A stretch of DNA of 64,000 nucleotides from Bordetella genomosp. 12 (lineage in GTDB: Bacteria > Pseudomonadota > Gammaproteobacteria > Burkholderiales > Burkholderiaceae_B), in contig NZ_NEVU01000003.1 of the NCBI RefSeq assembly GCF_002261355.1, positions 124,001 through 188,000 on the forward strand. Reading direction: 5' to 3'. Positions 1 through 64,000 of this stretch are shown here, piece after piece. A model generated the notes under the pieces. The model saw nothing but the letters and a program-made list of their open reading frames with translations, was not told the origin of the DNA and searched no databases. Position 1 is the stretch's first letter; each line of letters opens with the position of its first letter. Both the position numbers and the translations under genes were made by a program.

Positions 1-1
1 C

Positions 2-301
2 TGGCTCTTTGACGTGGCCGTTGCCGTCAACGATTGGTGTATCGACCGCGACACCGGGGAGTTCCTACCTGAACTCGTGCAATCCTGGCTGGCCGCCTAT
101 GCCAAAGAACGGCCCTTCACCGATGCGGAGCGCCGGGCCTGGCCCCTGATGTTGCGCGCGGCGGCCTTGCGCTTCTGGTTGTCCCGCCTGTATGACTACT
201 TCCTGCCCCGCCCGGCGCAAACGCTCAAGCCTCACGACCCCCGGCACTTTGAAAGAGTGTTGCAAGCGCGCCACCGTAGCGAGCTGCCCACCTTGCCCTG
301 A
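2..301 (+). CDS. thrB: Homoserine kinase, C-terminal part (partial)
   Basis: The reading frame is open from the left edge and stops with TGA at 299-301, so only about the last 99 residues are present. Homoserine kinase phosphorylates homoserine with ATP in threonine synthesis. The visible part carries the tail typical of the APH-fold ThrB type: VAVNDWC followed by a helical segment with [11 protein letters not shown] and a final [11 protein letters not shown]. The GTG at 14 is an internal Val codon, because coding continues upstream of it as WLFD. The next gene starts 63 bases later on the same strand. The family call rests on the tail alone. Confidence 0.85.
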
Positions 302-364
302 CCGCTACGACCCGCATAATTAGTACTGACCTAGCCATCCGTCCCCTGCGAATTTACGAGACCT

Positions 365-1168
365 ATGCAAGCAGCAACCCTACCCGCGTCCTCTGGCTGG
401 CAATGGGTAAGAGACGGGCTGAGGATTTTTTCCAAACAGCCCCTGCCCATGTTTTTCTGGGCCATGACGCTCAGCCTCTTCGTGCTGTTCGCGACCCTGA
501 CCCCGCCGGTCGGGCCGCTGTTGTTCGTCGCGTTGATGCCGGTTTTCACGCTCATGACACTCTCGGCCTGCAAGCACATCGAGGCGGGTCGAGTCATGCT
601 GCCCTCGATGTGGCCCAAACCGCTGCTGCGTCCAGGCGTCTTTCGCAAGCTGTTCCTCATGGGCCTGCTCTATGCCGGCCTGAGCCTGGCGGGCGGGCTG
701 CTGGCCTTTCTGCCGTTCTGGTCGGATCTGGCGCAAGGCTTGCGCGCCGTCCAGGTTGAGCACGACATCATGCCCTTCGTGGCGGCCGTGCGGGTTCCGC
801 TGTTGCTGTTCACCGTCATCTACGTGACCATCGCGGCCCTGTTCTGGCATGCACCGGTGCTGGTCGGCTGGCACGGCCTGCGCCTGGTCCAGGCGCTGTT
901 CTTCTCGGGCGTTGCCTGCTGGCGCAACAAATGGGCCTTTCTGGTCTATGGGGCCGTCTGGGTGATGATCTTTTTGTTCATCGACCTGTGCGCCGGCTTG
1001 CTGGTGTCGCTGGGCGTTCCCGCCTCGGTGGCCGACATCATCCAGATTCCGATCAATGTTGCGGCGGCGGCAGTGCTCTACAGCAGCTTCTATCCTGCCT
1101 ACACCACCGTCTTCGGCATCGAGGATGTCCACGCAAGTCTCGACCACAGCGACAGCGCCGCGGCATGA
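365..1168 (+). CDS. BPSS1780-type integral membrane protein
   Basis: A 267-residue protein with about six hydrophobic segments, the first near residues 28-50 and the last near 225-250. It resembles the BPSS1780 family of betaproteobacterial inner-membrane proteins, whose function is unknown. ATG at 365 is preceded by a weak purine stretch. The gene follows thrB on the same strand. Its 3' end meets the end of the Tad operon coming from the other strand, and the antisense frame stays open through most of this gene (see the DUF192 entry). The protein reads like a normal membrane protein throughout, so I take this strand as the coding one here. Confidence 0.75.
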   Translation: MQAATLPASSGWQWVRDGLRIFSKQPLPMFFWAMTLSLFVLFATLTPPVGPLLFVALMPVFTLMTLSACKHIEAGRVMLPSMWPKPLLRPGVFRKLFLMGLLYAGLSLAGGLLAFLPFWSDLAQGLRAVQVEHDIMPFVAAVRVPLLLFTVIYVTIAALFWHAPVLVGWHGLRLVQALFFSGVACWRNKWAFLVYGAVWVMIFLFIDLCAGLLVSLGVPASVADIIQIPINVAAAAVLYSSFYPAYTTVFGIEDVHASLDHSDSAAA

Positions 1169-1423
1169 TGCCCAACGCCACGGCGCCAGCCGCCGCGCCC
1201 GCAACACTCGGCCATCGCAGCCAATAAACCAGACCGCGATGGGATAGGCCATCCCCAGGGTGTGCACGGCGTGGCAGCGGCTGATCAACAACCCGCTACG
1301 CCCACCCGGCGCCCGGCGCCGCAACAACAATCCCCACAGCCTGCGCGGCCACGTCTGCGCTACGCGCAGGCGCAGACGTCCTCGAGGGCGCGTGAGCCCG
1401 TGATCCGGCAGGGCTGGTCTCAT
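380..1423 (-). CDS. DUF192 family protein at the end of the Tad operon; frame has no stop before 380
   Basis: The ATG at 1423 overlaps the tadC stop (ATGA), so the gene is translationally coupled to the pilus operon. The first 90 or so residues look like DUF192: GLL, then a hydrophobic ISRCHAVHTLGMAYPIAVWF strand, DGRV and a final CRGAVAVVE. DUF192 proteins are small beta proteins of unknown role and often close Tad loci in Burkholderiales. The homologous part ends near base 1150, but no in-frame stop follows. The frame continues 770 bases antisense to the membrane-protein gene and stops only at 380, adding about 255 low-complexity residues rich in Gln, Arg and His. A frameshift or lost stop at the end of the domain is the likely reason; only the part from 1423 to about 1150 should be trusted. 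Confidence 0.5.
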   Translation of the reverse strand: MRPALPDHGLTRPRGRLRLRVAQTWPRRLWGLLLRRRAPGGRSGLLISRCHAVHTLGMAYPIAVWFIGCDGRVLRARRLAPWRWASCRGAVAVVETCVDILDAEDGGVGRIEAAVEHCRRRNIDRNLDDVGHRGGNAQRHQQAGAQVDEQKDHHPDGPIDQKGPFVAPAGNAREEQRLDQAQAVPADQHRCMPEQGRDGHVDDGEQQQRNPHGRHEGHDVVLNLDGAQALRQIRPERQKGQQPARQAQAGIEQAHEEQLAKDAWTQQRFGPHRGQHDSTRLDVLAGRECHERENRHQRDEQQRPDRRGQGREQHEEAERHGPEKHGQGLFGKNPQPVSYPLPARGRG

Positions 1424-2298
1424 GGCCCCCCCTGCGGGAAAAAATCCATCACTAGCGGAAAACCGAGCATGAGAAACGTGCACGGAAACATGCAACTCAC
1501 CAGCGGCAATAGCATTTTGACCGGCGCGCGCAGAGCCGCTTCTTCCGCACGCTGAATCGCCTCTTCCCGCAGCTGTCCCGCCAAGGCGCGCAGCATTGCG
1601 CTGGTGCCGCCGCCCAGCCGCTCGGCCTGCGTTAGCGCTGCCACCCAGGCATGCACGCCATCGACATCCAGTTTCAGCGCCAACGCCTGTAGTGCTTCAC
1701 GCTGGGGGCGACCGGCCCGGATTTCATTGAGCGCCAACGACAGCCCCCGGGTCAGGGGGCCGGCCGGACAATAGCGGGCGGCCAGATACAGGGCTTTGGC
1801 CATGCCTTGCCCGGCCTCCAGGCACAGGGTCATGATATCGAGGAGGAAGGGCAAATCCGTCACGATGCGGCGGCGGTTGTCCCGGATTCGCCTGCGCAGC
1901 GACCACACAGGCAAGCAGCACGCGCCAAGCGCCCCGATCACGACCGCCCCGGCCGCCAGGGCACCAGCCTGGGCCTGCCCCAACCAGGCGGCAAGCCCGC
2001 CCGCCGCCGCGCCTGCCCCGCCACCGAGCACCATGCGGGCCGGCAGCCAGGCTGCCGGCAGTTGCACCGGCAAACCCGCCTGCAGCACGAACTGCGCCAG
2101 CCGCTCGCGCGTGCGCCAACCAAGCCGGCCCTCCAGGTGGCATGCCAGACGCCATGACAGCGACCAGCCCCAACGCTGGCTCCCGCTAAGCTCGGGAAAG
2201 GGAGGGGGCACCGGCTTTGTTCCTCGCCACAGCCCGCGGAAGGCCAGCACGAAGCAAGCCATTGCCACTGCCGCCAGTACACTGGCCATACTCATCAT
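1420..2298 (-). CDS. tadC: TadC, Flp pilus inner-membrane platform protein
   Basis: A 292-residue type II secretion F-domain protein. TadC pairs with TadB to form the inner-membrane platform on which the TadA ATPase acts. Hydrophobic segments lie at the N-terminus (about 1-20), near 100-140 (LGACCLPVW) and at the C-terminus (LLPLVSCMFPCTFLMLGFP). The cytoplasmic GspF region contains DLPFLLDIMTLCLEAGQG and the GGGTS turn. The start is taken at the ATG overlapping the tadB TGA; further ATGs at 2295 and 2289 are possible. The stop overlaps the ATG of the DUF192 gene. Confidence 0.88.
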   Translation of the reverse strand: MMSMASVLAAVAMACFVLAFRGLWRGTKPVPPPFPELSGSQRWGWSLSWRLACHLEGRLGWRTRERLAQFVLQAGLPVQLPAAWLPARMVLGGGAGAAAGGLAAWLGQAQAGALAAGAVVIGALGACCLPVWSLRRRIRDNRRRIVTDLPFLLDIMTLCLEAGQGMAKALYLAARYCPAGPLTRGLSLALNEIRAGRPQREALQALALKLDVDGVHAWVAALTQAERLGGGTSAMLRALAGQLREEAIQRAEEAALRAPVKMLLPLVSCMFPCTFLMLGFPLVMDFFPQGGP

Positions 2299-3146
2299 GC
2301 CGCGGCCCGCAGAATGCGCCGGATCAGTAGCCAACCCAGCGCCTGTAAGCCGGCCATGGCCGCCATCACCACCCACCCCGCCTCGGTTTGCCACAGCAAC
2401 GCCATATGCGTCGGGCGCAGCAGATAGAGCACGATCCCCAACACCAGCGGCAGCGCGCTCAACACCCAAGCCTGCATACGCCCCTGGGCTGTCAGGGCCT
2501 TGAGGCGTCCCTGCGCCAGCAACTCGCCGCGCAGAGCATGGGCGATCCCCTCCAGCGCCTGGGCCAGATTGCCGCCCGAGGTGCCCGCCACCCGGAAGGC
2601 GGCCGCCACCAGGCGCACCGCGGGCACGTTCGCGCGGGCCTCCAAGCGGCTGAGCGCATCGTCGAACGACACCCCGATACGCTGTTCTCGCAGCATCAGG
2701 CTCAGCTCCTGCGACAAGGGAGCCTGCGCCAGATCGGCCAGTTGGCGCAGGGCAGTCGGCAAACTGGCGCCCGCTTTCAGGCCCGCGGCCAGGCTGAGCA
2801 ATCCGGCCGGCAGTTGCGACTGAAGTCGAAGCAAACGACGCGCGCGTAAACGCTTGAGCAAAGCGGCGGGCACGCACCAGCCCAGGCCCGCGCCCGAGGC
2901 GGCCAGCAGCCACGGCGAGCCCAGAATCATCAATAGGCCAAACGCCGCGCAGGCGCACACCGCCGCCATCCCCCAGAGCTGCTGCGGATCCAGGAACAGA
3001 AACACTTCTTGCAGCCCGTGGCGCGCATCGTGCACATACGTCTCGCGATAACGCCGCCACGCAGGGCGAAGACTGCGCTGCAACTGCCAAGACAACAATG
3101 CGGCGGCCAACATAGCCAACACGAGGGCAAGCAACAGACCGCTCAT
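2295..3146 (-). CDS. tadB: TadB, Flp pilus inner-membrane platform protein
   Basis: A 283-residue protein with an N-terminal membrane anchor ([20 protein letters not shown]), a GspF-type cytoplasmic domain with LPAGLLSLAAGLKAGASLPTAL and GTSGGNLAQALEGIA, and C-terminal membrane segments. It is the partner of TadC in the pilus platform. The start is the ATG that overlaps the tadA stop as TGATG; a longer in-frame start upstream would lie inside tadA and has no support. Its stop overlaps the tadC start. Orientation and gene order match Tad loci of other betaproteobacteria. Confidence 0.88.
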   Translation of the reverse strand: MSGLLLALVLAMLAAALLSWQLQRSLRPAWRRYRETYVHDARHGLQEVFLFLDPQQLWGMAAVCACAAFGLLMILGSPWLLAASGAGLGWCVPAALLKRLRARRLLRLQSQLPAGLLSLAAGLKAGASLPTALRQLADLAQAPLSQELSLMLREQRIGVSFDDALSRLEARANVPAVRLVAAAFRVAGTSGGNLAQALEGIAHALRGELLAQGRLKALTAQGRMQAWVLSALPLVLGIVLYLLRPTHMALLWQTEAGWVVMAAMAGLQALGWLLIRRILRAAA

Positions 3147-4681
3147 CACCCGCCCTGCCCCGTCTGCCAGTAAGCCCACTCGGCAGCCACGAAGCCGCGC
3201 TGCGGGTCATACCGGAAGTGCTCCTGCAATTGGATCGTTCCACTTTCCATGCCGCACACTTCGGCGATCGCGACGATGCGCCGCACCCCATCGGCGCCCC
3301 TGGCTTGCTGCACAATGAGGTCGATGCAAGCCGCGACATATTCCCGCAGAGCCAGCATGGGCAGTTCCAGGCCTGCCATGAGCACCATGGACTCCAGTCG
3401 GGCCAGCGCATCTCGCGGAGAATTGGCATGCAATGTGGTCAGCGAGCCCTCATGGCCGGTGTTCATCGCCGTCAACATGTCGAACGCCTCCTTGCCACGG
3501 CACTCCCCCACGACGATGCGATCCGGGCGCATGCGCAGCGCATTGCGCACGAGGTCCCGGATCTCCACCTTGCCGCTGCCTTCCATGTTGGCCGGCCGGG
3601 CCTCGAGCGCAACAAGGTGATCGTGGGACAAGCGCAGTTCGGCCGCATCTTCGATGGTGACGATGCGCTCATGTTCAGGAATGGCGCTCGACAACACATT
3701 GAGCAAGGTGGTCTTGCCCGCGCCAGTACCCCCAGCGACGAGAATATTGCGCCGCTGCCGGACCGCCTGCTGCAGGTAGGCCGCCATCTCCCGGCTCAGG
3801 GCCCGCCCCTGCAGCAGGTCATCCATGGTGAGGTGGCGCGCCGGGAACTTACGGATGGTCAGGCAGGTGCCGCGCGTGGAAATAGGCGGAATGACGGCAT
3901 TGACACGAGCCCCATCCGGCAATCGGGCATCCACCATGGGCGAGGCCTCGTCGATGCGGCGGCCCAAGGGGGCGACGATGCGCTCCAGCACATGCCGCAA
4001 TGCCTGCTCGCCGCTGAACGACGCCGCATGGCGCTCCAGGCGTCCCTGCCTTTCGACGTAGATGCGATCGGGCCCATTGACCATGATTTCGGAAACGGAG
4101 GCGTCGTCCAGCAGGGGCTCCAAAGCGCCCAGGCCAACCGCCTCATCCAGCACGCTCTTGCCTAGCGAAGTCCTGTCGACCGTTTCGGGCAGCGCGATCT
4201 CGCCCTCGTTGATCAACTGCTCCAGCCGGCTGGCCGCCGCTTGCCGCAGCATCGCGTCGGACATGGCGGCCACATCCCGGCGCCGCAGATCAAGCGCCTG
4301 AATCAAAGCCTCGTGCAGCGCCACGCGGCAGGCTTGTAGGGTGGGCGAGTCGGGCGAGCCGTGGTCAGAGGCGCCCGCCTGGCCGGCCGCTGCCGGGACC
4401 CGCGGCTGCACCCGCAGACGGCATGGCCCGATGACGATCACATCCGTCGGCAAGAGCGGCCCGTGCATGCCCACTCGCGCGCCATTGACGAAGGTGCCCG
4501 CCAGGCCGCCCAGGTCTTCGATGATCCAGCCGTCCGCACCCTCGATCAGGCGGGCATGCTCACGCGCCACACGCCAGTTGGCGATACGCAGTTCGCAATG
4601 CGCCGCCCGCCCGATGAGCATCGGTGCCTGCAAGGGCAGGCGCTCGCTGCGGCCATCTTCGTATTGCAGATCCAGCATCAT
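3146..4681 (-). CDS. tadA: TadA/CpaF pilus ATPase with an N-terminal FHA domain
   Basis: A 511-residue fusion. Residues about 18-85 form a forkhead-associated domain: [14 protein letters not shown], then REHARLI, then GTFVNG, the usual GR, SxxH-like and NG motifs that bind phosphothreonine. The rest is a VirB11/CpaF-type secretion ATPase that powers Flp pilus assembly, with the Walker [10 protein letters not shown] (Lys about 323), an Asp/Glu-rich box (TIEDAAEL), His boxes and Walker [12 protein letters not shown]. The ATG at 4681 overlaps the secretin stop and gives a complete FHA fold; the upstream in-frame start would lie inside the previous gene. No separate CpaE/TadZ gene is present in the window. 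The ATPase call is firm; the role of the FHA domain is inferred. Confidence 0.92.
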
Positions 4682-6036
4682 GGCAGCGACACACCCCGGG
4701 AGGGGTCGGTGACCCATTGCGAGCCCGACCATGCCGGCCGGTGTCTCACCGACGCCGTGACGGGGTCGGGAGAGAGCACGGCAGGCGGCTCAGGGAAAGC
4801 GCGGCGCAGCACCTGGCTGCCCCGTATCGTCTCCAACGCAAGGGCGGGATCGCCCGGCTTGACGATGGTTGGCGTGACGAAAATGGCCAGTTCCGTGTCG
4901 CGCGCCTGCTCTCGGCGGGATCCGAACAGCGCGCCGACCAGCGGCAATTCGCTCAACCAGGGCAGCCCACGCGTCTGGCGGGTGCGCTCGCGCCCGAGGA
5001 ATCCGCCAAGCACCAGCGTCTGGCCCGAAGGCAGATTGAACTCGGTCGCCGCACGCCGGGTGCGCATGGCGGGCCCCGCAGGCACGGTAATCGTCGGATC
5101 AATAGAACTGGCCTCGACCTCGATACGCGATCGGATAGTGCCGCGTGGATCGATCCGTGGCGTGATCGTCAACGCCACGCCGTAGGGTTTGAAGACCGTC
5201 GTGCCTTTGCCCTCGCCGTCCGCACTGGGATAAGGAACCTCACCGCCAGCCAGAAAGGACGCGGGAGATCCGCTACGCGCGAGCAACCTGGGTCGGGCAA
5301 GAAAGACCGCTTCACCGCGTTGCGCCAGCGCTTGCAGGCGTGCGCCCAGCGAGGCCTGAACACCGAGCCATTGCACGCCGCCCCATGGCCCCTGGTGCGC
5401 GGCGCCACCGCCCGCCGCCTGGCCCGCCTCCCAGCTCAGGCCCAGCTCCCACAGACGGGTACGAGGCACCTCTACGACTTGCACATCCAGCAACACCATT
5501 TGTTCCCAGCCCACGTCTCCCGTGAGATCCAGCACCTCGGGATATCGGGCCGCCAGCGCCGCGATGCGTTGCTTGTGCTCATCGGACAGGCCACTGCCTT
5601 CGATGACGATCTGATGCCCCACGACGCTCAAGCGTAACTGCGGCATGCTCGCCAGCAGGCTCTCGACCTCGGCCCGCATGTGCCCGAAGCCGGCCGGCAT
5701 GACACGCACCTCATAGGCGTGCACGCCTTGCTTGGCCGTCCAGACGTGAACCGATGACACCCCTTCCTTGCGCGCAAAGAGAATGACCTCTTTGCCGTCG
5801 ACCGCCTGGGCCTGCACCACCTGCCCGCTGCCGACCGCGATGCGGCTCAAGCCGGGAGCGGGGATCACTCGGGTTTGGCCCACCTCCAGCAGGATGGGAT
5901 CCCCCGCCAGGGACAGGCCGGGCAAGGCCAGGAGAACCGCCGCCACAGCCGCGCGGCACCAAAGACGCGGCCGGCAAGCGCCTGCCGATGAAGCGCCACG
6001 TTTCCATATGCCGCACACCGCTAGCCGAGCACTCAT
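4678..6036 (-). CDS. cpaC: CpaC/RcpA secretin of the Flp pilus
   Basis: A 452-residue outer-membrane secretin that forms the channel for the Flp pilus. After a basic N-terminus there is a hydrophobic signal near residues 28-44 (AAVAAVLLALPGLSLAG). A pilus-associated N-domain follows (VGQTRVIPAPGLSRIAVG), then a BON-like part (VVGHQIVIEGSGLSDEHKQ), then the secretin domain with VPYPSADGEG, LTITPRID and the closing signature LPLVGALFGSRREQARDTEL. The start overlaps the cpaB stop (ATGA) and the stop overlaps tadA. The C-terminal 50 residues are poorly conserved. Confidence 0.9.
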   Translation of the reverse strand: MSARLAVCGIWKRGASSAGACRPRLWCRAAVAAVLLALPGLSLAGDPILLEVGQTRVIPAPGLSRIAVGSGQVVQAQAVDGKEVILFARKEGVSSVHVWTAKQGVHAYEVRVMPAGFGHMRAEVESLLASMPQLRLSVVGHQIVIEGSGLSDEHKQRIAALAARYPEVLDLTGDVGWEQMVLLDVQVVEVPRTRLWELGLSWEAGQAAGGGAAHQGPWGGVQWLGVQASLGARLQALAQRGEAVFLARPRLLARSGSPASFLAGGEVPYPSADGEGKGTTVFKPYGVALTITPRIDPRGTIRSRIEVEASSIDPTITVPAGPAMRTRRAATEFNLPSGQTLVLGGFLGRERTRQTRGLPWLSELPLVGALFGSRREQARDTELAIFVTPTIVKPGDPALALETIRGSQVLRRAFPEPPAVLSPDPVTASVRHRPAWSGSQWVTDPSRGVSLP

Positions 6037-6860
6037 GGCAACTCCATCATGGGGGCAGGCAGCGCTGGCTGCTCATCCCCATACAGCACCGGGATCGGCG
6101 CATCGACCTCCTCGCGCAAGCCGAGAATATCGCCCAGTTCGCCCGCAGGCAGCGCTTGCGCGGAGGCGTCTTCGGGGGCACGCAGCGCCAGCGTGAGCGC
6201 GCCCACCTGCCGCGCAGCGATGACCCGTAAGGCATCGGCGGCGCTGGCCTCCAGAACCACCTGCATAGCCTGCGGCCCCGGCGCGGCCAGCACACGACTG
6301 TTTTGCAGCAGCGGCAAGGTCAAGCGCTTGTCATGGTGGGTGAGCGAGACGTAGATATCCAGATGATCGCCATCCTGCATGGCGGGAGGAGCCTCGGCCA
6401 GATCGCGCAATGGCAGCGTCAGTGCGCGTTTTCCGGCCGCCAACCGGGCCGAGGTGGCCGGTTGCGCCGCCTCGAGGTCCGTGCGCAGGATGGTCTGCCC
6501 CGCGGGTACGTCAATTTTGAGACGCATGCCGACCACCTCGCCCAGAAGGTCGGGAGCCAAGGACTGGGCCGACGTCCACGCCTCGGGGACATCGCGTTGC
6601 GCCACATCCTCGGCGGCCAGAACATGCCCTGCCGGCAAATCTGCCCAGGCAACCAGCCGAGCGACGGTCGGCACCTGATGACGCCGCTGCAGATCGAGTT
6701 CTTTGCCGCGGATATGCGTTTGCACTGCCCAGGCGGCCCCTGCCGCGCAGACGAGGGCCAAGACCCATACGCCCCGCCCGGACCACAGCAGGGACAACCA
6801 ACGCCACAGAAGACCCTGCCGCGCGCTGCGCTGAATCGGAAGAGGGGTGGGTTCAGTCAT
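6033..6860 (-). CDS. cpaB: CpaB/RcpC Flp pilus assembly protein
   Basis: A 275-residue protein with one membrane segment near residues 28-46 (GVWVLALVCAAGAAWAV), followed by a SAF domain (VARLVAWADLPAGHVLAAEDVAQRDV is spread over residues 65-95) and the RcpC C-domain with RALTLPLRDL and GDHLDIYV. CpaB/RcpC proteins stabilise the secretin and may bind peptidoglycan. The ATG at 6860 overlaps the end of the upstream gene by eight bases. The alternative start 114 bases upstream would lie wholly inside that gene and its N-terminus does not look like a CpaB leader. Confidence 0.85.
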   Translation of the reverse strand: MTEPTPLPIQRSARQGLLWRWLSLLWSGRGVWVLALVCAAGAAWAVQTHIRGKELDLQRRHQVPTVARLVAWADLPAGHVLAAEDVAQRDVPEAWTSAQSLAPDLLGEVVGMRLKIDVPAGQTILRTDLEAAQPATSARLAAGKRALTLPLRDLAEAPPAMQDGDHLDIYVSLTHHDKRLTLPLLQNSRVLAAPGPQAMQVVLEASAADALRVIAARQVGALTLALRAPEDASAQALPAGELGDILGLREEVDAPIPVLYGDEQPALPAPMMELP

Positions 6861-7482
6861 CGTGCCGCACCAAAACCAGGCCGCTGCCAGCGGTCGAATG
6901 ATCCTCCAGCCGCGTGAAGAAGCTCTCCAGCCGGGCACCGGATCGTGTCCAAGCGCCGTGGAGCGGACCGGCATGCCACCCCAGGGACTTGAGCACGCCC
7001 GCCAGCCAGTCGCGCGCGCCCGCCATCGCCATGGGCAAGGCCCAGACCGACAGTGTCGTCTTATCCTCAGCGTGAGCGTGCAGCAACTCGGCCGGCGGGC
7101 TCAGGGGCTCCAGACGCGGCGCGGAAAGCGTCTGTGCGGCGCACAGGCGCGATTGGCTTGCCGTGCTGCCGCCTGCCTGGCGGTGCCGCAGACTCAGCAG
7201 CATATGGCACGCTCCATCAGCCTGGATCAGGAGTGTGTGACCGGGCCAGACGGCCACCACCGGCTCGCGATCGAGCTCAAGCCGCACCTGATCCCACAGG
7301 GCCGGCAAATCTTCGGAAGCGTCGACGTGACGCCATTCCAGCCGGCTTCCCGTAGACAGGGTGGCCGACAGAAGCGGCTGCGCCGGCAACTGAGGCAAGG
7401 CGTCCGCCAGGTTGGCGTAGGCAGCTGGGGCGGCCAAGCAAGTAAGCGCGGCCGATACGAGTCTGGATGCGCGAGCAGCCAT
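6853..7482 (-). CDS. Unrecognised exported protein of the Tad operon
   Basis: A 209-residue protein with a clear signal peptide (MAARASRLVSAALTCLAAPAAYA). I do not recognise a family. The mature part has a short Cys-containing segment (ADGACHMLLSL and SRLCAAQTL, possibly one disulfide) and a WLAGVLKSLGW helix. Its ATG overlaps the preceding stop as TAATG and its own stop overlaps cpaB, so it belongs to the pilus operon. It sits between the TadE-like gene and cpaB, a position that in other Burkholderiales Tad loci holds lineage-specific envelope proteins. A periplasmic pilus accessory role is inferred from position only. Confidence 0.7.
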   Translation of the reverse strand: MAARASRLVSAALTCLAAPAAYANLADALPQLPAQPLLSATLSTGSRLEWRHVDASEDLPALWDQVRLELDREPVVAVWPGHTLLIQADGACHMLLSLRHRQAGGSTASQSRLCAAQTLSAPRLEPLSPPAELLHAHAEDKTTLSVWALPMAMAGARDWLAGVLKSLGWHAGPLHGAWTRSGARLESFFTRLEDHSTAGSGLVLVRHDD

Positions 7483-8243
7483 TAGCGCCCTCCCCCGCGG
7501 TTTGCGGCAGCCATGGCGACGTCTGCCCAGGGCGATAGCCAGTCGGTACTGACCCGACGCCGCCCCCAAGGGGCATCCAGCCCAGCGAGCGCCTCATCCA
7601 GCCCGCGAGCCTGCCGTAAAGACATCGCTGCGCTATCGGCCCAGCCCAGGGCGGAGCGCTGCACCCGTTGCTGGGTCTCGGCCGGGCTGCTGGCATGGCC
7701 GGCTCCGGAAGACAAAATGGTATGGCGCGCCGGCATGCCGGGCCCGGGGCGGGCTTGCACCGCGGCCCAATCCGGCGGTAACTCCAGCCATTGCGCCGCC
7801 AGCGCATGGCCGGCTGCCGACACGGCATTGTCGCGCTGTTGCGGCGCTGCGAGCGCGGTGAGGCTAACGCCGCGATCGACGCTCGGCAGCATTTGCGACC
7901 GCGCCACAGCAAAAGCCCAGCGGCGGCTCGCCTGCGATGCCTCCAGAACGGCCATGCGTGATGGGGACAACTGCACCACACCGAACCAGAGGACCGCGAT
8001 CACCCCTGCCACCACCAGCATCTCGGGTAAGGCCTGACCGCGCTGACGATACAGCCGCTGCCAGGGCCGAGGCTCTCGTGCCGGGACGGCGGCCCGAAGA
8101 TGGCAACCGGGGCGCGGCTTGGACATGCCCGCATCAATAAGTAGCAGTTGCTGCGCGGGCGTTTTCAGCAAACGCAAACGCTCCGCCCCGCGGCGGCGCG
8201 AGACGGGAGGACGACGGCGACGCGACGATCGTGTGAACATCAT
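7482..8243 (-). CDS. TadE-like pseudopilin with type IVb prepilin motif
   Basis: A 253-residue protein whose key segment is RQRGQALPEMLVVAGVIAVLWF: a Gly followed by QALPEM, which fits the type IVb prepilin cleavage site with Glu at +5 and a hydrophobic stretch after it. This is the TadE minor-pilin pattern. The long C-terminal domain has no motif I recognise. The start at 8243 is chosen because it overlaps the preceding stop as ATGATGA, like the other junctions. It gives a 72-residue Arg-rich leader before the cleavage site, unusually long for a prepilin, so the ATG at 8126 (MSKPRPG) is a real alternative. Confidence 0.7.
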   Translation of the reverse strand: MMFTRSSRRRRPPVSRRRGAERLRLLKTPAQQLLLIDAGMSKPRPGCHLRAAVPAREPRPWQRLYRQRGQALPEMLVVAGVIAVLWFGVVQLSPSRMAVLEASQASRRWAFAVARSQMLPSVDRGVSLTALAAPQQRDNAVSAAGHALAAQWLELPPDWAAVQARPGPGMPARHTILSSGAGHASSPAETQQRVQRSALGWADSAAMSLRQARGLDEALAGLDAPWGRRRVSTDWLSPWADVAMAAANRGGGR

Positions 8244-9625
8244 GGATGAGCTCCGGGACGCGAGGCGGGCGCTGCGGCCAAGCGCGCCTGCCAATAGGGT
8301 CGAAACAATGAAGGCAACTCAGTGCCCGACGAAGCGCCTGGCGGCACGGCGAAGTAGGTTTCCGCCACCGCGCTGCGAACCAGAGGACGAGCACGCCACC
8401 AAGCCTGCTCGCTGCTCAGCCGCGGCACCTGCCAGGCATGCCCCAGGTCGGATACCGCCATCGAGGTATGAAGACTCACCCGGAAACGGGCACGCGCCTG
8501 CTGCAAACCAAGGGGTGACAAACCAAGCACGTCCGGCAGCCCGGATCCCTGAGGGGGCGCGTAGCGGTCACGCATGGCATAGGAGCTGGCCAAGGGGTTG
8601 TTGCGCCAGGCACCGGGATGCAGACCAGAATGCTGGCTATACCAACGCCAATAATCCTGAGAGGAGAACTCCGCCAGAGGGCGCTCGACGTAATGCCGAC
8701 CCAGCTTCCAGGCCGTGGACCCGGTGGTGGCCCACCCCATGGGGTACTCGCGAAAGTAGCAACCGATCCAGCGATTACTGCGCAGTGCATGAAAGGATAG
8801 GGTGTCGCTGGCGCCCCAACGTCCCTGCGCATCCAGAAAAGTATGGCCGCGCCGACGCAACTGGTGCCGGGAGTTGGGGCATCGCAACTGGACGATCCAG
8901 GCACTGGCCCAGGTCAGATCGCGCGGCCGAAGAAAGGCAAAGCGGCGGGTCACGGCCTGCGTTAAGGCCTGCAGGCCCTGCGCTTCGGTCGGCGACTGCC
9001 AGGCCAGAAGACGCGGGAAAGTATCGTCGTGCACACGCATGACGGGGACTCCGGAGGGAGGGGAGATCGAAGAGACATAATTGGCCTGCAGCACATGCTG
9101 CATATGGGTATCTCGCAGCGACGTCATCTGACGCCATTGCTGTCGCGCCACTTCAGCCAGGATGCGATGAACGACTGCATCATGCCGTTGCAACGACGCT
9201 TGCAATGCACCCGGTGCGTAGGAATCGGACGCGGAACCAGAAGGGGAAACCCCATAAGCCCGGGCGAAACGCGGGCCGAACAGCCGCGCGATGAGGAAGG
9301 CCGGCGGATTGCCGATGCTGCGCCGCGAGGCCTGCGTGGCACCCAGCTGATGCCACGCGATCAAGGTGACCAGATGCGCCATGGCGACCTGATGCGCCAA
9401 CTGCGCCCGATGGATGTAGGCCAGCAGATTGAGCTGGCGCGCCTGCATCAGCGCGCCACTGTATGCCACGGCGTCGGCCACATGCGTCAGCCGCGCACTC
9501 GCGCTGGCCATGCGCGACGTCCAAAGCGCGGCGACCCATCCCCCCAAAAGCAAAGTGAGCGCAAGCAGGCCCATCACCAGCGCCTGCCCGCACTGGGCGA
9601 CCTGCCGGTGGGGCCTGCGCCTCAT
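8240..9625 (-). CDS. TadG-like Flp pilus assembly protein
   Basis: A 461-residue protein with an N-terminal membrane segment (GQALVMGLLALTLLLGGWVAALW) of the TadG/TadE-like type, followed by a large, probably periplasmic, domain rich in Trp, Tyr and Arg with scattered Cys. The site resembles the prepilin motif (Gly then Gln-Ala) but position +5 is Met, not Glu, so processing by the prepilin peptidase is doubtful. The ATG overlaps the pilin stop. TadG-like proteins are thought to anchor or initiate the pilus. Confidence 0.75.
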   Translation of the reverse strand: MRRRPHRQVAQCGQALVMGLLALTLLLGGWVAALWTSRMASASARLTHVADAVAYSGALMQARQLNLLAYIHRAQLAHQVAMAHLVTLIAWHQLGATQASRRSIGNPPAFLIARLFGPRFARAYGVSPSGSASDSYAPGALQASLQRHDAVVHRILAEVARQQWRQMTSLRDTHMQHVLQANYVSSISPPSGVPVMRVHDDTFPRLLAWQSPTEAQGLQALTQAVTRRFAFLRPRDLTWASAWIVQLRCPNSRHQLRRRGHTFLDAQGRWGASDTLSFHALRSNRWIGCYFREYPMGWATTGSTAWKLGRHYVERPLAEFSSQDYWRWYSQHSGLHPGAWRNNPLASSYAMRDRYAPPQGSGLPDVLGLSPLGLQQARARFRVSLHTSMAVSDLGHAWQVPRLSSEQAWWRARPLVRSAVAETYFAVPPGASSGTELPSLFRPYWQARLAAAPASRPGAHP

Positions 9626-9882
9626 TTGGCCCCCGCGTTACCTGTGAAGGATTTCAGGGTGCGCGCCTTGGCCTGCGCGGCGGCTTTGCCCGCCGCGCCC
9701 TGTGCCTGTTTGACCTGCGCCGAGCCATCCTCGCCAGACAGCTCGCGCGCCATCGCAGCCGTCTGCGCGCGCAGTACCTGCCCGAAATACTGATAGACCG
9801 CGATGGCGGCCACGGCAACCAGCGCGACCACGATGATGTATTCGGTCATGGCCTGACCGGACTGGCGTCGCTTGCCTTGCAT
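9622..9882 (-). CDS. flp: Flp-type major pilin precursor
   Basis: An 86-residue prepilin and the first gene of the Tad operon. The leader MQGKRRQSG is followed by QAMTEYIIVVALVAVAAIAVY, which fits the Flp rule of cleavage after Gly with Glu-Tyr at +5/+6 and a hydrophobic assembly helix. The C-terminal 45 residues are Ala/Lys/Gln-rich. The ATG at 9882 has GAGGT five bases upstream; a TTG at 9900 in the same frame lacks such a site. Flp pilins are usually 50-80 residues, so the length is normal. No prepilin peptidase (TadV/CpaA) gene is in the window. Confidence 0.85.
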   Translation of the reverse strand: MQGKRRQSGQAMTEYIIVVALVAVAAIAVYQYFGQVLRAQTAAMARELSGEDGSAQVKQAQGAAGKAAAQAKARTLKSFTGNAGAK

Positions 9883-9946
9883 GTAGCACCTCGTCTTCAA
9901 GATTCACGAGACGCCAGTCTGCATACGGCCGCCCAGGCCAACAATT

Positions 9947-9993
9947 CGCATAAGCCGAGGAGCATATAACCATCATCCCATCAGGCTTATGCG
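9947..9993. promoter_or_regulatory. 10-bp inverted repeat upstream of the pilin gene
   Basis: CGCATAAGCC at 9947-9956 is matched exactly by its reverse complement GGCTTATGCG at 9984-9993, with 27 bases between. It lies 65-111 bases upstream of the pilin ATG and about 150 bases upstream of hsp20 on the other strand. Two full half-sites about 3.7 helical turns apart suggest an operator for a dimeric or looping regulator of the Tad operon. The A+T-rich middle (9961-9970) could hold the -10 region. No regulator gene is adjacent. Confidence 0.4.
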
Positions 9994-10142
9994 ACGGGAC
10001 GACTGGAGTATATTGATCAGGACGGCGGGCCTGCCCGCCATCGATCGAGTGCTTGAACCCGCATTCTGTCCGCTCGCCGGATAGTGGCATCCGAATCAGC
10101 CGCGGCGTTGCCCGGCAGAACCTCTTTGGAGCTGGGAGTTCA

Positions 10143-10550
10143 ATGAAATCGCGCGATTTTTCTTCCTGGATATGGGGCGATGCGCTGGCGCTGCTGCACC
10201 ATGCCGAGCGTCTGCAGCGCCAGATCCTGCAGTTCTCGCAGGCTCCTGCCCACGCCTGGGAGCCGCCCGTGGACATCGTCGAAAGCGAGTCGGCGGTGCT
10301 GGTCATCGTGGCACTGCCCGGCGTCTGCGCCGACGATGTCGTGGTCAAGTTCGACCCCGAAGGCATCACGGTATCGGGCCTGCGCCCCATCCCGGCCAAT
10401 TACGCTACCCGTATCCACCAGCTCGAAATACCCTATGGCCAGTTTCAACGGCGGGTGCGCCTGCCCCTGCATGCGCTGGAACCCGACACGCCTCGCCTGG
10501 CCGATGGCTGCCTGTTTCTCACCCTGAACAAACTTAGGGAGATTCCATGA
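10143..10550 (+). CDS. Hsp20/alpha-crystallin family small heat-shock protein
   Basis: A 135-residue protein with the alpha-crystallin domain from about residue 40: PPVDIVESES, then VIVALPGV and the C-terminal strands EIPYGQFQRRVRLP and GCLFLTLNK. Small heat-shock proteins hold unfolded proteins for refolding or degradation. ATG at 10143 follows GGGAG by five bases; an upstream in-frame start at 10053 lacks this. The stop overlaps the lon ATG (ATGA), which couples a holdase with a protease. The usual C-terminal I-x-I motif is missing: the protein ends LREIP, and the short N-terminal arm suggests small oligomers. Confidence 0.85.
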   Translation: MKSRDFSSWIWGDALALLHHAERLQRQILQFSQAPAHAWEPPVDIVESESAVLVIVALPGVCADDVVVKFDPEGITVSGLRPIPANYATRIHQLEIPYGQFQRRVRLPLHALEPDTPRLADGCLFLTLNKLREIP

Positions 10551-12889
10551 CCGACCTGCGCACCCTGCCCGACGATGCGCGCATCATCATTCCCTTGCGC
10601 GATGCGGTGCTTTTTCCAGGCGTCCTGACTCCGGTCACCGTGGGCAGGCAGATTTCCGTGGCGGCGGCCCAGGAGGCCGTGAAAACGGAGCGCCCGGTAG
10701 GCTTTCTGTTGCAGCGCGACCCCAAAAAAGATGACGTCCAGCCCGACGATCTGCATTGGATAGGCACCCAAGGCCCGATTGCACGCTACATCACAGGCCA
10801 GGACGGCGCGCACCATCTGCTGGTGCAGGGCCAAACGCGCTTTCGCGTGCTCGAGTTTCTGGAGGGCTGGCCGTTCATGGTGGCCCGCGTGGCCTTGGTC
10901 GAAGAGGCGGCGGCAGACACCAGCGAGATCGAGGCACGTTTCCTGCAGCTCAAGCAGCAGACGCTGGAGGCCATCACCCTCCTGCCCAATGTGCCCGACG
11001 AGCTCGGCGGCGTGGTTCAGGGCATCGAGTCGCCCGCCTTGCTGGCCGATATGGTGACCAATCTCGTCGACATCAAGCCCGGTGAAAAACAGGCCGTGCT
11101 TGAAACCTTCGATCTGGCGCAACGTCTGGACAAGGTCATTGCCTTGCTGGCCGCGCGCATCGAGGTGCTGCGCCTGTCCAAGGAGATCGGCGAGCGTACG
11201 CGCGCGCAGTTCGATGAGCGGCAACGCGAAACCCTGTTGCGCGAACAACTGCGTCAGATCCAGAAGGAGCTGGGCGATACCGAGGACACAGCGGCCGAGC
11301 TCGAGCAGCTCAAGACCGCGATCGAGGCGGCCGGCATGCCCGAGGACGTTCTGCGGCATGCGCGCAAGGAGTTCGGCCGTCTGCAACGCATGGGCGAAAC
11401 CAGTGGCGAAAGCGCCATGCTGCGCACCTATCTGGAGTGGCTGACCGAGTTGCCCTGGAAACAGGAGCCTCAACAGCCCATCGACCTGAACGATGCCCGC
11501 AAGATCCTGGACGAAGATCATTTCGGCTTGGACAAGATCAAGCGCCGCATCCTCGAGTACCTGGCCGTGCGCAAACTCAACCCCCAGGGACGCAGCCCGA
11601 TACTGTGCTTTGCGGGGCCGCCGGGGGTGGGTAAGACCTCCCTGGGCCAATCCATCGCGCGTGCCACCGGGCGCGCCTTCCAGCGCGTCGCGCTGGGGGG
11701 GGTGCATGACGAGGCGGAAATCCGGGGGCATCGCCGCACCTATCTGGGCGCCCTGCCCGGCAACATCATCCAGGCAATGCGCCGTGCCGGCACAAGCAAC
11801 GTAGTGCTCATGCTCGACGAGATCGACAAGCTCGGCGCCGGCGGTTTCCATGGCGATCCGGGCAGCGCCCTGCTCGAAGTCCTCGATCCGGAGCAGAACC
11901 ACAAATTCCGCGACAACTACCTGGGTGTGGATTTCGATCTTTCGCACGTGATGTTCATTTGTACCGCCAATGCCCTGGATACGATCCCCGGGCCTTTGCG
12001 CGACCGGATGGAGATCATCCAACTGCCCGGCTACACCGAAGAAGAGAAGGTTCAGATCGCGCGCCGCTATCTCGTCGGCCGCCAACTGCAGGCCAATGGC
12101 TTGAAGGTCGAACAGGTCGACATCAGCGACGCGGCGCTCGCAGCCATCGTGAGCGACTACACCCGTGAAGCGGGCGTACGCAACCTCGAGCGTGAGATCG
12201 GCTCCACACTGCGCCATGCCGCCATGCAAATCGCCGAAGGCCGGGCTGAGCATGTCTCCATCGACACGGGCGATCTGGCCGCCATTCTCGGGCCGCAGCG
12301 CTTTGACAATGAGGTGGCCCTGCGCACCAGCGTGGCCGGCGTAGCGACGGGGTTGGCATGGACGCCGGTCGGCGGCGACATTCTCTTCATCGAAGCCAGC
12401 AAGGTCCCGGGCAGCGGCCGGCTGATACTCACGGGCCAGCTTGGCGATGTCATGAAAGAATCCGCGCAGACGGCGTTGACGCTGGCCAAGACATGGAGCG
12501 GGGAGTCACTGGACAAACTGGACATCCATATCCACGTTCCGGCCGGTGCCACCCCCAAAGATGGCCCGAGCGCCGGCGTGGCCATGTTCGTGGCGCTGGC
12601 ATCTCTGTTGAGCGGCAAGCCTGTGAGCGCCGACGTCGCGATGACGGGCGAAGTCAGTTTGCGGGGGCTCGTGCTGCCCATAGGCGGGGTCAAGGAGAAA
12701 ACACTGGCCGCGCTGCGTGCCGGCATCAAGATCGTCATGCTGCCGCGACGCAATGAACGCGATCTGGAGGACGTGCCCGCCGAAGCGCGCCGAAAGCTGC
12801 GTTTCGTTCTCCTGGACCAGGTCGAGGATGCGCTCAAATGCGCCCTCGACGGCGAGCCGCAAGCCGCAGCGGCGGATCAAGCCGACTGA
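10547..12889 (+). CDS. lon: Lon protease (ATP-dependent, LonA type)
   Basis: A 780-residue ATP-dependent serine protease for misfolded and regulatory proteins. The N-terminal substrate domain (IIPLRDAVLFPGVLTPVTVG) is followed by a coiled segment, then the AAA module with Walker A GPPGVGKTS (Lys363), Walker B VLMLDEID and an arginine finger region. The protease domain has the Ser-Lys dyad: Ser675 in KDGPSAGV and Lys718 in GGVKEKT. It is a little shorter than E. coli Lon (784). There is no clpX/clpP beside it; instead it is coupled to hsp20. The genome may therefore carry another lon elsewhere. Confidence 0.95.
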   Translation: MTDLRTLPDDARIIIPLRDAVLFPGVLTPVTVGRQISVAAAQEAVKTERPVGFLLQRDPKKDDVQPDDLHWIGTQGPIARYITGQDGAHHLLVQGQTRFRVLEFLEGWPFMVARVALVEEAAADTSEIEARFLQLKQQTLEAITLLPNVPDELGGVVQGIESPALLADMVTNLVDIKPGEKQAVLETFDLAQRLDKVIALLAARIEVLRLSKEIGERTRAQFDERQRETLLREQLRQIQKELGDTEDTAAELEQLKTAIEAAGMPEDVLRHARKEFGRLQRMGETSGESAMLRTYLEWLTELPWKQEPQQPIDLNDARKILDEDHFGLDKIKRRILEYLAVRKLNPQGRSPILCFAGPPGVGKTSLGQSIARATGRAFQRVALGGVHDEAEIRGHRRTYLGALPGNIIQAMRRAGTSNVVLMLDEIDKLGAGGFHGDPGSALLEVLDPEQNHKFRDNYLGVDFDLSHVMFICTANALDTIPGPLRDRMEIIQLPGYTEEEKVQIARRYLVGRQLQANGLKVEQVDISDAALAAIVSDYTREAGVRNLEREIGSTLRHAAMQIAEGRAEHVSIDTGDLAAILGPQRFDNEVALRTSVAGVATGLAWTPVGGDILFIEASKVPGSGRLILTGQLGDVMKESAQTALTLAKTWSGESLDKLDIHIHVPAGATPKDGPSAGVAMFVALASLLSGKPVSADVAMTGEVSLRGLVLPIGGVKEKTLAALRAGIKIVMLPRRNERDLEDVPAEARRKLRFVLLDQVEDALKCALDGEPQAAAADQAD

Positions 12890-13953
12890 GCAGCCAGCCT
12901 GGCCAGCTCCGTCTTGAGCTGGACCAGGCTGGGCGTAACGACAGGCAAGAAAGCGGCTTCACGCCAACGGCGGGCAAAACCATTGGTGTCGCTTTGCAGC
13001 CAGGCTTTGCCACCGGCGGCCTGGAGCTCCAGTTCGGCCGCCTGCTGAGCAAGCTCGGCCAGGGCGATGCGCAGCGCGAACAGGCGCGCCGGCTGTTGAA
13101 TGAAACGCGCCTGCCTGACCCCTTGCACCAATTCAGCGCTCAGGGCCTGCAGATTGCCGGCCAAGTGTTGCCGCGCCTGGCCCAACACCGCCGCCTGCCC
13201 CGGCTCGGCCGCGCGCAGGCTGGCGCGCGCCAGCCCGATAGCCAAGCCGCACTGCAGGCCAACCAGGACAGGCCGCAAGCCGGGCAGGACCTGCCGTGCA
13301 TCAAGGTGGATGAGGCCGGCCGGCGTCAGAACCAGATTGTTCAGATCCAAGGCGCAGGTGCTGCTGGCGCGCAGGCCCAGCAAAGGCAGGTCGGGGTGGC
13401 GGACGAGCCCTTCCGTCTCCGAGCGCAGCGCCACGATGGCCATACTGCCGTCAGGCAGGCTCGTCGCCGCGGTCGCGAGAAACCCCTCCGGCCGCGCATT
13501 GGTGATCCAATCGATGCGGCCATTGAGCTTCCAGCCGCGAGGAGTTTCGCTGGCGTGGATACGAAGGCTGTCGATGCCGCTCAGGGACTTGATGGCATTG
13601 GACAAGCCAGAAGCGCCGGCCAGACGGCCGGCAAGCAAGTCCGGCAAACAGGCATCCGCCAAGGGCTTGTTCGCACCGCGCGCCACCGTCTCGATGACGA
13701 CGCGCTGCGCCCAGGCGACGAATGCGGCCGTCAGGGAATGGCTTGCCAGTTCGGCGATGGCCTCGATGGCATGGCCGATATCGCTGCCTGCCCGGCCGCC
13801 GAACTCCGTCGCCACACCCAACCCGAACAGGCCCTCGCTCGCCAAGCGAGGCAGCAACTGCGCCCCGGCGCCGGGCTCGCTATCCAACGTTGCGGCATGT
13901 TCGTTCAGCCATTGCGCCAAGGCGGCGCCTACGAAGACCTTGCCCGCTCCCAT
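12877..13953 (-). CDS. Acyl-CoA dehydrogenase family protein
   Basis: A 358-residue FAD-dependent acyl-CoA dehydrogenase-like protein. Visible features are GLFGLGVATEFGG in the N-terminal helical domain, a SGLSNAIK segment, the beta-domain DGSMAIVALRSE, and a C-terminal four-helix part. The usual catalytic Glu position cannot be assigned with confidence. The start at ATG 13953 is chosen for its strong AAGGAG six bases upstream; ATG at 13971 and TTG at 13995 are in frame. The gene ends convergently with lon and overlaps it by 13 bases. Substrate unknown. Confidence 0.75.
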   Translation of the reverse strand: MGAGKVFVGAALAQWLNEHAATLDSEPGAGAQLLPRLASEGLFGLGVATEFGGRAGSDIGHAIEAIAELASHSLTAAFVAWAQRVVIETVARGANKPLADACLPDLLAGRLAGASGLSNAIKSLSGIDSLRIHASETPRGWKLNGRIDWITNARPEGFLATAATSLPDGSMAIVALRSETEGLVRHPDLPLLGLRASSTCALDLNNLVLTPAGLIHLDARQVLPGLRPVLVGLQCGLAIGLARASLRAAEPGQAAVLGQARQHLAGNLQALSAELVQGVRQARFIQQPARLFALRIALAELAQQAAELELQAAGGKAWLQSDTNGFARRWREAAFLPVVTPSLVQLKTELARLAAQSA

Positions 13954-14020
13954 CACGGCTCCTTCATCCATATGCCTGCCCCGATTATTGGTCAAAGACC
14001 CGCATCAAGATACCGCAGGC

Positions 14021-14048
14021 AAAAGAAAACCTCCGCCAAGCGGAGGTT
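14021..14048 (-). terminator. Intrinsic terminator after the entericidin gene
   Basis: A 9-bp stem (AACCTCCGC with GCGGAGGTT, 14028-14048) with a three-base loop, followed on the minus strand by TTTTCTTTT. It lies 22 bases past the stop of the small lipoprotein gene. Confidence 0.85.
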
Positions 14049-14069
14049 CCGTCCTGCACACGGCCGGGT

Positions 14070-14201
14070 TTACTTTTCGGCTGCGTTGGTAATGGCGTTG
14101 CCTGCCCGCGATACGTCTTTGCCCATGCCGGCCATGGTATTGCAGCCCTGCAGCACAAAGCCGAACGCCACGAAGGCGGTCAACACGATCTTGCTTCGCA
14201 T
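14070..14201 (-). CDS. Entericidin A/B family small lipoprotein
   Basis: A 43-residue lipoprotein too short for many gene callers. The leader MRSKIVLTAFVAFGFVLQGC ends in a lipobox (LQGC) and is followed by NTMAGMGKDVSRAGNAI, the entericidin signature NT-AG-GKD-GG/AG. Entericidins are small cell-envelope lipoproteins of the ecnAB toxin-antidote type in E. coli, where they are linked to stationary-phase lysis. ATG at 14201 follows AAGGAG by six bases. A strong terminator follows. A paralogue lies at 38549-38680. Neither has a partner gene next to it, so the antidote idea cannot be carried over. Confidence 0.88.
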   Translation of the reverse strand: MRSKIVLTAFVAFGFVLQGCNTMAGMGKDVSRAGNAITNAAEK

Positions 14202-14215
14202 GATGACTCCTTGAC

Positions 14216-14917
14216 TCAGGCGATGCGCACGCGCAATTCGCCCAGGCCCTCGACACCGCCCACGATTTCGTCGCCCTTGACCACGGCACCCACGCCTTCG
14301 GGAGTGCCGGTAAAGATGATGTCACCCGGTTGCAGCTCAAACAGGGTGGACAGGAAGGCAATGCTCTCGGGGATGTTCCAGATCATCTGCGAGATGTCGC
14401 TGGCTTGCTTGCGTTCACCGTTGAGGTCGAGCCAGATCGCGCCGCCGTCCAGGGTGCCGACGACGCTGCGCGGATGGATGGGCCCCATGGGCGCGGAGAA
14501 ATCAAAGCCTTTGCCAACCTCCCAGGGGCGGCCCTGTTTCTTGGCCTCGCCTTGCAGATCACGGCGAGTCATGTCCAGGCCCAGAGCATAGCCCCAGACG
14601 CAATCATTGGCCTGCTCGACCGGGATGTCCTTGCCGCCTTTGGACAACACCACGACCAGTTCCATCTCGTAATGCAGATTGGACGTGCGCGGCGGATAAG
14701 GCATGGACCCCGTTTCGCCGTCGGGCACGAAGACAATGGCATCTGCCGGCTTGTTGAAGAAAAAGGGATCTTCGCGGCCGGTAAAACCCATTTCCTTGGC
14801 GTGTTCAGCATAGTTACGGCCTACGCAGTAAACCCGACGCACCGGAAAGCTGGCATTGCTGCCAGCCACGGGAACCGCGACAGCCGGCATGGGGGGAATG
14901 ACATATTCCATGATCAT
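14216..14917 (-). CDS. Fumarylacetoacetate hydrolase family protein
   Basis: A 233-residue FAH-fold protein. Members cleave C-C bonds of acylpyruvates or hydrate and isomerise dienoates, using a divalent metal held by Glu/Asp residues. Seen here are YCVGRNYAEHAKEMG, the metal-binding LHYEMELVVVL segment, and GDIIFTGTPEGVG near the C-terminus. The size fits the short YcgM/acylpyruvase type rather than full FAH. ATG at 14917 follows AGAGG; ATG 14911 is also possible. It precedes the entericidin gene on the same strand by 14 bases. Substrate unknown. Confidence 0.88.
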   Translation of the reverse strand: MIMEYVIPPMPAVAVPVAGSNASFPVRRVYCVGRNYAEHAKEMGFTGREDPFFFNKPADAIVFVPDGETGSMPYPPRTSNLHYEMELVVVLSKGGKDIPVEQANDCVWGYALGLDMTRRDLQGEAKKQGRPWEVGKGFDFSAPMGPIHPRSVVGTLDGGAIWLDLNGERKQASDISQMIWNIPESIAFLSTLFELQPGDIIFTGTPEGVGAVVKGDEIVGGVEGLGELRVRIA

Positions 14918-15156
14918 TGAACCTCTGTGAAGGCATGGCCGGCCGGGCCGGCTAACACTGACAATGCGCGAGTTTATCCGGTTTTTCAGGGCTTTTACGC
15001 TTCAACCAGCTGTCAGCTGGCACACACCTGACCAGTGTACTGTCGCATAAATCACGCGCGCGCCAAAATAGAAAAACGCGGCAGCGACCGGCCCATAACC
15101 GTCGCGGCCGCGTCGCGGTCGCACCCTGCGCGGCGTCGGCCGCGCGCAGCGCTGGC
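14918..15156. other. Intergenic stretch, ppa end to FAH gene start
   Basis: No gene seen. On the minus strand the region just past ppa is G+C-rich and can form an imperfect hairpin (GCGACC near 15121-15116 with GGTCGC near 15089-15084) followed by GTTTTTCTATTTT. It is a plausible terminator for ppa, but the stem is only six pairs with mismatches beyond. The rest should hold the promoter of the FAH gene; no convincing -35/-10 pair could be fixed. Confidence 0.35.
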
Positions 15157-15690
15157 TTATTCGCCCTTGCCGTAGCGCTCGGCGCTACGCAGGATTTCTG
15201 CGTGAGCCGCGTCTACACCCTTCCAGCCCTTGACCTTGACCCACTTGCCTTTCTCGAGATCTTTGTAGTGCTCGAAAAAGTGCTGAATGCGGGCAACGTC
15301 CTCGGCAGGCAAGTCTTCATAGGACTTGATATTGCGGTAGGGAGGATAGAGTTTGTCCACCGGCACGGCCAGCAGCTTGGCATCGCCGCCGGACTCGTCG
15401 TCCATTTCCAGCACGCCGAGGGCGCGGCAGCGCACGACGGCGCCGATCTGGATGGGGAAAGGCGTGATCACCAGAACATCAGCGGGATCACCGTCTTCGG
15501 ACAGGGTCTGGGGGATGTAGCCATAATTGCAGGGGTAGTGCATGGCCGTCAGCATGAAGCGGTCGACAAAGATGGCATCGCTCTCTTTATCGACCTCGTA
15601 CTTGACCGGATCGGCGTTCATCGGGATTTCGATGATGACGTTGAAATCATCCGGCAGCTTCTTGCCAGCGGGGACGCGTTCAAAACTCAT
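15157..15690 (-). CDS. ppa: Inorganic pyrophosphatase
   Basis: A 177-residue soluble family I pyrophosphatase, which hydrolyses PPi to two phosphates and pulls biosynthetic reactions forward. The PPase signature EDGDPADVL (three Asp that bind Mg2+) is intact near residues 66-74, with [11 protein letters not shown] before it and KVKGWKG near the C-terminus. Length matches the E. coli enzyme (176). The start [16 protein letters not shown] is typical. It lies 35 bases past the hemY stop on the same strand and could be read from the heme operon as well as from its own promoter. Confidence 0.96.
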
Positions 15691-15725
15691 AGTGGAACCT
15701 TGCTGAGTGGTAACTTGAAAGGAAA

Positions 15726-17285
15726 TCAGGCCTTGTCGACGGGCTTGTCTTCAGGTTTGTCTGCCGGAGCGGGGGCCGCGGTACTGAAACTGCTGACCGG
15801 CGCCTCGAAGGCAGTCTGCGGAATGGGCGCACTGTCGAAATACTCTTCGATATCCACCGCCGAACGCAACGGCACAATGGCCTGCGGTGCCGCAGGCTCT
15901 GCGCGGCCGACCTGCCGCGCATCGGGATCGAGCACATAATCGGCAGCCACGGCCGGCGGTTGCACCGCGGACTGGGCTGGCAGGGTGACATAAACCATCT
16001 CATCGCCCTCGGCATAAGCGCCCTCGGCATCCAGATGGTGCGGATCCGATTGCGTGTCTGCCGGCGGCAACGCGGCGTCGGTGGCAAGAATGGGCAACGC
16101 CATACTGGCGGAGGTCGCCAGGCGCCAGTGACGCGCGGCCTCGGCCGGTCGATTGAGGCGATCGTACAGGCTGCCCAGCAAGGCATGCGTTTGCGCATCA
16201 TTACGGCGCGCGACACTGCGCTGCAGATAGCGCTCGGCCTGACCCCAAAGCTGGCCGTTCAGGCACAACAGACCCAAGGCGGTCAGCAAGCCGGCATCTG
16301 CGGGCCGCTGCTGCAACCAGGTTTCAGCCTTGGCCAGCCTGCGGGGCACTTGCTCGGCTTCGCAGCGCGCGTAGGCGGCCACCAGCGCGGGGTTGAACTT
16401 GACCGCGATAGCCGATTCCAGGATGCGCGCTGCCTCGGTGTGATCGCCCGCGGATTCGAAGGCCGCGGCCGCGGCCAGTGCGATGTTGGGCAACAAACGC
16501 TCTTCGGCCTTGAGGTCTTTCCAGACCGCGCGCCATTGTTCGTTGCCGATACCGGCACGCAGGCGCGCCGCACCAGCGCTATCGATCAATTGCTCGGCCT
16601 CGGCCTTGCCCAAGGCATTGCGCCGCGCCAGCCCCCGGGCCAACACAAAGACGCGCTCCTGATGGCCCAAAGCCTTTTCTGCGCGCAGCAACAAGCGCAT
16701 GGTGTGCAGATGGCGGGCGCCGCCATCCTGCAGGGGAGCCAATACCTCGAGCGCCTGAGCCGCCAAGCCCTGATCCAGCAGCATGTCGGCGGCCACGGTG
16801 GCGGTCGCTTCGATCAGGCCGGCATCATCGCCGGCCTCTTCTCGCGCCCGGGCCAGCATCTGATCGCGGCGTTCGAACTCGCCCAGGCCGTGTTCGGCAC
16901 GGGCGGCGGACAAGGCCGCCAGCACACGGCGGCCGCGCACTTTGGTTTGATCCAGGAGTTTGACCAGATCTTTTTCCGCGTGCGAAAACCGCCCCTCCAG
17001 CAGGCTGATCCAGCCACGCTCGAGCAATTCGTGGTCGCGCGCCTGAGCACGGCGGCCACGCCAGGCCCGCACACGATCGGGAATGGCCACCAGCCAGGCC
17101 AGCAAGCGCAGCCCCACGTAAAGCGCGACAAACAGCGCCACCAGCAGCAGCACGGCCAGCGTGAGCGACATTTCAAAGCGCCACGGCCAGACCAGGATGA
17201 GCACATTGCCCGGATGAGCGCGCAACACCACCGCGATCGCAACGGCCACGCACGCCAGCAGAAGAGTCCAGAACCAGGTACGCAT
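15726..17285 (-). CDS. hemY: HemY-type membrane protein of the heme operon
   Basis: A 519-residue protein with two N-terminal membrane segments (residues 4-22 and 37-62) and then TPR-like helical repeats to about residue 400. The C-terminal 110 residues are Pro/Ala-rich and probably disordered. This is the betaproteobacterial/gammaproteobacterial HemY (HemY_N domain), which is unrelated to the Bacillus HemY oxidase. It is thought to couple late heme steps at the membrane; the mechanism is not settled. ATG at 17285 sits four bases past the hemX stop. Confidence 0.85.
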
Positions 17286-17289
17286 GGGC

Positions 17290-18462
17290 TCAGTCCTGCT
17301 CGTCGGGCTTGAAACCGGCCGCACGCAATGCGGCAATCCCGTTGAGGCTGTCGGCGACTTCGGGTACGCGCACCGCGATGTCGGTCTGAGCCAGCTCGCG
17401 CGTCAGCGCCAGGGCGGCCTGCGTCTCGGGCGAACGGGGATCGAAGTACTTCGTCAGGGTATCGCTGACATTGTCCAGCTCGCTCTTCCAGACCGCGGGC
17501 TGGCGCATCAGCATGGCCAGTTGCACGGACAACAGGCGCTGGCGCAGCACGGAACGCAGATCCGCGGCCTGGTCAGTCGACAACAGCAAGGCGGCGGGCT
17601 GATCGACGCGCTGCACACGGATCAGATCGCCGAGCTCGTTGGTCAGGGCGGCACCGGCACGGCCAGGCCAGGAGCCCAGTTCGGCACGCCAACGCTGCCA
17701 CCACGGCGCATCGGCCGGCAGCGGCTGCGCAGCGGGCGCCGGCAAGGCGGCACGCCCCTTGGCGGGGGATTGCGGAGCCAGATCAGGGGCCGCGCCATCG
17801 GGCACGAGCAAAGGCGCGCGCCCAACCAGGGTCACCAGGCGCTCGATGCGGGCAGACACCGCCGGAATGTCGACGGTGCTTACGGCGCGCAGGCGATCCA
17901 GATCGCCATTGATGGCCTGTTGCAAGCTGGCGAAACGCGGCCGGTCGGCGCGGGCCAGCCGGGCTTGCGCGGACTCCAGCGCCACGACGGCATTGTTGAC
18001 ATTGCCGGCCAGGCGCAACTGCTGGCTGGCCACGGTGATCAGGCGATCGACGTCATTGGCCAGCATTTCGTCGCTAGTGCCGTCGTTGAGATTTTGCATC
18101 GCCTGTTGCAGCGTGCTGTACTGGCTTTGCGTCTCGCGCACCTTGCCTTCGAGATCGGCGACGCGGCCGCTTTGCGCCTGGGCCAGCGACAGGGCCTCGC
18201 GGACATCATTGCGTGCCTGCAGGAGGTCGCCCGACAGGCGGTCCAGGCGAGCCGCGACTTCGCGGCCCGTTTTGGCCGATTGCTGCCGCAGATTCCAGAA
18301 GGCCGCGCCCAGCCCGATGGCGAGCAGCAGGACGATGATGAACGCCGTGGACAGCGCGCCACCCTTGCGGGCAGGTTTGGACGGCTTGGCGGATTCCGGC
18401 GCACGCTCGGCAGGACCGCCCGCCGGCGGGCTCGGCGGAAGAGAAGAGGTATTGTCTGTCAT
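17290..18462 (-). CDS. hemX: HemX-type membrane protein
   Basis: A 390-residue protein with a Pro-rich cytoplasmic N-terminus, one membrane segment near residues 37-57 (LSTAFIIVLLLAIGLGAAFW), and a long coiled, probably periplasmic, domain with repeated heptads (AARLDRLSGDLLQARNDV). This is the HemX family often labelled a uroporphyrinogen-III methyltransferase, although it has no methyltransferase motifs. ATG at 18462; an earlier in-frame ATG lies inside hemD and gives no clear leader. It lies between hemD and hemY, as in E. coli. Function unproven. Confidence 0.87.
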   Translation of the reverse strand: MTDNTSSLPPSPPAGGPAERAPESAKPSKPARKGGALSTAFIIVLLLAIGLGAAFWNLRQQSAKTGREVAARLDRLSGDLLQARNDVREALSLAQAQSGRVADLEGKVRETQSQYSTLQQAMQNLNDGTSDEMLANDVDRLITVASQQLRLAGNVNNAVVALESAQARLARADRPRFASLQQAINGDLDRLRAVSTVDIPAVSARIERLVTLVGRAPLLVPDGAAPDLAPQSPAKGRAALPAPAAQPLPADAPWWQRWRAELGSWPGRAGAALTNELGDLIRVQRVDQPAALLLSTDQAADLRSVLRQRLLSVQLAMLMRQPAVWKSELDNVSDTLTKYFDPRSPETQAALALTRELAQTDIAVRVPEVADSLNGIAALRAAGFKPDEQD

Positions 18463-18499
18463 GACGCGATTGTATTCGTTGATGGCATTAAACGACGAC

Positions 18500-19279
18500 T
18501 CAAGCAGCACCAAAGGCCTCGAATATCGCCTCATCAGCAGGCATGCATTCTTTTACCATTGCCGCCGCGCCCTCGCCAGCAAGCGGCAGGCGCTGCCGCA
18601 ATACAGGATGTGTAATGACGTAACGACACTGTGGCCAGCCTGCCGGCACGCCGGCGCGCGCCATCTGCGCGATGACGGCATCAATGCTTTCGCCGCTGGT
18701 CAGCAACCACGTGACCGGTCGGCCTTGTGCTGCCCACAATCGTAAAGCATCGAGTCGCGCCGCCTCCCACTGCGCGGGCAGGCGGCGATAAATGGCGTGG
18801 ACGGTGACCTCGGTGCCAGCCTGGCGCAATTGATCAGCCAGCCAATCGCGGCCTCGCGTACCGCGCAGCAGCAGCACCTTGCGCGGCAACAGGCCACGCG
18901 CCTGAATGACACGCCACAAGGCTTCCGAGTCATGCGTCGGCGCGTCGTCGCCCGGATACAAAACTGTTGTATTCGCGCCAAAAAAACCGGATTCCAACAG
19001 CGCGCGGGCGCTCGCCGGCCCCACCGTGGCGGCCACGGTGGCTGACGGCCACGCGCGCGACCCGGCCATTACCTGCCCCAGGTAAATGCGCGCGGCGTTG
19101 CCCGAAACGAAGATCACCAGATCGAAGTCGTCCGGCCGGGGATGGCCCATACCGGGCGCAGGCAGTGTTTCCAGCAGCAGCGCAGGCCAGAGGCGGGCGT
19201 CCCAACCAGCATTGCGCAAGCGGGCAGCCAGGGCCTCATTGCGGCCTGCAGGTCGGGTCAGAATAGCCAAAGGTGACAT
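18500..19279 (-). CDS. hemD: Uroporphyrinogen-III synthase
   Basis: A 259-residue HemD. The enzyme closes hydroxymethylbilane with inversion of ring D to uroporphyrinogen III. The two-lobe fold is visible as AILTRPAGRNEALAARL at the N-terminus, DLVIFVSGNAA, VLLLRGTRGRDWLADQL and TWLLTSGESIDAV. HemD is weakly conserved, so gene order (after hemC and before hemX) supports the call. ATG 19279 follows AGGGGG; the TTG at 19282 is less likely. Confidence 0.92.
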   Translation of the reverse strand: MSPLAILTRPAGRNEALAARLRNAGWDARLWPALLLETLPAPGMGHPRPDDFDLVIFVSGNAARIYLGQVMAGSRAWPSATVAATVGPASARALLESGFFGANTTVLYPGDDAPTHDSEALWRVIQARGLLPRKVLLLRGTRGRDWLADQLRQAGTEVTVHAIYRRLPAQWEAARLDALRLWAAQGRPVTWLLTSGESIDAVIAQMARAGVPAGWPQCRYVITHPVLRQRLPLAGEGAAAMVKECMPADEAIFEAFGAA

Positions 19280-19300
19280 CAAGCCCCCTTGCTAAAGGCA

Positions 19301-20245
19301 TCAAGGCAATGGGTTATCTTGCAGCAATTCAGCCAGGATGGCGCCCGCGCCGTCATCGAGCAGATCCTGGGCGACAGCCTGCCCCAGTTGCTCGGCGTCG
19401 GCGGCAAGCCCGGCGCGCGCGCCTCGCACGACGCGCTGGCCGTCGACCGCGGACACCAGCGCCTGGATCCGCAGTTCGGATCCCTGCAGCTCGGCATAGG
19501 CTGCCAGCGGCACCTGGCAGGAGCCGCCCAGCTTGCGCGAGACAGCCCGCTCGGCACTGACGCAGGCCGTGGTGGCAGCGCAGGCCAGCGGCGCCAGCCA
19601 GGCGCGCATATCGTCGCGATCGTCGCGGATTTCGATGCCCAGAGCACCCTGCCCTGCCGCCGGCAGGCTCTGCGCAGGGGTCAGCCGGGCGCGTATGCGG
19701 TCGGCATAGCCGATGCGCTCCAGGCCGGCCGCCGCCAGGATGATGGCGTCGTACTCGTCCTGATCCAGCTTGCCCAGGCGGGTGTCGAGATTGCCGCGCA
19801 GCGGCTTGACCACGAGATCCGGCCGGGCGGCGCGCAGCTGTGCCTCGCGGCGCAGACTGGAGGTGCCGACGATGGCCCCGGCGGGCAATGCCAGGAGCGA
19901 CTCGTAGCGATTCGAGACGAAGGCATCCCGCGGATCGGCCCGCTCCAGCACGGTCGACAGTTCGAACGGCGGGAGCATGTCGACGGGTACATCCTTGAGG
20001 GAATGCACCGCCAGATCCGCCCGCCCATCGAGCAGGGCATTCTCGAGTTCTTTGACAAAGAGCCCTTTGCCTCCGACCTTGGACAGGGTGCGATCAAGAA
20101 TCTGATCGCCCCGCGTGGTCAGGGTGAGGAGCTCGACCGCGCACGCGGGATAAAGCGCGCGCAACCGGTCCCGGACGTGCTCGGCTTGCCATACGGCAAG
20201 CCGGCTCGCACGGGTGGCAATCACCAAACGTTGCGGCAGGGACAC
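19301..20245 (-). CDS. hemC: Porphobilinogen deaminase (hydroxymethylbilane synthase)
   Basis: A 314-residue enzyme that joins four porphobilinogen units to hydroxymethylbilane. It carries [16 protein letters not shown], the substrate-binding [18 protein letters not shown], and the cofactor cysteine in LGGSCQVP (Cys243, matching Cys242 in E. coli), which binds the dipyrromethane. The start is GTG at 20245. It leads hemD by 21 bases. Upstream on the same strand, ten bases away, lies a 40-residue membrane peptide gene rather than ppc. Confidence 0.95.
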
Positions 20246-20254
20246 GTCGTGACG

Positions 20255-20377
20255 TCAGGTGAAGGACGAGACGATGACCGTGGTCACCACACCAATGATT
20301 GCCAGTATGAACAGGCCTTGCAGCAGGCTGAGGCCCGATTCCGATTGTTGCAGATCTTCAGTCTTACGCAGACTCAT
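20255..20377 (-). CDS. 40-residue single-span membrane peptide, coupled to the TerC gene
   Basis: The reading frame from ATG 20377 to TGA 20257-20255 encodes MSLRKTEDLQ, then QSESGLSLLQ, then a hydrophobic helix (GLFILAIIGVVTTVIVSSF). Its ATG lies 14 bases inside the end of the terC gene in another frame, which suggests translational coupling. AGGA lies nine bases upstream. One transmembrane helix with a charged N-terminus is predicted. I know no family. The N-terminal SESGLSLLQGLFI also resembles a prepilin-like helix but lacks a peptidase site. It may be an accessory subunit of the TerC protein or a leader for hemC. Confidence 0.6.
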   Translation of the reverse strand: MSLRKTEDLQQSESGLSLLQGLFILAIIGVVTTVIVSSFT

Positions 20378-21086
20378 GCGAGGATTCCTTGGAGGCGTTT
20401 TTCTTGCGGCTAGCCAGCCAACGTCCCAGGACTATGACCAACAGCGCACCGACAACTTCGACGGTGATTTTAACCGCCTGCGGCTGTTCGCCAATTTGAT
20501 TAACCACAAACACGTCGGTCACCAGCATTCCGCCGGCGATCCAGCCCAGCAAGGCAGCGCCGAAAGTCACCACCAGCGGGAAGCGGTCGATCAGCTTGAG
20601 CACGAGCGTGCTGCCCCAGATGATGATGGGCACGCTCACGATCAGGCCGAAGACCACCAGGCCGATCTGATGGTCGGCATGGGCATTCTGCGCCGCGCCG
20701 GCAATGGCGATGACGTTGTCCAGGCTCATGACGAAGTCGGCCACGATGATGGTTTTGACGGCCGCCCAGATCGAGGCGCTGCCCTTGATGTTGCCGTGGC
20801 CATCGTCCTCGGGAATCAGCAACTTCACGCCGATCCATAGCAGCAGCACGCCGCCCACGATCTTCAGGAAAGGTATGTTGAGCAGAGTCAGCGCAAAGGC
20901 GATCAGCACGACGCGCAGCACGATGGCGCCAGCCGTGCCCCAGAGGATGCCCTGCATCCGCTGTTTGGGAGCCAGATTACGGCAGGCCAGGGCGATCACG
21001 ACAGCGTTGTCGCCGCCCAGCAAGATGTCGATCAGGATGATCTGAAAGACAGCAGCCCAACTGAGGGTCTGAAAAAACTCAAGCAC
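20364..21086 (-). CDS. TerC/YjbE family integral membrane protein
   Basis: A 240-residue protein with seven or so membrane helices. Family signatures are LLGGDNAVVIALA near residues 22-34 and MSLDNVIAIAGAA near 120-132, whose paired Asn-Asp residues are thought to bind metal. TerC/YkoY/YjbE members export Mn2+ to exoenzymes or relieve Mn stress. The start is GTG 21086 with GGGAG seven bases upstream. It shares about half of its sequence pattern with the TerC gene at 21228 and the two are tandem, so this is a duplication. No yybP-ykoY riboswitch was found before it. Confidence 0.88.
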   Translation of the reverse strand: MLEFFQTLSWAAVFQIILIDILLGGDNAVVIALACRNLAPKQRMQGILWGTAGAIVLRVVLIAFALTLLNIPFLKIVGGVLLLWIGVKLLIPEDDGHGNIKGSASIWAAVKTIIVADFVMSLDNVIAIAGAAQNAHADHQIGLVVFGLIVSVPIIIWGSTLVLKLIDRFPLVVTFGAALLGWIAGGMLVTDVFVVNQIGEQPQAVKITVEVVGALLVIVLGRWLASRKKNASKESSHESA

Positions 21087-21156
21087 TTGAAACTCCCTTT
21101 GGCGTTCTTAGAGGTATTTCACCGCCAGCCGCCCAGGGAATGCAGATCCCACAATG

Positions 21157-21215
21157 AATAAGGGGCGGCCCTCCCCCTCCCCGCGATGCGGAGGGAGGCG
21201 GCACAACCCCTTATT
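21157..21215. terminator. Long hairpin between the two TerC genes
   Basis: AATAAGGGG (21157-21165) pairs perfectly with CCCCTTATT (21207-21215); the enclosed 41 bases form a second G+C-rich stem. It lies 13 bases past the stop of the upstream TerC gene (minus strand). There is no U-run, but the closing stem is A+T-rich at its base, so it may act as a terminator or as a processing or stability element that separates expression of the two TerC genes. Confidence 0.45.
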
Positions 21216-21227
21216 GTAATTCAGCTT

Positions 21228-21926
21228 TCAGTCAGCTTTCTGACGAATCAAGAAAAACTTTCCGATTGCCAAAACCAGCAAAGCTCCGATCGCCCCGCAA
21301 AGCAGCGCGAATTGATGCTGACTCATACCCAGCATGGTGTCGAGCCGCTGGACCGAATCCTGCAAGGCGGGATCCCCCACGAGCAGTTCGCCGGCAATGA
21401 AACCGAGCAAGGCCGCACCCACCCAGACGATGAGCGGGAAGCGTTCGATGACCTTGAGCAGCAGCGTGCTGCCGAAAATCACGAGCGGAATACTGATCGC
21501 CAGACCCAGCACCAGCAGGGTCGTGTCACCCATTGCCGCAGCCGCCACGGCCACCACGTTATCCAGGCTCATGACCAGATCGGCGATCATGATGGTGCGG
21601 ATGGCTGCAAACAGCCCGCCGTTTTCCTTGCCCTTGCCTTCATCGTCGCCTTCGGGCAACAACAGGGTGACACCGATGTAGATCAGCAGCACGGCACCGA
21701 TCAGCTTGAGCCAGGGCAGCATCAGCAACTTGGCCGCCACCAGGGTCAGCACGATACGCATGATGATCGCCGCGGCCGAACCGACGGCAATAGCCTTCTT
21801 TTGCTGATGCGGGGGCAGCGAGCGAGCCGCCAACGCGATCACCACGGCGTTATCGCCGGACAACAGGATATTGACCCAAATGATCTGGAGCAGCGCGATC
21901 CAGAATGCAGCAGAACTGAGTTCCAT
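21228..21926 (-). CDS. TerC/YjbE family integral membrane protein (second copy)
   Basis: A 232-residue membrane protein with the same signatures as its neighbour: LLSGDNAVVIALA near residues 21-33 and MSLDNVVAVAAAA near 117-129. Seven hydrophobic segments can be drawn. It is transcribed first, upstream of the other TerC gene, and has its own leader of about 130 bases with a consensus TATAAT at 22071-22066. Probable Mn2+ or related metal export; which metal each copy handles cannot be read from the sequence. The loop EGDDEGKGKENGG is more acidic than in the other copy. Confidence 0.88.
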   Translation of the reverse strand: MELSSAAFWIALLQIIWVNILLSGDNAVVIALAARSLPPHQQKKAIAVGSAAAIIMRIVLTLVAAKLLMLPWLKLIGAVLLIYIGVTLLLPEGDDEGKGKENGGLFAAIRTIMIADLVMSLDNVVAVAAAAMGDTTLLVLGLAISIPLVIFGSTLLLKVIERFPLIVWVGAALLGFIAGELLVGDPALQDSVQRLDTMLGMSQHQFALLCGAIGALLVLAIGKFFLIRQKAD

Positions 21927-22065
21927 GCCTCTCTTTCCTAGAATGATCCCCTAGGAGTTTGTGTATGTAAGAGCGAAAGCGCGCTTGCCGTCTCTTTCGG
22001 ATGCGAGCCGGGACAGCTGTTTTTTTAGCACGCGGATTTGCGGGACAGGACGCCCCTCACCTTTC

Positions 22066-22071
22066 ATTATA
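22066..22071 (-). promoter_or_regulatory. Consensus -10 box upstream of the first TerC gene
   Basis: The minus strand reads TATAAT at 22071-22066, 140 bases before the ATG at 21926. No good -35 lies at 16-18 bases, so either an activator helps or transcription starts elsewhere. It implies a 5' leader of about 130 bases. That leader was searched for the Mn2+ riboswitch core motifs without success. Confidence 0.35.
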
Positions 22072-22162
22072 GTTTCTAAGGCCTGTCCACTGGCTTTCCG
22101 GACGCTTCGGATACATAAAAAAGCTGTCTGGAAGTTTAAAAAGGCCAGGCGCGCGGAGGACA

Positions 22163-22194
22163 GACCAAAAAAATCCGCCCCGAGGGGCGGATTT
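22163..22194 (-). terminator. Intrinsic terminator after sucD
   Basis: On the minus strand AAATCCGCCC pairs with GGGCGGATTT around a four-base loop, followed directly by a run of seven T. It is 22 bases past the sucD stop. This ends the DUF2889-sucC-sucD transcript. Confidence 0.92.
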
Positions 22195-22216
22195 TCCGGA
22201 ACAGCGGATTAAGCGC

Positions 22217-23098
22217 TTACAGCACCGACTTAAGCAGCTTGCCCATTTCGGAAGGATTGCGGGTGGTCTTGATACCGCACGCTTCCATGACTTCCAGCTT
22301 GGCGTCGGCCGTATCGGCACCGCCCGAGATCAGCGCGCCGGCGTGACCCATGCGCTTTCCCGGAGGGGCGGTAACGCCAGCGATGAAGCCAACCACCGGC
22401 TTCTTCATGTTGTCCTTGGCCCATTCCGCGGCGGCAACTTCGTCCGGACCGCCGATTTCGCCGATCATGATGACGGCGTCGGTGTCGGGATCGTCATTGA
22501 AGAGCTTCAGGACGTCGACGTGCTTCAGACCGTTGATGGGGTCACCACCGATACCGACGGCGCTGGATTGGCCCAGGCCCAGTTCGGTGACTTGCGCCAC
22601 GGCTTCGTACGTCAGGGTGCCGGAACGGCTGACCACGCCGATACGGCCCTTGCGGTGGATGTGACCCGGCATGATGCCGATCTTGATTTCGTCAGGCGTG
22701 ATCAGGCCGGGGCAGTTGGGGCCCAGCAGCAGCGTCTTGCTGCCCTTGTCGCGCATGCGGTTCTTGAGCTCGAGCATGTCGCGAACCGGGATGCCTTCGG
22801 TGATGCAGATGACCAGATCCAGATCGGCCTCGACGGCTTCCCAGATGGCGGCGGCGGCGCCGGCCGGCGGCACGTAGATCACCGACACGGTCGCGCCCGT
22901 GCCGTCCTTGGCGTCCTTGACCGACGCGTAGATGGGAATGCCTTCGAAGTCTTCACCCGCCCGCTTGGGGTTCACGCCAGCCACGAAGGCGGCTTTGCCA
23001 TTGGCGTACTCACGGCACATACGGGTGTGGAACTGGCCCGTCTTGCCCGTGATGCCCTGGGTGATGACTTTGGTGTCCTTGTTGATCAGAATCGACAT
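22217..23098 (-). CDS. sucD: Succinyl-CoA ligase, alpha subunit
   Basis: A 293-residue subunit that carries the phospho-histidine of the ligase, which makes ATP or GTP from succinyl-CoA in the TCA cycle. The CoA-binding Rossmann domain begins [14 protein letters not shown]; the ligase domain has [15 protein letters not shown] and the active His in [10 protein letters not shown]. Length fits E. coli SucD (289). It lies 21 bases past sucC, with a strong terminator behind it. Confidence 0.97.
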
Positions 23099-23119
23099 TT
23101 GTGAATCCTTGGCAATTTT

Positions 23120-24280
23120 TTACTTGGCAGCGGCGACGACCTTGGTCGCGGCTTCGGCCATCGTGTCGGCGCTGATGATGGGCAGGCCGGATTCGGCAAG
23201 CATCTTCTTGCCGAGTTCTTCGTTGGTGCCCTTCATGCGCACAACCAGCGGCACGCTGAGGTTGACGGCACGGCAAGCGGTGATCACGCCCTCGGCGATG
23301 ACATCGCAACGCATGATGCCGCCGAAGATGTTGACCAGAATGGCCTTGACGCCCTTGTTCTTGAGCATGATCTTGAAGGCTTCGGTGACCTTCTCGGCCG
23401 TGGCGCCGCCACCGACGTCCAGGAAGTTGGCCGGCTCGCCGCCGAACAACTTGATGGTGTCCATCGTGGCCATGGCCAGACCGGCGCCGTTGACCAGGCA
23501 GCCGATGTTGCCGTCGAGCTGGATGTAGGCCAGGTCAAACTTGGAGGCTTCGATTTCAGCCGGATCTTCTTCGTCCAGGTCGCGGTAGGCGACGATTTCC
23601 GGATGACGGAACAGGGCGTTGGAGTCGAAGTTGAACTTGGCGTCCAGGGCGATGATGTTGCCCTTGCTGTCGCGGTTCAGGGGATTGATTTCGACCAGCG
23701 AAGCGTCCGTGTCCATGTAGCACTGGTACAGCTTCTTGAAGACGTCGACGGCCTGGGCGGTCGAGTCGGCCGGCAGGCCGATGGCGTCAGCCACCTTCTT
23801 GGCCTGAGCGTCGTTCAGGCCGACGATCGGGTCGATGTATTCGGTGATGATCTTCTCGGGCGTGGAATGGGCCACCTCTTCGATGTCCATGCCGCCTTCG
23901 CTCGAAGCGATCAGGGCAACCTTCTGGGTGGCGCGGTCGGTGACCAGCGACACGTAGTATTCCTTCTGGATGTCGGCGCCGTCTTCGATGTACAGACGGT
24001 TGACCTTCTGGCCTTGGGGGCCGGTCTGGTGCGTGATCAGCTGCATGCCCAGAATTTGCGAGGCCAACTGGCGGACTTCGTCCAGCGAACGGGCGAGCTT
24101 GACGCCACCGCCCTTGCCACGGCCACCCGCGTGAATCTGCGCCTTGACGACCCAGACCGGGCCGCCCAGCTTCTCGGCAGCCGCGACGGCCTCATCTACG
24201 GAAAAAGCGGGAATACCGCGCGGCACGGGCACGCCAAATTGCTTCAGCAGTTCCTTGCCTTGATACTCGTGGATTTTCAT
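23120..24280 (-). CDS. sucC: Succinyl-CoA ligase, beta subunit
   Basis: A 386-residue subunit with the ATP-grasp domain and the succinate site. N-terminal [39 protein letters not shown] for nucleotide binding, and [14 protein letters not shown] near the C-terminus are all typical. It is ten bases downstream of the DUF2889 gene and leads sucD. Length is that of the family (388). Confidence 0.97.
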
Positions 24281-24290
24281 GTGTTACCTG

Positions 24291-24893
24291 TCAGGACGAA
24301 TGAGAAAAAGAAGGTGACTCGGATGTCGCGTCGGCCGTGTCTGGCGCACTATCCCCCGTATACCACCGGGGATAGTACTCAAGCACGACGGGTCCGTCTG
24401 TGCGCAATGCATGACAGCCATCCAGTTGGAAGGGACGCTGACCCTCGTTGACGGTTTCGCGCCGGCGGTTGGCCATCATCTGCACCGCGGCCGTGGGCAG
24501 GACCTGGGACAACTCGGTCATGTGCGTACAGCCCGACGCTCGCCCAAAGCGCTCTTTGACCCGATGACGGAAGCCTTTGAGCAAATTCAGGCCAACCAGA
24601 CCGCCATATGCCTCGTCGATCGCCATACAGGAGGCCTCGTAGGGAGCGGCATCGTAGACGGCCTGGGCCGCGACGACGTTGAACTCCTCATCGATGGTGA
24701 GACGCAGATGCATGTGATGGATGGGATCGCCAGCTTTGAAGATTTCGCCATTTCGCTTGGGGAAATCGTAACCCTTCACATCGATAAGTTCGGCCTCGAG
24801 ATCGAAAAGACCGTCCTGGCGGCCATAGCATTGCACGCGTATGGAACGCGTATGCAGGGGCTGGCGAGGAACATCGGGCGGTGGCAAGGGCAT
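24291..24893 (-). CDS. DUF2889 family protein upstream of sucCD
   Basis: A 200-residue cytoplasmic protein of the DUF2889 family, function unknown. Features include the N-terminal LHTRSIRVQCYGRQDGLFDLEAELID, a central HHMHLRLTID strand, GCTHMTELSQVLPTAA and a C-terminal CHAL segment, with His/Cys residues that could bind a metal. ATG at 24893 is chosen; the frame stays open upstream but in a non-protein-like composition. It precedes sucC by ten bases and shares its promoter. Confidence 0.82.
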   Translation of the reverse strand: MPLPPPDVPRQPLHTRSIRVQCYGRQDGLFDLEAELIDVKGYDFPKRNGEIFKAGDPIHHMHLRLTIDEEFNVVAAQAVYDAAPYEASCMAIDEAYGGLVGLNLLKGFRHRVKERFGRASGCTHMTELSQVLPTAAVQMMANRRRETVNEGQRPFQLDGCHALRTDGPVVLEYYPRWYTGDSAPDTADATSESPSFSHSS

Positions 24894-24941
24894 AAGTAGG
24901 CCTGCGGGCGACTTTTTGGCGCAAGGCAGCAAAACCAGCAA

Positions 24942-24969
24942 AGTATAACGCAGCCGCCCTGAATGACAG
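24942..24969 (-). promoter_or_regulatory. Possible promoter of the DUF2889-sucCD operon
   Basis: The minus strand shows CTGTCA at 24969-24964 and TATACT at 24947-24942 with a 16-base spacer. It lies 49 bases upstream of the DUF2889 ATG. It is a sigma-70-like match, four of six in the -35. Confidence 0.4.
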
Positions 24970-25065
24970 CGCGGGCGGTTGCAGCGCAAAAATCCCCGCC
25001 AGCACGGCCCCAGGCAGGCGCCGCTGCGGGCAAAACACGGCCCGCCGGGCTGCGCGCTGCCCGAA

Positions 25066-25098
25066 TGACAAAAACCCGCGCCGGCCCCGGCGCGGGTT
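25066..25098 (-). terminator. Intrinsic terminator after metE
   Basis: A 12-bp perfect stem (AACCCGCGCCGG with its complement, 25073-25098) followed on the minus strand by TTTTTGT (counting the last stem T's). It is 20 bases past the metE stop. Confidence 0.9.
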
Positions 25099-25117
25099 CG
25101 TGGATGGCAGATGGCCC

Positions 25118-27415
25118 TCAGGCGACCTGGCGCAGATTGCGGGCGGCCTGCACCATCCCAATGAGCGCGGCCTCGGTTTCGGGCCATGCACGGGTTTTCA
25201 GGCCGCAGTCCGGATTGACCCAGAGCCGCTCCTTGGGCAGGCTTTTGGCGGCTTTTTCCATCAGGCCGACCATCCAGTCGACGTCGGGCACGTTGGGCGA
25301 GTGAATGTCATAGACGCCCGGGCCGATGTCGTTGGGATAACGGAAGTCCTCGAAAGCCTTGAGCAGTTCCATATTGGAGCGCGAGGTTTCGATCGTGATG
25401 ACGTCAGCATCCATCGCCGCGATGGCCTCGATGATGTCATTGAACTCCGAGTAGCACATGTGGGTGTGGATCTGGGTGTCGTCCGCCACACCGGCCGTGC
25501 TCAGGCGGAAGCAGTCCACGGCCCAGCCGAGGTAGTTCTGCCAATCGGCCCGGCGCAGGGGCAACCCCTCGCGGATGGCCGGCTCATCGATCTGGATGAC
25601 CTTCACGCCGGCCTTTTCCAGATCCACGACTTCGTCACGCAAGGCCAATGCCAGTTGCCGGCAGGTCGCTTCGCGCGGCTGATCATCGCGCACGAACGAC
25701 CATTGCAAGATGGTGACCGGCCCGGTCAGCATGCCCTTGACCGGCTTGTCCGTCAGGGATTGAGCGTACGAGGACCAGCCTACGGTCATCGGCGCCGGGC
25801 GTGCCACGTCGCCGAAAATGATCGGCGGCTTGACGCAACGTGAGCCATAGCTTTGGACCCAGCCGTTCTTGGTGAAGGCAAAACCGGCCAGCAGTTCACC
25901 GAAGTACTCCACCATGTCGTTGCGCTCGGGTTCGCCATGCACCAGCACGTCCAGGCCAACTTTCTCCTGGAAGCGGATGACCTCTTCGATTTCCTTGCGG
26001 ATAGCGGTTTCGTACGCGGAGTCGCTCAGGCTGCCAGCCTTCCAGTCCCGGCGCAGGCCGCGGATCTGCGCGGTCTGCGGGAAGGAGCCGATCGTGGTGG
26101 TCGGGAAGGCGGGCAATTTCAGGCGAGCCTGCTGCTGCTCGATGCGCTGCGCGAAGGGCGCCCGGTCGCGCGATACTTCGGCCGCGCCTGCCATGCGGCG
26201 GCCCACGGCCGGATTGTGAATGCGGGGCGAGGCGCGGCGCGCGGCCAGGGCGGCGCGCTGGGCGGCCAGGCCTGCCTGGACGTCTTGCGCTGCATCACCG
26301 CTCAGCGCCCGACCCAGCAGGCTGAGTTCCTCGAGCTTCTGGGCCGCGAACGACAACCAGCTCTTGAGCTCGGCGTCGAGCTCGGTTTCGGCGGCCAGAT
26401 CGACCGGCACATGCAGCAGCGAGCAGGAAGGCGCCAACCAGAGGCGTTCGCCCAGTTGTTGGGCGATGGGTGCCAGAACGCCGAGCACGGCATCCAGATC
26501 CGTGCGCCAGATATTCCGGCCGTTGATGACGCCGGCCGAGAGCACCTGGTCCGCGCGCAACGCCTTGACCACGTCGGCCAGTTGCTCCGGAGCGCGCACC
26601 AGATCCACATGCAGGCCGGCGACGGGCAAGGCGGTCGCGGTAGCCAGATTGTCTTTCAGGCCATCGAAATAGGTCGCCAGCAACAGCTTGACCGGGCTGT
26701 CGGCCAGTTGTGCATAGGTGTCGCGGAACGCATCGCGCCAGGCCTGGGGCAAATCCAGCGCCAGGATGGGTTCGTCGATCTGCACCCACTGCACGCCCAG
26801 GTCGGCCAGGCGCTGCAGAACGTCCCGGTAGACGGGCAAGAGATTGGCCAGCAGCTTGAGTTTGCCGGCGTCGGCGGCGCCCTGCTCGAAGGCGTCCCCC
26901 TTGCCCAGGTAGAGCCAGGTCAGCGGGCCCGGAATGACCGGCTTGACCTCATGGCCCAGCGCCTGCGCTTCCTTGACTTGTTCAAACAGGTACTCGCGCG
27001 CGATGCGATAAGTCTGGCCCGGGACCAGTTCGGGGACGATGTAGTGGTAATTGGTGTCGAACCATTTAGTCATTTCGCAGGCGGCGGCCGGCTTGCCGCT
27101 CGGTGCGCGCCCCCGGCCCATGCGGAACAGGGTGTCCAGGCTGACCGCCTCGGACTCCGGCTGGCCAAACCGGGCCGGCACGGCGCCCAGCAAGGTCGTC
27201 CACTCCAGAATGTGGTCATACCAGGCGAAGTCGCCCACCGGCACCATGCGCAGGCCATTGGCGGCCTGGCGCTGCCAATGCGCCGCGCGCAACTCGCGGC
27301 CGGTGGCCAGCAAGTCCTCGGTGGTCTGCTTGCCGGCCCAGTAGGCTTCGACGGCGCGCTTGAGTTCGCGCTGGGCACCGATGCGCGGGAATCCCAGGTT
27401 ATGAATAATAGTCAT
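25118..27415 (-). CDS. metE: Cobalamin-independent methionine synthase
   Basis: A 765-residue enzyme that methylates homocysteine from 5-methyltetrahydropteroyltriglutamate, the last step of methionine synthesis. The start [18 protein letters not shown] is the family's. The C-terminal half has the zinc site: HTHMCYSEF (His and Cys) and NPDCGLKTR (Cys), with [16 protein letters not shown] at its beginning. Length fits (753-790). metR is divergent, with a MetR-like site between them. No frameshift or missing residue seen. Confidence 0.97.
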
Positions 27416-27509
27416 ATGAATATCCGGTCAAGACAAAATAAATTCAAGTCAGGCCGCTATTCTGGGGGTAAAGCAAGCTGAGACAAAATCAATCTCTACA
27501 TGCATTACT

Positions 27510-27522
27510 TGAGAAATTTTCA
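27510..27522. promoter_or_regulatory. MetR-type binding site in the metE-metR interval
   Basis: TGAGAAATTTTCA differs by one base from the MetR consensus TGAA-N5-TTCA. It lies 33 bases before the metR ATG and 95 bases before the metE ATG, the usual place for MetR to autorepress and to activate metE with homocysteine as co-effector. The remaining 139-base interval is A+T-rich and must hold both promoters. Confidence 0.6.
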
Positions 27523-27554
27523 TAAAATGGGGGTTTTGACACCGCTCGACGCCC

Positions 27555-28475
27555 ATGCTTGAAATCCGTCACCTTGAAACCCTCTCCGCGATTAGGGATG
27601 GCGGCAGCCTGCAGGAAGCCGCCGAACGCCTGCACCTGACCCAGTCGGCGCTGTCCCACCAGTTACGCGATCTGGAAACGCGGCTGGGTACACCGCTATT
27701 GAACCGGCGGACCCGCCCCGCGCGGCTCACGACGGCGGGGCTGCGCGTGCTGGCGCTGGCCGATGAGGTATTGCCCAAACTGCGCGCCACCGAACGTGAC
27801 CTGACGCGTCTGGCGGCCGGGCGAACCGGACGGCTGCACCTGGCCATTGACTGCCATTCCTGCTTCCAGTGGCTGATGCCCACGCTGGATGTGTTTCGTG
27901 CGCAATGGCCGGACGTCACCCTGGATTTGTCGGCCGCATTTTCTTTTGCGCCCCTGCCGGCTTTGGTTCGCGGCGATCTGGATCTGGTCATCACCTCCGA
28001 CCCGCAGGCCCTGGAGGCGGTGCAGTATCTGCCGCTATTCAGATATGAGCTGGTGCTGGCGGTTTCCGACAGCAGCCCGCTGGCCCAGCTTCGGCATGTC
28101 ATGCCAGAACACTTGGCGGACCAGACATTGATCACGTACCCCGTGGACCGCCAGCGCTTGGATATTTTTACGGCGTTTCTTGACCCGGCAGAGGTCGAGC
28201 CCGCGGCCTTGCGCCGCGCCGAGCTCACCCCGATGATCGTGCAACTGGTCAATAGCCACCGGGGGGTGGCGGCATTGCCCAACTGGGCGGTCAGCGAGTA
28301 TGTCGAGCACTCGCCCCTGAAATTGCTGCACTTGGGCCCGCAGGGTGTCTGGCGCACGCTATATGCGGCGGTACGCGACGAAGACCGCGATGCTTCTTAT
28401 ATTGATGAGTTTTTGACGATTGCGCGGGACATCAGCTTCAAGACACTCAGCGGCATCAAGGGCGCCAAGCAATAG
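27555..28475 (+). CDS. metR: LysR-family regulator MetR
   Basis: A 306-residue LysR-type regulator. The winged HTH covers residues 1-60 (MLEIRHLETLSAIRDGG, LTQSALSHQLRDLETRLG) and the effector domain begins near residue 90 (RLHLAIDCHSCFQWLMP). The CHSCFQWL segment is characteristic of MetR, where homocysteine binds. Divergent from metE with a MetR site between, which supports the name. Ends seven bases from recX, convergent. Confidence 0.93.
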   Translation: MLEIRHLETLSAIRDGGSLQEAAERLHLTQSALSHQLRDLETRLGTPLLNRRTRPARLTTAGLRVLALADEVLPKLRATERDLTRLAAGRTGRLHLAIDCHSCFQWLMPTLDVFRAQWPDVTLDLSAAFSFAPLPALVRGDLDLVITSDPQALEAVQYLPLFRYELVLAVSDSSPLAQLRHVMPEHLADQTLITYPVDRQRLDIFTAFLDPAEVEPAALRRAELTPMIVQLVNSHRGVAALPNWAVSEYVEHSPLKLLHLGPQGVWRTLYAAVRDEDRDASYIDEFLTIARDISFKTLSGIKGAKQ

Positions 28476-28482
28476 CCCCGCC

Positions 28483-29034
28483 TCAGTCGGCGGCGTCGTC
28501 GCCTTCGCCCAGGATGCGGCGGATGACGTCGTGAGCAAAGCCGCGTGACGCCAGAAAACGGGCTTGTTTGGCGTAGGCATTGCGATCCTCTGGCTTGGCG
28601 CCATAGCGCCGCCGCCAGACTTCGAGGGCACGCTCATGCTCGGTGGCGCGCAAGCCCTCTCGCAGCTCGGCAATATCGGCGTCCTCGACCCCGCTTTGCC
28701 GCAACTCCTGAATGATGCGCGCGGTCCCCTGACGCGGTGCGCGCCGATGCACCAGGCTTTGAGCGTAGCGCGTATTGGACTGCCAACCCTCTTGCTGCAA
28801 GGCGTCGAGCACCGCTTCGATTTCGTCAATGCTTTCTGCGTGCGGCCGCAATTTACGCGCCAGCTCCGCACGCGAATGCTCGCGACGCGACAAGTAGCCG
28901 ACCGCCCGCGCCTTGAGGCTGGGCCCCTGAGGACGCGCCCGAGGCGCAGGAGCATCCGACGCTGGAGCCAACGTCTCGAAGTCATCTTCGCGCTGCTGGC
29001 GCTGACGCGGGCTATCGAAAGAACGCGTAACCAT
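28483..29034 (-). CDS. recX: RecX regulator of RecA
   Basis: A 183-residue RecX, which binds RecA filaments and limits their ATPase and strand-exchange activity. After a Pro/Arg-rich N-terminus of about 40 residues come three RecX helical repeats: AVGYLSRREHSRAELARKL, VLDALQQEGWQSNTRYAQS and ASRGFAHDVIRRIL. It lies 49 bases past recA on the same strand. Confidence 0.93.
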   Translation of the reverse strand: MVTRSFDSPRQRQQREDDFETLAPASDAPAPRARPQGPSLKARAVGYLSRREHSRAELARKLRPHAESIDEIEAVLDALQQEGWQSNTRYAQSLVHRRAPRQGTARIIQELRQSGVEDADIAELREGLRATEHERALEVWRRRYGAKPEDRNAYAKQARFLASRGFAHDVIRRILGEGDDAAD

Positions 29035-29083
29035 GAGAGGACGGGCTGCGCTGATGCGGGGAGGCTGCCCTCCCCGCCCGGGC

Positions 29084-30145
29084 TCAGTCTTCGGAGCTTT
29101 CTTCAGCGGTGGGAGCGAACTCCGCAGCGCGGCTCACGATGCCCTGGTTTTCGCGGATCCTGTTTTCGATCTCGATCGCCATGGCCTTGTGCTCTTTGAG
29201 GTACTCGCGCACGTTGTCCTTGCCCTGCCCGATGCGATTGCCGCTGTAGCTGTACCAGGCACCGGATTTTTCGACCACATTGGCAGCCACGCCCAGGTCG
29301 ATGATCTCGCCTTCGCGCGAGATGCCAGCGCCGTACATGATGTCGAACTCGGCTTGCTTGAACGGCGGCGCCACCTTGTTCTTGACGACCTTGACGCGGG
29401 TTTCGTTGCCGACGACCTCGTCGCCCTTTTTGATGGAACCGATGCGGCGGATGTCCAGCCGCACCGACGAGTAGAACTTGAGCGCGTTGCCGCCAGTGGT
29501 GGTCTCGGGGTTGCCGAACATCACGCCGATCTTCATCCGGATCTGGTTGATGAAGATCACCATGCAATTGGTGCGCTTGATGGAGGCCGTGAGCTTACGC
29601 AGCGCCTGGCTCATCAGGCGGGCTTGCAACCCAGGCAGGGCATCGCCCATTTCGCCCTCGATTTCGGCCTTGGGCACCAAGGCCGCCACCGAGTCGATGA
29701 CGATGAGGTCGACCGAACCGGAACGCACCAGGGCGTCGGTGATTTCGAGCGCCTGTTCGCCGGTATCGGGCTGGGAGATCAGCAGATCGCCCAGGTTGAC
29801 GCCCAGCTTGGAGGCGTACTGAACGTCCAGGGCGTGCTCGGCGTCGATGAAGGCGCAGGTGCCGCCGACTTTCTGCATTTCGGCAATGACTTGCAGCGTC
29901 AGCGTGGTTTTACCCGAGGATTCCGGGCCGTAGATTTCGATCACGCGGCCGCGCGGCAGGCCGCCGACACCCAGCGCGATATCCAGCCCCAGCGAACCGG
30001 TGGAAACGACCTTGATGTCATGCTCGACCTCATTGTCGCCGTAGCGCATGATCGAGCCCTTGCCGAACTGCTTTTCGATCTGAGAGAGCGCGGCGGCCAG
30101 GGCCTTGGTTTTTTCCGATGCGGCCTTGCTGGTTTTGTCGTCCAT
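29084..30145 (-). CDS. recA: RecA recombinase
   Basis: A 353-residue RecA with Walker [10 protein letters not shown], the LexA/DNA-binding loops and the sequence [17 protein letters not shown]. It promotes strand exchange and the cleavage of LexA in the SOS response. ATG at 30145 is chosen over an in-frame start 13 codons upstream because it gives the usual MDDKTSKA-type start. A LexA box lies 139 bases upstream. The acidic C-terminus (TAEESSED) is normal. Confidence 0.98.
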
Positions 30146-30471
30146 GGAGAGTCCTATATGTGTGGCTGGGCAGGAGCCAGCCAAACGGGTCGAGCGGGTC
30201 TATCGTGTCAATCGGTGCGGGCGGGCCCGCGACGTGCCCGGTAGGGCCGATTGGGTGCGAACGCGGATTATGGCATCGGAGTATACTGTATATACAAACA
30301 GTATGCGCAAGTTTTCCACGTATACCCTGGGTGGGCAAGCCCTGGCTGCTGTGACAGAATGGCCCGCACCGAAGCAGGCACGACACCCGCTGGGCAGGCA
30401 GGCCCGGCCGGGCCAAGCCGCCCGCCCCGGGACTCCCGCCGGCGCCCGCCGGCCAACCATCGCCTACCCGC
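30146..30471. other. Intergenic region between recA and the two-component operon
   Basis: 326 bases with no gene. It holds the recA promoter and LexA box and, on the other strand, the promoter of the response regulator. The part from 30360 to 30465 is G+C-rich and Pro/Arg-coding in every frame, with no recognisable protein. Confidence 0.6.
30284..30303. promoter_or_regulatory. LexA (SOS) box upstream of recA
   Basis: TACTGTATATACAAACAGTA matches the CTGT-N8-ACAG SOS consensus in both half-sites. It overlaps A+T-rich DNA suitable for the recA promoter. The response-regulator gene starts 168 bases away on the other strand, so SOS control of that gene is possible but unlikely at this distance. 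Confidence 0.9.
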
Positions 30472-31167
30472 ATGCGCATCCTGATTGCCGAAGACGACAG
30501 CATCCTGGCTGATGGCCTGTCGCGTTCCCTGCGACACAATGGCTATGCCGTGGACGCCGTGCGCGACGGGCTGGCGGCCGACTCCGCGCTGGCCGCCCAG
30601 CCCTTCGATCTGCTCATTCTCGACCTCGGGCTGCCGCAGCTGACCGGGCTGGAGGTCCTGCGCCGGCTGCGTGCCCGCAATTCGGTGCTGCCCGTGCTGA
30701 TCCTGACGGCGGCCGACAGCGTCGAGCAGCGCGTCAAAGGCCTGGACCTGGGCGCTGACGACTATATGGCAAAGCCCTTTGCGCTGTCCGAACTCGAAGC
30801 ACGCGTGCGTGCCCTCACCCGGCGCGGCGCCGGCGGCGGCGCCACCGTGATCCGCCACGGCCGCCTGGTCTTCGATCAAACCGGCCGAGTGGCCACGGTC
30901 GATGACCAGACGCTGGACCTGTCCGCCCGCGAGGTCAGCCTTCTGGAGATCCTGCTGGCGCGCAGCGGACGCATGGTCAGCAAGACGCAGTTGGTCGACC
31001 ATCTCTGTGAATGGGGCGAGGAAGTCAGCACCAACGCCATCGAAGTCTACGTCCACCGCCTGCGCAAGAAGCTTGAGCCCAGCGGCGTCAAGATCATCAC
31101 CGTGCGCGGCCTGGGCTATTGCCTGGAACGTGATCAGGGTGCCGCGGCCTACCCCCTCGCCAGCTGA
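30472..31167 (+). CDS. OmpR-family response regulator (TctD/QseB-like)
   Basis: A 231-residue response regulator. The receiver domain has EDD near residues 7-9, the phospho-acceptor Asp51 in LILDLGLPQ, a Thr in ILTAAD and Lys in YMAKPF. The winged-helix output domain has LSAREVSLLEILLARSGRMVSK and VYVHRLRKKLEP. It is followed by its sensor kinase, whose start overlaps its 3' end. The TctD-like type often controls tricarboxylate uptake; the gene downstream is an MHS transporter, so that is a possible target. Confidence 0.9.
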   Translation: MRILIAEDDSILADGLSRSLRHNGYAVDAVRDGLAADSALAAQPFDLLILDLGLPQLTGLEVLRRLRARNSVLPVLILTAADSVEQRVKGLDLGADDYMAKPFALSELEARVRALTRRGAGGGATVIRHGRLVFDQTGRVATVDDQTLDLSAREVSLLEILLARSGRMVSKTQLVDHLCEWGEEVSTNAIEVYVHRLRKKLEPSGVKIITVRGLGYCLERDQGAAAYPLAS

Positions 31168-32674
31168 TCGTCCGGCCTCCGCAGCGATCAATCAGGAAGC
31201 CCTGGAAGCCCTGCGAAGCGGCGCCAAGGGGCCGAGCTTCGCTCCGCCGCAACGGTCGCTGTTGGGCGAGATCCTGGACTGGATGCTTGCGCCGCTGTTT
31301 TTACTGTGGCCGATGAGCGTGGCCATCACCTATGTGGTGGCGCAGAACATCGCCAACGCCCCCTATGACCGGACGCTGGCCAACAACCTGCATGTGCTCA
31401 CCCGTCAGATTCAGGCGGAAGACGGGCACGCTGTCCTGCACATGAGCGACGCGGCGCGCGAAGTGCTGCGCGCCGATGAGACCGACAGCGTCTTCTGGCT
31501 GGCCTTGGGCAGCCGGGGCGAGTATCTCGGCGGCGATCGCGCCCTGCCCTTGCCGCCGCTGGCCGGCCAGCCGCGCCCGGGCCAGGTCCTGTACGCCGAC
31601 GACAGCCTGCGCGGCTTCGACATCCGGCTGGCCTATACCTGGGTGGACCTGGATCTGCCCGGCACGCAGCCGCCGCTGCTCATCGTGGCCGAGACCGGAG
31701 AAAAACGTGCGCAACTGGCCAACGACATCATCAAAGGCGTGATCATTCCGCAGTTCGTCGTCCTGCCGGTGGCCGTGCTGCTGGTGTGGTTCGGCCTGTC
31801 GCGCGGCGTGGCCCCCCTCAATGCCCTGCAGCAGCGTCTGCGTGCCCGGCGGCCCGATGACTTGTCCCCTATCGACGAACATGCCGCGCCCTCGGAGATC
31901 GCGCCACTGGTGGCAGCCATGAACGACCTGCTCGACCGCCTGTCGGCCAATGTGGAAGCCCAGCGCCGCTTCGTGGCCGATGCGGCCCATCAGTTGAAGA
32001 CGCCCCTGGCCGGGCTGCGCACCCAGGCCGAGCTGGCGCTGCGCGACGCCAGCCCGGACGAAATGCAATCGAGCTTGAGGCAGTTGGTGACCGGATCGGA
32101 CCGCGCCACACGCCTGGTGAACCAGTTGTTGCTCATGGCCAGGGCCGAAACCCCGGACGCCACCGGCATGTCGCGCGTCGATCTGAACGCCGTCGCCTCC
32201 GAGCAGACCATGCACTGGGTGCCGCAGGCGCTGTCCATCAACACCGATCTGGGTTTCGAGGGTTGCGACCAGCCGGTGGAAATCCTGGGCAATCCGATTC
32301 TGTTGGGCGAACTCATCAACAACCTGGTGGACAACGCCTTGCGCTATACCCCGCGCGGCGGCCACATCACCGTGCGTGTCAGGCGGCTCGACCATCGGGC
32401 CGCGGTGCTCGAAGTCGAGGACTCCGGCCCGGGCATCCCGCCGGAAGAACGCGAACGCGTCTTCGATCGTTTTTACCGCGTCCTGGGCACCGTGGCTGAC
32501 GGCAGCGGCCTGGGGCTGGCCATCGTGCGCGAGATCGCCCAGAAGCATGGCGCGGTCGTGGACATCGACGGCCACCCCAGCGAACACTCCGATCTGCCCG
32601 GCACGCGCATCGCCGTGACTTTCGAAGCGTATTCTGCCCATCCCCTCGTGTCCGACCCGCCCCCCCTGGCCTAG
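31139..32674 (+). CDS. Sensor histidine kinase (TctE-like)
   Basis: About 511 residues. A cytoplasmic N-terminus precedes membrane segment one (residues 50-70), then a periplasmic 2CSK_N-type domain, then segment two (about 201-221), a HAMP-like linker, the HisKA helix with His284 in FVADAAHQLKTPLAG, and the ATPase with N box LINNLVDNALRYTP, G1 DSGPGI and G2 GSGLGLAIV. The start is uncertain: GTG at 31139 or 31130 both overlap the regulator gene, and no ATG lies before the first membrane segment. The pair senses an unknown, probably carboxylate, ligand. Confidence 0.85.
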   Translation: MPRPTPSPADRPASAAINQEALEALRSGAKGPSFAPPQRSLLGEILDWMLAPLFLLWPMSVAITYVVAQNIANAPYDRTLANNLHVLTRQIQAEDGHAVLHMSDAAREVLRADETDSVFWLALGSRGEYLGGDRALPLPPLAGQPRPGQVLYADDSLRGFDIRLAYTWVDLDLPGTQPPLLIVAETGEKRAQLANDIIKGVIIPQFVVLPVAVLLVWFGLSRGVAPLNALQQRLRARRPDDLSPIDEHAAPSEIAPLVAAMNDLLDRLSANVEAQRRFVADAAHQLKTPLAGLRTQAELALRDASPDEMQSSLRQLVTGSDRATRLVNQLLLMARAETPDATGMSRVDLNAVASEQTMHWVPQALSINTDLGFEGCDQPVEILGNPILLGELINNLVDNALRYTPRGGHITVRVRRLDHRAAVLEVEDSGPGIPPEERERVFDRFYRVLGTVADGSGLGLAIVREIAQKHGAVVDIDGHPSEHSDLPGTRIAVTFEAYSAHPLVSDPPPLA

Positions 32675-32852
32675 GGAATGCCCGCAAGCCCCTAAGAGAG
32701 CGTCTTATTTAGTAACACAATTAAGATTGGGGTAAGGGTTACGTCAGAACCTCGTCAGTCTCGCTCCTTACCTTGTCGGCAAGCTCGATGCCGGCAAGGC
32801 ATAGAGACAAGGAGCACGGTGGACTACCACCGGCCAAAAACGAGGAGACTTC
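32675..32852. other. Leader of the MHS transporter gene with two hairpins
   Basis: An 11-bp stem with a seven-base loop at 32771-32799 (one G-U pair) and a 6-bp stem CGGTGG/CCACCG at 32817-32832, the second ending 21 bases before the ATG. GAGGAG lies seven bases before the start. No open frame of note. The hairpins may control translation or mRNA stability of the transporter; no known riboswitch motif is seen. Confidence 0.5.
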
Positions 32853-34529
32853 ATGAGCACAACGACGTTGCCGGGCCGCGGCCCGCAAACGGGGCCCCGC
32901 CCGATGACCAAAGACGAGCGCAAAGTGATTTTCGCCTCGTCGCTGGGCACGGTTTTCGAGTGGTATGACTTCTATCTGTACGGCTCGCTTGCCGCCATCA
33001 TCGCGCAGCACTTTTTCTCGGGCGTCAACCCGACCGCCGGCTTCATCTTTGCTCTGCTTGCTTTCGCCGCCGGCTTTGCCGTGCGGCCCTTCGGCGCGCT
33101 GGTTTTCGGCCGCCTGGGCGACCTCGTGGGCCGCAAGTACACCTTCCTGGTCACCATCGTCATCATGGGCCTGTCGACGTTTCTGGTCGGCGTTCTGCCC
33201 AGCTACTCGTCCATCGGCATCGCCGCTCCGGCCATCCTGATCATCCTGCGCCTGCTGCAAGGTCTGGCGCTGGGCGGTGAATACGGCGGCGCGGCCACTT
33301 ATGTGGCGGAACACGCCCCCCATGGCCGACGCGGCTTTTACACCAGCTGGATTCAGACCACGGCCACCCTGGGCCTGTTCCTGTCGCTGCTGGTGATCCT
33401 GGGTGTGCGCAATTACATGGGCGAAGATGCCTTCAAGGAATATGGCTGGCGCATTCCCTTCCTGATCTCCGTGGTGCTGTTGGGTATCTCGGTCTGGATC
33501 CGGATGCAGCTCAACGAATCGCCTACCTTCCAGCGCATGAAGGACGAGGGCAAAGGCTCCAAGGCCCCGATTGCCGAGTCTTTTGGCCAATGGCGCAACC
33601 TCAAGGTCGTGATCCTGGCGCTGCTGGGCCTGACCGCCGGCCAGGCCGTGGTCTGGTACACGGGCCAGTTCTACTCGCTCTTCTTCCTGACGCAGACGCT
33701 GAAGGTCGACCCGAACACCGCGAACATCATGATCGCGATTGCGCTCTTGATCGCCACGCCGTTCTTCGTGATCTTCGGCTCGCTGTCCGACAAGATCGGC
33801 CGCAAACCCATCATCATGGCCGGCTGCCTGATCGCCGCCCTGACCTACTTCCCGATCTTCAAGGCCATCACCGCCTACGCCAACCCGGCGCTTGCCGCCG
33901 CGCAGGCCTCGGCGCCGGTCACGGTGATCGCGGATCCCGCCACCTGCTCATTCCAGTTCAACCCGGTCGGCACGTCCTCGTTCACCAGCTCCTGCGACGT
34001 GGTGAAGTCCTTCATGGCGCGCAACTCGGTCAACTATCAGAACCAGGCAGCCGCGCCCGGTTCGACTGCCCGCGTGAAGATCGGCAACGACGAGTTCGAG
34101 TCCTTCGACGGCAAGGGTCTGCCGCCGGCTGAGTTCAAGGCCAAGGTGGCCGAGCTGGACAAGGCGCTGACCACCTCCATCCGCGCCCATGGCTATCCCG
34201 CCAAAGCGGACCCGGCCCAGACCAACAATGTCATGGTCGTTCTGCTGCTGACCATCCTGGTGATTTACGTGACCATGGTGTACGGGCCTATTGCCGCCAT
34301 GCTGGTCGAAATGTTCCCCACGCGCATCCGCTACACCTCGATGAGCTTGCCGTACCACATCGGCAACGGCTGGTTCGGCGGCTTCCTGCCTCCGGTCGCC
34401 TTCGCGGTGGTCGCGGCCACGGGCAATATTTACGACGGCTTGTGGTACCCCATCATCATCGCCGTCATGACGCTGGTCATAGGCACGCTGTTCGTGCGCG
34501 AAACCAAGGATAACGACATCAACGCCTGA
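32853..34529 (+). CDS. MHS-family MFS transporter with a large extracytoplasmic insert
   Basis: A 558-residue major facilitator, metabolite:H+ symporter type (as in ShiA, KgtP and ProP). Twelve membrane segments can be drawn. Motifs include GTVFEWYDFYLYG near residue 35, RPFGALVFGRLGDLVGRK, RLLQGLALGGEYGGAATYVAEHAP and a second GSLSDKIGRKP. Between segments 9 and 10 there is an insert of about 100 residues (roughly 345-450) with two Cys and many Ser/Thr, where normal members have a short loop. The likely substrate is an organic acid or betaine. The two-component system lies just upstream on the same strand. Confidence 0.88.
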   Translation: MSTTTLPGRGPQTGPRPMTKDERKVIFASSLGTVFEWYDFYLYGSLAAIIAQHFFSGVNPTAGFIFALLAFAAGFAVRPFGALVFGRLGDLVGRKYTFLVTIVIMGLSTFLVGVLPSYSSIGIAAPAILIILRLLQGLALGGEYGGAATYVAEHAPHGRRGFYTSWIQTTATLGLFLSLLVILGVRNYMGEDAFKEYGWRIPFLISVVLLGISVWIRMQLNESPTFQRMKDEGKGSKAPIAESFGQWRNLKVVILALLGLTAGQAVVWYTGQFYSLFFLTQTLKVDPNTANIMIAIALLIATPFFVIFGSLSDKIGRKPIIMAGCLIAALTYFPIFKAITAYANPALAAAQASAPVTVIADPATCSFQFNPVGTSSFTSSCDVVKSFMARNSVNYQNQAAAPGSTARVKIGNDEFESFDGKGLPPAEFKAKVAELDKALTTSIRAHGYPAKADPAQTNNVMVVLLLTILVIYVTMVYGPIAAMLVEMFPTRIRYTSMSLPYHIGNGWFGGFLPPVAFAVVAATGNIYDGLWYPIIIAVMTLVIGTLFVRETKDNDINA

Positions 34530-34577
34530 CGCACCGTTCCCCCGCCGGATTGGACCGCTGCGCCAGTCCGGCCCTTC

Positions 34578-34604
34578 AAAAGCTCCCTCGTGGAGCTTTT
34601 TTTT
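34578..34604 (+). terminator. Intrinsic terminator after the MHS transporter gene
   Basis: AAAAGCTCC pairs with GGAGCTTTT around a five-base loop, followed by further T's to 34604. It lies 49 bases past the stop. Confidence 0.92.
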
Positions 34605-34795
34605 CATTCCGGCGTGCCGTCCGGCATTTTCAGGACGCTGTCAGACCACAACAGTAGACTGAGGCCTCAGATTACGGTCTTGCGTTTTACTCACGGACAA
34701 ACGATCCCCTGGACGTGCGTTGCAGGGCAGTACTCTGACACCGATACCGTGTTCCCCGCGAGCCTTTTTTGACGCGGTATCGTGTGCCCCGTATC
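34605..34795. other. Intergenic stretch before the second terminator; possible small RNA
   Basis: No protein gene. On the plus strand the segment from 34741 carries CGATACCG (34742-34749), its exact complement CGGTATCG (34775-34782), and a competing partner GTATCGG (34791-34797) that overlaps the foot of a strong terminator hairpin. Because the transporter already has its own terminator at 34578-34604, an independent short transcript may end here. Confidence 0.4.
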
Positions 34796-34825
34796 GGCCC
34801 GGCGCTAGCCGGGCCGCCTTTTTTT
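34796..34825 (+). terminator. Intrinsic terminator without a known gene before it
   Basis: GGCCCGGC pairs with GCCGGGCC around GCTA (34796-34815), followed by GCC and seven T's. There is no plus-strand gene between this and the transporter terminator 190 bases upstream. Confidence 0.8.
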
Positions 34826-34831
34826 GTGCCG

Positions 34832-34859
34832 CCAAAAAAGAAGGCCGGCATAGCCGGCC
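34832..34859 (-). terminator. Intrinsic terminator after the small membrane protein gene
   Basis: GGCCGGC pairs with GCCGGCC around a three-base loop (34843-34859); the minus strand continues TTCTTTTTT. It is 25 bases past the stop at 34885. Confidence 0.88.
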
Positions 34860-34884
34860 CTCTGGGTGCTCACAGGCACGACGC

Positions 34885-35103
34885 TCAGCGGCGCATGCCC
34901 GCGCCGATCACCAGCACGCCCACGACCAGAGCCGCCACGCTGGCCCAGGTCGGGATTGCCACGGACTTCTCGGTTTCGGCCGTGGCCTTGACCGAACCGA
35001 TCTGCAGCACGGTTTCTTCGGAGTTGTAGTTAAAGCCTTTGTAGATCAGGCCGGCTGCGCCCAGGACTATCAGAATTGCACCCACGATGGTGGCAGGTTT
35101 CAT
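34885..35103 (-). CDS. Small membrane protein, family not recognised
   Basis: A 72-residue protein with two membrane segments (residues 4-22 and 50-68) around a short polar middle (ETVLQIGSVKATAETEKSV). The second segment has WASVAALVVGVLVIGAG. Its composition is protein-like, it has an AAAGGGGA stretch upstream of the ATG at 35103, and a strong terminator follows. Similar short proteins with a GSVKAT-like middle are common in Burkholderiales, but I know no assigned function. Divergent from rdgC. Confidence 0.75.
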   Translation of the reverse strand: MKPATIVGAILIVLGAAGLIYKGFNYNSEETVLQIGSVKATAETEKSVAIPTWASVAALVVGVLVIGAGMRR

Positions 35104-35254
35104 CGCCCATCCCCTTTCTGCTGTTGACGATGGGCGGCAAGTTACAGCAAGCCGGCGGCGCTGTCAGTGACAGAGCGTGTCATGTCAAACAATCCGGCAA
35201 GCGCGCCCCATCGCCGCCCCCCCTCGTATAGAATCTATGCTTTTGCCCGACGCC

Positions 35255-36154
35255 ATGTGGTTCAAGAATCTCAAGATCTATCGGCTGTCCGCTCCCTGGA
35301 CGCTGACCGGCGAGCAGCTTGAAGAAAGCCTTGCGCGACACGCCTACCAGAGCGGCAACAATCTGGAAATGCAAAGCCTGGGCTGGATCTCGCCGCGCGA
35401 AAACGCCAGCCTGGCGCATAGCCTGAACGGGCAAATTCTCCTGTCTCTGCGTGCCGAGAAAAAACTGCTGCCGACCACGGTCGTCAACCAGGTTGCGCGT
35501 GCACGCGCTCAGGAAATCGAAGAGCAGCAGGGCTACAAGCCTGGCCGCAAGCAGATGAAGGAGATCAAGGAGCGCGTCACCGACGAACTGCTGCCGCGCG
35601 CCTTCAGTATCTACCGCGACACTCGCGTCTGGATCGACACGGTCAACCATTGGCTGGTCATCGATGCGGCCGCCTCGGCCAAGGCCGATGAAGTCATCGG
35701 CATGCTGGTCAAGACGGTGGATCCCTTGCCGCTGGAAAATCTCTATGTGGCGCAATCGCCTGCCGCAGCCATGACCGGCTGGCTGGCGGCCGATGAAGCC
35801 CCCGCGAATTTTTCCATCGACCAGGACACGGAATTGCGCGCCTCGGGCGAGAGCCGGGCCGCCATCCGCTACGTCAAGCACAGCATCGACGCCGATGACG
35901 TACGCCGCCATATCCAATCGGGCAAGCAGTGCACGCGCCTGGCCATGACCTGGGCCGATCGCGTGTCATTCGTGCTGACCGAGTCCATGGACATCAAGCG
36001 GGTCGCGCCGCTGGACGTCCTGAAGGAAAATCCCGAAAACGCGGCCTTCAACGATGACGAGAAGTTCGACTCCGACATGGCGCTCATGACGGGCGAGCTG
36101 GCGAAAATGCTGGCCGAACTGGTCGAGGCCCTCGGCGGCGAAAAGCGCGACTGA
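35255..36154 (+). CDS. rdgC: RdgC recombination-associated protein
   Basis: A 299-residue RdgC, a ring-shaped DNA-binding protein that inhibits RecA strand exchange and, in Neisseria, takes part in pilin variation. The N-terminus [15 protein letters not shown] and the central [19 protein letters not shown] are the family's. The ATG at 35255 is chosen because E. coli RdgC starts the same way, although no clear ribosome site precedes it; ATG 35237 is in frame. A G+C hairpin follows the stop. Confidence 0.95.
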
Positions 36155-36228
36155 CAAGGCCGCCCGTCAGGGCGGCCCGAGAAGCACCAAGGACGGGGCG
36201 GCAGGCCTGCCGCCCGCCCCTGAGATCC
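36155..36228. other. Two G+C hairpins between rdgC and pyrB
   Basis: GGCCGCCC/GGGCGGCC at 36158-36177 and a perfect 20-base palindrome (36196-36215) lie between the convergent genes. Neither has a U-run on either strand. They probably separate the two transcripts as weak or Rho-assisted terminators. Confidence 0.5.
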
Positions 36229-37521
36229 TTAATCCAGACCGTGAAAAGACGAGTCGTCCGGCCCCACATGGGACGGATGACGCCAGGTCACGTCACGCAT
36301 GGAATGCTGCACCAGCCCTTCCACCCCCAGGAGCACGGCGAAAATGGCCATGCGCACAGGGATCCCGTTGTCGGTCTGACGGAATATCGCCAACCGCGGG
36401 TCATCATTGAGATCGACGCTCAGGTCGTTGGCACCCGGGCGGCTGTCGCGGGGCAAGGGGTGCATGACAATGGTGTCCGGGCCGCAGTACGCATCCACGA
36501 TGGCGCGGCTGACCTGAAACTCAGCCGTATAGCCTTCGCTGGACTCTTCATTGGCGAAACGTTCTTTCTGCACGCGCGTCGCGTAGATGACATCGGCGCC
36601 CGCCAATTCGGCCAGGGAGGACTTTTGCTCGATCACATTGTCGTTGCGAGCGGCCTGCTCCAGCACGTAATCGGGCATCTCCAGGCCAGGCGGCGAAATC
36701 AGCGTAAAGCGCAGCCCCTTGTACAAGGAAAGCAGCTTGATCAGGGAGTGCACCGTGCGGCCATATTTAAGGTCGCCCACCATCGCGATATGTGCGCCGT
36801 CGAGCAACTTACCGAGCCGCGAAAACTCGGTAAGAATGGTGTAGAGGTCCAGCAGCGCCTGGCTGGGGTGCTCGCCCGGGCCATCGCCGCCATTGACGAC
36901 CGGAATATTGGTGGCGGCGGCGAACTCGGCCACCGACCCCTTGTCCGGATGCCGAATGACCATGGCGTCGACATAGCCGCTCATCACCCGGCTGGTGTCA
37001 TAGATGGACTCGCCTTTGGCCATGGAAGAAAACGTAAACCCCGTGGTGTCGCACACCGAGCCGCCGAGGCGGCAGAAGGCTGATCCGAAGCTCACGCGGG
37101 TACGCGTACTGGCTTCGAAAAACAAATTACCCAGCACGGCACCTTCAAGTACGCGGGAGACTTTCTGGCGGCGCGCGATGGGCTGCATCATGTCGGCCAC
37201 GCGAAACAGATCCTCGACCGACTCACGGCTGAACTGGTCGACCGAAATCAACTGATGCTTGCCGTTCAGCGCGATGCGGTCACACAGCGGCCCACCCTGT
37301 ACGCTTTGCGTATATTTTTCGAGCAGATCGCGGTTTTGGACGATTTCACTCACAAAACGCTCGACCACCTCCGGCATCGCCCGAAACTCCTGCGAGCCCT
37401 CGGGCAGCAACCAGGTATCGAGCGCACGGCGCTTGACGCCAATACGCGCGGCAAACACGTCGCGGGTCAGATTAAGGCGACGCATGGCGTCGCGCAGGAA
37501 GGCTTGCTGGGAGATGGACAT
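36229..37521 (-). CDS. pyrB: Aspartate carbamoyltransferase with an N-terminal HTH-like extension
   Basis: A 430-residue protein, about 120 longer than a typical catalytic chain. Residues 90 onward are aspartate transcarbamylase, which joins carbamoyl phosphate and aspartate in pyrimidine synthesis: FFEASTRTRVSFGSAF (carbamoyl phosphate site), VNGGDGPGEHPSQALLDLYT, GDLKYGRTVHS and MHPLPRD. Residues 1-75 look like a lambda-repressor/XRE-type HTH: LRDAMRRLNLTRDVFAARIGVKRRALDTWLLP. The single ATG at 37521 and homogeneous composition argue against a frameshift. The extension could bind DNA, tether a partner or set the quaternary structure. No pyrI gene is adjacent. Confidence 0.9.
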   Translation of the reverse strand: MSISQQAFLRDAMRRLNLTRDVFAARIGVKRRALDTWLLPEGSQEFRAMPEVVERFVSEIVQNRDLLEKYTQSVQGGPLCDRIALNGKHQLISVDQFSRESVEDLFRVADMMQPIARRQKVSRVLEGAVLGNLFFEASTRTRVSFGSAFCRLGGSVCDTTGFTFSSMAKGESIYDTSRVMSGYVDAMVIRHPDKGSVAEFAAATNIPVVNGGDGPGEHPSQALLDLYTILTEFSRLGKLLDGAHIAMVGDLKYGRTVHSLIKLLSLYKGLRFTLISPPGLEMPDYVLEQAARNDNVIEQKSSLAELAGADVIYATRVQKERFANEESSEGYTAEFQVSRAIVDAYCGPDTIVMHPLPRDSRPGANDLSVDLNDDPRLAIFRQTDNGIPVRMAIFAVLLGVEGLVQHSMRDVTWRHPSHVGPDDSSFHGLD

Positions 37522-37610
37522 GAGGATGGGCCTCGGTTTATGTACGCATTGCGCATATTATTCCAGAGGCCGCCCGAGGTAAAGATGGCAAATCGAAAAA
37601 AACGCCCGCC

Positions 37611-37994
37611 TCAGGTTGTTGCGTACTGATCCTCCGCCGCGCCGGAGACGTCGCCAAGCGTCAGCCAGCAGCCGGCGGCAAAGCCGCCGATGCTGGCGCC
37701 ATAACAGACCAGCGCCAGCAGCATGGCAGGCCAGAACAGCCAAAGCCTGCTCTTGCCGCCGCCACCCGCCAGGATCCTGGCCAGCGCACAGAGCACGAAA
37801 GCCAGCGCCGTGGCCGCCACCCCCGCCAGAAAACATGCCAGCGGCCAGGAGAGATCGGCCGGCGCCACATCGCTGCCGACGATCCCCAGGGAAAAGGACA
37901 TCAGCAATAGGCAGGCCACTCCATTGAGCCACCCCGCCCAGCGCAAGGCCGAACCCAACAGCAGAAACACGCCGCTCACGGCAGGATTTGCCAT
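37611..37994 (-). CDS. Four-span membrane protein, unrecognised
   Basis: A 127-residue hydrophobic protein with four membrane segments (about residues 5-25, 28-45, 52-75 and 86-108). No motif or family seen. ATG 37994 lies nine bases past the lipoprotein gene stop, on the same strand, so the two are likely one transcript. Only a membrane location can be stated. Confidence 0.6.
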   Translation of the reverse strand: MANPAVSGVFLLLGSALRWAGWLNGVACLLLMSFSLGIVGSDVAPADLSWPLACFLAGVAATALAFVLCALARILAGGGGKSRLWLFWPAMLLALVCYGASIGGFAAGCWLTLGDVSGAAEDQYATT

Positions 37995-38003
37995 GCCGCC
38001 GCT

Positions 38004-38432
38004 CTATTGCATGGCGCGGCAAACCGGCGTGGCGGAGGCGATGGAACGACGCGCCGCGGCGATCTCCTCCGCATCCCAAACGCCCTCGCCGAGCACCGTC
38101 ACGGTGACTTGCGCCTGATTGGCGTATTCCGCCGGCTGCGTATTGATACGCTCGAGAATTTTCGCGGGTTCGGTTTCCTTGTGCACCAGGATCTCGTTGG
38201 GCAGCCCACGATCCCCAACGGAACGCTTGCCCACATACACCGCCCCGTACGGATGCGCGCGCACCTCATGGCAGACCCGCACATACTCGCTGGCGCGGCG
38301 CAGTGCGGCCATCGGATCGGCGCTTACCACGAAGGTCTCGCTGACCCCGGTAACGTCGCGTTCCTGCAGACCCTTGCTGGCACAACCGCTTAACACGACG
38401 GCGACCGCCGCCAACCCCATCCATAGGCGCAT
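38004..38432 (-). CDS. BPTD_2524-type lipoprotein
   Basis: A 142-residue lipoprotein. The signal MRLWMGLAAVAVVLSGC ends in a lipobox (LSGC, Cys17). The mature part has conserved-looking segments: SETFVVSADPMAALRRASEY, CHEVRAHPYGAVYVG and ATPVCRAM, with two Cys. I believe it belongs to the BPTD_2524 family known from Bordetella; the function is unknown. ATG 38432 has GAGGG eight bases upstream, and a GTG at 38450 is less likely. Part of a two-gene unit with the membrane protein. Confidence 0.78.
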   Translation of the reverse strand: MRLWMGLAAVAVVLSGCASKGLQERDVTGVSETFVVSADPMAALRRASEYVRVCHEVRAHPYGAVYVGKRSVGDRGLPNEILVHKETEPAKILERINTQPAEYANQAQVTVTVLGEGVWDAEEIAAARRSIASATPVCRAMQ

Positions 38433-38477
38433 GACACTGCCCTCAGTCACAAAACATCGAAGGCCCGATTATGCAAC

Positions 38478-38511
38478 AGCCCGCGGCAAGGCTACAGCTT
38501 TGCCGCGGGCT
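38478..38511. repeat. 12-bp inverted repeat between entericidin and lipoprotein genes
   Basis: AGCCCGCGGCAA (38478-38489) pairs exactly with TTGCCGCGGGCT (38500-38511). No U-run on either strand. On the minus strand it sits past the entericidin gene and 46 bases before the lipoprotein start, so it could end the first or structure the leader of the second. Confidence 0.6.
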
Positions 38512-38548
38512 GACGTTGCTTGCCGGCCTGAATCTTTGCTTGCCGACC

Positions 38549-38680
38549 TTATTTATTGGCACCTCGCTGGATGGCTTCACCACCGCGTTCGATATCCTTG
38601 CCGGCGCCGGCAACCGTATTGCAGCCGGCCGACACAGCAGCCATGGCCAATACGATGATCATGAGGGCTTTTTGTTTCAT
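38549..38680 (-). CDS. Entericidin A/B family small lipoprotein (second copy)
   Basis: A 43-residue lipoprotein. MKQKALMIIVLAMAAVSAGC ends in a lipobox and is followed by NTVAGAGKDIERGGEAIQRG, an even closer match to the entericidin signature than the copy at 14070 (GKDxxxGG). An AGGAGATCC site precedes the ATG at 38680. The copies share length and motif but differ in about half their residues, so the duplication is old. Stationary-phase envelope role by family; no data here. Confidence 0.9.
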   Translation of the reverse strand: MKQKALMIIVLAMAAVSAGCNTVAGAGKDIERGGEAIQRGANK

Positions 38681-38938
38681 GGGATCTCCTAGTCTTCGAA
38701 TAAGAACAGCAGGTCGCAAACTGGATGCTGATGCTCCAGGCGCAGCCAGAATACCGCAGCGCATCGGACTTGTCGCGTAGCCCGCGCCAGGGCTTATGCG
38801 GCAGCCCTGCTCAGCCCCTGGCAGCGCGCCTTGCCCAGATAGTGAGCAACGCGCGCAAGCCGTTGAGCGACAAGCTTTTTTTGCTGATTGACGGCAACTG
38901 TCCCAAGGCTTATCCACCGCCGCTGTGCAAAACTACGC
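38681..38938. other. Intergenic stretch with a DnaA-box-like element
   Basis: No gene. TTATCCACC at 38913-38921 is one base from the DnaA box TTATCCACA. The 10-mer GGCTTATGCG at 38791-38800 is identical to one arm of the inverted repeat upstream of the pilin gene. The interval should hold the entericidin promoter. Confidence 0.35.
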
Positions 38939-39274
38939 TCAGGCCGTCACGGCCTGCAGCGGCCCCGACCAGGGCAGCGCATCGACACGAAAGCGGGTTT
39001 CCTGGTAGCCGCCATCGGTGTCGACCAGCAGCCTGTCTTCGATGGCCTGCCCCAACGCACGGCGGCAAAGCCGCTCCATGTCATCGGAGATCGATTGGAA
39101 AACGCCATCAGGAATGCGCAGCCGCAAATTGGGCTCCGCCGCTTCGCCCGGTTTGAAGCGCCCGATGTGTATGTGCGCGGGATAGCCGTGCGGGCACCAA
39201 ACACCAATGACGAATTTGCCATGCACGCCGGTATCCGCGACAAAGCCTGGATGATCGTACTTCGCCGTTCCCAT
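38939..39274 (-). CDS. Hypothetical protein, unrecognised
   Basis: A 111-residue soluble protein. It has CPHGYPAHIHIGRF, with His residues that could bind metal, and PNLRLRIPDGVFQSISDDMERLCRRALG. The GGAGG upstream of ATG 39274 at a good distance makes translation likely. I know no family. It stands alone between the entericidin gene and the tRNA on the same strand. Confidence 0.6.
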   Translation of the reverse strand: MGTAKYDHPGFVADTGVHGKFVIGVWCPHGYPAHIHIGRFKPGEAAEPNLRLRIPDGVFQSISDDMERLCRRALGQAIEDRLLVDTDGGYQETRFRVDALPWSGPLQAVTA

Positions 39275-39346
39275 CCTGTAAGCCTCCCTTCAGTAACGAT
39301 TGCATTGCATGGTAGCGCAAGCGAGGCAAAGATGGACACCCAAATG

Positions 39347-39378
39347 CAAAAGCCCTGATTTCTATCGAAATCAGGGCT
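39347..39378 (-). terminator. Intrinsic terminator after the initiator tRNA
   Basis: AGCCCTGATTTC pairs with GAAATCAGGGCT over 12 bp (39351-39378) with a four-base loop; the minus strand continues TTTTGC. It is seven bases past the CCA end. Confidence 0.9.
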
Positions 39379-39385
39379 CTTTATC

Positions 39386-39780
<395 letters not shown>

Positions 39781-39945
39781 GATGGGACTCCATGGAATCA
39801 ATGCCATCCAGACTACGCAGCCTGGCCTTGGCGCGACAGACACACGCCGAACCTATCTGTTCCACAACAGCTGCGTCCTGGCGTTTCTGTTATGGTGGTT
39901 TTCCGGGCCGTCTGTGCCTGTCTCTTGCGCACGAGGCGCGGCATC

Positions 39946-41391
39946 ATGAAACCCATGCACGCTCAGCCGCTCTACCAACGTCTCGCCGAGTACTACCGCG
40001 CCGCCATTCAGTCCGGCGCCTTGCCGCCGGCCGCGCGGATCCCTTCGGTACGCAGCATGGTGCGCACGCATCAGGTGAGTTTGAGCACGGCGCTGCAAGT
40101 CTGCCGCCGCCTGGAAGACGACGGGCTGGTCGAGGCGCGACCCCGTTCGGGGTACTTTGTGCGCCGCCCTGCCGCGCCGCGCCTGGCTCCAGCCACCGAA
40201 CCGGATATGCGCGCGGCGGCCGATCCCGCCCGCTATGTCGGCATCCACGATAGGGTGTCCAACTTCGTGGCCTTGTGCGAACAGCACGACTTGTCCATCA
40301 ATTTTGCTTTAGCGGCCGCCGAACCCGGCGCCTATCCCCACCATGCGCTGCGGCAAGCGATGAGCCGGGCGCTGCGCCTGAACCCGGAGCTGCTCACCAG
40401 CCGTGCCCCTGCCCAGGGCGCGCCGCAATTGCGCGCGGTGCTGGCACGGCGGGCCTGGGATTGCGGCATCCGGGCCAAGCCCGAAGACATCGTCGTCACG
40501 CACGGCTGTATCGAAGCCCTCAACCTGGCGCTACGCGCCGTCGCCCGGCCAGGCGACACCATCGCGGTGGAATCGCCGACCTATTTCGGCTTGCTGCAGA
40601 TCCTGGAGAGTCTGGGCCTGCGGGCCCTGGAAATTCCGACCAGCCCGCAACGCGGGCTGTCCGTCGAGGCGCTGGAACACGCCTTGCACACCCAACCCGC
40701 CATCCGCGCCGTGGTGGTCGTGCCCAATCTGCAGAATCCGCTCGGTTGCGTGATGCCGGATGACGATAAACAGCGCCTGCTGGAGGTTTGCGTGGCGCAC
40801 GGCATTGCGCTCATCGAAGACGACACCTACGGCGCGCTGGCCGACGACGGCCCGCAGCGCGCGATCAAGCACTGGGATGAAGCGGGCAACGTCATCTACT
40901 GCTCGTCGTTGCACAAAACATTGGCGCCCGGCATGCGGCTGGGCTGGATCATGGGCGGGCGCTGGCATGCCCGCATCGACATGCTCAAGTTCGCGCAGAG
41001 CCGGCCGAACGAGGCCGCTGGCCAACTGGCTGCCGCCGCCTACATGGGCACCAAGGCCTTCGACCGCCATCTGCTGCGGCTGCGCGGCCAGCTGACACGG
41101 CAGCGGCAGCATGCCGCCGATACCATTGCCCGCGAGTTTCCGCCCGGCACCCGGCTGAGCCTGCCGCCGGGTGGCATGCTGCTTTGGGTGGAGCTGCCGC
41201 AACAGGTCAGCGGCACTGCCGTGTTCGAAGCCGCGCTGTCGGCGGGCATCCGGGTGGCGCCTGGCGCGATGTTTTCGAACTCTGGCCGCTACGACCACTA
41301 TTTGCGGCTATCCTGCGCCGAACCCGATCCTCGCAAGGCCGAGCAGGCCATCGCCAGGCTGGCGGCCATCGTCATCTCGCTTCAGAAATGA
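39946..41391 (+). CDS. MocR-type PLP-dependent GntR regulator
   Basis: A 481-residue fusion of a GntR winged HTH (residues 4-70: YQRLAEYYRAAIQSGALPPAARIPSVRSM) with a fold-type I aminotransferase. The PLP Lys lies in SSLHKTLAPGMRLGW and the cofactor-binding Asp/Tyr in IALIEDDTYGALAD. MocR regulators sense PLP or aminated metabolites. The divergent neighbour at 39424-39780 is a likely target. The ATG at 39946 is chosen; a second ATG is at 39955 in the same frame. A hairpin with an A+T-rich stem follows the stop at 41454. Confidence 0.88.
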   Translation: MKPMHAQPLYQRLAEYYRAAIQSGALPPAARIPSVRSMVRTHQVSLSTALQVCRRLEDDGLVEARPRSGYFVRRPAAPRLAPATEPDMRAAADPARYVGIHDRVSNFVALCEQHDLSINFALAAAEPGAYPHHALRQAMSRALRLNPELLTSRAPAQGAPQLRAVLARRAWDCGIRAKPEDIVVTHGCIEALNLALRAVARPGDTIAVESPTYFGLLQILESLGLRALEIPTSPQRGLSVEALEHALHTQPAIRAVVVVPNLQNPLGCVMPDDDKQRLLEVCVAHGIALIEDDTYGALADDGPQRAIKHWDEAGNVIYCSSLHKTLAPGMRLGWIMGGRWHARIDMLKFAQSRPNEAAGQLAAAAYMGTKAFDRHLLRLRGQLTRQRQHAADTIAREFPPGTRLSLPPGGMLLWVELPQQVSGTAVFEAALSAGIRVAPGAMFSNSGRYDHYLRLSCAEPDPRKAEQAIARLAAIVISLQK

Positions 41392-41453
41392 CCCGGCTGT
41401 TCAAGCCCTTGAGCCATAAGGGAAATGCCGGCTTATCGGATAGCTATCCCAAG

Positions 41454-41484
41454 ACTTATCCACAAAACCAGTGGATAAGTTTTG
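41454..41484. repeat. Inverted DnaA-box-like repeat (ACTTATCCAC)
   Basis: ACTTATCCAC (41454-41463) and its exact complement GTGGATAAGT (41471-41480) are seven bases apart. The left arm forms the perfect DnaA box TTATCCACA (41456-41464), and the right arm reads TTATCCACT on the other strand. The plus strand continues TTTT to 41484, so the element could also be a weak terminator of the MocR gene or a bidirectional one for the small gene beyond it. Both readings fit. Confidence 0.55.
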
Positions 41485-41494
41485 CCGGCAACGA

Positions 41495-41740
41495 TCACTT
41501 CAGGGCTGCCTGCACCATGTCGCGCACGCTTTCGAAGCCGGCCATGTATTGCGGATTTTCGGAACGGGCCAGCAGCGTGGAGTAATTCTTTTCGAGTTGG
41601 GCCTCGATGGCTTCCTTCAAGCCGGGCGAGGTCTTGACCAGATGCAGGGTCGCGGCCAAGGTCGCGTTCAGCGCGTCGATGCGCCCGCCCTGGTGCGATA
41701 CCGTATGCACGATGACGGCGATCTGTTCCTGAATATCCAT
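41495..41740 (-). CDS. Small hypothetical protein
   Basis: An 81-residue protein, largely helical (IDALNATLAATLHLVKTSPGLKEAIEAQLEK). GAGAGAGG precedes the ATG at 41740. No family recognised. It is convergent with the MocR gene; the inverted repeat lies between them. Confidence 0.6.
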   Translation of the reverse strand: MDIQEQIAVIVHTVSHQGGRIDALNATLAATLHLVKTSPGLKEAIEAQLEKNYSTLLARSENPQYMAGFESVRDMVQAALK

Positions 41741-41867
41741 GGCCTCTCTCTCAGTAAAGCACCGCATGCGCGGCAGATGGGGCGGATGCTAGCACGCCCG
41801 TCCGGCGCCGGGCCGGCCTGGCACTGACATAGAATACCGGCATCGCAGCCTTGTTTCGGATACCGAC

Positions 41868-42176
41868 ATGCTTCTTCGCTTCGCCCTGCCGCTTTGCCTG
41901 CTTTCGCTGCTGACCGCATGCGGTGTCAGTAGCGAAATCAAAGCCGTCGACAAGGACCGCTACCAGATTCGCTACAACGCCGGCGCCAAGGCCATGACCT
42001 GGGTCGAGATCAAAAATCAGGCCCGGCAAGAAGCCGAGGACTATTGCGCCCGCAAGAATCAGCGTTATGCCCGCCCTGAAGTCAGTTCCAACCATGCCAC
42101 CGGCCTCATGCCCAAGGAAGCGTTGGTGACCTTCAGCTGCGAGGACAAGCCCGCCCCTGCTGCCGCTGGCAAGTAA
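41868..42176 (+). CDS. Small lipoprotein, unrecognised
   Basis: A 102-residue lipoprotein. MLLRFALPLCLLSLLTAC ends in a lipobox (LTAC, Cys18). The mature domain includes YQIRYNAGAKAMTWVEIKNQARQEAEDYCARKNQ, a helix-rich part with a Cys pair (YCARK and FSCED) that may form a disulfide. Family unknown. It ends four bases from the beta-lactamase gene, convergent. Confidence 0.72.
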   Translation: MLLRFALPLCLLSLLTACGVSSEIKAVDKDRYQIRYNAGAKAMTWVEIKNQARQEAEDYCARKNQRYARPEVSSNHATGLMPKEALVTFSCEDKPAPAAAGK

Positions 42177-42180
42177 GCCG

Positions 42181-43095
42181 CTAGCCGGCCTGCAAACGCG
42201 CCGACGTCAAGGCGTGCACCAGAATCCGCGCCGCGTCGGCCAAGACGCGCTCGCGCTCCGGCGGGGGCAAGGGTGATTCGGTCAGGTAGGCGCTGATCAC
42301 CACCGGCCCGGTGGAAGGCGGCCAGGCCACGCCAATATCGTTGCAAGTGCCGTGCTCGCCGGCGCCCGTGCGATGCCCGAAGGCCCACCCGGCTGGCAGG
42401 CCGGCCCGCAAGCGCTCCTGCCCGGTGCGGCAATGCAACAGCCAATCGCGCAGACGCTCGCGCTGCGGCTCGGGCAAGGCCTCGCCCAGCACCAACTGCC
42501 GCAGATTGCCCGCCATGGCCGCGGGCGTGGTGGTGTCGCGCTCATCGCCAGGCTGCGCCTGATTGAGCGCGGTCTCCAAACGATCAAGACGCGTCACGGT
42601 ATCGCCCAGCGTTCGCGCGTAGGCGGTCACACCGGGCGGCCCGCCGATGGTCGACAGCAAAAGATTGGCCGCGGTGTTATCGCCCACGAGCAGGGCTGCC
42701 TCGCACAAGTGGCCCAGCGTCATCCCCTCATTGAGACGCTGCTGGGTAACCGGCGAATAGGCCACGAGATCGGCCGCGCTCAAGCGCATCGGCCGGGAAA
42801 GGTCGTCTTCGCCGCGCGCCACGCGCGCCAGCACGGCCGCCACCGCCAACACCTTGAAGGTACTGCACAGGGCGAAGCGCTCATCGGCCCGATATCCGGC
42901 GGTGTAGCCGCTTTGCAGATCGAGCAGGTGAACGCCCAGGCGCCCACCTTCGCGAGCCTCCAGGCGGGCCAGTTGGCGCTGCGCATCATCGCTGGCAGCC
43001 GGCAGGTTGTCCCGCACGCCCGCCAGAGCGGGCATGCCCAGCGCCGAAGCACCCACCCAGGCCAGCAGGCCCACGCCAAACGCTCTTCTGTCCAT
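42181..43095 (-). CDS. Class A beta-lactamase with Gly at Ambler position 130
   Basis: A 304-residue serine beta-lactamase, with a Tat-like signal (DRRAFGV... LAG). The Ser70-x-x-Lys73 motif is STFK (Ser78, Lys81 here), Glu166-x-x-Leu-Asn170 is ETALN (Glu174), and the KTG triad is RTG (Arg242), as in carbenicillinases. Counting from Ser78 puts Gly138 at Ambler 130, where almost all class A enzymes have Ser (SDN); here it reads GDN. The coding bases are unambiguous (GGC GAT AAC). Ser130 normally passes the proton to the leaving group. Activity or spectrum should therefore be altered. Sequence 3' of KTG (GTCNDIGVAW) resembles CTX-M-type enzymes. Divergent from a PAP2 phosphatase. Confidence 0.9.
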   Translation of the reverse strand: MDRRAFGVGLLAWVGASALGMPALAGVRDNLPAASDDAQRQLARLEAREGGRLGVHLLDLQSGYTAGYRADERFALCSTFKVLAVAAVLARVARGEDDLSRPMRLSAADLVAYSPVTQQRLNEGMTLGHLCEAALLVGDNTAANLLLSTIGGPPGVTAYARTLGDTVTRLDRLETALNQAQPGDERDTTTPAAMAGNLRQLVLGEALPEPQRERLRDWLLHCRTGQERLRAGLPAGWAFGHRTGAGEHGTCNDIGVAWPPSTGPVVISAYLTESPLPPPERERVLADAARILVHALTSARLQAG

Positions 43096-43235
43096 CGCAC
43101 TATCCCCAGAAAACCATCGCCTTGCGCAAAACGCCATGGTACTGCGAATCCGGCGCTGACCCTGGGCAGCCAATTTGACGTTTTTTCGATCCTCGCGCGG
43201 CTAGCATGGCGCCGTCTTTTCAAGGTTGTTCCGCG

Positions 43236-43955
43236 ATGCCGTCCCCCCGTTTGCCCCTTTCCCCCGCCGCCTACATTGCCATCTACGTCGTCGGGCTGCC
43301 CGGCCTGCTCGCAGCCATCGCGTATCTCGCTGGCCACAGCGGCCTGGATCTGACCCTGGCCCGGTACTTCTATGACCCGATCAGCCGCCGTTTTCCCTTG
43401 AGTCAACTGCCGACTCTGGAACTGCTGGGCCATCAGGCCGTTCTCGCCCTCCCGCTGGGCCTGGCCGCGGTCGCTCTCATCGGGCTGGCCCTGGCGGCAT
43501 TGCGGCCGCGGCTGCACGCATGGCTGCTGCCTTGCGCACTCTTGCTGACCGCCATGGCGGCGGTGCCCTTGCTGATTGCGGTCTTGAAGAACATTACTGC
43601 CCTGCCCCGCCCTTATCGCCTGCAGATGTTCGGCGGCGACATGCTCATGCCGACGCGCTGGTGGGCGGGCGGCACGACCCCCGCCGGCCATGCGCTGCCG
43701 AGCCATCACGCCGCCGCCGGCTATAGCCTGGGGCTGCTGTACTTCGTCGGTTGGGCCACCCGCCGCCCCGCCTTGCGCTGGGGCGGCCTGGCGTTGGGGC
43801 TGATCCTGGGCGCGGCGCTGAGCAGCGTTCGCATCATGCAGGGCGCGCACTTTCTGAGCCAGACGCTGTGGTCGGCCGCCGTCGTGAGCCTGATCGGCGG
43901 CCTGTGCTTTCTGCCGCTGCTGCGCGCCGAGCCCGGGCCAGTGCGGACTCAGTGA
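43236..43955 (+). CDS. PAP2-family phosphatase, membrane-bound
   Basis: A 239-residue protein with five or six membrane segments. The PAP2 triad is split: KNITALPRPY (motif 1), PSHHAAAG (motif 2, PSHH in place of the usual PSGH) and SSVRIMQGAHFLSQTLW (motif 3, with a non-canonical second half where the usual Asp is Thr). Members hydrolyse lipid phosphates, such as undecaprenyl pyrophosphate or phosphatidic acid, at the outer face of the membrane. The gene ends seven bases inside livF, convergent. It may be an ordinary housekeeping enzyme or linked to lipid A. Confidence 0.85.
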   Translation: MPSPRLPLSPAAYIAIYVVGLPGLLAAIAYLAGHSGLDLTLARYFYDPISRRFPLSQLPTLELLGHQAVLALPLGLAAVALIGLALAALRPRLHAWLLPCALLLTAMAAVPLLIAVLKNITALPRPYRLQMFGGDMLMPTRWWAGGTTPAGHALPSHHAAAGYSLGLLYFVGWATRRPALRWGGLALGLILGAALSSVRIMQGAHFLSQTLWSAAVVSLIGGLCFLPLLRAEPGPVRTQ

Positions 43956-44671
43956 CGCTGTTTGCCCAGATAGGCCTGGCGCACGCGTTCGCTGGCCAGC
44001 AGTTCCTGGCCGCTGCCCTGCATCACGATACTGCCGACCTCGAGCACATAGGCGCGGTCGGAGATGGCCAGGGCCTGGTTGGCCATTTGCTCGACCAGCA
44101 GGATGGTCATGCCCTGTTCCTTGAGCGCGCGGATGATGCGGAAGATCTCCGCGACGATGAGCGGGGCCAGGCCCAGCGAGGGCTCATCGAGCATCAGGAT
44201 GCGGGGTTTGCTCATCAGGGCGCGGCAGATGGCCAGCATCTGCTGCTCGCCGCCGGACAAAGTGCCCGCGTACTGTTCGCGCCGCTCTTTGAGGCGCGGG
44301 AACATCGCAAAGCAGGTTTCGATCTCGGCATCGAGCACGGCCTGGGGCTCACGCCGCAGAAACGCGCCAAGCAGCAGGTTGTCGTGAACGGTCTGGTCCG
44401 GGAAGACCTGCCGGCCTTCGGGCACATGGGCGATGCCCAGGCCCACGCGCTGGTGCGCGGGGATGCCGGCCAGGTCCTGGCCCTCGAGCAGCACCTGGCC
44501 GGTGGATTTCTCGATGCCCGAGAGCGCGCGCATCATGCTGCTCTTGCCCGCCCCGTTGCCGCCGATGATGGTCACGATCTCGTGGCGCTCGACGTGCAGC
44601 GACACTTCCTTGAGCGCGTTGACCGCGCCGTAGTTGACCGAGAGGTTCTGGATATCTAGCAATCTGCTCAT
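43949..44671 (-). CDS. livF: Branched-chain amino acid-type ABC ATPase (LivF)
   Basis: A 240-residue LivF-type ATPase with Walker A GGNGAGKSS, signature LSGGEQQMLAICRALM and Walker B ILMLDEPSLGLAP. It pairs with the LivG module of the fused gene upstream. Start ATG 44671 is nine bases past the fusion's stop. Last gene of the catabolic cluster. Substrate specificity resides in the binding protein at 47505. Confidence 0.92.
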   Translation of the reverse strand: MSRLLDIQNLSVNYGAVNALKEVSLHVERHEIVTIIGGNGAGKSSMMRALSGIEKSTGQVLLEGQDLAGIPAHQRVGLGIAHVPEGRQVFPDQTVHDNLLLGAFLRREPQAVLDAEIETCFAMFPRLKERREQYAGTLSGGEQQMLAICRALMSKPRILMLDEPSLGLAPLIVAEIFRIIRALKEQGMTILLVEQMANQALAISDRAYVLEVGSIVMQGSGQELLASERVRQAYLGKQRH

Positions 44672-44680
44672 GACTGGCTC

Positions 44681-46438
44681 CTACGCCGGGGCGCCCAGGT
44701 AGGCTTCGATGACTTTGGGGTTCTCCTGGATCTGGGCGGGCAGGCCGCTGGCGATCTTCACGCCATAGTCCAGCACCACGATCTGATCCGAGATGGCCAT
44801 GACGAGGTCCATGTGATGCTCGATGAGCAGCACCGTCAGGCCCTTGTCGCGCAGCCGGGCGATCAGTCCGGTGAGCGCGTCGGTCTCGGCAGGGTTCAGG
44901 CCCGCGGCCGGCTCGTCGAGCAAGAGCAGCTCGGGCATGGCGGCCACCGCGCGGGCGATCTCCAGGCGGCGCTGCAGGCCGTAGGGCAGGCTGTTGGCCG
45001 CGTCATCGGCGTAGCGCTCGAGTTCGAAGAACTTCAGGATGGCATAGGCCTCGCGGCGCATGCGCCGCTCCTCGGCCAGGCTGGAGGGCAGACCCAGCAG
45101 GTTGGCCCAGAAGCCGGAGCGCTGCACGCGGTACAGGCCCACCATGACGTTCTCCAGCGTGCTCAGGCCCTCGAAGAGCTTGAGGTTCTGGAAGGTGCGC
45201 CCGATGCCCAGCGAGGCGATCTGATCGGCCGGCAGGCCCACCAGGTCGTGATCCTTGAAGCGGATGCTGCCCGCATCGGGCGTGACCAGCCCGGAGAGCA
45301 GGTTCAGCGTGGTGGTCTTGCCCGCGCCGTTGGGGCCGATGAGCGAGACGATGCTGCCTTCCTGGATGCTGAAGGACACCTTGTTGGTGGGCACCACGCC
45401 GCCGAAGGCCTTGTACAGGTCCTTGACCACCAGCAGGTCGCCGGCGCCTTGCTTGCGGGTCTGCGTGGGCGACCAGGGTTTGATGGCCTCGCGCTCGCGG
45501 GCCGAGAGCAGGCTGCGGCGCGGCAGCACGCGCGCCAGCAGGCCGGACAGGCCTTCGGGCATGGCATAGAGCGCGAACAGCAGGATCAGGCCATAGGCGA
45601 AGTGCTGCACCTCGGGCCAGCGCGCGAGCATGGCATCGATCACGGTCAGCACCACCGCGCCCAGGAAGGACCCGGTGGGCGAGCGCCCGCCAAAGAGCAC
45701 CAGCACCAGGAAGAAGACCGAGAGGTTGAAGTTGACGAAGTCGGAGTTGATGTACTGGTTTTGCTGGGCCACCAGGCCGCCGGCGATGCCGCAGGTGATG
45801 GCGCTGATGACAAAGGCCAGGATCTTGAAGCGGTAGACGCTGATGCCCACGCTGCCGGCGGCGATCTCCGAGGTGCGCACGGCGGCAAAGCCGCGGCCGA
45901 AGCGGCCGTTGAGCAGCAGCGAGGTGGCCGCATGCAGCAGCAGGCCGATCACCACCACCACGACCACCCACTGGCGCCCGTCGAGCGGCGCGCCGCCCCA
46001 GGTCAGGCCGGTGATGCCGTAAAAGCCCTCCTGGCCCTTGAAGACGTCGGTCCATTCGGAGACGATCTTCTCGATGAGCAGGCCGAAGGCGATGGTGACC
46101 ATGGCCAGGCTGGGGCCTTTGACCTTGAGCGCGGGCAGCGCGATGGCCACGCCGAACAGGGCCGAGATCACGATGGCCGCGGCCAGCGCCAGCCAGGGGT
46201 TGACCTGGTAGTTCACCGTGAGCAGCGCCACCGTGTAGGCGCCCACGCCGAACAGGCCGGCGTGGCCCAGGGACTTCTGGCCGGTCTGGCCGACCAGGAT
46301 GTTAAAGCCCGTGGCGGCGATGTAATACACGCCGATGTTAAAGAGGATGAGCAGGTAGAAATCGTTCAAACCCGAGTAGGCGGCAGCCACGGCCAGAGCG
46401 GCCACGCACAGCGGGACGAGGAGAGGACGCAGATTCAT
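44681..46438 (-). CDS. LivM-LivG fusion: branched-chain-type permease joined to its ATPase
   Basis: A 585-residue fusion. Residues 1-320 are a LivM permease with about ten membrane segments (FNILVGQTGQKSLGHAGLFGVGAY; the EAA-like loop). A 40-residue linker (REREAIKPWSPTQTRKQG) joins it to LivG (about 345-585) with Walker A GPNGAGKTT, signature LPYGLQRRLEIARAV and Walker B LLLLDEPAAGLNP. Most ABC systems keep these as two genes. The frame is uninterrupted, so the join is real. It overlaps livH by ATGA. Confidence 0.92.
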   Translation of the reverse strand: MNLRPLLVPLCVAALAVAAAYSGLNDFYLLILFNIGVYYIAATGFNILVGQTGQKSLGHAGLFGVGAYTVALLTVNYQVNPWLALAAAIVISALFGVAIALPALKVKGPSLAMVTIAFGLLIEKIVSEWTDVFKGQEGFYGITGLTWGGAPLDGRQWVVVVVVIGLLLHAATSLLLNGRFGRGFAAVRTSEIAAGSVGISVYRFKILAFVISAITCGIAGGLVAQQNQYINSDFVNFNLSVFFLVLVLFGGRSPTGSFLGAVVLTVIDAMLARWPEVQHFAYGLILLFALYAMPEGLSGLLARVLPRRSLLSAREREAIKPWSPTQTRKQGAGDLLVVKDLYKAFGGVVPTNKVSFSIQEGSIVSLIGPNGAGKTTTLNLLSGLVTPDAGSIRFKDHDLVGLPADQIASLGIGRTFQNLKLFEGLSTLENVMVGLYRVQRSGFWANLLGLPSSLAEERRMRREAYAILKFFELERYADDAANSLPYGLQRRLEIARAVAAMPELLLLDEPAAGLNPAETDALTGLIARLRDKGLTVLLIEHHMDLVMAISDQIVVLDYGVKIASGLPAQIQENPKVIEAYLGAPA

Positions 46439-47349
46439 ACTTTCTCCGCGTGGACACGGCCCAGGATGCCGGCGGGCCGGAAATAGAGCACGACGATGAT
46501 GAGCGCGAAGACAGCGATCTCGCGCAGATTGGAGTACCAAAGGCCGATGAGGGATTCCAGCAGGCCGATCAGAAAGCCGCCGAAGATGCAGCCGCGCGGG
46601 TTCTCCAGGCCGCCGAGGATGGCGGCCGAGAAGGCCTTGAGCGAGAGCAGCGTGCCGACGAAGACGGAAGCCGTGGCGATGGGGGCAACCATGACGCCCG
46701 CAACCGCGGCCAGGGCCGAGCTGATGGCGAAGACACCCACGGCGACCGCGTTGGCATTGATGCCCATGAGGCTGGCGGCCGATTTACTGAAGGCGACCGC
46801 GCGCACGGCCTTGCCCATCTTGGTGCGATGCAGCGCCCAGTCCAGCACGATCATCAGGACCAGGGTGGTGGCAAAGACCAGGATCTCCTGCGGGCGCACG
46901 CCGGCGCCCAGGATGTTGACCACGCCCTCGCCCAGCGGGGAGGCCACGGCGATGGGCGCCGGGCCCCAGATGAGCAGAGCCAGGTTCTGGATGATGATGC
47001 CGAAACCGATGGTGCTCATGACCCAGGACAGACCGGCCTCGCCCACGAAGTGCTTGATGGCGGTGATGTAGAGCACGTAGCCCAGCAGGGCCAACACCAG
47101 CATGGCCGCGGCCAGGGCGAACAGGAAGGTGCCCCAGGTGACGTCCTGCGGTGACGGAAAACCGATCAGCTTGCCCTGGGTGACCAGCACGATGGCGCTG
47201 ATGCCGATGAGCCCGGCCAGGGCCAGAAACGCCCCTTGGCCGAAATTGAAGGTCTTGGTCGTGGTGTAGGTGATGCTGAAACCGAACGCGACCAGGGCAT
47301 ACACGCTGCCCATGGCCAATCCACTGAGTATGGCTTGTAGTAAAGGCAT
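46435..47349 (-). CDS. livH: LivH-type ABC permease
   Basis: A 304-residue permease with eight to nine membrane segments and the family's GLAMGSVYALVAFGFSITY start, YITAIKHF, and a C-terminal GGLENPRGCIFGGFLIGLLESL. The GAGG site eight bases before ATG 47349 fits. It follows the binding protein gene after 155 bases that hold two G+C hairpins. LivH pairs with the LivM part of the next gene. Confidence 0.93.
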   Translation of the reverse strand: MPLLQAILSGLAMGSVYALVAFGFSITYTTTKTFNFGQGAFLALAGLIGISAIVLVTQGKLIGFPSPQDVTWGTFLFALAAAMLVLALLGYVLYITAIKHFVGEAGLSWVMSTIGFGIIIQNLALLIWGPAPIAVASPLGEGVVNILGAGVRPQEILVFATTLVLMIVLDWALHRTKMGKAVRAVAFSKSAASLMGINANAVAVGVFAISSALAAVAGVMVAPIATASVFVGTLLSLKAFSAAILGGLENPRGCIFGGFLIGLLESLIGLWYSNLREIAVFALIIVVLYFRPAGILGRVHAEKV

Positions 47350-47401
47350 GATCCGGACCTCGCCGTCGCAGGAGTTCGATACCCGCCGGCAGCGTAGCTG
47401 T

Positions 47402-47494
47402 GCGTGCCGGGCCGGCCGCTGGCGCAGACCGGCACGCGAGGAAGAGAGGCAGTGGAGCCGGGACTCCCCGCCGGGCCGCGCCCGCGCGGCCCGG
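47402..47494 (-). repeat. Two G+C hairpins between the binding protein and permease genes
   Basis: A 9-bp stem (GCGTGCCGG, 47402-47410, with 47429-47437) and a 10-bp stem (CCGGGCCGCG, 47471-47480, with 47485-47494, four-base loop). No U-run. Such hairpins behind a binding protein gene often protect its mRNA from 3' decay and let the protein be made in excess over the permease. Confidence 0.55.
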
Positions 47495-47504
47495 GGCACC
47501 GACG

Positions 47505-48695
47505 TTATTGCTTGAGGTCTTCCGGCTTCATCTGGCGCGTGATGTCGTCATCGATGGACACCACCTTGCCGTCGACCCAACGCACCAGGCGGAAGTCTTT
47601 GTACGACAGCGCTTCATGGTTTTCCTTGGTGAACGCCGGCGCATAAGTCTTGATCACGCCATCGACCTTGCCCAGGTTGTCCAGCGCGGCTTGCACCTTC
47701 TCGCCATCGGTGGATTTCGCCTGCTCCATGGCGGCGGCCAGCAATTTGACCGAATCATAGGCATGCGCGGCGAACACGTAAGTGGGCAGTTTGCCGTCAC
47801 GCTTGACGATGGTTTCGTACAACGCCTTGGACTTGGGCGTGGAGTCTTCGGTAATGGAGGCCGAAAAGATCATCTTCTTGGCCAGATCCGGCCCCGCGAT
47901 GCGCAAGAAGGGCGAGCTCAAATTGGCCCAGGATCCCAAGGTGACCGGGTAGTAGTTGATCTTCTCCAGACTGCGCATGACGTGCGCGTTGGAATCGGCC
48001 AAGGCATAGACGATGAGGGTGTCGGCGCCCAGCGACTTGATCTTGTTCAACTGCGACGTCATGTCCGAGTCCTTGGGCCCGAACTTCTCATTGGCCACCG
48101 GCGTAATGCCATGCAGGCCCAGAACGTGCGTGGCGTCCTTGGCACCCTGCTGCCCATAACCGGTGGTATCGGCGATGATGGCGACCTTGCCATTCTTGCT
48201 CGCGCGCGCCGCATAGGCCGCCAGCAGCGTGATCTGGTCCAGGTCACGCATGGAGACGCGCGAAATGTAATTGACCGGCTCCTTGCTGTAGCGATTGGTG
48301 ATTTCCGTGGCAGTGGCGGAGGGCGAAATGGTCGGGATTTTTTTCTGCTGCACAATGTGCATCCAGGCCAGCATATTGCCGGAGTTCACGCCCCCGAGCA
48401 TGGCGACGACCTTCTCATTGTCGACCAGTTCGTTGGTGTTCTGGATGGACTTGGGCGGCGCACCCACGTCGTCGCGCGCGACGATCACGAGCTTTCGGCC
48501 CAGCACGCCGCCGGCGGCATTGATTTCGTCCACGGCCTGGCGGGCGCCCGCCAGCGCCGACACCCCAAAGTCGGCCGAGCCGGTGGCCGACATATCGCTG
48601 TTGTAGCCAATCTTGATGTCCTGGGCCCAAGCTCCCTGGGCCATGGCGGCCAACAGGGCCGCGCCTGCAAAACGGAACAGCTGCTTATGCATCAT
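47505..48695 (-). CDS. Branched-chain-type ABC substrate-binding protein
   Basis: A 396-residue periplasmic binding protein of the type I LivJ/LivK fold. The signal runs to about MAQGAWAQ (near residue 24), and the mature part starts DIKIGYNSDMSATGSADFG, with DVGAPPKSIQNTNELVDNEKV and GYGQQGAKDATHV. The ligand pocket cannot be read for a specific compound. These proteins bind amino acids, but many relatives bind aromatic acids, amides or short-chain acids. It sits between E2 and the permease genes, so its ligand probably feeds the E1/E2 pathway. Confidence 0.9.
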   Translation of the reverse strand: MMHKQLFRFAGAALLAAMAQGAWAQDIKIGYNSDMSATGSADFGVSALAGARQAVDEINAAGGVLGRKLVIVARDDVGAPPKSIQNTNELVDNEKVVAMLGGVNSGNMLAWMHIVQQKKIPTISPSATATEITNRYSKEPVNYISRVSMRDLDQITLLAAYAARASKNGKVAIIADTTGYGQQGAKDATHVLGLHGITPVANEKFGPKDSDMTSQLNKIKSLGADTLIVYALADSNAHVMRSLEKINYYPVTLGSWANLSSPFLRIAGPDLAKKMIFSASITEDSTPKSKALYETIVKRDGKLPTYVFAAHAYDSVKLLAAAMEQAKSTDGEKVQAALDNLGKVDGVIKTYAPAFTKENHEALSYKDFRLVRWVDGKVVSIDDDITRQMKPEDLKQ

Positions 48696-48764
48696 TGTTG
48701 TCTCCAGTCCTTTGATTTCCATTGCCGCGCCGGTCTCGTGCCGGCTGCGGCTACCCTTGCGGCC

Positions 48765-50018
48765 CTAAAGAATCAGTTCGATAGGGTTTTCCAACAAGTT
48801 CTGTACGGCAGCCAGATAGCGGGCGCCCGCCGCGCCATCGACCACGCGATGATCGGCCGACAACGTCAGTGACATCACATTGCCGATGCGGATTTCGTCA
48901 CCGTCGACCACGGGCTGGCGCAGCACGGCGCCCGCTGCCAGGATGGCGCTTTGCGGCGGATTGATGATGGCCGCGAACTCATGCACGCCATACATCCCCA
49001 GGTTAGAGATGGTGAGGCTGCCGCCTTCGTACTGTTCGGGGCGCAGCCGGCCCCGGCGCGCCAGATCCACCAGATCGCTCAACTGCCCGGCCAGCGCACG
49101 CAAGCCGGCCTGGCCCACGTCCCGCAACACCGGGGTGATAAGGCCGTCGTCCAAGGCCACGGCCACGCCGATATCGACCTGCCCATGGCGCAAGGTGCCG
49201 CCTTCAGTCCATTGCACATTGACGTCGGGCACCTGTTGCAAAGCCCGGGCCGCCGCCAGCACGAGCAGATCGTTCAGGCTGTAGCGACGATCCTGGGCCG
49301 CGTTGAGCCGCGTCCGAGCGGCCAGCAGACCGTCCATGCGGCACTGCACACTCAGATAGAAGTGCGGGATGTCCTGTTTGGATTGCACCAGGCGCCGGGC
49401 GATCGTGCGGCGCATCGGTGTGTGCGGCGTCAGGCCCCCACTCGCGGGCGGCGCAGAGGCCTGGGCGGGCAACGATGAGGCCCTGGAGGCGGCCGGCGCC
49501 GAGGTGGCGGGTGCCGGGGCCGGCGGCGCTGCGCGCTCGATATCCACCCGGACGATGCGTCCAGCCGGCCCGCTGCCAGACAGGCTGCAAAGATCCACGC
49601 CGAGTTCGCGCGCCAGGCGCCGTGCCGAAGGGCTGGCAAAGACGCGCAGCGAAGCGGGTTCGTTCACTGCGGCGGGCATGGCGGCCTGAGGCAACGCGGC
49701 TGGCGCTGCCTCCACGGCAGGGGCCGGTGCTGCCCGGGCGAGATCGGCCCCGGCCTCAGCCGGCGCCGCCGCAGCGGACGCTGCCCGCAAAACGGCGATG
49801 ACGTCCCCCACGGGGACCTCCGCATCACCCGCTTCGACATGGATACGGTGCAGCACACCGCCGTCCAGGGCTTCGAGTTCGATGACCGCTTTGTCGGTCT
49901 CGATTTCTGCCAGGATATCGCCTGCGCGGATCGTCTCGCCGGTTTGCTTAAGCCACTGCAGGATCTTGCCTTGCGTCGTGCCCGCGCCGATGGCGGGCAT
50001 CACGACATTGATATCCAT
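48765..50018 (-). CDS. Dihydrolipoamide acyltransferase (E2)
   Basis: A 417-residue E2 with one lipoyl domain (residues 1-75, lipoyl Lys43 in EIETDKAVIELEA), a Pro/Ala linker, a peripheral-subunit-binding domain (FASPSARRLARELGVDLCSLSGSG, about 130-165), and the catalytic trimer domain (from about 195) with DHRVVDG (His390). It transfers an acyl group from E1 to CoA. The closest functional relatives are acetoin and pyruvate dehydrogenase E2 proteins. No E3 (lipoamide dehydrogenase) gene is in the cluster; it would have to come from elsewhere. Confidence 0.92.
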   Translation of the reverse strand: MDINVVMPAIGAGTTQGKILQWLKQTGETIRAGDILAEIETDKAVIELEALDGGVLHRIHVEAGDAEVPVGDVIAVLRAASAAAAPAEAGADLARAAPAPAVEAAPAALPQAAMPAAVNEPASLRVFASPSARRLARELGVDLCSLSGSGPAGRIVRVDIERAAPPAPAPATSAPAASRASSLPAQASAPPASGGLTPHTPMRRTIARRLVQSKQDIPHFYLSVQCRMDGLLAARTRLNAAQDRRYSLNDLLVLAAARALQQVPDVNVQWTEGGTLRHGQVDIGVAVALDDGLITPVLRDVGQAGLRALAGQLSDLVDLARRGRLRPEQYEGGSLTISNLGMYGVHEFAAIINPPQSAILAAGAVLRQPVVDGDEIRIGNVMSLTLSADHRVVDGAAGARYLAAVQNLLENPIELIL

Positions 50019-50030
50019 GTCGAACTTACC

Positions 50031-50729
50031 TCAAATGTTTGCCAGATTTCCGGTCTTCTCGATGTATTCCGCGGCATCCGAGATGTCCTGTACCACGGCC
50101 TGCCGCGCCCCCTCGGCATCGCGCCGCCGCAGCGCGTCCACCAGACGATCGTGATGCGCGAAAGACTCCCAACTTTCCGACTTGCGTTCTTTCCTGCCCA
50201 TGCTCAGCGAAAACAGCGGGGCGATCTGCAGCCAGATGTTTTCTATCATCGTGACCAGCAAAGGCATGCCCGCTGCCTCATACAATGCGAAATGCAGATT
50301 GCGGTTGGCTTCTATGGTCTTGAGGGCATCGATACGCGGCAGGTGGCCCAGGCGGTCGAACTCGCGGGCATGCGCCTGAATACGCGCCACCGTGGCATCG
50401 TCGATGACGCGCACGGCCTCGGCCGCGGCGAATCCCTCCAGGCAGCACCGGATGCGCACGATCTCGCGAAACTTGGCCAGATCCGGCTTGGGGACGCGCA
50501 AGCCGCGATTGGGCAGCATCTCCAATGCGCCTTCCGCCACGAGCTTGTTCACCGCTTCGCGCACGGGCATCGGGCTGGTATTGAGCACGGCGGCCAGGCC
50601 ACGCAGCGTGACCTTTTCGCCGGGCGGCACCGCGCCGCTCATCAGCAGCTGCCGGGTTTCGCTGTAGATCTGGTCGGCGACGGTGATACGCTCCTGCTTT
50701 TGCAGAAGCCCTTGCAAGATACTGTCCAT
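50031..50729 (-). CDS. GntR-family (FCD) regulator
   Basis: A 232-residue regulator. The winged HTH (residues 12-75) has VADQIYSETRQLLMSGAVPPGEKVTLRGLAAVLNTSPMPVREAVNKL, and the C-terminal FCD domain carries the ligand-binding helices with metal-binding His (NRNLHFALYEAAG). It lies inside the cluster between the SDR and E2 genes, so it is the likely local regulator, possibly acting at the palindrome at 54461-54470. ATG 50729 lies eight bases past the SDR stop. Confidence 0.9.
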   Translation of the reverse strand: MDSILQGLLQKQERITVADQIYSETRQLLMSGAVPPGEKVTLRGLAAVLNTSPMPVREAVNKLVAEGALEMLPNRGLRVPKPDLAKFREIVRIRCCLEGFAAAEAVRVIDDATVARIQAHAREFDRLGHLPRIDALKTIEANRNLHFALYEAAGMPLLVTMIENIWLQIAPLFSLSMGRKERKSESWESFAHHDRLVDALRRRDAEGARQAVVQDISDAAEYIEKTGNLANI

Positions 50730-50737
50730 GGTGTGTC

Positions 50738-51460
50738 TCAATTCATGTAGACGCCACCATTGACATCCAGGGTGGCGCCGCAGATGTAGCTCGCGCCATC
50801 AGAGCAAAGAAAAGCGATGGGCAAGGCGATCTCGCGAGGCTTGGCCTTGCGACCCATGGGAATTCTAGTCTCATCGAACGCCTGGCCCACGGTCATGGGC
50901 GTGTCGGTGGCGCCCGGCGCCACGCAGTTGACGATGACGCCGCTTTGCGCCCCGCGCCGCGCCAGCCATTTCACAAAAGCGAGCGTGCCTCCCTTGGCCG
51001 CGACATAGTGGGGACTTGCGGCCAGCCCGCCCATGCGCCCGGCGACTGACGCCACCAGCACCATGCGGCCGCCGCCTTGCGCCGCCATCCGCGCCAAGGC
51101 GGCCCGGCAAATATGCATCAAACCCAGGAGGTTGATGTCGACGACGCGCCGGAATACATCATCCCAGCCGTCTTCATTCCAATCATCCCAGGGACAGTAG
51201 CCCGCATTGGCCACCAGGGCATCCAGACGTTCAAGTCCGGCCACCGCTTGCTCGACCGCCTGCCTGTCGGTGACATCGAAGGCCAGCGCGCGGGCGCGGT
51301 ATCCCTGCTCGCATAGCGCCTGCGCCACCGCCTCGGGCGCCTGCAGATCGGCCAGCACGACGTCGGCGCCGAGCTCGGCGCAGACCCGCGCCGTTTCCGC
51401 GCCAATGCCGCCGGCCGCGCCCGTGATCAGAATGGTTTTTCCTTCAAGCCCGAACGGCAT
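50738..51460 (-). CDS. SDR-family dehydrogenase
   Basis: A 240-residue classical short-chain dehydrogenase. TGAAGGIGAE at the N-terminus binds NAD(P), NAG closes the motif in LVANAGY, and the catalytic Ser-Tyr-Lys are seen in VASVAGRMG and HYVAAKGG. Asp in VLADLQ near residue 36 favours NAD over NADP. Substrate: a hydroxy or keto compound, unknown. AGGAG precedes ATG 51460, which overlaps the E1 stop by 17 bases. It resembles the SDR at 53655 only in general fold. Confidence 0.9.
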   Translation of the reverse strand: MPFGLEGKTILITGAAGGIGAETARVCAELGADVVLADLQAPEAVAQALCEQGYRARALAFDVTDRQAVEQAVAGLERLDALVANAGYCPWDDWNEDGWDDVFRRVVDINLLGLMHICRAALARMAAQGGGRMVLVASVAGRMGGLAASPHYVAAKGGTLAFVKWLARRGAQSGVIVNCVAPGATDTPMTVGQAFDETRIPMGRKAKPREIALPIAFLCSDGASYICGATLDVNGGVYMN

Positions 51461-53639
51461 CCGCCTCTCCTTGTTGCGGCAGCCCACTCTCGGCCAACAT
51501 GCGGGCGATGAGCTGCCGGACGTCATCCGCGCCTGCCAGGGCCGCGCGCTCCAGAGCCTGTGACACGACAGGCGGCGCCCAACGTCCGGTCGCGCGCTGC
51601 ACGGGCTGATCCAGATAGTCAAAATCGCGCCGCTGGATTTCGTCAGCGATCAGCGCGCCCAGACTGGCTCCGCGCGTGGTCTGCTCGACGATGGCCACCC
51701 GGCCCGTCTTTCGAACCGAACGGCTGATGGTGTCGTAATCGATATCGCGCTGAGACAACGTACGCAGATCGATGACCTCCGCATCCACGCCCATCTCCTC
51801 GGCCACTTGCACGCACAGCTCGACCATGCTGAGGGTGGCCAACAAGGTGATCTGGCGACCTTCGCGCACACGGCGTGCGCGCCCCAACGGGATGCAGTAA
51901 TCGAGGTCTTTGGGCACGAGCGTCTTGCGCTTGTGCAGTTCCTGCGGTTCGAGCACCAACACGGGATCCTCGCATCGCAGCGCTGAGTTCATCAGGCCCA
52001 CGTAATCGAACGCATTGGACGGCGCCACGATGCGCCAGCCGGGAAACAGGGCAAAGACCCCGGCAGGGTCCATCGAGTGTTGCGAACCATACCCCTCCAG
52101 CCCCGGAATGCGCGTACGCAACACCAACGGCACCGATGCCGTGCCGTTGAACAAATGCCGGATCTTGCCCGCCTGGTTGAGCAGCTGATCGCCAGCCACG
52201 AGGAAGAAGTCGCTATACATCAGTTCGACGACCGGTTTGAGGCCCGACAGAGCAGCGCCGGTGGCCAGGCCGCAGAAGCCGTTTTCCGTGATCGGCGTGT
52301 TGATCAGCCGCCCGGCAAAGCGATCCGTCAGACCACGCGTGGCCCCCACCGTGCCGCCGCCCATATTGGCCACGTCTTCGCCAAAAACGTAGATGCGCTC
52401 GTCCTCGGCCATTCGGGCGCCCATGGTCCGGGCGATGGCTTCGATGTAGCTCATGGGCTCCATCTCTGCGGCATCGAAGTCCTCGGGCTCGGCGAAACGC
52501 GCGTCGTCGAACTCGCGCATGTCGCTGTTCAGGTGCGCATCCACGGTGCTGGCATCCGGCCACAGCTCGGCGCGGATACGGGTTGCAGAGCCGCTGCCTT
52601 CGACGCACGAGGCAGCGGCGGCCTCGATAGCTTCGCAGACCGCCTGATCGATGGCAGCCAGCCGGCCTTCGTCCAGAATGCCGCGTGCGGGCAGCTCCCG
52701 CTGCAGAAACAGCCAGGGATCGCGGGCTTTCCATTCGGCCTCTTCTTCGCGGGTGCGGTAGCCAAAAGCGCTGCCCGGAATCGAAGAGCTCTGGTGATAG
52801 TAGCGGTATACCTCCGCAAGAATCAGAACCGGGCGTCCCTCCTGGCGGATGGCGTTCTGTGCCCAACGGCCAGCCAGCCAGACCGCAAAGGGATTCATGC
52901 CGTCGACCTTGACCGAGGCGATGCCGTGTCCTTGCGGCCGCGTCAGCAGTTCGGTCTGATAAGTGGATTGCTCCACACTCATCGACACGGCGTACTTGTT
53001 GTTCTCGAGGAAGAAGATCATCGGCAGCCCGTAGAGCGCCGCCAGATTCATGGCTTCATGGGTCGCGCCCTGATGCACGGCACCATCGCCAAAGAAGGTG
53101 ACCATCAGCTTGTCGGAGCCGCGCTGCTTTTCGGCAAAGGCATGTCCGCAGGCGATGGGGATGCCGCCGGCAACGATGGCATTGGTGCCCATGATGCCCA
53201 AGTCCGCCCGTCGCAAGTGCATGGACCCTCCGCGACCGCCGGTCCAACCGCCCGACAGGCCGAGAATTTCCTGCATCAAACCCTGCAGTTCTGCGCGGAT
53301 GCGCGCACTCAGCACGCCGTCGCGCGGGGCTTCGTAAATGGCGTTGACGGCCTTGGCGACGCATTGATGATGGGCCCGATGCGTACCGTTCATCAAGGTA
53401 TCGACCGGCAAGGCTGCCACGCATCCGGCCGCGGCGCCTTCCTGGCCGATGCTCGAATGTGCGGGACCGTGCACGAGATTCAGTTTGTCGAGCTGGAGGA
53501 TTTTCTCCTCGAAACGCCTGGCCGCCAGGAAGAGCGTGACCAGGCGCTCGGCCTCGGCCGGCGTCAGTTGCGCCCAATCGCTGTCTTCGACTACCAGCCT
53601 ACGCGCGGCCGTGCCGGCGTCGATATCTTCAAATCGCAT
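51444..53639 (-). CDS. Thiamine-dependent dehydrogenase E1, alpha and beta fused
   Basis: A 731-residue fusion. Residues 1-350 are the alpha chain, with the ThDP motif GDGAVHQ (184-190) to ENN (212-214) and SMHL at 139-142. From about 395 comes the beta chain (MSYIEAIARTMGARM, GEDVANMGGGTVG, TPITENGFCGLATGAALSGL with the conserved Glu). In most bacteria these are two genes. The E1 decarboxylates a 2-oxo acid or cleaves an acyloin onto the E2 lipoyl group. The fusion with one lipoyl-domain E2 is close to acetoin-type complexes. Frame is intact throughout. Confidence 0.93.
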   Translation of the reverse strand: MRFEDIDAGTAARRLVVEDSDWAQLTPAEAERLVTLFLAARRFEEKILQLDKLNLVHGPAHSSIGQEGAAAGCVAALPVDTLMNGTHRAHHQCVAKAVNAIYEAPRDGVLSARIRAELQGLMQEILGLSGGWTGGRGGSMHLRRADLGIMGTNAIVAGGIPIACGHAFAEKQRGSDKLMVTFFGDGAVHQGATHEAMNLAALYGLPMIFFLENNKYAVSMSVEQSTYQTELLTRPQGHGIASVKVDGMNPFAVWLAGRWAQNAIRQEGRPVLILAEVYRYYHQSSSIPGSAFGYRTREEEAEWKARDPWLFLQRELPARGILDEGRLAAIDQAVCEAIEAAAASCVEGSGSATRIRAELWPDASTVDAHLNSDMREFDDARFAEPEDFDAAEMEPMSYIEAIARTMGARMAEDERIYVFGEDVANMGGGTVGATRGLTDRFAGRLINTPITENGFCGLATGAALSGLKPVVELMYSDFFLVAGDQLLNQAGKIRHLFNGTASVPLVLRTRIPGLEGYGSQHSMDPAGVFALFPGWRIVAPSNAFDYVGLMNSALRCEDPVLVLEPQELHKRKTLVPKDLDYCIPLGRARRVREGRQITLLATLSMVELCVQVAEEMGVDAEVIDLRTLSQRDIDYDTISRSVRKTGRVAIVEQTTRGASLGALIADEIQRRDFDYLDQPVQRATGRWAPPVVSQALERAALAGADDVRQLIARMLAESGLPQQGEADAVRA

Positions 53640-53654
53640 GCCGTTATCCGTCCG

Positions 53655-54425
53655 TCAGATGTGCGCGGTCACGCCGCCGTCGACCACCAGGCTGGCGCCG
53701 GTCACGAAGTCGGAAGCCGCGGCGGCCAGGAAGATCGTTGCCCCGATCAGATCCTCGGGTTCGCCCCAGCGCCCGAGCGGGGTCGTGGCCACGACCCGTT
53801 CGGCGTGGCCCGGAATATCGACCCGAGCCTGACGCGACAGCGCCGTATCGATCCACCCGGGCTGAATCACGTTGACGGTGATGCCGTCGGCAGCCCAGGC
53901 GCAGGCCAGCGATCGGGTCATTTGCAACACGCCGCCTTTGCTCGCGGAGTAGGCTGCCGTCACCGCATTGGACGCCAGCGCCAGGATGGAACCGATATTG
54001 ATGATCTTGCCGCGGCCTTGCGCCTTCATGACAGGGTAGACGGCCTGGCTCATGTTGAAGCTGCCCTTGAGATTGATATCGACGATGCGGTCCCATACCG
54101 CTTCTTCGTAGCATTCCGGACGCATTCGGGTGTTGACGCCTGCGCAATTGATGAGCACATCAATCCCGCCGAATTCGCTTACAGCCTGCGCGACCGCCGC
54201 CGTGCACGCCTGGCGATCCTCGACACGCAAGGCCAGCGCCGCTACCTTGCCCCCCGTTGCGGCCAACTCGGCGACCAGGCCGTCCAGGGCTTCCCCCGCC
54301 AGATCGGCCAGCACCAGCGACGCCCCTTCCTGCCCGAGCGCGCGGGACATGGCGCTGCCGATCCCTCCTGCCGCACCGGTAATCATCACGGTCTTGCCGC
54401 GCAGATCGAAAAGCTTGCTGCTCAT
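53655..54425 (-). CDS. SDR-family dehydrogenase, first gene of the catabolic cluster
   Basis: A 256-residue classical SDR. TGAAGGIGSA, LINCAGVN (NAG as CAG), IGSILALASNAVTAAYSASKGG (catalytic Ser, Tyr, Lys) and the C-terminal GASLVVDGGVT are present. It heads the minus-strand operon and probably oxidises the imported compound. Asp in VLADLAG favours NAD. A perfect 10-bp palindrome TGTGATCACA lies 36 bases before the ATG at 54425. The 15-base gap to E1 indicates one transcript. Confidence 0.9.
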   Translation of the reverse strand: MSSKLFDLRGKTVMITGAAGGIGSAMSRALGQEGASLVLADLAGEALDGLVAELAATGGKVAALALRVEDRQACTAAVAQAVSEFGGIDVLINCAGVNTRMRPECYEEAVWDRIVDINLKGSFNMSQAVYPVMKAQGRGKIINIGSILALASNAVTAAYSASKGGVLQMTRSLACAWAADGITVNVIQPGWIDTALSRQARVDIPGHAERVVATTPLGRWGEPEDLIGATIFLAAAASDFVTGASLVVDGGVTAHI

Positions 54426-54460
54426 TTGTCTCCGTCCAGCTTTTTTGTTGATATGTGAGA

Positions 54461-54470
54461 TGTGATCACA
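54461..54470. promoter_or_regulatory. Palindromic operator candidate before the catabolic cluster
   Basis: TGTGATCACA is a perfect 10-bp palindrome, set in the A+T-rich sequence ATGTGAGATGTGATCACAAA with a second GTGAGA half upstream. It lies 36 bases before the first gene. It fits a small symmetric site for the GntR regulator encoded in the cluster; CRP-type sites would need a six-base spacer, which is missing. Confidence 0.45.
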
Positions 54471-54562
54471 AATCAAATTTTAAGAAGCCACCTCCAGCGG
54501 CGTCAATGCGCGACGTATCGGGATCTACCCTAGCCCGCCGTCTGCACTTCGCGCCCCCCATG

Positions 54563-54586
54563 CAAAACGCCCGGACAAGCCGGGCG
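54563..54586 (-). terminator. Intrinsic terminator after the TPMT gene
   Basis: CGCCCGG pairs with CCGGGCG around five bases (54568-54586), followed on the minus strand by TTTT. It is 21 bases past the stop. Confidence 0.82.
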
Positions 54587-54607
54587 GTGCACTCCCTGCA
54601 GGCAGGC

Positions 54608-55261
54608 TCAGGTCTGGGCGCCGAGGCGGAACACCAGGGTGTCGAGGCGGCTCACGCCGCGCGCGGCGAACTTGGGCTCTTTGGCGAGAATGTCGCGACG
54701 GTCGATGAGTCTGGCGCCGGCCCCATACAAGGCGAGCACCTGGCTCTCATCCAGCGCAAACGGCGGCCCCTCCATTTCGTTCTGGGGGTAGTCCAGCGTA
54801 AGGAGCAAGCCGCGGTGCGATGCGGGCATCTGTCCATAGACGTGCCTGACGTAGTCAGCGCGCATCGCGGCGGGCAAGGCGACCAGCGCGGCGCGGTCGT
54901 AGGCGGCCTGGCATTGGCCGAGCACCTCGCGATCCAGCTTGAAGATGTCGCCACAGATGATTTCCACGCCATGCGCGGCGTAATGCTCGCCGTACGCGCT
55001 GCTCCAGCGCCGCGGGCTCCAGCCCTGTTCGGCAAAGAACTGCTCGATCGCCAACGGCGACAGTTCCACCCCCAGCACCTCATGGCCCTGCTCCGCCAGC
55101 CACACCATGTCCAGCGTTTTGCCTGCCAGGGGCACCAGCACCCGCGCCGAGCGCGGCACCTCCAGCGCCGGCCAATACTTCTGCAGCAAAGGCGTCACCC
55201 GGGCCTGATGAAAGCCCGTTTGACCTTCACGCCAACGTTGCAGCCAGAAATCCGCTTCCAT
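54608..55261 (-). CDS. tpm: Thiopurine S-methyltransferase family protein
   Basis: A 217-residue SAM-dependent methyltransferase of the TPMT type, equal in length to bacterial Tpm. The N-terminus [22 protein letters not shown] motif [27 protein letters not shown], and [20 protein letters not shown] are characteristic. In bacteria it methylates tellurite, selenite or thiols. GGAG precedes ATG 55261 by five bases. It is divergent from the SDR at 55409 and has its own terminator. Confidence 0.92.
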
Positions 55262-55408
55262 ATGTCTCCACCTTGTCATGCGCCGCGCACCCGGCGGCAG
55301 CTGCCTGCATTGTAGGTGGCGAAAGACCGCACTGGTGGCAGGGCCGCCCCGCTGCGGCCCGCGCCCATCGGGATATGCTGATCGCCAATCACCCACCTGG
55401 AGACACTG

Positions 55409-56182
55409 ATGGATCTGCAACTCGGCGGCAAGCGTGTACTCATCACCGGCGCATCCAAGGGCATCGGCCTGGCCTGTGCGCTGTCGTTCGCGCGCGAAGG
55501 CGCCCGCCCGATTCTGGTGGCGCGGGACCGGCAGGCCCTGGGCGATGCGGTGCAGGCTATCGGCGAACAAACCGCGGTGCAGGCGGAGTTCCTGGTCAGT
55601 GATCTGGCGCAACCCGGCGCCGCTCAGGCGCTGGCCGAGGAAGCCGGCGCGATTGACATCCTGGTGAACAATGCCGGCGCGATTCCCGGCGGATCACTGG
55701 AGCAGGTCGATGAACAACGATGGCGCGCCGCCTGGGACCTGAAAGTCTATGGCTTTATCAATCTGACGCGCGCGTGCTACCCCGCCATGCGCGAGCGCGG
55801 CAGCGGCGTAGTGGCCAACATCATCGGCAAGGCGGGCGTGGCCCCCCGCGCGGACTATATCTGCGGGGCGACCGCCAACGCGGGTCTGATCGCCTTCACC
55901 CGTGCATTGGGCGGCCAAGCCCCTGAGCACGGCCTGCGCGTCTTCGGCGTGAACCCCACCCGCACCCGAACCGATCGGGTCGTGACGCTGGCGCAGCAGC
56001 GGGCGCAAGCCCGTTGGGGCGACCCGCAGCGCTGGCAAGAGACCCTCACCGACCTGCCGTTCGGGCGCCTGACGGAGCCGGCGGAGATCGCCGATGTGAT
56101 CGTCTTCGGCTGCTCGCCCAGAGCGGGGTACCTGAGCGGCACCGTCATCGATCTGGACGGCGGCGAGCAGTACACCGGCTAG
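55409..56182 (+). CDS. SDR-fold protein lacking the Tyr-Lys catalytic pair
   Basis: A 257-residue SDR with intact cofactor motifs: TGASKGIG (residues 13-20), SDLAQ and NNAG (87-90). In the catalytic region the sequence reads [23 protein letters not shown]. Tyr150 is present but the residue four positions on, where Lys is expected, is Ala154, and the usual Ser before it is Ile or Gly. The C-terminal [14 protein letters not shown] is normal. Such proteins are often non-canonical or partner subunits. ATG at 55409 follows GGAGA. It overlaps the DUF1275 gene by four bases, convergent. Confidence 0.85.
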
Positions 56183-56949
56183 CGGCGACGCATGCGCTCG
56201 GCCCGCCTGCCGAACATGGCGCGCACGTCATCGAGCACGGGCACAATGGCCAGCCCCGCCAGCAACAGAGCCAGCGGAAGCGTCGCGGCAAAGCCCAGCC
56301 TCGCATAGGCCAGTGCGCCAGTCAGGCCGCCCACGAAAAACAGGGCGACCATGAGGCTGAGCACCCGCAGTTTCTGGCGGTCTGCCACCACTCTGGGCGC
56401 GGCGGTGGCGCGCGCATTCCAGTACAGGAACTTGCCGAGTTCGATCCCGATGTCGGTCACCATGCCTGTGATGTGCGTGGTGCGTATCTCGGCCCGCGAC
56501 ACTTTCGTGATCATGGCATTTTGCAGACCCATGATGTAGCACAGCAGGATGACCGTCAGGGGCAGGTATAGCCACAGAAAGCGCTCGACACTGGCCCCCA
56601 TGAGGCCAAACAGCAGTAGCAGCGCGGCTTCGAGCAGCAGAGGCAGGGCATACTCGCTGGCCAGCCGGCCGCGCCGCGCGAAGTTGATCAGCCATGCGGA
56701 AGTCGCGGCGCCGCACACAAAGGCCAGCAGCGCGGCCAGCCCCTGGACGACCAGGATGGCGCTGCCCACGGCCAGATGATCGGCCATGGCCGACACGATG
56801 CCGGACATGTGCGAGGTGTACTGCGCGACGGCCAGAAACCCGCCGGCGTTGACGGCACCCGCGACGAATATAAGGACGTAGGCCAGATGCAGATTGGCCC
56901 GGGGCGTGCGTTGCGCCGCGGTCAGTCCGCGCAAATAGGGAATCGCCAC
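56179..56949 (-). CDS. DUF1275 (YoaK) family membrane protein
   Basis: A 256-residue protein with six membrane segments and the family's VLIFVAGAVNAGGFLAVAQYTSHMSGIVSAMADHLAVG, LQNAMITKVSRAEIRTTHITGMVTDIG and the C-terminal basic tail. YoaK-type proteins are inner-membrane proteins of unknown function. The start is uncertain: the GTG at 56949 follows GGGGGT and gives a short basic N-terminus; the longer frame upstream is Arg/Cys-rich and unlike the family. Confidence 0.82.
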   Translation of the reverse strand: MAIPYLRGLTAAQRTPRANLHLAYVLIFVAGAVNAGGFLAVAQYTSHMSGIVSAMADHLAVGSAILVVQGLAALLAFVCGAATSAWLINFARRGRLASEYALPLLLEAALLLLFGLMGASVERFLWLYLPLTVILLCYIMGLQNAMITKVSRAEIRTTHITGMVTDIGIELGKFLYWNARATAAPRVVADRQKLRVLSLMVALFFVGGLTGALAYARLGFAATLPLALLLAGLAIVPVLDDVRAMFGRRAERMRRR

Positions 56950-57018
56950 ATTACCCCCGAGGCAGCGATGTCGACGCCGGCATTGTAGGCACGGGCCAGG
57001 CCGGCTGACCATAGCGCG

Positions 57019-58008
57019 TCACGGCTGGCGTATCGCTCGCGAAAACTCCGGGGTATTCCCCACGCGGGCCGCCCGTGCCGTGATGTCGGCATGCTGACGG
57101 ATCTGCTCCAGCGACTGGCTGTGGTCCAGGCCGCCGTGCGCGTACAGATACTCCGGCAAATACCCCGACAGCAGAAGCCGGTAATCCATGGGCAGGCCCG
57201 GCACGATGGCGCGCGCCATCTGGTAGACCAGCGTGGTGCAGTTGGCCGTCACGGTGTGGTAGAAGCGCGGCTGCTCACGCAAGCCATTGGCGGTGTCGAC
57301 GTAGGCCAGGAACAGCTCCCGCATGGCCTGGCGCGACATGCTGATGGGATAGATGGCGACCTGTTCGCCGCGCACGGCGGTGCGCACGTAAATGATGTCG
57401 CGCTCGTCGGCCGCCACGACACTGAGCTCGAACTCTTTGAAAAAACCGCCGATTTCGGAAAACTTCTCGTGCTTTTCTTTGCGGATTTCTACCGAGAAGA
57501 CCACGTGCTGGCCATCCGAAAACCCGAATGACACCAGCGTGTGCGCGATGGCGGGCATGCCCCAGGTGGACAGCACCATGTCCACCGACTCGAGCTCATC
57601 GAGATCGTAGCTGCGGTTTTCCCAGCGCACGGTGTAGTCATCATCGGTGCGCCACTGGAAATTGCGCACATTTTCCAGGCGAACCACCGAGCCGGCGTGG
57701 CTGCCGCCCAACATGCGGGCCACGTCGTCGGCCCAGACCCGGTCGTTGGAGGGTTGCAGGCTGTGCCACCAGCCCAGCAGCACGAGGACCAGCAGCGCAT
57801 ACAGCCACCCCGCGCGCCGCCCCCAATGCGGCCGCGCAAACAGCGCGTAGAGCGCCGCCAGCGCGCTGGCCACCCACAGCACCGTCGCCAGCCCTTTGCC
57901 CCAGCGCCCCCCAGGGAGCTGGTAATAAAGCGCCAGCCCGCCCCAAGCGGTGACCAGCACCACGGCCAGGCCGGCCAGCACACGCCACACGATGGACTTT
58001 CCTGACAC
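57019..58008 (-). CDS. DUF4105 family membrane protein
   Basis: A 329-residue protein with three N-terminal membrane segments (about residues 6-25, 35-54, 60-82) and a large domain with conserved-looking VWADDVARML, VRNFQWRTDDDYTVRWENRSYDL and YHTVTANCTTLVYQMAR. The Cys-Thr-Thr in that last motif and the Asn before it resemble a papain-like protease or lipase active region, as DUF4105 proteins do. GTG at 58008 follows GGGAG. It lies 32 bases past the D-aminoacylase gene on the same strand. Function unknown. Confidence 0.8.
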   Translation of the reverse strand: MSGKSIVWRVLAGLAVVLVTAWGGLALYYQLPGGRWGKGLATVLWVASALAALYALFARPHWGRRAGWLYALLVLVLLGWWHSLQPSNDRVWADDVARMLGGSHAGSVVRLENVRNFQWRTDDDYTVRWENRSYDLDELESVDMVLSTWGMPAIAHTLVSFGFSDGQHVVFSVEIRKEKHEKFSEIGGFFKEFELSVVAADERDIIYVRTAVRGEQVAIYPISMSRQAMRELFLAYVDTANGLREQPRFYHTVTANCTTLVYQMARAIVPGLPMDYRLLLSGYLPEYLYAHGGLDHSQSLEQIRQHADITARAARVGNTPEFSRAIRQP

Positions 58009-58040
58009 GCCCTGCTCCCGCTCGACCGCCGTTGGACATT

Positions 58041-59486
58041 CTAGGCTTGGCGGCGCAACACCCTGCCCGGCCGCTCGCCCGTGGATTTGCCATCTTGCCA
58101 GACGGCACGCCCGTTGGTCCAGACGACGTCTATCCCTGCGGCGGGGGCAATCGGCCGGGCAAAGGTAGCGCGATCCTCGACGTTGGCGGCATCCAGCAGC
58201 ACCAGATCCGCGTAAGCCCCCTCGCGCAGCACGCCGCGGTCGGCCAGACCGAAGCGCGCGGCGGTCAGACCGGTCATTTTGTGGATGGCTTTTTCCAGCG
58301 GGAACAGGCCGAGGCCGCGCGCGTAATGGCCCAGCACGCGCGGAAAGCTGCCCCACAGGCGCGGATGCGGCATTTCGTCCTGAGGCAGGCCATCCGAGCC
58401 TATCATCGTGTCATCAAAGCCCAGAATGCGCTGGACATCGTCCTCGTGCATGCGAAAGTAGATGGCGCCGGCCGGTTGCAGACGACGCACGGCTTCAGGC
58501 ACCGGACAATTCATCTCCCGCGCCAGCTCATCCAGGTCACGGCCCGCATACTGCGGGCAGGCGGTGGACCAGGTCACGATGACGCGGGCCGCGCCATCGA
58601 CGAGATCCTGTTCCAGAATGGTCGACGAGGCATTGTAGGGATAGCAATCCAGGCAGATCGGCTGCCGGCGCATCTGCTCGCTGATGCGCGCCAGCGTCTG
58701 CTGCGAGCGGCCGTAATTGGGACGCCCGACCACTTTGTGATGCGATATCACCACGGGGACGTCCAGCTCGCGGCCGATGCGAAACGTTTCCTCCAGGCAA
58801 TCCATGATGGTGTCGCCTTCGTCGCGCAAGTGCGTGGTGAAGATGCCGCCGTGCTCGCGCAAGGGCCGGCAGACTTCGATGACCTCCTCGGTGCTGGCTG
58901 CGCGCGACGGGGCATAGGCCAGGCCCGTGGACACGCCAATCGCCCCGGCCTGCAAGGCGAGCTCGACTTGTTCCCGCATCGCGGCCACTTCAGCGGGGCG
59001 TGCGGCGCGGTCCAGGTCCGGTACCGCCGCCACACGCAAGGTGATGTGCCCCAGCAGCATGGCGCAATTGGTGGCGGCCGGCTGCTCGCGCAATGCCTGC
59101 ATATAGTCGGCATAGCGCGCGTACCGGAACCACCCGCCCTGCGTATCGAGCAGATCCAGAGGCGGCACGATGCGCGGCGGGCGCGGCGCCAGCGAAATGC
59201 CGCAATTGCCGCCCACCACGGTCGTGACACCCTGGCTGACCTTGGGTGCCATGTCGGCATCGGACAGCAAAGCGCGGTCATCGTGGGTATGCGCATCGAT
59301 GAATCCGGGCGCGAGCACCCGCCCAGCGCCGTCGACTTCCACGCACCCGCCGTGCCCGGCCAAGTCTCCGATCCGTACGATCCGGTCGCCCTGAACAGCC
59401 AGATCGGCGACGAAGCGCGGCGCGCCCGTGCCATCGATGATCTCCGCGCCGCGGATGAGCAAATCATGCATGCCGCCCATGCTCAT
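58041..59486 (-). CDS. D-aminoacylase (N-acyl-D-amino-acid deacylase)
   Basis: A 481-residue amidohydrolase-fold zinc enzyme that releases D-amino acids from N-acyl-D-amino acids. The metal ligands of the Alcaligenes enzyme are all here: His66 and His68 (DAHTHDD), Cys95 (GGNCGIS), His in FTTHLRDEG, His in VISHHKVVG and Asp in IGSDGLPQDE. Length matches (480-485). The ATG at 59486 overlaps the binding protein stop (ATGA). It is last of four coupled genes. Confidence 0.92.
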   Translation of the reverse strand: MSMGGMHDLLIRGAEIIDGTGAPRFVADLAVQGDRIVRIGDLAGHGGCVEVDGAGRVLAPGFIDAHTHDDRALLSDADMAPKVSQGVTTVVGGNCGISLAPRPPRIVPPLDLLDTQGGWFRYARYADYMQALREQPAATNCAMLLGHITLRVAAVPDLDRAARPAEVAAMREQVELALQAGAIGVSTGLAYAPSRAASTEEVIEVCRPLREHGGIFTTHLRDEGDTIMDCLEETFRIGRELDVPVVISHHKVVGRPNYGRSQQTLARISEQMRRQPICLDCYPYNASSTILEQDLVDGAARVIVTWSTACPQYAGRDLDELAREMNCPVPEAVRRLQPAGAIYFRMHEDDVQRILGFDDTMIGSDGLPQDEMPHPRLWGSFPRVLGHYARGLGLFPLEKAIHKMTGLTAARFGLADRGVLREGAYADLVLLDAANVEDRATFARPIAPAAGIDVVWTNGRAVWQDGKSTGERPGRVLRRQA

Positions 59487-61072
59487 TGCTCGCTTTTCTT
59501 CAGATTCCAGAACAAGGTCACGGGCGCCTCGAGGATGCCGGACAGCCGCTTGCTGTAGGCGGCCGGGATCTGGAACTGCCCCAATGGCCCGACGACACCC
59601 TCATCGAGGGCGACCTTCTGGATCTCGGCGGCGATGCGTTTGCGCTCGGCGACATCCGTCGTCTGCGCGTATTTCAGCCGCAAGGCCTCCAGCGCGGGGA
59701 CATCCGGCCAACCCGCCCAGGCCTTGCGCCCGTTGGCCTGCAAGGTGGTATTGCTGAACGGGTCCCCGCTGGTCGCCAGAATGCTGTAGGTGGAGAAGAT
59801 ATTCCAGCCGCCTTCGGCAGGCGGCTTCTGATTGCCCTGTTGCGAGACGACGCTTTGCCAGTCCATGGCCTTCATGACCACATTGAACCCGGCCTTGCGC
59901 AGGGCCGCGCCCAGCACCACGGGCTGCGCCGAGAGCATGGCGATGTCGGAGGGTTGCAGAATGACGACCGGCGTGCCGTCGTACTTGGCTTGTTTAAGTA
60001 ACTCCTGGGCGCGATCGATGCGCCCGGGCACGACCCAATCCTCGCCCGTCGTATCACCCATGGGGTTGCCGCAACCCATCACGGCCGCGCACGTCCGGTA
60101 GAACTTGGGGTTGCCCACCAGTGCCTTGAGCACATCCTCCTGGCTGACCGCGGCAATGGCCGCCTGACGCACCAGTTTGTTGTCAAACGGCGGGTGCAGG
60201 TGATTCATGCGGAAATAGGTCCAGGCGCCCAGCTTGTCCAGCACCTGGACCTGCAGCGCCGGATCGCCCTCGACCATGGGCAACAAATCAAAAGGCAGCT
60301 GCTGCAGGTAGTCCACCTCGCCGTTCTGCAAGGCATTGACCGCCGTCATCTGATCGGGCATGGCGACCCATTCGACCCGGTCCACATTGACCACCTTGCC
60401 GCCGGCCGTCCAACTGGGCGGCTCGGCGCGCGGGACATAGTCCTTATTCTTCTCGTAGACCACTTTCAAGCCGGCCTTGAATTCGCCGGGCAAAAATTTG
60501 AAAGGCCCGGAGCCGATAAACTCCTTGATCGGTTGGGCGCTGGGCGTGTCGGCGATACGCTTGGGCATCATGAAAGCCGGCCGCGAGCTGAGCTTGGCCA
60601 GCCCTTCGAGCAGCAGCGTCGTGGGCTGCTTGAGCACCACGCGGAACTGCTTGTCGCCAACGGGTTCCATGCTCTGCACCATGGTCATCAGCACCTGGCC
60701 GGTGGCATCGACATCCGCCCAGCGCTTGATGGAAGCCAGGCAATCCTCGGCTGTGACGGCCTGTCCATCGTGCCATTTGAGGCCATCGCGCAGGGTGAAG
60801 GTGTAGGTCTTGCCATCATCGCTGACGGTCCAGTTCGCCATCTGCGGCTGGATCTTGAAGTGCTCATCCGTACCCAGCAGCGTGTCGTAGATCATGTATC
60901 CATGGTCACGCGTCAAGAACGCCGTGGTCATGACCGGATCGAGCACCCGCAGCCCGGACTGCATGACCACGGAAACGGTTTGGGCGCCGACACCGGCCGA
61001 CAGGCCGGCCGTCAAGGCCGCACTCAACAGCATGTGTCTGGCGCCGCAGCGCAGACCTTGCAACAACGTCAT
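59483..61072 (-). CDS. Peptide-type ABC substrate-binding protein (SBP_bac_5) without permease genes
   Basis: A 529-residue periplasmic binding protein of the DppA/OppA type. The signal runs MTLLQGLRCGARHMLLSAALTAGLSAGVGAQ to about residue 31. Then follow DPVMTTAFLTRDHGYMIYDTLLGTDEHF, YTFTLRDGLKWHDGQAVTAEDC, a Pro-rich linker and AVSQEDVLKALVGNPKFYRTC. It is translationally coupled to the TetR gene before it and D-aminoacylase after it. No permease or ATPase of the Dpp type is in the window, so it must use another set or act as a sensor. Confidence 0.92.
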   Translation of the reverse strand: MTLLQGLRCGARHMLLSAALTAGLSAGVGAQTVSVVMQSGLRVLDPVMTTAFLTRDHGYMIYDTLLGTDEHFKIQPQMANWTVSDDGKTYTFTLRDGLKWHDGQAVTAEDCLASIKRWADVDATGQVLMTMVQSMEPVGDKQFRVVLKQPTTLLLEGLAKLSSRPAFMMPKRIADTPSAQPIKEFIGSGPFKFLPGEFKAGLKVVYEKNKDYVPRAEPPSWTAGGKVVNVDRVEWVAMPDQMTAVNALQNGEVDYLQQLPFDLLPMVEGDPALQVQVLDKLGAWTYFRMNHLHPPFDNKLVRQAAIAAVSQEDVLKALVGNPKFYRTCAAVMGCGNPMGDTTGEDWVVPGRIDRAQELLKQAKYDGTPVVILQPSDIAMLSAQPVVLGAALRKAGFNVVMKAMDWQSVVSQQGNQKPPAEGGWNIFSTYSILATSGDPFSNTTLQANGRKAWAGWPDVPALEALRLKYAQTTDVAERKRIAAEIQKVALDEGVVGPLGQFQIPAAYSKRLSGILEAPVTLFWNLKKSEQ

Positions 61073-61749
61073 GGCACTTCCCCTTCAGTGTGGCCGGCGT
61101 CGCGGCCTTTCTTCGATGTCGGGCGCGCGGCTTCCAGCGCGCTCAACGGTTGCGATTTCAGCGGTTCCGGCAAGCCCTGAACCATGTTTTCCAGGGCCGC
61201 GTACAGACGTTCCCACCCCTGGGCGCTGCGCAAAGGCACCCCGAGAAAGTGACTTTCCGTCTTTGAACGCAGCATCAGATACAGCACGCCGGCCAGCATG
61301 ATGCTGACCTGGGCCGGCACGTCAGCCGCGTCGGTCAGTCCATCGACACGGTCGATGAAGGCGCGCGCGCTGCGCTCGCGGCGTTCGGCCAGACAGGCCG
61401 TGACTTCGTTGCGCTCGACCAGCTCCCAGCGGCGGATCTCGCGCAGGCTTTCATTGCCGGCCAGGGCGTCGATCTGCGCACGCAGCATCGCCAGGATGAG
61501 TTCGGCGGGCGGACGGGCGCTGGACTCGCCGACAGCGAGCAGATCCGCGTGGCCGGTCCAGTAGTCCTGCTCACTCATCCAGGCCATTAATAGTCCGGGC
61601 AGGCCGTCGAAATAGCGGTAGATCAGTTCCTTGCTGACGCCCGCCCGCTTGGCGATGGCATTGACGCCGACACCGGCCATGCCGTTTTCACGGATCACGG
61701 CCTCCAGGGCTTGCAGCATCAGCCTCTCGGTCTGCTCACGGCGCGACAT
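61069..61749 (-). CDS. TetR-family regulator
   Basis: A 226-residue regulator. The N-terminal HTH (residues 5-55: LMLQALEAVIRENGMAGVGVNAIAKRAGVSKELIYRYFDG) is TetR/AcrR type. The ligand domain follows with no recognisable signature. Its start overlaps the unknown gene upstream by 14 bases and its stop overlaps the binding protein ATG. The palindrome upstream of the operon is the likely operator, so this is probably an autorepressor sensing a substrate or product. Confidence 0.9.
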   Translation of the reverse strand: MSRREQTERLMLQALEAVIRENGMAGVGVNAIAKRAGVSKELIYRYFDGLPGLLMAWMSEQDYWTGHADLLAVGESSARPPAELILAMLRAQIDALAGNESLREIRRWELVERNEVTACLAERRERSARAFIDRVDGLTDAADVPAQVSIMLAGVLYLMLRSKTESHFLGVPLRSAQGWERLYAALENMVQGLPEPLKSQPLSALEAARPTSKKGRDAGHTEGEVP

Positions 61750-62656
61750 CCCGCCCCCGCATCAAAAGATAGGAGCCGGCGGCGGCCGGATGCACGGTGC
61801 CGCCACGCAACTCGGCGTACAGCTCGGTCTGCGCGCGTCCGACCCAACGTCCGTCGCGCCAGATGCCAGCGCCCAGATAAACGGCCGTCGCCGCCCGCTG
61901 CAGGCCGGCCAGGCGCGGATCGGCGGTCTCCAGGCCCTGAATGCGTCCCTGCGCGTCGATATGCACCCGATCCGTCTTGCCCAGTTCGAGGTGTACGGGC
62001 GCGGCCAAGGTCAATAGTTGCAGCCCGCCCGCGCGCCCCGTCAAGCGGGCCCAGGCCAGTTCGGCCAGATCCGGGGCGAGCGGCGCGCGCGTATAGATAC
62101 TGTTGTGCAGCAAGCCCAAACTGCCTTGATGGGTCTGACGCCGCAGCTCGCCCACATCGTCGCGCCGGGTGACACGCACGCTGTTGCCCATGCCCAGCCG
62201 GCCCCGGGTATCCAGCGCAATGAGACCGGCGTCCCACTCGCCATGGGCTGCCAACACCTCATCGACGGCTTGCTGCGGCCCCATGCCTGCTTTCATGCGC
62301 TGCAAGACCGCCTGGTTCAGCGCCGTGCCATCGCCGCCCGCCTGATTGGGCAGGCGATGGCCCGTGACCAGCCCCAAAGCCGACTCACCTGCCAGGAACT
62401 GGGTGAGGGGTTCCGGCCGATCCGGCCCGCTGGAGATGGCGGCCGCCACCCTTGCGCACTGCCAGGACGCGGGTAGATCGAGTGCGGTGACGCCGCCGCG
62501 CTGCGTGCTGCGGTAATCCACCCGGCCCTGCTCGTCCAGGATGGCCAGTACCGCGAAACCGCCGATGGCGCCCCGGCCCAGCAGCTCCGCGCCCAGCACC
62601 GCGTCACGCACCGCCCACGCCGCGCGTTCACCGCTTGCCGCCACGCCTATCGTCAT
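61736..62656 (-). CDS. Unrecognised protein at the head of the D-aminoacylase operon
   Basis: A 306-residue protein, mainly soluble. The N-terminus is MTIGVAASGERAAWAVRDAVLGAELLGRGAIGGFAV, and the middle has ATNQAGG-like GDGTALNQAV and MKAGMGPQQAVDEVLAAHGEWDAGLIALDTRGRLGMGNS. The AIGG, GDG and ALDTRGRLGMGNS segments suggest an Ntn-hydrolase fold, like asparaginase-type proteins, and it also resembles the DUF6963 group, but I could not settle this. ATG 62656 has GGAGG just before it. First gene of the operon, next to the operator. Confidence 0.6.
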   Translation of the reverse strand: MTIGVAASGERAAWAVRDAVLGAELLGRGAIGGFAVLAILDEQGRVDYRSTQRGGVTALDLPASWQCARVAAAISSGPDRPEPLTQFLAGESALGLVTGHRLPNQAGGDGTALNQAVLQRMKAGMGPQQAVDEVLAAHGEWDAGLIALDTRGRLGMGNSVRVTRRDDVGELRRQTHQGSLGLLHNSIYTRAPLAPDLAELAWARLTGRAGGLQLLTLAAPVHLELGKTDRVHIDAQGRIQGLETADPRLAGLQRAATAVYLGAGIWRDGRWVGRAQTELYAELRGGTVHPAAAGSYLLMRGRDVAP

Positions 62657-62666
62657 ACCGCCTCCG

Positions 62667-62690
62667 CGATGTGACCATGTGGTCACATCG
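62667..62690. promoter_or_regulatory. 11-bp-arm palindrome, TetR operator candidate
   Basis: CGATGTGACCA (62667-62677) is matched exactly by TGGTCACATCG (62680-62690) with two bases between. It is 10 bases upstream of the first gene's ATG, so it overlaps the leader and probably the transcription start. Length and symmetry are those of a TetR-family operator. The regulator is the second gene of the operon. Confidence 0.7.
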
Positions 62691-62727
62691 GGATGCTAGA
62701 GCGCAGGCAGCGGCCTGGAAAACTAGT

Positions 62728-62764
62728 GAAAACCCCCGCCATCCCAGGGCCGGGATGACGGGGG
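62728..62764 (-). terminator. Intrinsic terminator after the autotransporter gene
   Basis: CCCCCGTCATCCC-type stem (12 of 13 pairs, 62733-62764) around six bases, followed on the minus strand by TTTTC. It is 64 bases past the autotransporter stop. Confidence 0.75.
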
Positions 62765-62827
62765 AGGAGCGGAAGGACCGGGGGCTTGGGGCAGGGTCAT
62801 TGCAACCCCGCCCCACGCCCGCCGGCT

Positions 62828-64000
62828 TCAGAAGCGGTAGCGCACGCCGCCGTTAAAGAGCCAGCCGTTCACGCCGGAGCCGCCCAGCGCCTGCATGCGC
62901 GCCACTTCACCGTATAGCGAGAGCGTGTCGGTGACGGCGCCGGTCACGCCCGCCGAGTAGCGCATGGCGTCGCCATACTGACCCGTGCGGAAGGTCGTGT
63001 CGCCGACCTCCACATTGGTCGCGCCGTTGAAGGCGTGCAGCACATGCACGCCGACATACGGCGTGATGCGCCCCTTGGCCAGATCGATGGGACGCGTCAG
63101 GCGCGCGCCCAGACGGGCCATGCCGTGGGTCTGCGAACCGATGTCCACGTCCAGGCCATCGGCATCGGTCTTGCGGTCAAACCGCAAGTGTTGCGCGATC
63201 AACTGGACCTGCGGCTCCAGGTTCATGCCATAGCCGATGGCAAAGGGGTAACCCGCCTCGACCGAAGCCGCGTAGCCCTGGCCTTTCAGGTCCATCGCCT
63301 TGCCCCGGGCATCGGTGTGCACGTCGCCATCGAACCAGCCCACGGACAGAATCCCGTCCACATACCAGCCCTGATGGCTCTGGTAGGTGGCGTATCCCGA
63401 CAGGCGGTAGGTATCGATCTTGCTGCGGCTGCTGCCGTCGACGGCATGCGGATGGAAGTTCAGGCGGCCGATCGAACCGGCCGCGCCGAAGCGCCATACA
63501 CCGTCCTCGGAGGCTTTACGCAACAGATTTCCACCCAGTTGCATGGCGCCGTAATCGCCGCTGGCGTCGTAACCGAAGGCGCGGAAACTGCGATTGGTAC
63601 GGTAGCTGAAGTCGCCGCCATAGGCCCGGAAGAAGACTTCGCCCTGCCCCGGATCTTTACCCTGCGTCCCATCCTCGCGAATCTCGCCCAGGCGCCGGTG
63701 CAAGGAATCCAGATCGGCGTAGGTCGCATATTGCAAGGCAATCGGGGCGATCAGATACGACGGCACCTGCGGCGCGACCTCCTGCCGCACATCCGGCAGC
63801 GTCGGGTCTGGCGTGGGCGCCGGCCCCTCCGGATTGACGTAGGCGCTTTGCAGGCGGTAGTCCCAATAGCCGTCGGCATTGCCGACCAGGGACTGCGACG
63901 GGTCGGCTGCGCCCAGCTCCGCATCAGGCCCATAGGCAAACAGGCGATAGGTATAAGGCGCCTGGGTCGTCGTGACGTAGCCGCCTTGCAGCGTAAAGGC
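62828..64000 (-). CDS. Autotransporter, C-terminal part (partial)
   Basis: The frame is open through the right edge, so 390 residues of the C-terminus are present. The GTG at 63790 is internal: coding continues upstream (PYTYRLFAYGPD, NADGYWDYRLQSAYVNP). These Tyr/Asp-rich strands are the end of the passenger beta-helix, the Pro-rich PTPDPT links to the autotransporter beta domain, and the barrel has strands such as EVFFRAYGGDFSYRTNRSF and VDGILSVGWFDGDVH. The C-terminus RYRF ends in Phe, the outer-membrane sorting signal. Type V secretion, pertactin-type family. The passenger function lies outside the window. Confidence 0.93.
   Translation of the reverse strand, partial: AFTLQGGYVTTTQAPYTYRLFAYGPDAELGAADPSQSLVGNADGYWDYRLQSAYVNPEGPAPTPDPTLPDVRQEVAPQVPSYLIAPIALQYATYADLDSLHRRLGEIREDGTQGKDPGQGEVFFRAYGGDFSYRTNRSFRAFGYDASGDYGAMQLGGNLLRKASEDGVWRFGAAGSIGRLNFHPHAVDGSSRSKIDTYRLSGYATYQSHQGWYVDGILSVGWFDGDVHTDARGKAMDLKGQGYAASVEAGYPFAIGYGMNLEPQVQLIAQHLRFDRKTDADGLDVDIGSQTHGMARLGARLTRPIDLAKGRITPYVGVHVLHAFNGATNVEVGDTTFRTGQYGDAMRYSAGVTGAVTDTLSLYGEVARMQALGGSGVNGWLFNGGVRYRF

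Follow-up and report, generated by a model that had tools for sequence, protein, structure and literature searches.

The nine genes that run from 54425 to 43949 on the minus strand of the window, by which we mean the whole 64,000-nucleotide stretch of Bordetella genomosp. 12 DNA analysed here, appear to form a GntR-controlled operon whose products take up and oxidise a small hydroxycarboxylate, probably a branched one, and to be one half of a two-module pathway; we put the probability of this reading at about one half. An ORF check of the window recovered all nine reading frames intact, in the order SDR1, fused E1, SDR2, GntR, E2, SBP1, LivH, LivM-LivG and LivF, with intergenic gaps of 15, -17, 8, 12, 69, 155, -4 and 9 nt from SDR1 to LivF. 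The nine same-strand genes, the coordinates and the domain calls given in an earlier note on this DNA were all confirmed by the reading frames and by Pfam (Table 1). An Rfam scan of positions 40000-58000 gave no matches.

Table 1. Features of the nine-gene block and its upstream region, in window coordinates.
Feature	Coordinates	Strand	Description
Sigma-70-like promoter	54477..54506	-	TTGACG, 18 nt, TAAAAT; 10/12 consensus matches
Palindromic operator-like site, TTGTGATCACA	54461..54471		~35 nt ahead of SDR1, directly after the -10 box
SDR1, short-chain dehydrogenase, 256 aa	53655..54425	-	SDR domain; motifs TGAAGGIG and YSASK
Fused E1 alpha-beta, ThDP-dependent, 731 aa	51444..53639	-	Pfam E1_dh, Transket_pyr and Transketolase_C in a single chain
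SDR2, 240 aa	50738..51460	-	SDR domain; first 17 nt shared with the end of E1
FCD-type GntR regulator, 232 aa	50031..50729	-	Pfam GntR and FCD; presence tracks the operator
E2 dihydrolipoyl acyltransferase, 417 aa	48765..50018	-	Lipoyl, E3-binding and acyltransferase domains (Pfam)
SBP1, periplasmic binding protein, HAAT/Liv type, 396 aa	47505..48695	-	Peripla_BP_6
LivH permease, 304 aa	46435..47349	-	BPD_transp_2; 99% identical copy at G000:C1:1699555-1700466
LivM-LivG fusion, 585 aa	44681..46438	-	BPD_transp_2 and ABC_tran; 100% identical copy elsewhere in the genome
LivF ATPase, 240 aa	43949..44671	-	ABC_tran; 99% identical copy elsewhere in the genome
livHMGF near-identical segment, 3,392 bp	43959..47350	-	99.68% identity to L164:13555-16946

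Orthologues of the fused E1 (at least 70%) were found in 26 of the 268 genomes of the family, spread over 7 of its 43 genera, with the copy in G034 lying in two pieces; a second, looser E1 group stands there at 47-51% identity, the second clade of fused E1s being at 44-52%. In a tree of 40 fused E1s the 18 sampled orthologues formed one clade (SH-aLRT 100, stem 0.81), outside which L087 (52%) was placed. After removal of six loci judged, from the length of the contig and their place on it, to be duplicates (L073, L074, L075, L077, L080 and L084), the 35 orthologue loci left 29 for comparison. Their neighbours were counted with tblastn probes at set identity limits, with some loci truncated where the fetched stretch or the contig stops and one set of matches being the best 80 of 575, and the E1 loci of G008, G013, G034 and G232 were left out of the flank comparison. 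SDR2 accompanies E1 in 28 of the 29 loci, GntR in 25, E2 in 24 and SDR1 in 23, so that the conservation as a unit that the earlier note had proposed to look for by gene-neighbourhood search is borne out. The order SDR-E1-SDR-GntR recurs across betaproteobacterial genera and is also seen in an uncultured Paracoccus (L079, with E2 not seen in that stretch) and in Vreelandella (L081, here with E2), and a gene order kept over such a range of loci is judged to be beyond chance. SDR1 is missing from L046, L049 and L050, and three alphaproteobacterial loci (L083, L085 and L086) have no E2 or GntR nearby. In addition, a gene for a GMC alcohol oxidase lies within about 12 kb of E1 in 21 of the 29 loci.

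The upstream region suggests how the block may be controlled. The promoter-like site before SDR1 is the only one on the minus strand between 43700 and 54700; taking both strands together there are two, against 1.4 expected in shuffles, which is weak on its own. The operator-like palindrome TTGTGATCACA occurs as a single copy in the 4.5-Mb genome, where base composition would predict about 0.5 copies. The predicted regulator combines a wHTH with an FCD domain and has this palindrome by its own operon, as an FCD-type GntR protein would. In relatives that keep GntR the operator is found before SDR1, dctP or GMC, and at several TRAP loci it falls within the divergent GMC-dctP gap. It is present in 24 of the 25 loci with GntR, the exception being L078 (GntR present, operator absent), and in none of the four loci without it (Fisher p 2e-4 over 29 loci, kinship not corrected). 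No minus-strand terminator-like site was found inside the operon, one being located upstream of its promoter, and neither of the window's two larger internal gaps contains a match to the 16-mer operator within 5 mismatches. Importer and enzymes thus look like one regulon. Separate regulation of the importer and the E1/E2 genes, which the earlier note had named as the finding that would overturn its reading, is unsupported by this single operator and promoter and by the lack of an internal terminator-like site.

The catalytic motifs of the enzyme complex are complete, with the ThDP motif, the lipoyl lysine motif, the E3-binding domain and the acyltransferase motif of 2-oxoacid dehydrogenases in general, and yet none of the E1 or E2 matches reached the cut-off of a named model. 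Both halves of E1 scored best with pyruvate-type models, while staying below the curated pyruvate dehydrogenase cut-offs (alpha, 232.8 vs 393.85; beta, 257.4 vs 454 and 246.5 vs 321), and E2 lies just under a pyruvate-type cut-off (TIGR01349, 421.9 vs 445 bits). Apart from this E1, the genome gave a single further match, a split alpha/beta pair with 38-39% identity. As the earlier note had stated, there is no E3 gene among the nine; two E3 genes over the family cut-off are found in the window's genome, both elsewhere. Because E2 carries an E3-binding domain, an E3 is to be expected, and one adjoins the cluster in L081 (over the family cut-off) and in L078 (named by eye), which makes a lipoyl-dependent dehydrogenase complex a fair reading of E1 and E2. 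Pyruvate and branched-chain 2-oxoacid dehydrogenase complexes share with the cluster the ThDP motif, the alpha and beta domains, the full E2 with E3-binding domain and the separate E3. They differ in their heterotetrameric E1, whereas the alpha and beta parts encoded here are fused, score under the curated cut-offs and are set with SDRs, a GntR regulator and an importer.

Acetoin dehydrogenase (aco) operons likewise combine E1 and E2 with dehydrogenases acting before the cleavage step. By analogy, the SDRs might convert a diol into an acyloin, E1-E2 might release acetyl-CoA or another acyl-CoA together with an aldehyde, and an aldehyde dehydrogenase (ALDH) resembling succinate-semialdehyde dehydrogenase might oxidise that aldehyde. 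The pyruvate-type best scores of E1 alpha and beta are compatible with such chemistry, as is the occurrence of SDRs and succinate-semialdehyde-type dehydrogenases beside second-clade fused E1s as well. We nevertheless consider this reading unlikely, since acoX and acoR are both absent from the nine-gene set, the acetoin E2 model PRK14875 covers only residues 4-161 of E2, that is, the N-terminal lipoyl/E3-binding part (81.5 bits vs a cut-off of 307), and 11 of the 29 loci carry TRAP importers of a keto-acid type. Unlike the aco operons, the cluster has an importer and an FCD-GntR and is without an acetoin-type E2.

The Liv importer is complete, with a binding protein, two permease domains and two ATPases. 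It thereby matches the HAAT (LivJHMGF) ABC importers, with all components present and LivM fused to LivG; it differs from them in that a TRAP set takes its place in relatives and in a substitution within the binding protein. In the alignment SBP1 has a tryptophan where 4n0q has a glutamate and 3ipc an aspartate (the aspartate of 4gnr is one residue off), and it retains the A-T pair of the carboxylate-binding stretch. We take the replaced acidic position to be the amine-binding residue and the A-T pair to be a carboxylate contact; the ligand of SBP1 is therefore likely to be a carboxylate without an amino group. Among the 29 loci, 16 have a Liv-type SBP, 11 a TRAP set and one, from Rhizobium rhizogenes (L082), a sugar-type (ribose-type) ABC importer set named by eye; the last, L052, is truncated by the end of its contig and shows no importer. 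For the TRAP binding protein the nearest matches are 2hzk, entered as SmoM in its record and also known as TakP, a binder of keto acids, and 7ug8, a keto-acid-binding protein. As the eight sampled Liv loci form one group in the E1 tree (SH-aLRT 96), the TRAP set may be the older importer, later replaced by Liv.

The livHMGF genes of the window have a near-identical copy elsewhere in the same genome (L164). The 11 mismatches between the two all fall between 46798 and 47345, while the SBP genes beside them, SBP1 here and SBP2 at L164:12311-13501, share only about 81% DNA identity, and the near-identity reads as the product of a recent duplication or gene conversion. In a tree of the binding proteins, from which 5 partial sequences were left out, an E2-adjacent lineage (12 rows, support 90/86) and a GMC-adjacent lineage (10 rows, support 80/95) were resolved. 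Most SBPs therefore follow their own operon across species, with moderate support, the binding proteins of L078 and L205 standing outside both lineages. These data bear on whether the importer belongs to the block at all. The 155-nt gap between SBP1 and LivH and the recent copying of livHMGF would suit the idea that a Liv importer and an E1/E2 operon unrelated to it are neighbours by chance. In the SBP tree, however, SBP1 falls among the E2-adjacent SBPs from Achromobacter, L044 and L051, and the core has importer genes at its side in 28 of the 29 loci, the exception being the truncated L052; we find a chance neighbourhood barely credible. The dedicated importer of the earlier note is accordingly supported; its type is swapped among relatives, and livHMGF is a near-copy of the genes of a second operon.

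This second operon, 1.5 Mb away in the window's genome, consists of a LysR gene and the series ALDH-GMC-SBP-LivHMGF-CoA transferase-HMG-CoA lyase. In an Achromobacter (L038/L167, genome G002) the cluster runs directly into it, and at the Achromobacter-type loci L033-L037, L039-L043 and L076 genes for SBP, LysR, ALDH and GMC follow, as far as these were fetched. The stretches scanned before the ALDH-GMC operon (L164, L167, L038 and L206) contain no match to the 16-mer operator within 5 mismatches, and this second operon (module 2 below) is thus probably not controlled by the GntR here. Its HMG-CoA lyase scores over the cut-off (349.8 vs 246 bits); the ALDH is nearest to succinate-semialdehyde dehydrogenases, below their cut-offs, and the class III CoA transferase is nearest to succinate-glutarate CoA-transferase, far below the cut-off of every named family. 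Orthologues of the GMC protein (at least 68%) occur in 35 of the 268 family genomes, including all 26 with an E1 orthologue, so that within the family the window module is seen only where GMC exists. By genus, the 7 of 7 with E1 fall inside the 9 of 43 with GMC (hypergeometric 1e-6, kinship not corrected). Nine genomes have GMC without E1: in six of these, with an intact GMC (G005, G017, G082, G102, G103 and G117), the second operon stands alone within the stretch read, the GMC gene of G083 is broken, and G042 and G043 fall outside the locus reading.

Taken together, the borders drawn in the earlier note seem too narrow, and the pathway seems to be one of two modules, with HMG-CoA chemistry included. 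Uptake, oxidation and thiolytic cleavage had been proposed there for one compound; the conserved unit of importer and enzymes stands, whereas the single compound is doubtful, because the importer is common to the second operon and most SBPs split into two lineages that follow their operons. It is conceivable, if on balance unlikely, that the two modules are unrelated pathways with nothing but the importer in common, the window module serving another class of compound such as a sugar acid or polyol. Their regulators differ (GntR and LysR), their loci are separate in the window's genome, a quarter of GMC genomes (9 of 35) go without E1, the six that were read having the second operon alone, and L082 has its sugar-type importer. 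Against such a separation, E1 orthologues of the family always occur with GMC (26 of 26), and in several relatives GMC lies in the operon or at the GntR operator region.

For module 2 the alphaproteobacterial relatives suggest a substrate. The clusters of L083, L085 and L086 each include a degradative HMG-CoA reductase, above its cut-off in L083 and L086, which either adjoins the TRAP genes or sits between those for SDR1 and E1. Such a reductase is over cut-off in all three genomes behind these loci (G272-G274), against one among 14 control genomes. None of the three has a close GMC (best 40-45% or none); they make up three of the four genomes without GMC above 45%, seven having been tested. 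One reductase does what GMC, ALDH and CoA transferase together would do on mevalonate, which places mevalonate in the lead as the most likely substrate of module 2. Mevalonate would then be oxidised to mevaldate and on to 3-hydroxy-3-methylglutarate, the module would make an HMG-CoA-like thioester, and the lyase would split it into acetyl-CoA and acetoacetate. Mevalonate catabolism in Pseudomonas mevalonii, through mvaA and mvaB, is reductase-based. The second operon resembles it in ending in HMG-CoA lyase, as do the three alphaproteobacterial clusters in their reductase; it differs in that no degradative HMG-CoA reductase was found in the window's genome (G000), where GMC, ALDH and CoA transferase would replace its work. 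Some genomes speak against this assignment. In the cluster-bearing G002, G077, G199 and G208 a degradative HMG-CoA reductase is encoded away from the cluster and may already provide a different path for mevalonate. In Rhizobium rhizogenes there is no HMG-CoA reductase and the best GMC match is 41%, and Polaromonas has GMC with an HMG-CoA lyase at only 39%.

Since an Achromobacter combines two related binding proteins with a single permease set, the substrate of the window module should be a close structural relative of that of module 2. In the two-module pathway that we favour, SBP1 and LivHMGF would deliver a carboxylate without an amino group, the SDRs, acting alongside the module 2 GMC alcohol oxidase and ALDH, would oxidise its hydroxyls to yield a 2-oxo acid or acyloin, and E1-E2 with a housekeeping E3 would convert this into an acyl-CoA. 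Pantoate-like or acyloin chemistry are the candidates for the window module. We set aside 2-C-methylerythritol and deoxy-branched sugars, which leave the HMG-CoA enzymes unexplained, and likewise parapyruvate, and 2-isopropylmalate, in which GMC would find no primary alcohol.

Having the same formula, C6H12O4, pantoate is an isomer of mevalonate, and one importer could serve both. In a pantoate route, the primary alcohol would be oxidised by GMC/ALDH and the 2-hydroxyl by an SDR, decarboxylation would give 2-oxoisovalerate, and E1-E2 would convert this into isobutyryl-CoA. That the window module degrades pantoate or a similar 2-hydroxy acid in this way, ending in isobutyryl-CoA, strikes us as rather improbable. 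GMC and ALDH do adjoin the module in relatives, the importer that replaces Liv there is a TRAP type with a keto-acid-type binding protein, and an HpcH/HpaI-like aldolase (below cut-offs) beside E1 in L083 and L085 might split ketopantoate. However, E1 alpha is nearer to pyruvate than to branched-chain enzymes (140 vs 93 bits), E2 is nearest to a pyruvate-type model, and a pantothenate hydrolase was not recognised in the cluster; only L080 has an amidase-like ORF, so named by eye, about 4 kb from it. Methylmalonate-semialdehyde dehydrogenase, considered as a marker for isobutyryl-CoA, was discarded as not discriminating, since all 18 genomes tested have it, whether or not they carry the cluster. 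In favour of the pantoate reading, TRAP uptake of pantoate is reported in a published study (PMC5812351).

A more specific version of the two-module pathway would have two isomeric branched dihydroxy acids enter through a shared permease type and two paralogous SBPs. Mevalonate would be degraded without HMG-CoA reductase, by GMC, ALDH, CoA transferase and lyase, and pantoate or an equally branched acid by the fused E1-E2. We regard this as speculative and, as a whole, decidedly unlikely.

Within the open-access full-text literature, as represented by the best-ranked titles and abstract openings on acetoin, fused E1, mevalonate/HMG and pantothenate/pantoate, no described pathway was found for this gene set, and the earlier note's failure to match it to one is upheld to that extent. 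The HMG-CoA reductase of Pseudomonas mevalonii is described in the literature covered. What the cluster presents is a group of ordinary enzyme families brought together in a conserved, apparently co-regulated and importer-linked set; the literature covered describes no substrate for it.

A dehydrogenase complex that is conserved, tied to an importer and has no assigned substrate is a hole in our knowledge of bacterial carbon use. Comparative anatomy narrows the substrate down to a carboxylic acid that is small, probably carries no amino group and is linked to HMG-CoA chemistry, leaving a short list of ligands: mevalonate, pantoate, their keto and aldehyde forms, and related acyloins. A mevalonate route without reductase, should the second operon prove to be one, would differ from the reductase-based route of Pseudomonas mevalonii, and if the reading with two isomers were true, the window would hold a gene set for the catabolism of pantoate or an equally branched acid.

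The window's genome holds further E1 and Liv loci. Among the called ORFs of the locus in which a split E1 pair is followed by a TRAP importer, no E2 was seen. The substrate-binding protein of a further Liv cluster is 46% identical to that of the window, and this cluster also includes an iron-type alcohol dehydrogenase and an ALDH, along with a DUF1446/AtuA-like ORF that was assigned by eye. In the window itself, the gap between the binding protein and LivH (47350-47504) contains an inverted repeat that is very rich in G+C and lacks a T run, and a pair of ORFs resembling a beta-lactamase and a PAP2 phosphatase lies immediately downstream of LivF.

Features at the E1 and Liv loci and flanking the window cluster
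Feature	Position	Strand	Basis
Split E1 alpha/beta pair, then TRAP importer	L165 (G000, the window's genome; G000:C1:1128000-1147900), 7699-9716		
Further Liv cluster of G000	L237 (G000:C2:1355000-1371000)		
Class A beta-lactamase-like ORF	window 42181-43173	-	by eye, translation
Adjoining PAP2-phosphatase-like ORF	window 43206-43955	+	by eye, translation
HpcH/HpaI-like aldolase adjoining E1-SDR2	L083 (alphaproteobacterial):12945-13721		
HpcH/HpaI-like aldolase adjoining E1-SDR2	L085 (alphaproteobacterial):12939-13712		
Methylisocitrate-lyase-like protein, immediately upstream of E1	L085:9063-9986		

The aldolase-like and lyase-like proteins of the two alphaproteobacterial loci fell under the named family cut-offs wherever they were scored. 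The second operon (ALDH-GMC-SBP-LivHMGF-CoA transferase-HMG-CoA lyase) has apparently decayed in one same-genus genome (G083:C1, locus L210), where its GMC gene is broken and the displayed stretch showed no Liv genes.

Fused E1 proteins of the looser second clade occur with SDRs, a Liv importer and a protein that carries a shikimate dehydrogenase annotation in Caballeronia p2 (L216), where a VOC protein sits between E1 and E2, and on a Rhodovulum plasmid (L220), where the cluster includes a GMC protein and a succinate-semialdehyde dehydrogenase. These clusters perhaps represent a parallel orphan pathway, with a tool set resembling that of the window cluster.
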